Below are positions 1-34,086 of a DNA stretch of 34,086 nucleotides, one piece after another (positions within the stretch are counted from its first letter, which is position 1; every line of letters starts with the position of its first letter). The translations under genes and the position numbers were made by a program. The DNA is taken from assembly GCA_030154085.1 (NCBI GenBank), contig JASKKR010000024.1, positions 1 to 34,086 of the forward strand. Reading direction: 5' to 3'. Below the pieces are notes generated by a model that was given only the letters and a program-made list of their open reading frames with translations, was not told the DNA's origin and made no database searches. This DNA is from Candidatus Cloacimonadota bacterium. Its GTDB lineage: Bacteria > Cloacimonadota > Cloacimonadia > Cloacimonadales > Cloacimonadaceae.

Positions 1-61
1 TAGTTTTTTGGGAAAAACCATCAAAACAAAGAGCGGGATCCGGCTCAACCTTTTTCTTCAT
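1..61 (-). CDS. N-terminal fragment of IS-encoded protein (partial)
   Basis: An ATG at 61-59 on the minus strand opens a frame that stays open for 20 codons to the window edge. It begins MKKKVEPDPALCFDGF. The same reading, with an ATG to ATA change at the start and a one-base loss, is seen in the decayed copy near 19796. Conservation of the frame between copies supports real coding. Too little is visible to name a family; a transposase or accessory gene of the element is an inference from the repeat-like end just upstream. Confidence 0.45.
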   Translation of the reverse strand, partial: MKKKVEPDPALCFDGFSQKT

Positions 62-101
62 CTGGCGTTACCTATTTTACACCAACCTTTGAGACACTAC
101 C
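1..101 (-). mobile_element. 5' end of an IS-like element running off the left edge
   Basis: Read on the minus strand from position 101, this stretch begins GGTAGTGTC and leads after about 40 bases into an ATG and an open frame. Read the same way, it aligns by eye at roughly 80% identity over about 100 bp with the plus strand from 19760, so the two copies face outward from the defence genes between them. The end (about 76-101, TTTACAC...GACACTACC on +) has the look of a terminal inverted repeat such as those of IS256-type elements, but the family is not established because the transposase core lies outside the window. Confidence 0.6.
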
Positions 102-451
102 CACATAAGGGAAGTGGGGAGGATTATGCACCCAGGCTCCTACCACTTAGCCGGCTGTGGAGAAGTAGTCTATGTAGCTTAGAATTTTGTCATACAGATT
201 CATTCATTCTGCCAGAAGCAGTTATTTACTCAATTTTGCAAATATATATGCAGTGCTCTCATTGTCATTAGCAATCACATTCCTCTTGATTCTTAAACAT
301 TACTATGCGGGTATCTGCGGAGAGGAGCGGAATATAAAGATTGACAAAATAAAAGGGTTCTGTGAAGTATGAAATCAAGTTAAATAAGCATGGGAATAGC
401 ACTTTGTAGAATTGCCTAATCCCCTGCCCATAAGGATCATGAGGAGTGATC
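102..451. other. Gene-free left flank of the defence island
   Basis: About 350 bp lie between the IS-like end and the HTH gene. Open frames here have no ribosome binding site and no recognisable protein character. The only signals noted are a possible promoter near 341-373 and the GATCAT repeats just before the HTH start. No tRNA or obvious attachment-site repeat was seen. Confidence 0.5.
341..373 (+). promoter_or_regulatory. Possible promoter for the HTH-hsdMS operon
   Basis: A perfect TTGACA lies at 341-346. The best -10 candidates downstream are weak: AAGTAT at 365-370 with an 18-bp spacer, or TATGAA at 368-373 with 21 bp. The location, about 80 bp before the first gene, is sensible. The assignment rests mainly on the -35 match. 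Confidence 0.3.
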
Positions 452-460
452 ATGGATCAT
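435..460 (+). promoter_or_regulatory. Triple GATCAT repeat across the HTH gene start; candidate operator
   Basis: GATCAT occurs at 435-440, 448-453 and 455-460, so the copies bracket the GAGGAG ribosome binding site (441-446) and overlap the ATG at 452. An autoregulatory site for the encoded HTH protein would fit, but this is inference from position only. Confidence 0.3.
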
Positions 461-667
461 CTGCAGGACAGATGGCTGTCCATCAAAGAAATTTGTGCTT
501 ACCTTGGCGTAAGTGATGACACGGTATATCGCTGGATAAAATTCCACGATATGCCTACCCACAAGATGGGGCGATTGTGGAAATTTAAAATCAATGAGAT
601 AGATGAGTGGGTCAAGGCTGGTGGAGCAACACTTAAATCAATCAAATCAAGAGCTAAGAAGATATAG
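452..667 (+). CDS. Small excisionase/MerR-type helix-turn-helix protein
   Basis: This 71-residue protein is almost entirely one DNA-binding domain of the HTH_17/excisionase type. It has LSIKEICAYLGVSDDTVYRWI (residues 9-29) followed by the family's K-M-G-R-L-W-K-F-K wing and a short basic tail. I chose the ATG at 452 because GAGGAG sits 5 bases before it; the frame also has a GTG at 446, which overlaps that site. Proteins of this size and sequence type commonly sit at the head of restriction-modification and other defence loci, where they probably act as local repressors. Here it is 123 bp ahead of hsdM and likely controls the operon. It could instead be an excisionase-like factor of the island, although no integrase is visible. 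Confidence 0.88.
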   Translation: MDHLQDRWLSIKEICAYLGVSDDTVYRWIKFHDMPTHKMGRLWKFKINEIDEWVKAGGATLKSIKSRAKKI

Positions 668-680
668 GCTCACAGAAATA

Positions 681-719
681 ATCAATCCAGATCGCCTGTC
701 TGCAAAGGCGATGATTGAT
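681..719 (+). promoter_or_regulatory. Strong hairpin between the HTH gene and hsdM
   Basis: ATCAATC (681-687) pairs with GATTGAT (713-719), and ATCGCCT (691-697) pairs with AGGCGAT (706-712). This gives a 14-bp stem with a 3-base bulge (CAG) and an 8-base loop. There is no T-run after it, so it is not a standard intrinsic terminator. It may be an attenuator, an RNA-processing site or a palindromic operator for the HTH protein. Confidence 0.5.
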
Positions 720-790
720 AGTAGATTGTATTCATTTAGCATAATCTCTTGGCTTGCAGTCAAGCGAACTATAGATAAACGGAGTTGTTA

Positions 791-3328
791 ATGGCGCATA
801 AGCTCTCTTTATCGTGGCTGGAACGCTTTCTGGAAGAGGCATGTGAATCCCTGCGTGGGAATATGGATGCCTCGGAATTTAAGAAATATGTCTTCGCCAT
901 GTTGTTTCTGAAGAGGGTAAATGAACTCTTCAACATTGAACGCAATACCAGAAAATCAATCTTGGAAAAGAAGGGAGTCATCGGAGAAGCACTGGAAAAA
1001 GGGCTGGAGAGCGAATCAAGCTACAACTTCTTTGTCCCGATCCGTGCCAGATGGGAGAATATCCGGCACCTTAAGAAAGAAATCGGAGACGAACTCAAAA
1101 AAGCATTTGAAGCCCTTGAGGATAGCAATAGCGAGACCCTGGAAGGGGTTTTGAAACCGATAGACTTTAACAAGACCCTGGGCAAGAACAATAAACGCAT
1201 CACAGATAAAGACCTGGTGGAATTGATCACTCACTTCGACAAGGTAGTGCTCACCGATGATAATCTGGAGGTTCCCGATCTTCTGGGCTCCGCCTATGAG
1301 TATCTGATCAAATACTTTGCTGATAGTGCGGGCAAGAAAGGCGGTGAATTCTATACGCCAAGGACAGTGGTAAAGCTGCTGGTAAACATCCTTGACCCGG
1401 CTGAGGATGCTGAGATCTGCGATCCTGCAGTAGGTTCAGGTGGTATGCTGATTGAAGCCTTCAATCATGTAGAGAGCAAATACGGCTCTGCCAGAAAGCT
1501 GACTCTTTATGGTCAGGAAAAGAACGGAACCACATGGGGCTTGTATAAGCTGAATATGCTCTTTCACAACATTCTGGATGCCCAAATCGAAAATGGTGAT
1601 ACACTGATGGAGCCCAAGCATATGGAAGGAGGAGAACTCAAACGCTTTGACATCGTGATCGCCAATCCTCCCTTCTCGCAAAACTACTCTACTGATGGAA
1701 TGAAATTCAAGGAGCGTTACCGCTATTGGATGCCAGCTAAAGGCAAGGCGGACTTTATGTTCGTTCAACACATGTTCAGCACGCTCAAATCCAATGGCAG
1801 GCTGGCTGTGATTATGCCCCATGGAGTCCTTTTCAGAGGTGGAGAAGAACGCAGAATGCGGGAATGGCTGATCAAAGAAGGTTATCTGGAAGCGATCATT
1901 GGGCTACCTCCGGCACTCTTCTACGGAACCGGTATCCCGGCTTGTATCCTGGTGATCAATCGCAATGCAGCCAGTACCCGCAAAGAAGTACTTTTTATCA
2001 ATGCGGATCATGAATATAAAATCGGCAAGGTGCAGAACATCCTGCGTCCGGAGGACATCGAGAAGATCAGTTTTGTGTATAGACACAAGCGAGAACTCAG
2101 TGCCTATAGCCGTCTGGTAAAGCATGAGGAACTGGAAGCTGAGGAATATAACTGCAATATCCGAAGGTACGTAGATAACAGCGATCCGGCTGAACCGCAT
2201 GATGTGAAAGCCCACCTAATGGGAGGAATCCCGGAAAGCGAAGTGAACGCCTTGCAGAGCTATTGGGATAACTATCCGGGGATAAGAGAGCAGATATTTA
2301 CCAATGATAGGGACAAGTATCTGAAGTTTAGCCAGAGCATCAGTGACAAGGAAGCCATCAAAGGCTATCTGGATGAGGCAAAAGCTATAAAAGACAAACA
2401 TGATAGCTATATGACATCATTGAAGATCTGGTGGGATGAGCACCAAGCCAAACTGGAAGCCCTTCCTGACAATCGTAATGTTTATGACCTCTATCATGCC
2501 TTCTCTGCTGCTATCACTGCTAAGATCGGCTCTTTGGGTATCCTCGATGAGTTCAAATGTAGGGGTGCCTTTGCCGGATTCTGGAACGAGATCTTCAATG
2601 ATCTGCGCAGCGTGGCAGCCAGCGGATGGAATGCGGAACTGATACCTGATGATGAAATCCTGCAAAGCCAATTCCCTGAGGTGATCAAAGAACTTAATGA
2701 CTGCATCGCCAAGCGGGATGAACTCGAAGCGCTCTTCTCAGAAGTAAACGATTTGGAGGATGGTGCCTGGGGTGAAGAAGAATATGAGGTCTTTCCCAAG
2801 GAAGAATTGGCAGAGGTAAAGGCGACCATTAAGAACCTGGGAGCTGAACTGAAAGAGCTGAGTAAGGACATCAAGAACAAGATAAAACAGATCAAAGCCC
2901 TCAAGAAGAGCGGTGAAGCACATTGTGAGATAGAAAGGGCATTGGAATCACTCAAAGATAATGAAGAACAGCTTGATAAGAGAATTGCAGAACAGGAGGC
3001 TCGCATTGCCAGGCATCTGGAAATGGAAAAAGAACTGAAAGAAAGCCCCAAAAAGATCAAAGAGATCAAAGACCTCAAAGAGCAATTGGTAGAGCAGGCA
3101 AGAAGCAAGATCAGTGAAGCCGAAGCCAAGCAACTGATTCTACAACGGTGGGAAGCTACCCTTAATACAAAGGTCAACGAGCACTTGATTCAGTATAGCA
3201 GAGACCTGAGATCTGCCCTTGAAAAGCTCTGGGACAAGTATGACCAACCCTTGCACAGGATTCTGCAAGAACGCGATAATGCTGCAGTAGAACTGAGCAA
3301 GTATCTGAAGGAACTCGGATATGAGTGA
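791..3328 (+). CDS. hsdM: Type I-like DNA adenine methyltransferase subunit with long coiled-coil tail
   Basis: This is the modification subunit, expected to transfer methyl from S-adenosylmethionine to N6 of adenine in the site chosen by HsdS. It has 845 residues from the ATG at 791, which has GGAG six bases upstream; an in-frame TTG at 785 is less likely. Residues 3-135 resemble the HsdM N-terminal helical domain. The methyltransferase core carries the SAM motif DPAVGSGG (211-218) and the catalytic NPPF (292-295). From about 480 onward the protein is much longer than a classic HsdM of about 500 residues, and roughly 640-790 is a highly charged heptad-rich coiled coil. The end overlaps hsdS by 8 bp, implying coupled translation. 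It looks intact. Its base composition seems richer in G+C than the genes downstream. Confidence 0.95.
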
Positions 3329-4589
3329 TTGGAAATCCGTTAAGCTTGGCGATGTAGCAAAGATTACAATGGGACAATCTCCAAGCTCATCAACATATAA
3401 TGAATTCGGTTATGGTCTGCCGTTTTTGCAGGGGTGTGCTGATTTTGGTCCTAAGTATCCCATCAAAAAGGTATATTGTTCTGATCCACTAAAGATTGCC
3501 GAGTCGAACTCAATTCTTATTAGCGTAAGAGCTCCAGTGGGTGCTTTGAACATTGCAGATACAAAGTATTGCATTGGCAGAGGACTTGCAAGAATTCTGG
3601 GCACTTCAGTCGATCAAGCATTTCTCAACTATTTGATCTCTGCTAACATATACAAGCTGGAATCTCAAAGTCAGGGCTCTACTTTTGCTGCTATTAATAG
3701 TGGCGACTTGAGCAATCTCTCTCTCGAAATACCTGAAACCAATGAGACACAGCGTACAATCGCCAATATCCTCAGCACTGTCGATGAAGTGATAGAAAAG
3801 ACTGAAGCTGCTATAGATAAATACCATGCCATCAAAGCCGGGATGATGCAAGACCTGTTCACCAGAGGCATTGACACCAAAACTGGGAAGCTACGACCCA
3901 CGATTGAAGAAGCTCCGGAGCTCTATAAAGAATCAGAATTGGGATGGATACCGAAGGAATGGGAAGTTGTCCCAATCGGAGACTTTGCAAAGATAAAAGG
4001 GGGTAAACGAATGCCTGCGGGGAAGGAGTTCTCTGATGCATTAACTCCATTCCCATATCTGAGAGTAACTGATATGCAAGATGGGTCTATCGATCAATCT
4101 GATCTCAAGTATGTTCCGGTTGAGATCGAACCACTGATTCGCAGCTATAAAATCTCTGTTGATGATGTCTATGTAACTATTGCTGGCACTCTGGGTTTAT
4201 TTGGAACGATCCCCGTTAATCTGGATCAAGCCCAACTTACTGAAAATGCGGCCAGGATAACTGATTTCGATAAGATAGAATATGATCGAGACTTCATAAA
4301 ACATCAATGTAATTGTACGGTTGTTCAAGGGCAGGTTGTTCGAGAAATCGGTGTGGGTGGCGGAGTTCCCAAGCTCGCTTTATACAGAATTGCCAAATTT
4401 CTCTTCCTCAAACCAATAGTCCACGAACAACAGGCAATTGTCGATAGAATACAAGTGATAGAGCATAAACTCAGTGATGAGAGCGTTGCTTTGATAAAGT
4501 ATAAACAGATTAAACAGGGTCTGATGGCAGACCTATTGACTGGTAAAGTAAGAGTAAATCTAAATAAGAATAAAGTGGAGAATAGCTAA
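3321..4589 (+). CDS. hsdS: Type I restriction-modification specificity subunit
   Basis: This is a DNA-recognition subunit of 422 residues with the normal two-half layout. A first target-recognition domain starts at [17 protein letters not shown] (residues 4-20). A conserved helical spacer with [23 protein letters not shown] runs about 143-186. The second recognition domain begins at [18 protein letters not shown], and a second spacer at about 366-415 contains EQQAIVDRI and [11 protein letters not shown]. Each domain should read one half of a bipartite site, and the helices set the spacing and bind HsdM. The start lies inside hsdM and the stop codon shares one base with the next start (TAATG). 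No truncation or recombined extra domain is seen. With no HsdR in the window, it probably directs modification for the downstream genes. Confidence 0.95.
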
Positions 4590-6409
4590 TGTCACAGATT
4601 ACGAATTTCAAATTCAGAATACGAGAAGCATTCAAGCAGTGTTATTACCTTGTGCCAGATTACCAAAGGGAATATGTGTGGAAGGAAAAAGAAGTAACAA
4701 GACTCCTCGAAGACATAACAAATGAAATGGATAGTAATGGTGAAACAGAGTACTTTATAGGCACAATTATCGTCTCTCCTACTAATCAGGCAGATCACTT
4801 TGAAGTTATTGACGGTCAACAGCGTTTAACTACCTTCTTCTTGCTGCTTTGTGCGATTAAATCCATACTTGATGATCAGAAGCAGAAACATAGTATAGAC
4901 CAGCTTATAATGTCTCTTGATGATGACTTGAATGGAGAACCAGTCATGACCTTAAGATTGGAACCTCGATACGAAAACGCCATTGAGATTATATCGAAAA
5001 TAATCGAGCTAAACGCAGACCCAATTATCACGAGAAAAGCTATACAAGCGGCCGGAATATCTACTTATGGCTCATTAGATAACATAGTTGAAGCCTATCG
5101 GATAATATACTCTTATCTGAACTGCAATTATCCTGACGTAACTGATCTTAAGAAATACTGGGGGTACACTGGAAATCAAGTTGTTTTTATTCAGATAGCC
5201 ACAGAGATAAGCAGTGCTCTGAAGATATTTGAGACAATTAACGAAAGAGGTATTGGCTTGAATCCGATGGATCTCTTGAAAAACCTCATCTTCAGGCAGG
5301 CAAAGGCTGATCAATTCCAACGGCTAAAAGATGAGTGGAAGAAGATAACCAAGCCACTTGAGGAAAGACAGGAAAAGCCGCTACGTTTCCTTCGCTATTA
5401 TCTGATGTCCAATTACACAATTGTCAACAAAAGGAATGATCACATTCTACGTGAGGATGAGATATACGACTGGATAGTCGATAATAACAATGCTGAGTTA
5501 TGCGGATACAAGCGTGATCCTTTTGCATTTGTGAAACACCTCAAAGACAATCTGGATTGTTACTTGGCTTTCATCGAAGGCAAGGATAAGGATAAAAAGA
5601 GCAACGTTAACACTGAAGATTTATCTGAGATGTGTGGTGGTGCATTTAGCTTGCATTATATCCTATTGCTTGCTATCCGAAACCTGCCTAATGCATTGTT
5701 TGAGAGCTTCGTGAACAAACTCGAAGTGTTTCTATTCTATTACATCTTTACCAAGACTCCAACCAAGGAATTGGAGAGGAGCTTTGCACTATGGGCTGGT
5801 GAGTTAAGAGAAATTGCCCAACAGAAAGATCCCGCTGTTCAGAAAGACATGTTAGATAGCTTTGTCAGCACTCGATTTGTACCAAGTGTTCAGTCCAAGC
5901 AAAAGGAATTGCAGGCTTTCCTCGAAAACTACTCACTGGGTATTCTTCAGTATTATCGGACAAGGTACTTCCTTGCAAAAATCGCTCAATATGTGGATAG
6001 ACATTTTACAGGGGTTAACGATAAGCGCACATTAAAAGACTACACTGTGCTGGAAATTGAACACATACTGCCAGATAATCCTGCAGATGATGTCAGGAAT
6101 AGCTTCATGCAAAACAATCCAGGTGTCGATTACGATAAATACAAGATAAAACTGGGAAATCTAACCTTGCTACAAAAGCCCCTGAATATAGTAGCGGGGA
6201 ATGACTACTATCAGAGGAAATGTGAACAGTACAAGAACTGCGGATTTTACTTCACTCGTAGTTTGGTAGAAACACCGACTGTGGGTAATCAATCATCTGT
6301 AAACAGGATAAATCAATTCCTGAAAGTATTTCCGGATTGGAATGCAGCTACCATTGACGAGAGACAGCAATTGCTGATAAATCTGGCTTTTGAGGTTTGG
6401 AAGATATAA
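4589..6409 (+). CDS. DUF262-DUF1524 (GmrSD-like) nuclease
   Basis: This 606-residue protein joins two domains known from the GmrSD modification-dependent enzymes and from BrxU and SspE. The N-terminal DUF262 part shows YQREYVWKEKEV and the signature DGQQR (75-79), a ParB-like nucleotide-binding fold in this family. The C-terminal DUF1524 part shows an HNH-type nuclease pattern: EIEHILPDN with His492, LGNLTLL (522-528) and Asn533. In the family, nucleotide hydrolysis licenses DNA cleavage of modified or unmodified targets depending on the system. The gene overlaps hsdS by one base, so it is made with the HsdMS complex and could supply the cutting function missing with HsdR. Which DNA state it attacks cannot be read from sequence. 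Confidence 0.92.
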   Translation: MSQITNFKFRIREAFKQCYYLVPDYQREYVWKEKEVTRLLEDITNEMDSNGETEYFIGTIIVSPTNQADHFEVIDGQQRLTTFFLLLCAIKSILDDQKQKHSIDQLIMSLDDDLNGEPVMTLRLEPRYENAIEIISKIIELNADPIITRKAIQAAGISTYGSLDNIVEAYRIIYSYLNCNYPDVTDLKKYWGYTGNQVVFIQIATEISSALKIFETINERGIGLNPMDLLKNLIFRQAKADQFQRLKDEWKKITKPLEERQEKPLRFLRYYLMSNYTIVNKRNDHILREDEIYDWIVDNNNAELCGYKRDPFAFVKHLKDNLDCYLAFIEGKDKDKKSNVNTEDLSEMCGGAFSLHYILLLAIRNLPNALFESFVNKLEVFLFYYIFTKTPTKELERSFALWAGELREIAQQKDPAVQKDMLDSFVSTRFVPSVQSKQKELQAFLENYSLGILQYYRTRYFLAKIAQYVDRHFTGVNDKRTLKDYTVLEIEHILPDNPADDVRNSFMQNNPGVDYDKYKIKLGNLTLLQKPLNIVAGNDYYQRKCEQYKNCGFYFTRSLVETPTVGNQSSVNRINQFLKVFPDWNAATIDERQQLLINLAFEVWKI

Positions 6410-6531
6410 AAGCGTTGAATATATCCCAAAAAATGAATACAGACAATTCAGTTGGGATCAAATAGCGAAGGAGGAAACATGGTACTGCAGATAGTGCTAA
6501 TGGCGATAACTTTAGGAGTGGTGATTATGCC

Positions 6532-7767
6532 TTGCTTGAAATTAAAAAGCTCAGGGCAGAAAGTAAATCACTGGAAAAAGCAACAGAAAAGATCAGTGTG
6601 GAATCAAGCGAAAATCTTGATAAAGTTAAGAATGAGATTCTTAGTATCAAGAAGATGTCAGAAGACAATAAAGACATGTATGAAAACTACCTGATTTCAA
6701 CCTTTCGGCCAACAACCTTCGACTGCGAAATTGAAAACTTCCCTGTTCCAGGATCAAGTTTAGCCATGGTCTCATTTAATGACTTTATTGATTCAAAAGA
6801 TTTTGAAATGAGTAAAATAATGGAGCTTCAAAATGCTGATAACATGGTTAGAAAAATGTTACATTATGCTGGCATAACAAATGTTCCTGCCTCTGGTGTA
6901 CAGATTGTAACAGCTATTAAGAACATTGCTGGCACCAATGAGTATTCTGTCGTTTTTTCTAAGGAAGCTAAAGATATGCTTGCTAGTAATGAAATAAGAC
7001 TTATGCCAAAGAAGGGGACCAGCTTATTTAAAGCTAACCTTGTCTCTAATGAAACTAACAAGGTTAAGAATATACTAGACATTGCTCAAAAAAATAAGGG
7101 TCAAATCGCTTCTGATATTTTATCCAATGCAGCTTCGGGAATAATTGCTGTTGCTCATATTATTTCAAACTATGATATGAGCGTTCAAATTAAAGATATA
7201 AGCAAAAAGCTTGATTATCTGGTTGAAGGCAGATTAATAGACAAAAAGGCTCGATTGAAAGCTATTTATTATAATATCCAACATATTATGTATCTAGACT
7301 CAGAACAAAGAGAAATTCAATTGTGCATAATGCATAAGGAACTGATGGAGTTACGTTATAATTGGATAATGGAAATTGAATATGAATTGGGGACAGTTGC
7401 TGATGAACGAAATATTTTTTTTAAACTAATGGCGCTTGGCAAGGCGGGTGGTGATAAAAGAAACAAGGATAAGGTTTGCTCACTAGAGCAAAAGATGCTT
7501 CTGATAGATGGATGTTTCAAGATGGATTCATTAGTGTGTGGCATGACAGGTATGAAAGTAAACATTGAGCATGAACTTGAAGGAATCCGTAGAATTAAGG
7601 AAACTCTTGACGATAAGTACAAGGTATTCAAAACAGATGACTTAAAAGTGAAAACTCAGAGTGAAATAAATCAGTTTTTTGATTTGCTTGAATCCGATTG
7701 TTTAACTATGTTTGGTCACTTATCCAAACAAAAGGAAATTGAAGTAGAGCACTATGATGTCGTATAG
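6532..7767 (+). CDS. Unrecognised coiled-coil protein, 5' end probably frameshifted
   Basis: I do not recognise the family. The open frame gives 411 residues. The first 50 are a charged coiled coil (EIKKLRAESKSLEKATEKI). A small-residue hydrophobic stretch ASGIIAVAHII lies near residues 200-212, followed by helical charged sequence. The only start in frame is a TTG at 6532 with no ribosome binding site at useful distance. A good AGGAGG (6469-6474) and ATG at 6479 begin a different frame that reads MVLQIVLMAITLGVVIMP, a likely membrane anchor. Adding one base near 6530 would join the two into a roughly 429-residue membrane-anchored coiled-coil protein. Gaps of about 120 bp on both sides separate it from its neighbours, but strand and place suggest it belongs to the island system. 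Confidence 0.65.
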   Translation: MLEIKKLRAESKSLEKATEKISVESSENLDKVKNEILSIKKMSEDNKDMYENYLISTFRPTTFDCEIENFPVPGSSLAMVSFNDFIDSKDFEMSKIMELQNADNMVRKMLHYAGITNVPASGVQIVTAIKNIAGTNEYSVVFSKEAKDMLASNEIRLMPKKGTSLFKANLVSNETNKVKNILDIAQKNKGQIASDILSNAASGIIAVAHIISNYDMSVQIKDISKKLDYLVEGRLIDKKARLKAIYYNIQHIMYLDSEQREIQLCIMHKELMELRYNWIMEIEYELGTVADERNIFFKLMALGKAGGDKRNKDKVCSLEQKMLLIDGCFKMDSLVCGMTGMKVNIEHELEGIRRIKETLDDKYKVFKTDDLKVKTQSEINQFFDLLESDCLTMFGHLSKQKEIEVEHYDVV

Positions 7768-7792
7768 GAGATGAAATATTATTAATTGAAGC

Positions 7793-7876
7793 GATGATTT
7801 TGAAGATGGTGAGATTGTGGCAGGCTTTGCTCAGTCTTACTATCATGTTATTAAAATTCCAAAGAACAAGATATAG
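7793..7876 (+). other. Short protein-like remnant between genes
   Basis: The 127-bp gap before the giant gene contains a 27-codon open stretch ending in TAG at 7874. It reads like the end of a real protein (EIVAGFAQSYYHVIKIPKNKI) but has no start codon, and a TGA precedes it. It may be the tail of a gene lost by deletion. Confidence 0.25.
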
Positions 7877-7894
7877 ACAAAAGAAGGTAGGCAT

Positions 7895-10800
7895 ATGGAC
7901 ACAAATCATAGTGATATGGAAACTCCAGAAATTGGTAAGGCAGGAGGACAAGAGTTTTCAATAGTACGCTCGATAAAGACTTTTCTGGAGCAGATGGCAG
8001 AGGGCAGCGCAAAACCGGCACCTACTGTGTTGAAAGAATTACTTCAGAACGCAGATGATGCTGGAGCAACTGAAATTGAGATCACCTTAGACGCAAGAGT
8101 TTTGCCCAAGCAATGGACACCATACGATCTTTTGTTAGAGCCATCTCTTCTTGTCAGAAATAATGCTATTTTCAAGAGCAAGGAGGAGTTGGAGCATAGA
8201 GACAAAGGCGACTTTGAAGCCTTGTTGGATGTTGCTGGAGGGCACAAAACTTCAGATAGTGTAGCGGCAGGCAGGTTTGGCATAGGCTTTAACAGTGTTT
8301 ACTTCCTAACTGATAATCCAGTCATTTTCTCAAGAGACGAGATTCACTTTCTTGACCTCCTCCACCATTTCCCCTTCAAAGGTAAGAACGGTTGGATATT
8401 TACTTTGGAAGAATTCCCCGCTGAATACGGTAAGTCCGCAGGAGCAATAAAGAACATAATAGAAATCTGTTTTCCAAAGACGGTTTTGATTCAAGATACT
8501 ATTGGAGAGATGGCTCACAAGAAAGCAATGTACAAACAAAGTGTCTTTCGCCTACCAATCAGAACCAAGCACCAGGCATCAGAAACATTATCTGACCTAA
8601 CCTTCAAAAATGAAGACATAAAAAACCTATTCAATGAGATGATCGATGAAGCGCCAAGATCGCTGTTGTTTCTTAAAACCCTAAACCGGATCATTTTTTC
8701 AAGACTTGATACAACAGACAAAAAGACCACCGTTGCTGAGATATCAATTACCCCTAATCCACCTGAGTTTGGTGAGTTTTTATCCTATCTCCAGGAAGAA
8801 AAGGACTATACGACAGAAGCAATACAGCGAGTCATTCAAGTAAAAATAGATGGTGCTGACCAAAATCTGCCTTTCAAAATATGGCATCGGATTGATTTCA
8901 CGAACCCAACGCTGGCAGATAACAGAAAATTGCTTGAAGGAAGCGATAAAGCCGTACCTTGGGTTTCAATTGCAGTTCCAGGCTCAAAAGAAGCAATGAC
9001 GATTGATGGCAACAGCAATCCCAATTGGAGAGTATTTCTGCCATTGCTTGAAGAAGGGCCTTGTGGATGTCTTTTTTCTGGGGCTTTCTTTGTGGGGCCT
9101 TCCAGGCAGAGATTAGACTACAAGACAGATGAAGGCATCCTGAAAACCAAATGGAATCAAACACTCGTCAGAGAAGCATTAGTCCCATTGTTTTGTGAAA
9201 AATCCATTGAGATCCCCGAAGTAGCTGAATCAATACTAGCAAACGACCCCAAAGCATATCTCTCACTATTTCCCGGCAAAGTAAGAAATAAGGAAGCGAA
9301 GAACCTCTCTGATTATACTCAAACCTGTTTTCAGACTACCGAAAATATCTGGTTCGTTAGAGTACCTGATTTGTGGGGAAATGAAATTGATATATGGAAA
9401 GGATCACAAGAGTTTACGATAGAAAGAGTCCCCGAGTGGCTGTTCAAATACAAGCAGTGTTTTGAGCATCTCAGTAACCCCAATAGAAGATTTGTTACAG
9501 AGTCTCTAGGAAGAGCTTTGGCAGACAGATCAGATGTCCAAGAATACTCACCTGACATAATCGAAGCTGTGTTAAGAGACAAAGATGCTATTGATGTTGT
9601 CGATTTGGACAAGCTTTGGAGTAGATACGCTAAGAATGTTGATAACACAACATCTCAAAACCTAAATGGGTTATTAGCCTTTACAGATTATGATTCTGGT
9701 GCATTGATTGAGTATGATGATGAGAAATTATTCATCGTTGTTCCTAAGAACTTCAGCGATCCTGTATTCAGTTTGGTGAAGTCATTAAAAGCTGGGTTCT
9801 CCGATGTGTGCTGGATTAGTGAAACGGGGCTCGCTAATGAAACAAAAAACTTCTCTGATCTTCAAAACATTCACAGACCATCTCATAGCACCATTCTTGA
9901 GTTACTTCGTCGGATAGACATTGATGACCACAAAGCTATTGAGCTAAAGAACAATGACCTGGAGATTCTGATTGATTTTCTTGTTGAGCGCAAGACCGCG
10001 GAATTGGTGGATTTGAAGTTGGGATTTCTGATCAAAATAGCGTCCAATAAAGAAAAATTTGCATCCAGGAAAAGCGTGTTTATCCGTACCACAAGTCCAA
10101 CAAAGGATGATGATGCCTTCTGGAATGTTTGGTTCAAATCACATTTCTCGGAGCTTGACCCCCATGTTGCCAAGCAGATAAGGCGATTAATTAATGCTCA
10201 CCCACATATTATCGACATGATAAAAACTTCACAAATCAGCCTTGTGGAAGCTACAAGCTCGCATGGCATCGATATTCTGATAAAAGCAATCATGGCAGAT
10301 AAATCGCTAATAGAGGAGTTGGCAACCAGCATAAATTCGCCGAAAGAAAAGGCGAATGCACGCAGGGTGTCCGAATACATTATTGAACGGGCAATGAATC
10401 AATGGAATGATTGGGACGAAGAGAAACAAAATTATATACTGGACTTGCCAATCCACAGAGCCGTGGATGGGAAATATATATCATTGAAAGCAGATGAGGT
10501 TTATTGGCTACAATCAAGGGATAGCGCTGATCTTGATGCGCCAATCACTTTGAAAGATAGACCTATCTTGAATCCACAGTCTCAGTTTGTTAATGAGTTT
10601 TATGCGAACACGTTGAAGATTGAATACAATGGCAGACTCTCTATCATCAAGCAAGCTCTTAAGCAGATTGGCTTAGACAATGTAGATAATCAAGCCCTTC
10701 TGGCATATATCGTTAAATACTACCAATCCGTGATTGATACTTATCCGGATGAAGTATCCGAACTGAAAGAGCTTCTATTGGCAGCCAATATTGTGCTTTG

Positions 10801-13800
10801 TTCGGATGGGGAGTGGAGACCATTGACGGAAGCCTACAATCCCGCCAGAGTGATTGACATTCTATGTGAACAAGGTTGGGAGGCTGCTGAGGCTCATCAG
10901 GTAGTGAAATCTGTTTGCAGTGATATACCCATAATCGAACAACGTATATTCCCTATCCTGCGCCCATTATTACTGTCTCAATACATTGAAATCCCGGCTT
11001 TGACACGAAAGCAGTTTTCAAAGAGTATAGTAACTTCAGAGAGTTTAATTCTGAGCATTCAACAAATTATCAAGCTCGTAACAAACAACCCCTACAATGA
11101 TGAGTTTGAGATTTCTGATTTGATTCAGCAGTCAGACCTGCCAACAATAACAGGTTCTTCAAAATTGTGTGAAGCTAAGTTGCTAATCAACAGAGTCAAT
11201 CTGTCAGATAGGTTGTTGGGGCGTTTGATACCTAACCTGGTTGATGTCCCAAAGCTTAGTGATAGTATCGGTGGTATCACTCAAAAGGACGTTCAGGATG
11301 CTCTAAAATACCTCAGAGTTGACGAGATAACATCGGATTCCATTACACAGAAGTTAATATCTCAATTTGCTGAGCTATGGGATACGACTAAAACTAAGGA
11401 CGACAAATTTGAATTGTTGGTTTTCATTGAAGATCAAGATGCATTTGATGACCTTCGAGATGTTATAAGTACAATCCCTATAATACAAACCCAGGCCAAG
11501 AAAGAAACTTGGGCTGAACCGACAGAAGCGCTTACACCGGATTTAGCTAGTTTAAATCCTCCCTTGATTTCAGAAACAGAACTCCCATCCAATGATGTTC
11601 CTGACAAGATTATAGCATTGTACAGGAAGATTTGTGGGATTAACTCATTTTCTTTGGTTTTTCCACAGATACTATGCCGATTGGCTTCAGGTAACAAGTC
11701 CACAAGAATCTCTGAAGTGTATAACTGGTTAAGTAGCCTATTAGATACAAAGAGAATAAGTACGGATGAGTTGACCGACTGTCTGAAGACCAATAAATGG
11801 GTTCTGGCAAACAAAGGTGGCACAGAAAATTATCTGATGCCGAAAGAAGTTTTGATCTGTGATGCATCTTCTATCTTGAAACACCACTTTTCCGTGCCAG
11901 CCCTACCCATTCCAGATAATCTGATAAAGCTGGACATGGGATTCCTACGTTCGCTGCCTGAGACTCCTGATGACCTTCGCGGTGTATGCCAGGCGATATT
12001 GGAGTCTAGTACAACTGATGAGGCTTCTTACATCGCTTTGTATAAAATGATTGCAAAACTACTAACCGTTGACGAGTTAAAAAAAATCTGGTTAGAAGAA
12101 GCCAGCAATAATCCTCTTATATTGACGTTTAGGGAGAAGAATAGGTTCAGTAGACTTTACGGGCTCTTTATCGGTAATGATGAATACAATGATGATTTAA
12201 CAAGTAACTTACTATGCCTAAAGAACACTGAACTATCCAAGATAGTTGAAAACCTGTATTTGAAACTGGGCGTTGAGACTCTGCCTAGTATTCGCCATCT
12301 CTATTACGCCATATCGGAATTTGAGGAAAGAGGAGACCCCAAAGAGTATCGCAAATTGGTCGATCTCGTTACAAAATTCGTAGATACGGACATCTCTGAA
12401 GGATCCATAAAGCTTGACAGACTGAAAGTCAAGACTTTAGCAGGGACTTACAAAGAGATATCCAGATGCTATAATGCACCTTTGCTAATTACAAGTGGAT
12501 CAGTTAACGAGGGACAAGGGGCTCTGATCGATATCAATGATGCATCTACCAGGAAGTTGGTTGATTGGATACAAAAAATCGAGCCTTATTGCCTAAAAGA
12601 ACTTCGGTATGCTGCTGATTACTCGATACAAAGCCAGGATGATCCAGACCTTTTACAGCATTACGAAGCTGTACTTGATGCATGGGTGCAGCTTCTATCT
12701 GACTTAAACAGAGAGGATTCTCTGCTCATTGAAAAATTCAATGATCAGAACATAGGCATAGAACCAATCGAGATCAGGATTAAAACTGCTACTAACATTG
12801 AAATCAATGCAATTGCAGGAAACACAAAGGTAAAAATTAAATCAAATGACCAGAATTGGTTCTGTAGCTCAGAGAGAAACAGTGGTATCATAATCATAAA
12901 ACCATCGCCTGCTATAGATTACAATTTTATTGACACGGCTATCACGGAAGAACTACTTTCCCAGCTTAGAATAGATACAGCCAAAGATGAATATAAAAGT
13001 GCTATTTCAGTTCTACAAGAATACTTAGAGCGGCCTTCTTCAACCCTTAGAAGAATATCAAAAGAAAAGCAGGAAGATCTTCTATCCCTTTACAAAAATG
13101 AGGTTGCAGACCCTGAGTTCAATGAAAAATTTGAGAGATATAGAACATCTGCTAAGAAAGTACAGAAGCGCCTCAAAGATGAACTTTTGAGTATCGCTTC
13201 GGGAAACTACCTTAACGAAAGGAGAAAAACTATACTGGGGCATGGCTACGATAAGAATTCCATTATTGCAGAGCTCCTTCAAAATGCAGAAGATGCCTAT
13301 AAACAAGCTAATCTACTTGGGATGGAAATACCTGAGGTTCCTTACTTCTCAATCCTTGTATCAGAGAACTCAGAAATTAAACTGATATCGGTTGAATACC
13401 AAGGCAGACCTTTTAACTACTATAAACATCATGGTAAGGCAGATATATCTTTTAAACAAGACATCGAAGGTTTACTAAGATCATCAGGAAGCTTTAAACC
13501 CCATGCAAACAAAGGTGCTGATCCATCAAATGCGGCAATAGGTAAGTTTGGATTAGGTTTTAAATGCGTATATCTTATAACTGACAGTCCCGTTATTCAC
13601 TCCGGTCACTGGCATTTCAAGATCAATCATACCTGCATACCTGAAGAGATCGCTCCCCCAGAGAATTGGTCGCCTAAGAAAACGAGAATTGAGCTACCTA
13701 TAAAAGCTTGTGATATCCCCAATGATATTAATGATATTAATGTTGACTCCATCTGGAAATTGCTGCCATTTCTGCATTTAATATCTGAAATCAAATTTGT

Positions 13801-15973
13801 TAATAATGAAGAAACGAGCCTGATAACCAGAATTGAAAAGCCAGTCCAGTCCATCGACGACATAGAAATCACTGACAACGTAATCATAGTTAACGATTTT
13901 TCCGAATGCAGATACTATAAGATTCGCCATCAACATGCCCAGTTAGCTTTACTTTTGGATGAGAAAGAAAAGCCTCTAAGATGGCTATCTAAGTTTGATA
14001 ATGACTGTTATTCATATCTTCCGCTCACTAGTAGGTTGGATTTCGGTTTTGCTGTATCAAATCAATTCAGCATACAATCCGGCAGAACACATCTTCTTAA
14101 GGATGAGGGAAACACTACCCGTAGCGATGAAATAAAACAATTGGTTTTGCCTCTACTGAAATATCTTATAATCATGTACGCAGACAATATAGGCTTCTGG
14201 GAAGGCTTTTGGGAAGTGTTCAAGTTTGAAAATATCAGTCCAGAGACGGAGCGTATAAAAAGAGACATAGCTGAATCATTAACGAGTTCAATGCAAAAAC
14301 TCCCGATCATTCCTACTATGACCAGTTTGGTAAGCAGAACTGATTGTAATAAGATATTTTATTTCTCCGATGAGATTTTGTCATCAGTTAGAGAAGTAAT
14401 TTTGGAAAGCAGTATTAGTCTTAATGGAGTGGTTATAAACTCAGAAAATACTGCCAAAATAGAGACCATCTCCAGACTCAAGGCAATCTTGGAACTCTCA
14501 GAGCAAGATTACGACTTGCTTTTTGTTGAAGTTGATGTTAAAACTCTAATAAATGAATTCAAGTCGCAACCCATACTTGCTAAGATTCCTGAAATCTTGA
14601 ATGTTATTGTTGAAGATACAAATCCCACCCACTGGCATTTCAATACAGATTGGTTATCTGAATGTAGGGTCCTGATAGACGGTGATGAAGGGTTTGATTT
14701 CCCAGCTAATCTGTATATGCCATCTATAGTGGATTTAGAATATTTACCAAAAGATAAAATACAAAAGATATCGAGTCACTACAACGAAAAGGCAATTGAA
14801 CTTCTTTCAGATAGCGGGCTAAAGGCACAGCCGGATGAATCAGAGTTGATAGATTGGATTTCGAGTAAGAAGTTATTGTTAGATCAATGCATAGACTTAA
14901 TCAGATATCTATCTAGAGATCATAGGTATGCTGACTTTATTGACATAAAAGAAGGTATCCAGAGCGAATGGATTCCCTACAATGGGAGTTTTATCACTCC
15001 AAAGTTACTCATTGAACAAGACTCATGTTTTGAATCTCTGATAGCAGATAGTGTTTATTGCTCTTGGTTAGGTATACTTAGTGAACACCAACAAGAGCAG
15101 GTGTTTGTAGATGAAAGTAAACAGATTGATACAGAAGCAGTTTTGACCAAGATTTCTAAATGGTGGGCAAAAGAATCCGAGAGGAAGATTCCTGAATACA
15201 ACAACATAGTATATGCTGATGATCACGGGCTCGAGAATATAGGAGACCCAAAGGAGTCAGATGAATGCAAATCGGACTGGCTCAAGTTATTATTACTGGG
15301 TTCCCTGCACGCTATGGGAAGAGCCAAGATTGAACAGCATAGAGAATACATATCTAAATGTATCAAGTCTGGCATGTTCAATATGGGCTTAAGTCACAAA
15401 GAACGTGAGGACAGATGGTTAAATTCGATGCTGGAGATAATCGATAGTCCAAACGATAATCAACAATACTATCATTGGATTGGTTTCACCTGGGTTAGGT
15501 TTTTCCAGTTTAACAGATGGCTGGACGATTATATATCTGTGTTTCAAGATATCAACAAGCATAAGAAATCAATGCCTCTTGAAACTTTAAGGAATCCCAG
15601 ATCAAATCCGAGTTATTCAGGTACAGGCATAGAGCCACCATCGTTGGAAAAAGCGCTAAGCACGGTTGGAATGAATTTTGTACTTAGAGAACTGGTAAGG
15701 CATGAGGTCATTAAGAACGATGTAATATATAGTAAGTGCTTCGTCCCAACCAGAAACATTAGGAATCTGTTCATTGAATTGTCAAATGGCACTGAATTTG
15801 AATCATCTGACGAAATCATGGAATTTTTATCAGAAAACATGCCAGATATGGATGTAACATTTGGTAATTGTTTCGACATTCCATTCCTGATGATTCTAAG
15901 AGACAAAGAACTGCAACATAAATTGATAGATGAAGATCTAGATCTCTCTTTGGAGGATGAGTATGACATATAA
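7895..15973 (+). CDS. Giant sacsin-like protein with two GHKL ATPase domains
   Basis: The 2692-residue protein starts at an ATG preceded by AGAAGG. The N-terminal domain matches the sacsin/Hsp90-type GHKL ATPase: N-box ELLQNADDAG (48-57), an N-N-A segment in LLVRNNAIF, and glycine motif GRFGIGF (126-132) followed by NSVYFLTDNPVIFS. A second copy lies near the middle: ELLQNAEDA (from 1793), YQGRPFN, and GKFGLGF (1883-1889) with KCVYLITDSPVIHS. The second copy lacks the usual H-N before GRPF, so its ATP binding may be altered. The roughly 1500 residues between the domains and the C-terminal 700 have no domain I can name. Sacsin-like proteins act as chaperone-type ATPases; a defence role here is inferred from context. 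The stop overlaps the helicase start by 11 bp. Confidence 0.9.
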   Translation: MDTNHSDMETPEIGKAGGQEFSIVRSIKTFLEQMAEGSAKPAPTVLKELLQNADDAGATEIEITLDARVLPKQWTPYDLLLEPSLLVRNNAIFKSKEELEHRDKGDFEALLDVAGGHKTSDSVAAGRFGIGFNSVYFLTDNPVIFSRDEIHFLDLLHHFPFKGKNGWIFTLEEFPAEYGKSAGAIKNIIEICFPKTVLIQDTIGEMAHKKAMYKQSVFRLPIRTKHQASETLSDLTFKNEDIKNLFNEMIDEAPRSLLFLKTLNRIIFSRLDTTDKKTTVAEISITPNPPEFGEFLSYLQEEKDYTTEAIQRVIQVKIDGADQNLPFKIWHRIDFTNPTLADNRKLLEGSDKAVPWVSIAVPGSKEAMTIDGNSNPNWRVFLPLLEEGPCGCLFSGAFFVGPSRQRLDYKTDEGILKTKWNQTLVREALVPLFCEKSIEIPEVAESILANDPKAYLSLFPGKVRNKEAKNLSDYTQTCFQTTENIWFVRVPDLWGNEIDIWKGSQEFTIERVPEWLFKYKQCFEHLSNPNRRFVTESLGRALADRSDVQEYSPDIIEAVLRDKDAIDVVDLDKLWSRYAKNVDNTTSQNLNGLLAFTDYDSGALIEYDDEKLFIVVPKNFSDPVFSLVKSLKAGFSDVCWISETGLANETKNFSDLQNIHRPSHSTILELLRRIDIDDHKAIELKNNDLEILIDFLVERKTAELVDLKLGFLIKIASNKEKFASRKSVFIRTTSPTKDDDAFWNVWFKSHFSELDPHVAKQIRRLINAHPHIIDMIKTSQISLVEATSSHGIDILIKAIMADKSLIEELATSINSPKEKANARRVSEYIIERAMNQWNDWDEEKQNYILDLPIHRAVDGKYISLKADEVYWLQSRDSADLDAPITLKDRPILNPQSQFVNEFYANTLKIEYNGRLSIIKQALKQIGLDNVDNQALLAYIVKYYQSVIDTYPDEVSELKELLLAANIVLCSDGEWRPLTEAYNPARVIDILCEQGWEAAEAHQVVKSVCSDIPIIEQRIFPILRPLLLSQYIEIPALTRKQFSKSIVTSESLILSIQQIIKLVTNNPYNDEFEISDLIQQSDLPTITGSSKLCEAKLLINRVNLSDRLLGRLIPNLVDVPKLSDSIGGITQKDVQDALKYLRVDEITSDSITQKLISQFAELWDTTKTKDDKFELLVFIEDQDAFDDLRDVISTIPIIQTQAKKETWAEPTEALTPDLASLNPPLISETELPSNDVPDKIIALYRKICGINSFSLVFPQILCRLASGNKSTRISEVYNWLSSLLDTKRISTDELTDCLKTNKWVLANKGGTENYLMPKEVLICDASSILKHHFSVPALPIPDNLIKLDMGFLRSLPETPDDLRGVCQAILESSTTDEASYIALYKMIAKLLTVDELKKIWLEEASNNPLILTFREKNRFSRLYGLFIGNDEYNDDLTSNLLCLKNTELSKIVENLYLKLGVETLPSIRHLYYAISEFEERGDPKEYRKLVDLVTKFVDTDISEGSIKLDRLKVKTLAGTYKEISRCYNAPLLITSGSVNEGQGALIDINDASTRKLVDWIQKIEPYCLKELRYAADYSIQSQDDPDLLQHYEAVLDAWVQLLSDLNREDSLLIEKFNDQNIGIEPIEIRIKTATNIEINAIAGNTKVKIKSNDQNWFCSSERNSGIIIIKPSPAIDYNFIDTAITEELLSQLRIDTAKDEYKSAISVLQEYLERPSSTLRRISKEKQEDLLSLYKNEVADPEFNEKFERYRTSAKKVQKRLKDELLSIASGNYLNERRKTILGHGYDKNSIIAELLQNAEDAYKQANLLGMEIPEVPYFSILVSENSEIKLISVEYQGRPFNYYKHHGKADISFKQDIEGLLRSSGSFKPHANKGADPSNAAIGKFGLGFKCVYLITDSPVIHSGHWHFKINHTCIPEEIAPPENWSPKKTRIELPIKACDIPNDINDINVDSIWKLLPFLHLISEIKFVNNEETSLITRIEKPVQSIDDIEITDNVIIVNDFSECRYYKIRHQHAQLALLLDEKEKPLRWLSKFDNDCYSYLPLTSRLDFGFAVSNQFSIQSGRTHLLKDEGNTTRSDEIKQLVLPLLKYLIIMYADNIGFWEGFWEVFKFENISPETERIKRDIAESLTSSMQKLPIIPTMTSLVSRTDCNKIFYFSDEILSSVREVILESSISLNGVVINSENTAKIETISRLKAILELSEQDYDLLFVEVDVKTLINEFKSQPILAKIPEILNVIVEDTNPTHWHFNTDWLSECRVLIDGDEGFDFPANLYMPSIVDLEYLPKDKIQKISSHYNEKAIELLSDSGLKAQPDESELIDWISSKKLLLDQCIDLIRYLSRDHRYADFIDIKEGIQSEWIPYNGSFITPKLLIEQDSCFESLIADSVYCSWLGILSEHQQEQVFVDESKQIDTEAVLTKISKWWAKESERKIPEYNNIVYADDHGLENIGDPKESDECKSDWLKLLLLGSLHAMGRAKIEQHREYISKCIKSGMFNMGLSHKEREDRWLNSMLEIIDSPNDNQQYYHWIGFTWVRFFQFNRWLDDYISVFQDINKHKKSMPLETLRNPRSNPSYSGTGIEPPSLEKALSTVGMNFVLRELVRHEVIKNDVIYSKCFVPTRNIRNLFIELSNGTEFESSDEIMEFLSENMPDMDVTFGNCFDIPFLMILRDKELQHKLIDEDLDLSLEDEYDI

Positions 15974-18662
15974 AACAGGAAACAAAGTAGAGCATAGCAA
16001 GTTTGGTCTTGGGACGATACAAGTTGCCACAGATTCGACAGCTATAGTAAGATTCGAACACGGCATTGAAGAAGTCTTGATTTCAGAACTTGAGTTGGTC
16101 AGAACTATTTTTGACGCTATTTCAGATCAAGCTTGGTCTCCACCATTGAATGTTTTATGTTTGGGTGTATCTTCAGCTATCATTTCTGTGAATGATACAT
16201 GGGGTCTGTTTTCCCGCTCCAAGATAACTTTATTACCACATCAATTGTGGGTTTGCCGAAAAGTGATTTCAAATTGGCCTGCAAGATGGCTGATAGCAGA
16301 TGATGTAGGGCTTGGCAAAACAATTGAAGCAGGGCTCATTCTCTGGCCTTTGCTGTCCAGAGAAAGGGTGAAGAGACTATTAATTATCTGCCCTAGTTCT
16401 CTTGTTGAACAGTGGCAGTATCGAATGCGAACTATGTTTGACATTCGATTAGTAAAATACACTGTCGAAAGTGATACTTCAAAAAGTGACTTCTGGAACT
16501 CAAATAACGCTGTAGTTGCATCGATCCAAACCCTGAGGGTTGATAACAAGAATCGCCATAAGCGAATGCTTGAAAGTGAAGCATGGGATCTGGTAATTGT
16601 AGATGAAGCTCATCATCTTAATGCAGATGAAAGTCGTGGACCTACCCTCGGATATCAGCTTCTGTATAAATTAGAGACTAATAGTAAAATTGTTTCAATG
16701 CTCTTCTTCACTGGCACACCCCATAGGGGAAAGGATTATGGGTTTTTAGCTTTACTTAGGCTTTTAAGACCAGACCTATTCAACCCCAAAGAGCCTATGT
16801 ATGACCAGCTAAAGAATTTATCAAGTACCGTCATAAGGAACAATAAACAGAATGTTACTGATTTGTCTGGTAAGAAACTTTTCAAACCACAGATCGTTAT
16901 ACCAAAAACATTTAGATATACTGAAGAAGAAACGTATTTCTACGAGCAACTAACAGAATTTATCACTAGCGGAAAAACCTATGCATCAAGTTTGGATCAA
17001 TCAAATCAAAGATTAGTAATGTTAGTTTTGATATGTATGCAGAAATTGGCTTCAAGCTCCATTGCAGCAATCAAAAGAGCTCTGGAGAATCGACTGGAAA
17101 ACCTTAAAGAACTTGATAATAAGTTAGCTCAGCAGCGCCAAGAAAGTCGAATAAATGATCCGGATTCAGATGTATATGACGATGACGAGAAAAGTGTTCA
17201 AGAGGAAAAACTCGCAAGTGAAGCAATACTCAACTTAATTAAAGATGAGGAAAAATGGCTCAAGCTTCTTATTGCTGCAGCTGACAGAGTTCAAACTGAA
17301 ACTAAAATCGAACTGATAGGGGAGATACTCGAACACGAATACAAAAATAGATCTGTATTACTTTTTACTGAATATAAGGCAACTCAGAGCAAAGTAATCA
17401 ATTTACTAATTAAGCGTTATGGTAAGGATTCTGTAGTATTCATAAATGGTGATGAGATGCTTGACGAGATCGATTTCGGAGATGGGATAAAACGAAAATT
17501 ACGTATAACAAGAGCAGAGGCGGCAGAGAGGTTCAACGATGGCAGAGCTAGGTTCTTAGTTTCTACAGAAGCTGCAGGAGAAGGAATTGACCTCCAAGAA
17601 AACTGTTTCTCCATGATACACATAGATTTGCCTTGGAATCCAATGAGACTTCATCAAAGAGTCGGCAGGTTAAATCGTTATGGACAAAAAAAACAGGTAG
17701 AGGTTATCACTCTGCGCAATCCCGATACAGTAGAAGCTCGTATATGGGATAAGCTTAATACAAAGATTAATTCTATTATGCAAGCATTCAGCAGTTTTAT
17801 GGATGATCCAGAGGATTTGTACAGCCTAATTCTGGGAATGACTCCCCAAAGTATGTTTACAAATTTATTTTCGGATACTGAATCTGTAACAAAAGACAAT
17901 TTTTCAAAGTGGTTCGATGATAAAACCGCTACATTCGGAGGTGAAGATGTCATTGATACTGTTAAACAGCTATTTGGTAACTGTGCTAAGTTTGATTACC
18001 AACAAGCAAAGCTCGATATCCCACGGTTGGATTTACCTGACCTGAAGCCATTCTTCGAGTCTATGCTGATCTTCAACCGAAAGCGGAGCAAAGAGAATGA
18101 AGATGGCTCAATTAGTTTCAAAACACCAGATGAGTGGAAAGATGCCATCGGAATTCAAAAGGAATACAACGATGTTGCATTTGAGCGGAATGGAGTCGTT
18201 AAACGCAAACTTGACAAAATTTTTGGAGTTGGGCATGTGGTGGTTGATAAGGCTATCAAGCAGGCTATGAACATCCAAGATAGCATTTGCGTAGTATCTT
18301 ACAATGATCTTTCAGCTCCATTGTATCTAATCAAAGCCAGAGATCGAATAACGAATACCGGAGAATCAATCAGGTTCCTAGTGTTTGGTTTAACAAAGGA
18401 TTCTATTGGTTGGAAGGTCTTGAAAGACTGGGAACTGATAAAGGTTCTCAATCCACTATTGTTTAGGTATCAGTTGCATAGGAAATCATATTATCCTGAT
18501 ATCCCAACCGAAGACATGCAAAAAGAGACTCAAGAAGTTATTCAGTATTTTGCAGAGACGGATATGTATCTTTCACTTCCTTTTAAAGTTCCTCACATTG
18601 AAATACTGACCGTGGTACTTCCAGGTAAAGAAAACGAATCCTCTAGACCTTATCAGCTATGA
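15963..18662 (+). CDS. SNF2/RapA-type DNA translocase
   Basis: This superfamily-2 helicase-like ATPase has 899 residues. I place the start at ATG 15963, with GGAGG six bases before it; the earlier ATG at 15957 abuts that site. Residues 1-45 (TGNKVEHSKFGLGTI...VRFEHG) resemble the small beta-barrel modules on RapA and UvrD-type proteins. Motif I is DDVGLGKT (Lys119), motif II DEAHH (214-218) and motif III FTGTPHRG, with a charged insertion near 385-425. Motif VI is QRVGRLNRYGQ (565-575), the usual SNF2 form. The C-terminal 280 residues have no nuclease motif that I can see. It should pump or remodel duplex DNA. Tight coupling to the GHKL giant and DUF3800 suggests the three act together. DISARM DrmD is a comparable defence SNF2 protein, but no DISARM drmA, drmB or drmC partners are present. 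Confidence 0.93.
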   Translation: MTYKTGNKVEHSKFGLGTIQVATDSTAIVRFEHGIEEVLISELELVRTIFDAISDQAWSPPLNVLCLGVSSAIISVNDTWGLFSRSKITLLPHQLWVCRKVISNWPARWLIADDVGLGKTIEAGLILWPLLSRERVKRLLIICPSSLVEQWQYRMRTMFDIRLVKYTVESDTSKSDFWNSNNAVVASIQTLRVDNKNRHKRMLESEAWDLVIVDEAHHLNADESRGPTLGYQLLYKLETNSKIVSMLFFTGTPHRGKDYGFLALLRLLRPDLFNPKEPMYDQLKNLSSTVIRNNKQNVTDLSGKKLFKPQIVIPKTFRYTEEETYFYEQLTEFITSGKTYASSLDQSNQRLVMLVLICMQKLASSSIAAIKRALENRLENLKELDNKLAQQRQESRINDPDSDVYDDDEKSVQEEKLASEAILNLIKDEEKWLKLLIAAADRVQTETKIELIGEILEHEYKNRSVLLFTEYKATQSKVINLLIKRYGKDSVVFINGDEMLDEIDFGDGIKRKLRITRAEAAERFNDGRARFLVSTEAAGEGIDLQENCFSMIHIDLPWNPMRLHQRVGRLNRYGQKKQVEVITLRNPDTVEARIWDKLNTKINSIMQAFSSFMDDPEDLYSLILGMTPQSMFTNLFSDTESVTKDNFSKWFDDKTATFGGEDVIDTVKQLFGNCAKFDYQQAKLDIPRLDLPDLKPFFESMLIFNRKRSKENEDGSISFKTPDEWKDAIGIQKEYNDVAFERNGVVKRKLDKIFGVGHVVVDKAIKQAMNIQDSICVVSYNDLSAPLYLIKARDRITNTGESIRFLVFGLTKDSIGWKVLKDWELIKVLNPLLFRYQLHRKSYYPDIPTEDMQKETQEVIQYFAETDMYLSLPFKVPHIEILTVVLPGKENESSRPYQL

Positions 18663-19537
18663 TCAAATCTAGTCACGTAGCCTTTTTTGATGAATCGAAC
18701 TGGAACAAGGGCAGATTCAGATCAATTGCAATGGTCAGTATGAAATATGACAACTATTTAGAGCTTAGATCTCAGTTGTGTGCTATAGCATCGAGAAAAC
18801 ATAGCGAAATGAAGTGGAATAAGATAGATAAAGAGACCGGAATGAATGTTATTGGTTTTGTTTTTGAGAACCTTCATAAAATTAGAATTGACGTTCTAAC
18901 GTGGGATATTGAGGATAGCAGACATCAGAGCGTGATCGGAAGGGATGACGAACAAAATCTGCAACGGCTATATTTCCGGCTTATGATAACTGTCATGCGC
19001 GATAGATGGCCAAATCATGCTACTTGGACACTATACCCTGATGAGCACAGCTGTATCTCATGGGAGACCATAAAAGCATATCTTGATGTCCACAGTTTGG
19101 ATACCCAGCCTATCCTACTTGATATACTCCCGTTTAATTTTTCATTCACAAGAAGATACACAAATAAGGGGATTACCCCGCTAAAATCACACCATGAGCC
19201 TTTCATACAGTTAGCAGATTTCTTTGCAGGCATTGCGTCATATTCATTCAAGTGTTTCAATAAAGTGGCACTCTGGGAAGAAGCAAACACGACACAAACA
19301 ACTATTTTTGAAAGGATAGGATTAGAACCTACAACTTTAGAACTATCAAGAAATGATCGAGATCGCATTCCCTTAGTTTGGGAGATAAAAAGACGGGCAT
19401 CTCAGCAGAAATTGGGGCTTTCTCTAAAAAGTACATCAGGGTTATTAACATGGGATCCTGTAAGCCACTTGAACTTTTGGCTTTATCAACCCCAACACGA
19501 GCATGACAAAGCACCAACAAGACTAAAACCTAATTAA
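18659..19537 (+). CDS. DUF3800 family protein, predicted RNase H-like nuclease
   Basis: The 292-residue protein shows the DUF3800 signature: an acidic FFDES at residues 9-13 (Asp11, Glu12) on the first strand, and a C-terminal helix HHEPFIQLADFFAGI containing Asp187. These acidic positions are thought to form an RNase H-like metal site; activity in the family is largely predicted. The start ATG overlaps the helicase stop as ATGA, so translation is coupled. DUF3800 genes are frequent in bacterial defence islands, often beside helicases. Here it is the last gene before a hairpin. It is a candidate effector nuclease or a processing partner for the SNF2 translocase. The tail after about residue 210 is less conserved in appearance. 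Confidence 0.85.
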   Translation: MIKSSHVAFFDESNWNKGRFRSIAMVSMKYDNYLELRSQLCAIASRKHSEMKWNKIDKETGMNVIGFVFENLHKIRIDVLTWDIEDSRHQSVIGRDDEQNLQRLYFRLMITVMRDRWPNHATWTLYPDEHSCISWETIKAYLDVHSLDTQPILLDILPFNFSFTRRYTNKGITPLKSHHEPFIQLADFFAGIASYSFKCFNKVALWEEANTTQTTIFERIGLEPTTLELSRNDRDRIPLVWEIKRRASQQKLGLSLKSTSGLLTWDPVSHLNFWLYQPQHEHDKAPTRLKPN

Positions 19538-19556
19538 ACGCTTGTTTAATAATTTT
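19533..19556 (+). terminator. Weak AT-rich hairpin after the DUF3800 gene
   Basis: ATTAAAC (19533-19539) and GTTTAAT (19544-19550) form a 7-bp stem around a 4-base loop, overlapping the stop codon and followed by AATTTT. The stem has only one G-C pair, so termination may be inefficient, but it sits exactly where the island operon should end. Confidence 0.4.
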
Positions 19557-19759
19557 CATCCGGTATAGAATGGTCTTTTTTGGGGTGTTCTTAGGCAGAT
19601 TATTATTCAGATTCCTACTATTTTCTTAGCAATAATTAAAAGAATCAACGATGATATTATGGTATAGATAAATTAATGTCACAATTGATCAGATACGAGT
19701 CACGATATGACAAAACGCTATCGCTTCTGACTAGTTTTGAAATAAAGGTTATTCCTGTA

Positions 19760-19985
19760 GGTAGTGTCTCAGAGGTTGGAGTAAATGGAGTCTGCCACAT
19801 AAAGAAAAAGGTGGAGCCAGATCACGCTCTTTGTTATGATGGTTTCATCAAAAACCTAAAGAACTAGGAGAAGACCACGACTCAACCAAAGCGAAAGAAA
19901 GATGAAAGCGCGGAATTAATCAAGTTGTTTTGCTCTATTATGCCGTGAGATTTTGCAGATACTGTTCATAAAGCACAACCATCTT
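19760..19985 (+). pseudogene. Decayed second copy of the flanking IS-like element
   Basis: From GGTAGTGTC at 19760 the sequence matches the reverse complement of positions 1-101 for about 100 bp (to about 19858). The homologous reading frame has lost its start (ATA at 19799 for ATG), carries a one-base loss near 19848, and then an in-frame stop after KELGEDHDSTKAKER. Protein-like sequence (KRGINQVVLLYYAVRFCRYCS) continues in that frame to a TAA at about 19969, after which similarity can no longer be judged. A 63-codon frame from 19676 crosses the element end and is accidental. The copy points rightward, so with the left copy it brackets the defence genes. Confidence 0.6.
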
Positions 19986-20151
19986 CAGGCGCTTTCCTTG
20001 TTTTCTTTGAGAGAAGCCGATCGGCATCGAATACAGCAATAGGTTCATCCGTTATGCGTTATACACACAGCGAAGGTCTCACACAGATTACACGGGTTTC
20101 ACATATTTTTTATAAGGAGAGGTTAACAGTTATTCGTTATCCGTTATCACC

Positions 20152-20168
20152 GAGTTCCTACGGAACTC
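20152..20168. repeat. Short palindrome GAGTTCC-TAC-GGAACTC
   Basis: A perfect 7-bp inverted repeat with a 3-base spacer. The core TTCCTACGGAA and the right arm recur at 20211-20224, about 59 bases downstream (TTCCTACGGAACTCA), so this is a small interspersed repeat, not a lone hairpin. Function unknown. Confidence 0.55.
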
Positions 20169-20210
20169 ACAAGGTATTGGCAATCAATTAGTATGCTATC
20201 TAAAATGCCG

Positions 20211-20225
20211 TTCCTACGGAACTCA
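20211..20225. repeat. Second copy of the TTCCTACGGAA palindrome
   Basis: TTCCTACGGAACTCA repeats the core and right arm of the palindrome at 20152-20168, with the left arm altered. Confidence 0.5.
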
Positions 20226-20939
20226 GGCTTGTCAAGTGTGCACTTATGGCCGATATTTGTGCGTTTCGCTCACTTTTTCGTCAACTTAATGCGATAACTT
20301 ATCAGCCCATCACAGCAAGATGGTTTATGATAAAAAACTTGACTTGGACTTTCGAGATGAAAATAATGAAATGGTCGTTGGCCTAACATAGATTGTGAGA
20401 AGCGAGGGATATCAGATACCCTCAAATAACCTGAGAAACAATGGGTTGGAATTTGTACCAAAATTTTGGACTTAACACAGCTTAGGCTACCAGGAAAGAT
20501 TTGATAAATAGCTAATCGAGCTGGAGTAGCGGATTTATTAGCATCGGGATTCAAGATGCTTTTTCATTCTCGATATCAAATCGGGTTCAAGTTATAAATC
20601 GACATAGCAAAATAGGCTACTCAAGGCCTTGCGTTAGTGGCTTATGTGCTTTGCCAAAAATATACTCTTACTTATGTTGAGTCTCAAATGTAGGTTTGAA
20701 TTCCAACTCGCTATCACAACCTGCCATTCCACAGTCATGATTTGACAAAAAACCTGTCCTTTTGGATTAGCGCTGGATTCGGATGATTTGACATATCAGG
20801 TGAAACTTTATAAGTGGTGTAAAAATGGGAGAGGGTCAAAAGATTAATCTGATTTGTGACAAAAATGTGAAGCTATATATAGTAGGGGGTGAAAGAACAC
20901 TGGAATATAAAGTGTTTATTGTTACATAATGTATGGTTT

Positions 20940-20963
20940 AATGGTCTTGGGTTGACCATTTTT
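20940..20963 (+). terminator. Hairpin with short T-run upstream of the sigma54-regulator promoter
   Basis: ATGGTC (20941-20946) pairs with GACCAT (20954-20959), extended by one A-T pair, around a 7-base loop; TTTTT (20959-20963) follows. This could terminate stray transcription from the left or serve as an operator half-site pair. Confidence 0.4.
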
Positions 20964-20992
20964 AGAAATACCAATTTGCCAGCTTTTTTTGC

Positions 20993-21020
20993 TTGACAGT
21001 ATGTCAATTCTTTTTACAGT
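20993..21020 (+). promoter_or_regulatory. Probable sigma70-type promoter of the regulator-dinG-murB operon
   Basis: A perfect -35 TTGACA (20993-20998) is followed after 16 bp by TACAGT (21015-21020), four of six matches to the -10 consensus. A T7 tract lies just upstream of the -35. The start codon at 21056 is about 30 bases after the predicted start of transcription. Confidence 0.45.
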
Positions 21021-21055
21021 TGTCTTGTAAACAAAAGATTCAGGAGAGTGAAATC

Positions 21056-24000
21056 ATGCCTGAGAAATTGTGTCAAAAGATGCATGAATTCGTGACTGAC
21101 CGGTTTGATTTGAACCGCATACTTGAGCCCTTGAAGGAGAACAAGCAAAGTCATTTGTTTGAGATCATTGGCAAGTCTGGGTCCGGGAAGTCATATCTCA
21201 TCACGCCGATCATAGCTTCATTGAAGGGAAGTTTTGAGAAAATCGTGTATTTTAGTCCGCATCCAGTTTATTTCAATCACTTCCCGGAAATAATGGATAT
21301 CTTGACCGGTTTGGATGAGGAAGAGCAGTTCGAGATCTATGAAGAGCATTATGCCAAGTATCACACTGGCAAGAAATATGACTTTTTTTACTATCTCACA
21401 GAGCTGCTTTTGCAGCGTGACAAATTGCAGCCTATGGTTCTATTGATAGATGATGCAGATGTACTGGATGAATATAGTCGGGATTTTTTGCAATATCTGG
21501 TTCAATATGCTGCTGATGTCTCGATCCAAGTGATTGCCCTATCGCAAAGCAGGGTTTTTCCTTTTTCGATAGTTGAGAATTTACCTAGTTTAGGGGCAGA
21601 GGATATTCAGAAATTATTGGGCAATATATTCCCAGGTACGGAGATGTCCTATATTTCGGAGGGAGAGATTTTGAGCAAGATATCCGGCGGGAATCTGATG
21701 ATTCTGGAAAAGATATTCTCTGAGATCCAGCAGGCAAAGCCCAAGGGAGGATTTGATCTTAGTCCCTATCTGGAAAAGAAATATGATCCTCATGAGATTT
21801 ACTATCAGAATCTGGCAGATCTTACGGAGAGTCAGCTTGAGCTGCTATCGACCATATATATCCTTGATGGGATGAAAAGCGAAGATATCGCAGAGGCTTT
21901 GGGACGGCGGGAGGTGAACAGTGATATGAAGGCTATGGCAGAGCGAGGGCTTTTAGCTGTATTGAAAGACAGCTGCATGATCCAAAAGAAGCTTTCCTTC
22001 CGTCAATGGTTGCAAGAAGATCCATCCCGATTCCCCGCAGCACTGCAGAAGAAGCTATTGACATATTTGAAAAAGAAAGGCGTTGGGAAACAGATTCAAT
22101 TGCGGCTACATATGCTTAGCCAAGTCAATAATCCTGAGTTATTTACTGAAATGCTGCATCTTTTTGGAATTCTCAGCGATGCACATGGATGTCTACAGAT
22201 CAATCAGTATCTTTTGGAAATCAGTAAGACACCAAAGGAGAGGCTGTCGATAATGCAGCGGATAGCAGAGTGCTATGCTAATCTTGCTCAGATAGATCAA
22301 GCGGTGGATTACTATCGGCAATGTCTACATATCTGCACAGAGAATAGCCTGCCGGCAGAGGAGGTAGTATATTATCTTGCAAGCAATCTTTTCGCGGTTA
22401 ATTCCAGCAATTTTGCTTTGGAGATCATCAAAAAATATTCTCCAGCCACAATAGATGAATATTGGAAAGCTCGGATTCTCCTGCTCAAGGCAGATATATT
22501 AGCTGAGAATGAGGAATTTAACGAGGCTTTGGAGACGATCGAGACGGTCTTACACACGATGAGTGCTATAGATGATCAAGTAAAGCGCTACATGGTGCAA
22601 GCAGAGGCAAAAAAGATACGCGGCAAGATCCACTATTATATCAATGAATGGGACCAAGCGGAGGAATCTTTTAAGGAAGCAGAGACACTGTATAATTTGG
22701 CAGACGACCACTCTGGTAAATCCGCGATCTATAATAACTTGGGTGTACTATATATGTTTCAAGGTGTGTGGGACAAGAGTGAGAGCTATTTTCTGAAAAG
22801 CCTTGCTTTAGAGAAGGATTATTACAATCTCAATGGCATCTCAGTCTGCTTTAATAACCTGGGCGGACTCATGGATGACAAGGGGGACGCTGCGCGCTCG
22901 CTCTACTACCTCGAAGAAGCGCTCAAGATTCAGAAGTTGCTTTCAGAGCCATATAACATCACCAATATCTACAACAACATTGGTGTGACTATGATGGATC
23001 ATGGGAAATACTCTCAAGCGGAAGAAGCACTCAAGAAATCACTTGAGACAGCTACAAACTTTGGTTTCTTTCGCAATACGATCGCTTCTTTGAATAATTT
23101 GGGTGCCCTAAGCTTTAAGAAAGGTGATTGGAAAGAATCCATTAAATACTATGAGAAGGCAATCCGCCTTTCCGAAGAGAATGGCTTTGAAGAAGGACTT
23201 CTGAGGTCTTTCAATAATCTTGGTGAGGTCTATGAGAAGAGTGGCGAGTTAAATCTGGCATATGATCTGTATTTCAAGGGGCTAGAGCTGTTACCTTCGA
23301 TAAATGATGACTATATCAAAGCAGAGCTCTATGGCAATCTAGGCTCGGTGCTCACCAAACTACACAAGTTTAAAGAAGCATATCGCTATCTGATGGAAAG
23401 CTTTGACTTCTTCAAAGCACTTGGTGCACGTGACAAGATCATCGAAGGATGCCAAAATCAGGCATATTATTTCATCATGACTCACAATGCCGATAGTGCG
23501 GATTATTATCTGAGTGAAGCTCAGCGGTTAGCAACCGAACAGCATAATGATTTTGAGCAAGGCTGGACTTACTATTTGCGCGCTCTCCTAGAAAGGAAAA
23601 ACCTCGATAATGCCAAGGATTACCTAGATGCTGCGATCAAACATTTTGTGGCAAGCGGGGCAAATTATGAGTTATCTTTGGCGAACTATGAATTGGCAGG
23701 TGTGCTATTGGACATGCAGGAGTGGGAACAAGCGCTTCAGATTCTCAAAAACAACAAAAAAGTTATACAGCAATATGGCTCGATCAAGCTTTTGGAACAA
23801 AACGACATCCTCATGCAGCGCATCACGCGGGAATATTCTTCGCAAATGGAAGAAGCTAAATTTGAAGAAAATCTGCTCAACCAATTCTATGAAATCACTC
23901 AAAAGCTAAATACAATCACAGATCTGGATCTGATCATCGAACAGTCTTTAAGCAGTTTGATCGATATCTCTGAAGCTGATGGCGGCATCCTTTGTTTGCA

Positions 24001-25333
24001 CAATAGCGGAAATTTACCGGATACTTGGGAATATAAGATATTCAAAGGTTTTTCCCATGAAGATCCGGATTATGAACTGATGATGAATCTCATCAATGAA
24101 GTGCACAACGAAAACACTCTGAAGAATCTAAAGCAACCTCATTTTGCAGTAAACTATAACAATATTCTGCTTCTGCCGCTATCTATACGCAAGGATAATA
24201 TGGGAGTCGTGCTGCTCTTTTGTAAAAGCGGGTCACACTATTTCAGCGAACGCATCATTAACTTGATGAATGCGCTTTCAAATCAGATCATCGTGATCAT
24301 CGAAAACATACGCAGTGCAAATCTCGAAAAAACTCATGCAATTATCCGCGAAGAGCTTAACAAGGGGAACCTCTATGCAAACATCATCGGGAAAAGCCCG
24401 GAGATGCTCAAGATATTTGAGATCATAGAGAAAGTGAAGGACACTCCCACAACCGTACTTTTAGAAGGTGAAAGCGGGACAGGTAAGGAACTAATCGCCA
24501 GAGCCTTGCACTATAGTAGCAATCGTGCCAATAAGGCGTTTGTGGCACAATATTGTGGGGCTCTGCCCGAGACACTTTTGGAGAGTGAGCTCTTTGGACA
24601 TGTCAAAGGTAGCTTTACCGGAGCTGCATATGACAAGAAGGGGCTTTTTGAGATCGCGGATGGAGGGACTTTCTTTCTGGACGAGATCTCGGATATCAGT
24701 CAATCCACCCAGGCTAAATTGCTCCGGTTTTTGCAAGAAGGCGAGATTAAGCGAGTAGGTTCTACCAAAACTGAGAAGGTTAACGTACGGGTAGTCTGTG
24801 CTACCAATGTCCCACTTTTGGAAAAAGTGGAGAATGGCGACTTCCGTTTGGACCTGTACTATCGCCTTAATGTGATTCGGATTCAGGTTCCACCTTTGAG
24901 GAATCGTCCCGGAGACATTCCGCTGCTGGCGATTCATTTCTTGGATAAATATAACAAACGCATTGGCAAGAACGTTCTCGGCTTCAGTTCTGAGGCTATG
25001 AAGACTTTGGAAAACTACACTTTCCCAGGGAATGTGCGTCAATTGGAGAATGAGATTGAGCGAGCTGTCACTCTGGTCGAAGATAATACGTTTATCACGC
25101 CGGCGGACTTTTCGGAGGAAGTGCGTAAACATATGGAGCAGAGCCGCACGATTGATCTCCTCAGCACCAAGACGAATCTCAAGGAAGCGGTCGAAGAGCT
25201 AGAACGCAAGATGATCCATGCTGCCCTCAAACGCTATAGTTGGAATCAAACTCAAGCTGCACGGGAACTTGGTCTTTCCCGGCAGGGTCTGATCAAGAAG
25301 ATGCAACGCTACAATCTCATGCGGGATGAATAA
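21056..25333 (+). CDS. Large ATPase-TPR-GAF-sigma54 activator
   Basis: This 1425-residue regulator starts at ATG 21056 with AGGAGAG seven bases upstream. Domains in order are as follows. A STAND/AAA-type ATPase has Walker A GKSGSGKS (39-46) and Walker B LLIDDAD (Asp132-133). A TPR array covers about 395-880, with many N-N-L-G repeats. A GAF-like sensor lies near 940-1085. The sigma54-interaction AAA+ domain has GESGTGKE (1138-1145), the loop GSFTGA (1185-1190; GAFTGA in many relatives) and FLDEIS (Asp1209-Glu1210). The protein ends in a Fis-type HTH (QTQAARELGLSRQGLIKKM). It should open sigma54 promoters in response to a ligand or partner sensed by the N-terminal half. There is no phosphoreceiver domain. 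The stop overlaps the next start (TAATG). The target promoters are not identifiable here. Confidence 0.95.
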   Translation: MPEKLCQKMHEFVTDRFDLNRILEPLKENKQSHLFEIIGKSGSGKSYLITPIIASLKGSFEKIVYFSPHPVYFNHFPEIMDILTGLDEEEQFEIYEEHYAKYHTGKKYDFFYYLTELLLQRDKLQPMVLLIDDADVLDEYSRDFLQYLVQYAADVSIQVIALSQSRVFPFSIVENLPSLGAEDIQKLLGNIFPGTEMSYISEGEILSKISGGNLMILEKIFSEIQQAKPKGGFDLSPYLEKKYDPHEIYYQNLADLTESQLELLSTIYILDGMKSEDIAEALGRREVNSDMKAMAERGLLAVLKDSCMIQKKLSFRQWLQEDPSRFPAALQKKLLTYLKKKGVGKQIQLRLHMLSQVNNPELFTEMLHLFGILSDAHGCLQINQYLLEISKTPKERLSIMQRIAECYANLAQIDQAVDYYRQCLHICTENSLPAEEVVYYLASNLFAVNSSNFALEIIKKYSPATIDEYWKARILLLKADILAENEEFNEALETIETVLHTMSAIDDQVKRYMVQAEAKKIRGKIHYYINEWDQAEESFKEAETLYNLADDHSGKSAIYNNLGVLYMFQGVWDKSESYFLKSLALEKDYYNLNGISVCFNNLGGLMDDKGDAARSLYYLEEALKIQKLLSEPYNITNIYNNIGVTMMDHGKYSQAEEALKKSLETATNFGFFRNTIASLNNLGALSFKKGDWKESIKYYEKAIRLSEENGFEEGLLRSFNNLGEVYEKSGELNLAYDLYFKGLELLPSINDDYIKAELYGNLGSVLTKLHKFKEAYRYLMESFDFFKALGARDKIIEGCQNQAYYFIMTHNADSADYYLSEAQRLATEQHNDFEQGWTYYLRALLERKNLDNAKDYLDAAIKHFVASGANYELSLANYELAGVLLDMQEWEQALQILKNNKKVIQQYGSIKLLEQNDILMQRITREYSSQMEEAKFEENLLNQFYEITQKLNTITDLDLIIEQSLSSLIDISEADGGILCLHNSGNLPDTWEYKIFKGFSHEDPDYELMMNLINEVHNENTLKNLKQPHFAVNYNNILLLPLSIRKDNMGVVLLFCKSGSHYFSERIINLMNALSNQIIVIIENIRSANLEKTHAIIREELNKGNLYANIIGKSPEMLKIFEIIEKVKDTPTTVLLEGESGTGKELIARALHYSSNRANKAFVAQYCGALPETLLESELFGHVKGSFTGAAYDKKGLFEIADGGTFFLDEISDISQSTQAKLLRFLQEGEIKRVGSTKTEKVNVRVVCATNVPLLEKVENGDFRLDLYYRLNVIRIQVPPLRNRPGDIPLLAIHFLDKYNKRIGKNVLGFSSEAMKTLENYTFPGNVRQLENEIERAVTLVEDNTFITPADFSEEVRKHMEQSRTIDLLSTKTNLKEAVEELERKMIHAALKRYSWNQTQAARELGLSRQGLIKKMQRYNLMRDE

Positions 25334-28155
25334 TGGAATTTTCCCAAACACTTAGCTTTGTAGCGGTAGATATCGAAACTACAGGACTCGATGAAAAGCA
25401 TGATGAGATCATCCAGGTTGCTGCTACTCGCTTTGACAAAGGAAAAGCAAAAGATAGCTATGACAGCTTCGTCAAACTACAGGGTAAACTGCCAAAATTT
25501 ATCCAAGCCCTCACTCATATTTCCCCACAAGATTTAGAAGATGCCCCAGATATCAGCAAGGTATTGCAGGAATTGCGCAGTTTTGTGGGCTCAGATCCAA
25601 TTGTAGGGCACAATGTAAGCTTTGATCTGGGCTTTATCAATCATAATCTCGGAATTATGGGAGCATACCCAATCTTAAATGAAAGCTGGGATACAGCCGA
25701 AATCTCCAGAATATATCTGCCTTATGCTGCAAATCACAAGTTAGGAACCATACTGCGCGATTTTGACTTAAGCTTGGAGAATGCACATCGAGCAGATGCG
25801 GATGCCAAGGCTACCGGGGAACTAATCGTAGCTCTAGCTGATTACATCGTACGTCACTATAGCATGGTCGTGAATGCACGGCTTTTAAACTATGCTAAGA
25901 TTGCGCAATTGCAGAGCGCAGCATTTTTGGAAAGAATAATCCGGTACCAGCGTCAAAATGCCATCAGTGCTCCTCCGCAAGAGACGGTGCAAAGTCCTTA
26001 CTACAATGTGATAGATAATCTCATTCCAGCAGCTCAGAATCCCAGGATTGACAATGTGTTTTCCGAGGATGGACTATTCTCGAAGCGCTTTCCCAATTTT
26101 GAGTTTCGCAAAGGGCAAGTACAGATGGCTCACAGTGTGGAAGATGCCTTTAAGAACGAGCATCATCTCGTTGTGGAAGCAGGCACAGGAGTCGGCAAAT
26201 CATTTGCGTATTTGGTGCCATCACTGGAATTTGCCTATCGCTGCAAAGCCAGAGTAGTGGTCTCAACTAATACCAAAAATCTTCAGGAGCAACTCTTTTA
26301 CAAAGATTTACCCCAGCTTAAAGAGATTCTCCCAGTTCCTTTTAAAGCGGTTTTGATCAAAGGTAGAGAAAACTATATTTGTGAGCGCAGGTGGGAAGAG
26401 CTAATAATTCAAGGGGATAGGGAACTGAGCACATGGGATGCTCAAGCCCTTCTAAACCTCTACATCTGGAAATTGCACACCAAGACCGGGGATATCTCGG
26501 AAAACTCGAGCTTTGATCGCAATCGCTTTAGCATTACCTGGCATAAGATATGCTCTGATAGATATATGTGCAGCAATCGTAAGTGCCATCACTATCGCGA
26601 TTGTCATGTAATGAATCTTCGTAAAGAGATCGAAAAAGCATCGGTGGTTGTGGCAAATCACGCTTTGCTTTTAGCAGATATGCGCATGGAAAACAGCACC
26701 TTGGGAGAATATAAATATCTCGTGATTGATGAGGCTCATAATCTTATGGCCTCTGCATCCAAACATTTGGGGGTAAGCCTTTCTTATGCGGATATCATCA
26801 TATTGTTCAATCTCATTTCAGGAGCCTCGCGACGCCAGAAAAGCGGCATTATCTCCCAGCTCACTAAATCCCTGGATAGGAGTGCTTTACCAGAGATGAA
26901 GAAAGGACAATGCCTGCAGACTGCTAAACACCTTGATAGCCTGATTGAAGGCCAACGCAAGATAGTCACTGACATCTTCAACCTTGCCGGAGCTAGATGT
27001 GATGCTGCAGATAGCTATAACAAACTTAGAATCAAGGATAGCTCAGAAATTCCGGAGCTGTTTGAGTATCTGAAACACTTCAGTTTGGGATTCCGAGAGA
27101 TTTGCAAAGCAGCGCAAGCTTTGGAGAACGTGCTTAGCACTCTGGAGGCTAAGCAATTGCCAGCATATGATCAGCATCTAGATAATGTCAATTCAATCGT
27201 GAAACGACTGACTGAGACAGAAGGTGTGATTTTAGCAATTCTCAATCCTGATCTAGCAAACTATGCACTTTGGATCGAGAATAATCCCCGTCCAGATCGG
27301 AACGTACCTACAGCCACCTTAAACTATGCACCCATCGAAGTAAACAGCTTTTTGCATAAGATGCTTTATGAAAAGATAACCTCCATAGTTTTTACTTCTG
27401 CTACTCTGGCTTTGAGAGGTTCTTTCCGCTATTTTATGGGTCAGTCTGGCTTGAATCTTATGAATGAAAACGAAGTTGTTCAGCGCATAGTGGACAGCCC
27501 TTTTGACTATGATAAGCAATCAAAGCTGCTAATCACGAGTTTCTTACCCGAACCCAAAGATCATTTTTTCCAAAATCAAGCCATATCTTGTCTCAAACAG
27601 ATTTTTGCGACTACAGATGTAGGGACTATGGCGCTTTTTACTGCCTATCGGGATCTGGATTATGTTTATGAGCAAGTTTCAGACGATCTATTCCATGCTC
27701 AACGACCATTCTTCGTTCAAGGCAAAGGAGGTAGTCGTAGCAGTATCCTGGATGAGTTTAAAAAAGTAAACAATGCTGTGTTGCTGGGTACCTCATCATT
27801 TTGGGAAGGAGTCGATGTGCAGGGGGATTCCCTTTCTCTTTTGATTCTTTACAAGATTCCGTTTCAGGTACCGTCAGAACCGTTGGTGGAAGCTTATATT
27901 GACAAGCTCAATCGTGAGCAAAAGGATTCATTTATGCATTATATGTTGCCCAATGCCCTTTTACGAATCAGACAGGGTTTTGGACGCCTCATCCGCTCAA
28001 AAACAGATCGGGGGATAGTGCTGATCATGGATAGCAGAGTAAGCCGCAAGCGGTATGGCAGCTATTTTAAACAAATCCTTCCGGGCAAGCATATTGAGCT
28101 GAGGGACGAGATTCAAATGATTAATGAAATAACGAGGTTCTTTAGTCAAATATGA
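25333..28155 (+). CDS. dinG: DnaQ-like exonuclease fused to DinG-family helicase
   Basis: A 940-residue fusion. Residues 8-175 form a DEDDh 3'-5' exonuclease: DIETTG (from Asp13), HNVSFDLGF, and HRADAD for the third motif. The remainder is an XPD/DinG-type 5'-3' helicase with Walker A GTGVGKS (284-290), DEAH (466-469), FTSATL and a closing GRLIRS motif. An iron-sulphur cluster is likely: Cys350, Cys413, Cys418 and Cys424 match the DinG C-n-C-4-C-5-C spacing, and Cys407 is an extra cysteine nearby. The exonuclease-plus-helicase layout is like Gram-positive DinG, but those usually lack the cluster, so this protein combines both. The role is likely DNA repair or clearing of R-loops and other structures. 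It overlaps murB by 4 bp. Confidence 0.93.
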   Translation: MEFSQTLSFVAVDIETTGLDEKHDEIIQVAATRFDKGKAKDSYDSFVKLQGKLPKFIQALTHISPQDLEDAPDISKVLQELRSFVGSDPIVGHNVSFDLGFINHNLGIMGAYPILNESWDTAEISRIYLPYAANHKLGTILRDFDLSLENAHRADADAKATGELIVALADYIVRHYSMVVNARLLNYAKIAQLQSAAFLERIIRYQRQNAISAPPQETVQSPYYNVIDNLIPAAQNPRIDNVFSEDGLFSKRFPNFEFRKGQVQMAHSVEDAFKNEHHLVVEAGTGVGKSFAYLVPSLEFAYRCKARVVVSTNTKNLQEQLFYKDLPQLKEILPVPFKAVLIKGRENYICERRWEELIIQGDRELSTWDAQALLNLYIWKLHTKTGDISENSSFDRNRFSITWHKICSDRYMCSNRKCHHYRDCHVMNLRKEIEKASVVVANHALLLADMRMENSTLGEYKYLVIDEAHNLMASASKHLGVSLSYADIIILFNLISGASRRQKSGIISQLTKSLDRSALPEMKKGQCLQTAKHLDSLIEGQRKIVTDIFNLAGARCDAADSYNKLRIKDSSEIPELFEYLKHFSLGFREICKAAQALENVLSTLEAKQLPAYDQHLDNVNSIVKRLTETEGVILAILNPDLANYALWIENNPRPDRNVPTATLNYAPIEVNSFLHKMLYEKITSIVFTSATLALRGSFRYFMGQSGLNLMNENEVVQRIVDSPFDYDKQSKLLITSFLPEPKDHFFQNQAISCLKQIFATTDVGTMALFTAYRDLDYVYEQVSDDLFHAQRPFFVQGKGGSRSSILDEFKKVNNAVLLGTSSFWEGVDVQGDSLSLLILYKIPFQVPSEPLVEAYIDKLNREQKDSFMHYMLPNALLRIRQGFGRLIRSKTDRGIVLIMDSRVSRKRYGSYFKQILPGKHIELRDEIQMINEITRFFSQI

Positions 28156-29078
28156 AGTATATAAAGGAAGTCTTTGCCCATATGGTGGAATCGGGCAAAA
28201 TGCGCTTTAACGAGATCTTAGCACCTTATACGAGCTTCCACATCGGAGGTCCTGCTGATGTCTTTGCTATGCCAGACACTCAGAAAGAGCTCATTGATTT
28301 GCTCATCTATGCCATCAAGCACGACATAAAATACTTTATTTTGGGGAAGGGGACAAACCTCTTGGTCTCGGATAGAGGATTCAGGGGAATCGTCATCAGC
28401 ATGGAAGCTTTTCGCAAGATTACTCGTGATGAGAACTTCGTTTCGGCTTTTGCTGGAGTCGAACTCAAAAAGCTGTGTGAATTTACACAGCAAGAAGGAT
28501 TGGCAGGATTAGAGTTTGCCTGTGGAATCCCTGGTAGTGTTGGGGGAGCGGTTTTTATGAATGCCGGTGCTTATGATGGAGAAATTGCTAACGTTTTATA
28601 TTGCAGCAAATGCTTGATAGCTGATCTTGAGAATCTGCAGAGCAGTAATCCGATTCTTCATCTCAGGGCTCATGAACATGATTTTTCCTATCGCATGAGC
28701 GCCTTTCAAAAACGGTCTCTGATTCACCTCAGCTCTGTTTTCAAACTCAAGGAGGATGATCCTTCCCAAATCATCGCTCGCATGAACGAGTATGATAACC
28801 AAAGGCAAAGTAAGCAGCCTCTTGATCTACCTAGCGCCGGTTCTGTTTTTAAGCGTCCTCAAGGATATTTCACTGGCAAATTGATCGATGAGTGTGGCTT
28901 AAGAGGATATCGGATCGGTGATGCTGCAATTTCTTCAAAACATTGTGGTTTTATAGTGAACTTAGGCAATGCCACAGCACAGGATGTCTTGAGTCTGATC
29001 CAGTATGTGCAAGATACTGTATATCGAAAGTTTGGAGTGAGATTGCAGACTGAGCTCCGCACAGTGGGGGAATTTTGA
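28152..29078 (+). CDS. murB: UDP-N-acetylenolpyruvoylglucosamine reductase
   Basis: MurB reduces UDP-GlcNAc-enolpyruvate to UDP-MurNAc with NADPH and FAD, an early cytoplasmic step of peptidoglycan synthesis. The 308 residues include APYTSFHIGGPADVF near the N-terminus, FAD-binding GKGTNLLVSDRGF and GIPGSVGGAVFMNAGAYDGEI, the YRMSAF segment, and the proton donor serine in AGSVFKRP (Ser231). The conserved C-terminal glutamate is Glu301 in TELRTVG. The compact C-terminal half (GKLIDECGLRGYRIGDAAIS) fits the type II MurB group. The ATG at 28152 overlaps the dinG stop as ATGA; a Met at residue 11 is a possible alternative start. It is complete and ordinary. Confidence 0.95.
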   Translation: MKYIKEVFAHMVESGKMRFNEILAPYTSFHIGGPADVFAMPDTQKELIDLLIYAIKHDIKYFILGKGTNLLVSDRGFRGIVISMEAFRKITRDENFVSAFAGVELKKLCEFTQQEGLAGLEFACGIPGSVGGAVFMNAGAYDGEIANVLYCSKCLIADLENLQSSNPILHLRAHEHDFSYRMSAFQKRSLIHLSSVFKLKEDDPSQIIARMNEYDNQRQSKQPLDLPSAGSVFKRPQGYFTGKLIDECGLRGYRIGDAAISSKHCGFIVNLGNATAQDVLSLIQYVQDTVYRKFGVRLQTELRTVGEF

Positions 29079-29848
29079 AGAAGATTCTGCTCCCTGCTGG
29101 CTTACTTATTTTGCTTTTGATTTTGTGGCAATATCTCAGTCAGACCTCGGTTATTGCTTTTTGGATTCTTCCTTCTCCTGTGGATGTATTACGTGTTTTT
29201 AGCGAAAATTACGCTCTGATGTGGCATCATCTCAAGCCAACTATGATCTCTGCTATTACGGGACTATTTATCAGCATCTTTATCGGTTCTTTCACGGCAA
29301 TAGCAATGGATATGTCGCAGATATTACGGCGGATTCTATATCCTTATATGGTTGTTTCTCAAACTGTTCCCATCATTGCCGTTGCACCTCTTATTATTAT
29401 TTGGTTCGGCTATGGAATTTCTGCCAAGATATTTACTGTGATATTAGTATGTTTCTTTCCCATAGCTATGGGTTTGTTTGAGGGCTTTCAACAAGTTCAG
29501 GTTGATCAGATACGGCTTATGAAAGCTATGGGAGCCTCAGGCTACAAGTGTTTTCGCTATTTGAAATTACCTTCTAGCTTGCCTAGTTTTTTTACCGGAT
29601 TAAAGTTAGCTGCAACTTATAGTGTGATGGGTGCCGTGATTGGTGAATGGTTGGGCGGATCAGCAGGCTTGGGCATTTATATGACGCGGGCAACAAAGTC
29701 TTTCCAGACTGCTCAAGTTTTTGCCGTGATCCTGGTCATCATCGCTTTATCTATGGCTTTATTTGGAATTGTTGTAGCTTTGGATAGGTTCTTTCTTTCT
29801 TGGCGCTATCAGCCTAAGGATGAATACAAAGAACCTAAGAAAATTTGA
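29075..29848 (+). CDS. ABC transporter permease, SsuC/TauC/ThiX type
   Basis: An inner-membrane permease of 257 residues with about six hydrophobic segments. It carries the cytoplasmic coupling loop LMKAMGASGYKCFRYLKLP (about 148-166), the EAA-type motif that docks the ATPase. The sequence around it (KIFTVILVCFFPIAMGLFEGF, VIGEWLGGSAGLGIYM) matches permeases for sulphonates, taurine or pyrimidine/thiamine precursors; the substrate cannot be chosen. The start is a TTG at 29075 overlapping the murB stop (TTGA), with a GGGGG stretch a few bases upstream. No ATPase or binding-protein gene lies nearby, so its partners must be encoded elsewhere. Confidence 0.88.
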   Translation: MKKILLPAGLLILLLILWQYLSQTSVIAFWILPSPVDVLRVFSENYALMWHHLKPTMISAITGLFISIFIGSFTAIAMDMSQILRRILYPYMVVSQTVPIIAVAPLIIIWFGYGISAKIFTVILVCFFPIAMGLFEGFQQVQVDQIRLMKAMGASGYKCFRYLKLPSSLPSFFTGLKLAATYSVMGAVIGEWLGGSAGLGIYMTRATKSFQTAQVFAVILVIIALSMALFGIVVALDRFFLSWRYQPKDEYKEPKKI

Positions 29849-30102
29849 TATTTACCAGCTATTAGATCTCTCAGTTAGAACATCAAGTAAACTACTGAAC
29901 CCCACCATACTTTCATTTCATTGCCTCTTACTGCGTAAATCATTTATGGCGTTCTGCCTGGCTTCGCTCATCCTGCTTTATAGTCTGATTCATCAGTTAT
30001 TCCCCCCGTGCTTGCTCCAAAATCCGCTCTACTCACGTACTTTCGTGCAAAAGACTTGACGAAAAGTAAAGCATCAGAATCCTGCTTTTGAAGGAGCGAA
30101 GA

Positions 30103-31353
30103 ATGAAAGTAGACATGCTGATTATCAATGCCGTCAAAATTGCCACCATGACGTCAAATACAAATATCAAAGCCGGTAACGCCATGGCAGATGCCGGAGT
30201 CATTACAGATCAAGGGATTGCTATCCGAGACGGCGAGATCTTTGATATTTTGCCCAATCGTGACCTCATTCAAAAGTATCAGGCAGATGAGGTTCTGGAT
30301 GCCAAGGGTAAGATCCTCAGTCCAGGTTTTGTGGATAGTCACAGCCACCCCATTTTTGTCAATACCAGGGAAGCAGAATTTGCCATGCGTCTCTCAGGCA
30401 AAAGTTATGTTGAGATTGCTCTTGCTGGTGGGGGCATCCGGTCCAGTATTGATGCTGTTCGCAAAGCATCTGTAGACGAACTTGTCGAGCTTTCCCTTCC
30501 TAGAATTCGCCGGATGATTGCCTTGGGCACAACTACTTTGGAGGCCAAAAGTGGATACGGTCTGAGTACAGAAAGCGAGCTAAAACAGCTCCAAGCTATC
30601 AAGATTTTAAATGAACAACTGCCCATAGACATTGTGCCTACCTTTCTAGGAGCCCATGAGTTTCCTGCTGAATATAAAGATGATCACGAATCCTACCTCA
30701 AAATCCTTATCCATGAGATGCTTCCCGCTGTCAAAGAGCAAGGGATAGCTGAGTTTTGCGACATCTTCACTGAAGCTCATGTCTATAGCATCGAAGAATC
30801 TCGTCGCATCCTCGAAGCTGCACATGAGCTGGGTTTTGGGCTCAAGATGCATGCTGATGAGATCGAAGCTATCGGTGGAGCAGAGCTGGCATCGGAAATG
30901 CATTGCATCTCTGCTGATCATCTTGGCTCTGCCTCGGATGAAGGTATTTTCGCTCTTAAAAAAGCTGGAGTGATTCCCACTCTTTTACCGGCCACCCTGT
31001 TTTCTCTACGCTCAAAGAGCTATGCCAGAGGACGATTTATGATAGATTCCGGACTGCCTGTGGCAATCGCTACGGATTACAATCCGGGTAGCTGCAATTG
31101 CGATAGCATGGCGTTTACCATGAGCCTTGCTTGCTTGCAGATGGGATTTAGCCCTGCAGAAGCTCTTGCCGCTGCCACTCTAAATGCAGCTGCAGCGCTA
31201 TCTCGTCAAGATAGCATAGGTTCGCTTCAGATTGGTAAAAAAGCAGATATCCTGATTTGGGATATCCCCAGCATAGATTTTATCCCCTTTCATATAGGAT
31301 CTTCTCATATAGACACCGTGATCAAGGACGGTCATGTCATTTATAAGGCATAA
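30103..31353 (+). CDS. hutI: Imidazolonepropionase
   Basis: HutI hydrolyses 4-imidazolone-5-propionate to N-formimino-glutamate, the third step of histidine breakdown. The protein has 416 residues from ATG 30103, with AAGGAG six bases upstream. It is an amidohydrolase with metal ligands in HSHPIF (His80, His82), HADEIEAIGG (His250) and ATDYNPG (Asp325), almost the same numbering as the Bacillus subtilis enzyme. Other family marks are SYVEIALAGGGIRSS, EAKSGYGLS (147-155) and AHEFPAEYK. No other hut gene is present in this window. A 254-bp gap with no supported gene precedes it, and the next gene follows after only 2 bp, suggesting cotranscription. Confidence 0.95.
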   Translation: MKVDMLIINAVKIATMTSNTNIKAGNAMADAGVITDQGIAIRDGEIFDILPNRDLIQKYQADEVLDAKGKILSPGFVDSHSHPIFVNTREAEFAMRLSGKSYVEIALAGGGIRSSIDAVRKASVDELVELSLPRIRRMIALGTTTLEAKSGYGLSTESELKQLQAIKILNEQLPIDIVPTFLGAHEFPAEYKDDHESYLKILIHEMLPAVKEQGIAEFCDIFTEAHVYSIEESRRILEAAHELGFGLKMHADEIEAIGGAELASEMHCISADHLGSASDEGIFALKKAGVIPTLLPATLFSLRSKSYARGRFMIDSGLPVAIATDYNPGSCNCDSMAFTMSLACLQMGFSPAEALAAATLNAAAALSRQDSIGSLQIGKKADILIWDIPSIDFIPFHIGSSHIDTVIKDGHVIYKA

Positions 31354-31355
31354 AT

Positions 31356-33671
31356 ATGGCGCTCAATAGCTATCGAATCTTGGACACTATCCACCACTCA
31401 CGTCGCTTTATACTCTATCGGGCTGAAGCGTTGAAAGACAATTCTATCGTATTGATCAAGACTCAAGACCCTACCCAGCTCAGAGATCAAACCCTGCTAA
31501 ATAGTCTCAAATGTGAAGCAGAAACTGCACTCGAACTCATCCATCCCAATATCCGTCGCAGTATTGGGTTCTTTAGTGAAGGTCTCTCAGGGTATCTTGT
31601 TGCAGAATATGTCCCCGGTATTTCGTTGGCTCAGTATCTATTACAAAATCCTGATGCTCCAAACCTACAGCAGTGCCTCCTCTGGGCACGAGATATATTG
31701 CATGCACTATATTATGCTGAGAAACGTGATATTAGACATTATAATCTTAATCCCTACAATATCATCATAGATGAAGCTGAGCGACTCAAGATTATCGGCT
31801 TTGGTAAAGACAAACGGGATCCGTGGAAGCACTCTGAAGGGAATATTAACTATCCTTTCCCAATGCTCTATGTTGCTCCAGAGATTTTCAAATCGTCTAG
31901 TCCGCATCCAAATTCTGATCTGTATTCTTGGGCAGTAATTCTCTATCAGATGCTCTGCCACAGCTTACCTTGGCGCTTGGATAGGTTCATCGGTCCTGAC
32001 GAGCAAAAACTGCAAAGCTTAAACGGGGGAGTTAGTATGCCTAGTGCAGAGATAGTGCCGGATTGGCTCTATAGCATCCTACTCTCTTGTCTCAAGGTAG
32101 ATCCCGATCAGCGGGTGCAAAGTATATCCGAATTGATCGAGATCTTCATGCAAGAATATCCAGAGATAGCTTGGCAATATGAAGAACCTGCAGAGCTTTC
32201 TGCTCCGATTGAGGAACCAGTTCCTGAAGGTAATGCTCAGGATAGTGTACTTTGGGGCACAGATTTGCCAGTTTCGGAAGAGCTTCCTCAGAACAACATA
32301 GACGAGATAAAAATCTCAGCTCAAGAAAAGATTCCCGAGGATGCTATAGAAACGCTGCAAGAGCGCCCGCAAGAGCTTTTGCCACAAGAGCATAATCACG
32401 ATGATTTAGTCACTCTTGATGATACCGAACGTCTTCTCACTGAGCAACATCAGGATAATTTATATTCTCCGGAGGAAAAGCCGTCTGCCGAGGCACCGGA
32501 AGCTCTGATTTCAGGTAATTCCAGCGATGAGCCCACTACGCCAAAAGAAGAAGCTCTCACGGATACATCCATCAATGAGCCTCCCAAAGTTGCTGATGAA
32601 ATTACTTCTAAGGCTCCTGAGGTTGATCAAGCCAAAGTGGATCTTCCAGATAAGAATCAGCAAAGCCCACATATAGCTGCTGGTCCAGATAATACAATCA
32701 AATCATCTGCCACACCAAACGTTACAAAGTCAATTAAGATAGCAATTCCTTCCCAAGAAGGTTCCTCCGAGGAGCCAAAGGATCTGAAAACTATGAAAAA
32801 TATCTTTGTCTCTCTCATGATCCTAAGCATCATCATTGTTGGCTATCTTTTTGTGGATCATTACTTCCTCAAAGAACAACCTCAGCCTGAGTTAAAGATG
32901 GAAGAAACCGACATTGATTTTGAGGAAATAACTGAGCCCTTGCTCTCCCAAAACATTCCTATTGAGATGATATGGGTACCGGCTGATACCTTGATCATGG
33001 GTAGCATTAGTCCTGAAGCTGGTGATGATGAATTCCCTCTGCTTACTATTCCGCTGAAAGGATATATGATCAGCCCTACTGAGATTACACAAGCTCAGTG
33101 GATGATGGTCTCCACAGACAATCCATCACTGTTTGTAGGTAATGACCGTCCGGTGGAAAATATCTCCTTCTATGATGCTGTGGAATTTTGCAATGCTAAA
33201 AGTCTTAAAGATGGACTCACCCCTGCTTACGACTTCCGTGGTACTGATATAATTTGCGATTTTAATGCCAATGGCTACCGCTTACCCACAGAGGCAGAAT
33301 GGGAATTTGCCGCCAAAGCCGGAGATGGTAGGAGCTTTAGCTTATACAGCGGTTCGGATGATGCTGACAAAGTCGGTTGGTATTCTGCAAATTCCGACGC
33401 TCATAGCCATCCTGTTGCAATGAAAGAACCAAATTCCCTTAGCATCTACGATATGAGTGGAAACGTCTATGAGTGGGTCTGGAATTGGTATGCCCCATAC
33501 AGCTATCGCGTGAGCAGCCTTTTTAGTGGTCCTCAAGATGGCACTGACAAAGTTATCCGGGGCGGATCTTGGTATCATAATGAATCTCTTATGCGCAATA
33601 CTGCCCGCAACTATGCCAAACCTTTCGTGAAAAATAGCTATATCGGTTTTAGAGTCGTAAGAAGCAGATAA
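31356..33671 (+). CDS. Pseudokinase-TM-FGE-like (formylglycine-generating fold) membrane protein
   Basis: The 771-residue protein begins with a serine/threonine-kinase-like domain (about 1-270). The VAIK-type lysine is present (Lys35), but the glycine-rich loop is not recognisable. The HRD aspartate is replaced in RHYNLNPYN (Asn130), and DFG reads GFG (Gly148), so it is probably inactive as a kinase. An acidic, proline-rich linker leads to one membrane segment (about 483-505). The C-terminal domain (about 530-771) is FGE-sulfatase/SUMF1-like: MIWVPADTLIMGS, GYRLPTEAEWEFAAKAG, YDMSGNVYEWVWNW and RGGSW (735-739). The cysteines near that last motif, used by true formylglycine-generating enzymes, are absent, so this domain likely binds rather than oxidises. 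Kinase inside and FGE-fold outside suggests a surface sensor or scaffold. Confidence 0.88.
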   Translation: MALNSYRILDTIHHSRRFILYRAEALKDNSIVLIKTQDPTQLRDQTLLNSLKCEAETALELIHPNIRRSIGFFSEGLSGYLVAEYVPGISLAQYLLQNPDAPNLQQCLLWARDILHALYYAEKRDIRHYNLNPYNIIIDEAERLKIIGFGKDKRDPWKHSEGNINYPFPMLYVAPEIFKSSSPHPNSDLYSWAVILYQMLCHSLPWRLDRFIGPDEQKLQSLNGGVSMPSAEIVPDWLYSILLSCLKVDPDQRVQSISELIEIFMQEYPEIAWQYEEPAELSAPIEEPVPEGNAQDSVLWGTDLPVSEELPQNNIDEIKISAQEKIPEDAIETLQERPQELLPQEHNHDDLVTLDDTERLLTEQHQDNLYSPEEKPSAEAPEALISGNSSDEPTTPKEEALTDTSINEPPKVADEITSKAPEVDQAKVDLPDKNQQSPHIAAGPDNTIKSSATPNVTKSIKIAIPSQEGSSEEPKDLKTMKNIFVSLMILSIIIVGYLFVDHYFLKEQPQPELKMEETDIDFEEITEPLLSQNIPIEMIWVPADTLIMGSISPEAGDDEFPLLTIPLKGYMISPTEITQAQWMMVSTDNPSLFVGNDRPVENISFYDAVEFCNAKSLKDGLTPAYDFRGTDIICDFNANGYRLPTEAEWEFAAKAGDGRSFSLYSGSDDADKVGWYSANSDAHSHPVAMKEPNSLSIYDMSGNVYEWVWNWYAPYSYRVSSLFSGPQDGTDKVIRGGSWYHNESLMRNTARNYAKPFVKNSYIGFRVVRSR

Positions 33672-33682
33672 GATTAACTTTC

Positions 33683-33925
33683 ATGATCTTTGGATATCCT
33701 CTTTGGCTAATATCCAGATGTTGGGTGGTTTTTAGTATCTTGCTCTATAACTTGAAGGGGCAGGTAGTTCGCAGCTTCGTAAATAGCCATGACCAGCCGG
33801 GTTACTATCAAGTATCCTGGGATGGTAGAGATTCCGGGGGACGAGTTGTGAGCACAGGAGTCTACTTCTATCGCATGGTAAGCGGAAGATATAGATCCAC
33901 CAAAAAGATGGTGCTGGCAAAGTAG
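33683..33925 (+). pseudogene. Remnant of a FlgD-like/secretion-tail C-terminal domain
   Basis: The last 60 codons read like the terminal module of secreted FCB-group proteins: LYNLKGQVVRSFVN, GYYQVSWDGRD, GRVVSTGVYFYRM, ending TKKMVLAK. Such modules normally close proteins of several hundred residues with a signal peptide. Here only about 20 unrelated codons precede it and there is no ribosome binding site at the ATG (33683). It is best read as the tail of a gene whose body has been lost. It starts 11 bp after the preceding gene. Confidence 0.6.
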
Positions 33926-34086
33926 ATAAAATTAATAATAGGAGATATGTTCTGCGTATCTCGATAATATGAAAGGCTCTCTTTCAAACCGAGTGGGTAA
34001 GTCCCTCCATTAGGTAGCCACATTTTTGCAAGACTTAAAGGCGGAAGTAATCGAAGTCTTTGTAGCCATAAGCTCTTTTTAGTAGC

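Follow-up and report, generated by a model that had tools for sequence, protein, structure and literature searches.

What does a protein do that joins a kinase-like domain, through a membrane, to a domain with the fold of formylglycine-generating enzymes (FGEs), and why does its gene follow hutI? Such a gene lies on the forward strand of contig JASKKR010000024.1 of a Candidatus Cloacimonadota bacterium, within the 34,086-nt stretch of DNA analysed here (the window). It is an open reading frame of 771 codons with no in-frame stop, in which Pfam places a Pkinase match at residues 21–255 (E 3.4e-26) and an FGE-sulfatase match (PF03781) at residues 537–769 (E 9.6e-40; 137.3 bits for the whole protein against a cut-off of 23.3). 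Bacterial pseudokinases are described in a 2025 review as largely unexplored experimentally (PMC12599244), and Cloacimonadota are described in passages of PMC8542988 as able to form a major part of anaerobic digesters. The parts of the gene are as follows.

31356–33671, + strand: pseudokinase–linker–transmembrane–FGE-fold protein, 771 aa
31356–32159, + strand: Hanks-type pseudokinase domain, aa 1–268, presumed cytosolic
31458–31460, + strand: K35, the β3 lysine, kept
31743–31745, + strand: N130, in place of the HRD catalytic Asp
31797–31799, + strand: G148, in place of the DFG Asp
32160–32783, + strand: Pro/Glu-rich linker, aa 269–476, probably disordered, fast evolving
32784–32873, + strand: single transmembrane segment, aa 477–506, from hydropathy
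32964–33662, + strand: FGE-sulfatase (C-type-lectin-like) domain, aa 537–769, probably extracytoplasmic
33558–33608, + strand: RGGSW region, aa 735–751, the site of the Cys pair in FGE enzymes, here without Cys

Domain layout and the kinase-like half

The single hydrophobic segment at residues 477–506, lying between the two Pfam domains, agrees with the first-pass annotation, which had described a pseudokinase joined through a membrane to a cysteine-less FGE-fold domain. Exactly one such segment is present in 39 of the 41 sequences that carry both domains in one open reading frame, the window included; the remaining two have a second, weak hydrophobic segment inside the kinase part. The linker between kinase and membrane is about 200 residues long and is only 14–25% identical to the linkers of 16 relatives (paralogue excluded and the frameshifted locus L034 left out).

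Relatives were gathered by a scan of GTDB genome contigs, which gave 17 loci, all Cloacimonadota or Cloacimonetes, by a search of 124 genomes of the phylum, and from fetched regions. For the window's own family, this gave an alignment of 47 rows that represents 46 genomes, window included; two rows are pieces of one genome (G015), and two genomes (G002 and G037) are represented without the N-terminal part. Gaps are set aside in the counts given below, and the list of invariant positions was drawn from the relatives with L023 and the paralogue row L017 left out.

The equivalent of the HRDxKxxN catalytic loop reads H128-Y129-N130-L131-N132-P133-Y134-N135, with N132 in place of the catalytic-loop Lys, and G148-F149-G150 is the equivalent of DFG. 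The profile of the relatives aligns HxNLNP and GFG with HRD and DFG of S. aureus Stk1, and an AlphaFold2 (AF2) model places them likewise, so that a misplacement of the catalytic loops is ruled out and the earlier assignment of the two lost aspartates to Asn130 and Gly148 is confirmed. It had been proposed that homologues be aligned to see whether the losses are fixed, and they are. None of 45 rows has Asp at the HRD position, which is Asn in 35, Gln in 4, Leu in 2 and another residue in 4, and none of 46 has it at the DFG position, which is Gly in 45 and Asn in 1. Asn occupies position 132 in 41 of 45 rows, and Phe occupies position 149 in 45 of 46. Because both aspartates are absent from all rows of the family, their loss is probably older than the family, and the substitutes are conserved in their own right. 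The domain thus has the Hanks-type fold with its β3 Lys, lacks the HRD and DFG aspartates of an active kinase, and shares the loss of these essential motifs with its relatives, as expected of a pseudokinase.

That the kinase fold is kept, as had been suggested, is well supported: the AF2 model, built with 16 sequences, has a pLDDT of 91.4; its best solved match is M. tuberculosis PknB (Z 28.2, rmsd 2.3 over 253 residues), and Foldseek matches it to S. aureus PknB with an E-value of 3.7e-17. Among the 41 two-domain sequences, the nine closest pairs gave dN/dS values of 0.07–0.16 for the pseudokinase, 0.08–0.15 for the FGE half and 0.17–0.64 for the linker. These values rule out a decaying gene and indicate strong purifying selection on each of the two folded halves. 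One relative's pseudokinase gene is frameshifted (UBA5553; L034/G002). The signalling or scaffold role envisaged in the first-pass annotation fits both the selection on the two halves and the losses fixed across relatives.

We also considered a MADS6 defence kinase and rejected it: the NF047741 equivalog scores 82 bits against a cut-off of 460, and the PADLOC mad6 match (124.9 bits) covers only residues 21–278. Two further kinase pieces lie at contig ends of the same genome (G000:C42:15440-15829 and G000:C24:9-335), and may each be half of a single gene that the assembly has broken in two.

Linkage to hutI and the paralogue behind ileS

Two gene pairs bear on the question of a partner, one of them in the window and the other elsewhere in the same genome.

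30088–31353, + strand: hutI, imidazolonepropionase, likely start ATG 30103 (TIGR01224 equivalog, 443.9 bits against a cut-off of 298.15)
G000:C1:93035-95071 (L101:8036-10075): zinc-ribbon pseudokinase–transmembrane–FGE paralogue, 679 aa, 15 nt behind ileS

The hutI stop codon lies 2 nt before the pseudokinase ATG. Across the phylum, hutI is present in 103 of 124 genomes, 45 of them among the 49 genomes of the window's family, and in all 45 of these the pseudokinase gene is directly downstream. The pair occurs in the ten genera of the family. In 43 fetched loci, the gap between the two genes ranges from −14 to +27 nt, with a median of 1 and with 12 loci at −4 nt (start codons having been chosen by a script next to the homologous start). 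Two of the 45 cases need qualification: in G002 adjacency was read from L034, where the frames of hutI and the pseudokinase gene overlap and the latter is frameshifted, and in G043 hutI is split over two contigs, with its 3′ part adjoining the pseudokinase gene (L043). The contig-scan loci L018–L034 are largely records of the same family genomes, and were not recounted in the 45. For comparison at the same loci, no gene family occurs directly upstream of hutI in more than 6 of 15. Outside the family, 13 hutI loci have seven co-directional downstream genes, all different (an ABC transporter-type ATPase, MlaD, AHSA1, C25 peptidase, GMP synthase, TPR and SLBB), five convergent ones and one contig end.

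We propose, with an even chance of being right, that in one Cloacimonadota family the protein serves as a transmembrane receptor or scaffold without catalytic activity. The FGE-fold domain would lie outside the inner membrane and, like its C-type-lectin-like relatives, bind a ligand; the pseudokinase, held on a long and flexible cytosolic tether, would act by binding a partner, without phosphorylating it. That partner is most likely encoded in the same operon. HutI is the first candidate, on gene order alone, because among the nearby genes only hutI stayed adjacent throughout. The outcome could be a coupling of extracytoplasmic conditions to histidine use, or the holding of HutI at the membrane. 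Histidine degradation has been reported for Cloacimonadota in passages of PMC13082233 and PMC8542988.

The choice of HutI is guilt by association, and two observations speak against it. Genes for hutH and hutU are present in the window's genome, on other contigs than hutI. In addition, a comparison of 43 family HutI rows with 13 others (the window's HutI having been started one codon late) found no family-specific domain or insertion and only six family-specific columns, mostly conservative; a family-specific HutI interface is therefore rejected, none being visible.

The paralogue provides a second case. It and the 771-aa protein are the only two FGE-domain proteins found in the genome, which is rated 99.75% complete. 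The kinase domain of the paralogue is far more degenerate (32.8 bits against a cut-off of 31.7), and a single hydrophobic segment is found in 30 of 30 relatives. Paralogue matches occur in 44 of the 49 family genomes; among the best 30 loci of these 44 genomes, two of them at or near contig ends, ileS lies directly upstream and in the same direction in all 28 that have upstream sequence, with gaps of about −6 to 51 nt. In the window's genome the upstream gene matches TIGR00392 with 972 bits. The pairing holds in the seven genera among the loci tested. In a tree of 56 chosen FGE rows, each paralogue forms one clade (support 100/98 and 100/100); the two clades may or may not go back to one fusion, the node that relates them having a support of 72/49. 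A protein with a type IX secretion system (T9SS) sorting tail is encoded two genes behind the paralogue.

The ileS pairing may cut both ways: the pseudokinases may serve the enzyme encoded upstream, or genes of this type may simply sit behind well-expressed genes. Since the paralogue follows ileS and not a hut gene, genes of this type may have a general tendency to stand behind an enzyme gene, with no functional pairing involved. It is quite possible, though short of an even chance, that the protein is indeed a transmembrane pseudokinase receptor or scaffold and that its place behind hutI reflects shared transcription, fixed once in the family ancestor and unrelated to histidine. Such an origin would suit a paralogue that is equally fixed behind ileS (28 of 28), two upstream genes with little in common except amino acids, hutH and hutU located elsewhere, and a HutI that carries no family-specific feature. 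It is harder to reconcile with the variability of the other neighbours (any one gene recurs upstream of hutI in at most 6 of 15 loci), and with the persistence of the hutI pair in the family's ten genera and of the ileS pair in the seven tested.

The stronger version of our proposal is that the two ancient paralogues are dedicated membrane partners of HutI, in histidine breakdown, and of isoleucyl-tRNA synthetase, in charging, each encoded in the operon of its enzyme. We consider this improbable. If it were true of both pairs, extracytoplasmic binding domains would control amino-acid catabolism and protein synthesis without phosphorylation; if either pair were real, there would be phosphorylation-free transmembrane control of amino-acid metabolism. 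A family-wide pseudokinase with a fixed neighbour reduces the question of its partner to one binding experiment, and the ileS paralogue offers an independent second pair for the same idea.

Elsewhere in the window, a defence-like island occupies positions 785–19537. It encodes type I HsdM and HsdS, a GmrSD-type protein, a protein of 411 aa that matches no Pfam family, a sacsin-domain protein of 2692 aa (PADLOC TmtA), a DrmD-like helicase (974 bits) and a DUF3800 protein; no hsdR was noticed there. A regulator of 1446 aa, encoded at positions 20993–25333, has a sigma-54 activation part and a middle region that is TPR-like; we guess that it also has an ATPase at its N terminus and a part resembling GAF. 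Behind the pseudokinase gene, in the third frame at 33740–33925, lies a short open stretch, LYNLKGQVVRSFVN...GVYFYRMVSGRYRSTKKMVLAK, which to our eye resembles a T9SS-type sorting tail without a body and is possibly a gene remnant.

Nucleotide-site residues and the FGE-fold half

The first-pass annotation had also suggested an internal nucleotide-binding module, which the alignment does not bear out. K35 and E54 are kept, as is N135, but the Gly loop, which had gone unmentioned, reads HHSRRF and is thus lost together with the DFG Asp, and position 33, where we place the adenine-pocket Ala, has this residue in only 1 of 44 rows. The last of these speaks against ordinary ATP binding; nucleotide may conceivably be bound in a Mg-free manner. 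CASK, which has GFG, carries out Mg2+-free phosphotransfer, and HER3, which has HRN, does so weakly. That the present domain still uses a nucleotide, perhaps in a phosphate transfer of the Mg2+-free kind, nonetheless seems to us quite unlikely, since the conservation of K35 (44 of 44 rows), E54 (40 of 45) and N135 (35 of 45) and the PknB-like fold are set against a lost Gly loop, an adenine pocket without its Ala and the absence of both aspartates from every row.

In the FGE half, RGGSW is followed by YHNESLMRN, with H741 and M746 at the sites of the FGE-enzyme cysteines, a pair that we take to correspond to human C336/C341. These columns, placed by the shared RGGS block and by the Cys spacing that we presume for FGE enzymes, contain no Cys in 41 of 41 rows, in keeping with the earlier observation that the RGGSW region lacks the FGE cysteines. 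The protein therefore has the PF03781 domain of a formylglycine-generating enzyme without the active-site Cys pair. Other cysteines are kept (C612 in 41 of 41 rows, C634 in 40 of 41).

The best solved relative of this half is TvpA (2y3c; E 6.6e-48 with a profile), and PorK is also among the best (E 8.6e-23). In the profile alignment, the TvpA stretch RGGSWAGSADYC has one Cys at the pair site and the PorK stretch RGGSWKDVARF has none. Exported FGE proteins of the phylum's other families contain 15 RGG[SN] stretches, one of them (in L144) a second match due to chance; none of the 15 has the first Cys, and 13 have the second. Because an incomplete pair is common in PF03781, as in TvpA, PorK and these phylum proteins, its absence here is no sign of decay, and nothing in the sequences compared indicates that the FGE half was once a formylglycine-generating enzyme. 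The view that both enzymatic halves are degenerate thus stands for the kinase, whose losses are fixed, and falls for the FGE half. Similarly, the retention of both folds is borne out by the model only for the kinase; the model of the FGE half is poor (pLDDT 59.7) and its structural matches merely repeat the sequence result, so we base the assignment of this fold on profile matches.

Twenty loci outside the family contain 22 FGE open reading frames, none of which matches the pseudokinase profiles; the pseudokinase–FGE gene is accordingly restricted to the family among the matches listed for the 124 genomes and these 20 fetched loci. Eighteen of the 22 begin with a hydrophobic export-type segment, and three of the other four are cut at the end of the locus. 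By analogy with these starts, the FGE domain of the 771-aa protein is probably extracytoplasmic. The C-terminal RGGSW...GFR stretches of the outside-family proteins (L134–L152) differ strongly between proteins and presumably resemble the variable regions of diversity-generating retroelements (DGRs); DGRs may act on exported FGE proteins in this phylum.

The likeness to PorK raises another role, in the envelope portion of a type IX-like secretion apparatus, where the protein would stand in for the FGE-fold ring protein PorK/GldK. The genome does encode a SprA translocon (493.8 bits), the 771-aa protein and its paralogue are its only FGE-domain proteins found, and a sorting-tail protein lies near the latter, in addition to the match to PorK itself. 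However, the GldK equivalog TIGR03525 scores 87 bits against a cut-off of 350, and, whereas PorK is an outer-membrane lipoprotein, the membrane anchor here lies about 30 residues before the FGE domain, with a kinase on the opposite side. A GldM search gave no match in the window's genome, the same search having matched no control either. We regard this role as very improbable.

Finally, a DGR target like TvpA can be dismissed even though TvpA, the closest solved relative, is a DGR variable protein and passages of PMC7517822 place kinase–CLec fusions among cyanobacterial DGR targets and their paralogues, since the RGGSW region is similar between species and the window's own genome (42 contigs, rated 99.75% complete) contains neither a match to the reverse transcriptase profile RVT_1 (PF00078) nor a template-like copy of the 3′ end of the gene beyond chance matches of 14–15 nt.

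Relation to known systems

TvpA and PorK/GldK share with the 771-aa protein an FGE fold without the full Cys pair. The TvpA chain has 294 aa and is not joined to a kinase, nor, to our knowledge, is PorK. Cyanobacterial kinase–CLec proteins, as described in passages of PMC7517822, likewise combine a Ser/Thr kinase with a C-terminal domain of the C-type-lectin fold; they are described as kinases, many of them diversified, whereas here there is a pseudokinase, no DGR was found and a membrane segment lies between the two domains.

The 2025 review of bacterial pseudokinase families covers ActPs1-3, GLW, CP1, DYD and DLHK; its main text contains none of the words FGE, formylglycine, sulfatase and Cloacimon (PMC12599244). 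As described there, MviN, of the ActPs3 family, is likewise a membrane-linked bacterial pseudokinase and works by recruiting a partner; it has VALT at the Lys motif and no HRD or DFG, whereas the present protein keeps the Lys, has Asn for the HRD Asp and GFG for DFG, and carries an added FGE domain. ActPs2 also replaces the HRD Asp with Asn and commonly has a C-terminal transmembrane segment, but it has Arg for the Lys and mostly lacks DFG (PMC12599244). The listed DLHK example has GFG, but the HRD Asp is kept in this family, the example is without the Lys, and there is no transmembrane segment (PMC12599244). The combination of a kept Lys with Asn and GFG is found in neither ActPs2 nor DLHK as they are presented in that review.

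No description of the 771-aa pseudokinase–FGE protein was found in open PMC text. Its parts are of known kinds; as far as our searches show, the motif combination, the pseudokinase–transmembrane–FGE architecture in one family and the fixed operon pairings are undescribed in that text. Among the nearest known designs is that of the PASTA kinases of the PknB/StkP type, in which a Hanks fold is connected by a tether and one membrane helix to an extracytoplasmic binding domain. The 771-aa protein has the same architecture, and PknB is its best fold match. It does not reach the cut-off of the PknB_PASTA equivalog (100.6 against 450 bits) and differs from these kinases in having lost the catalytic aspartates and in carrying an FGE fold instead of PASTA repeats.
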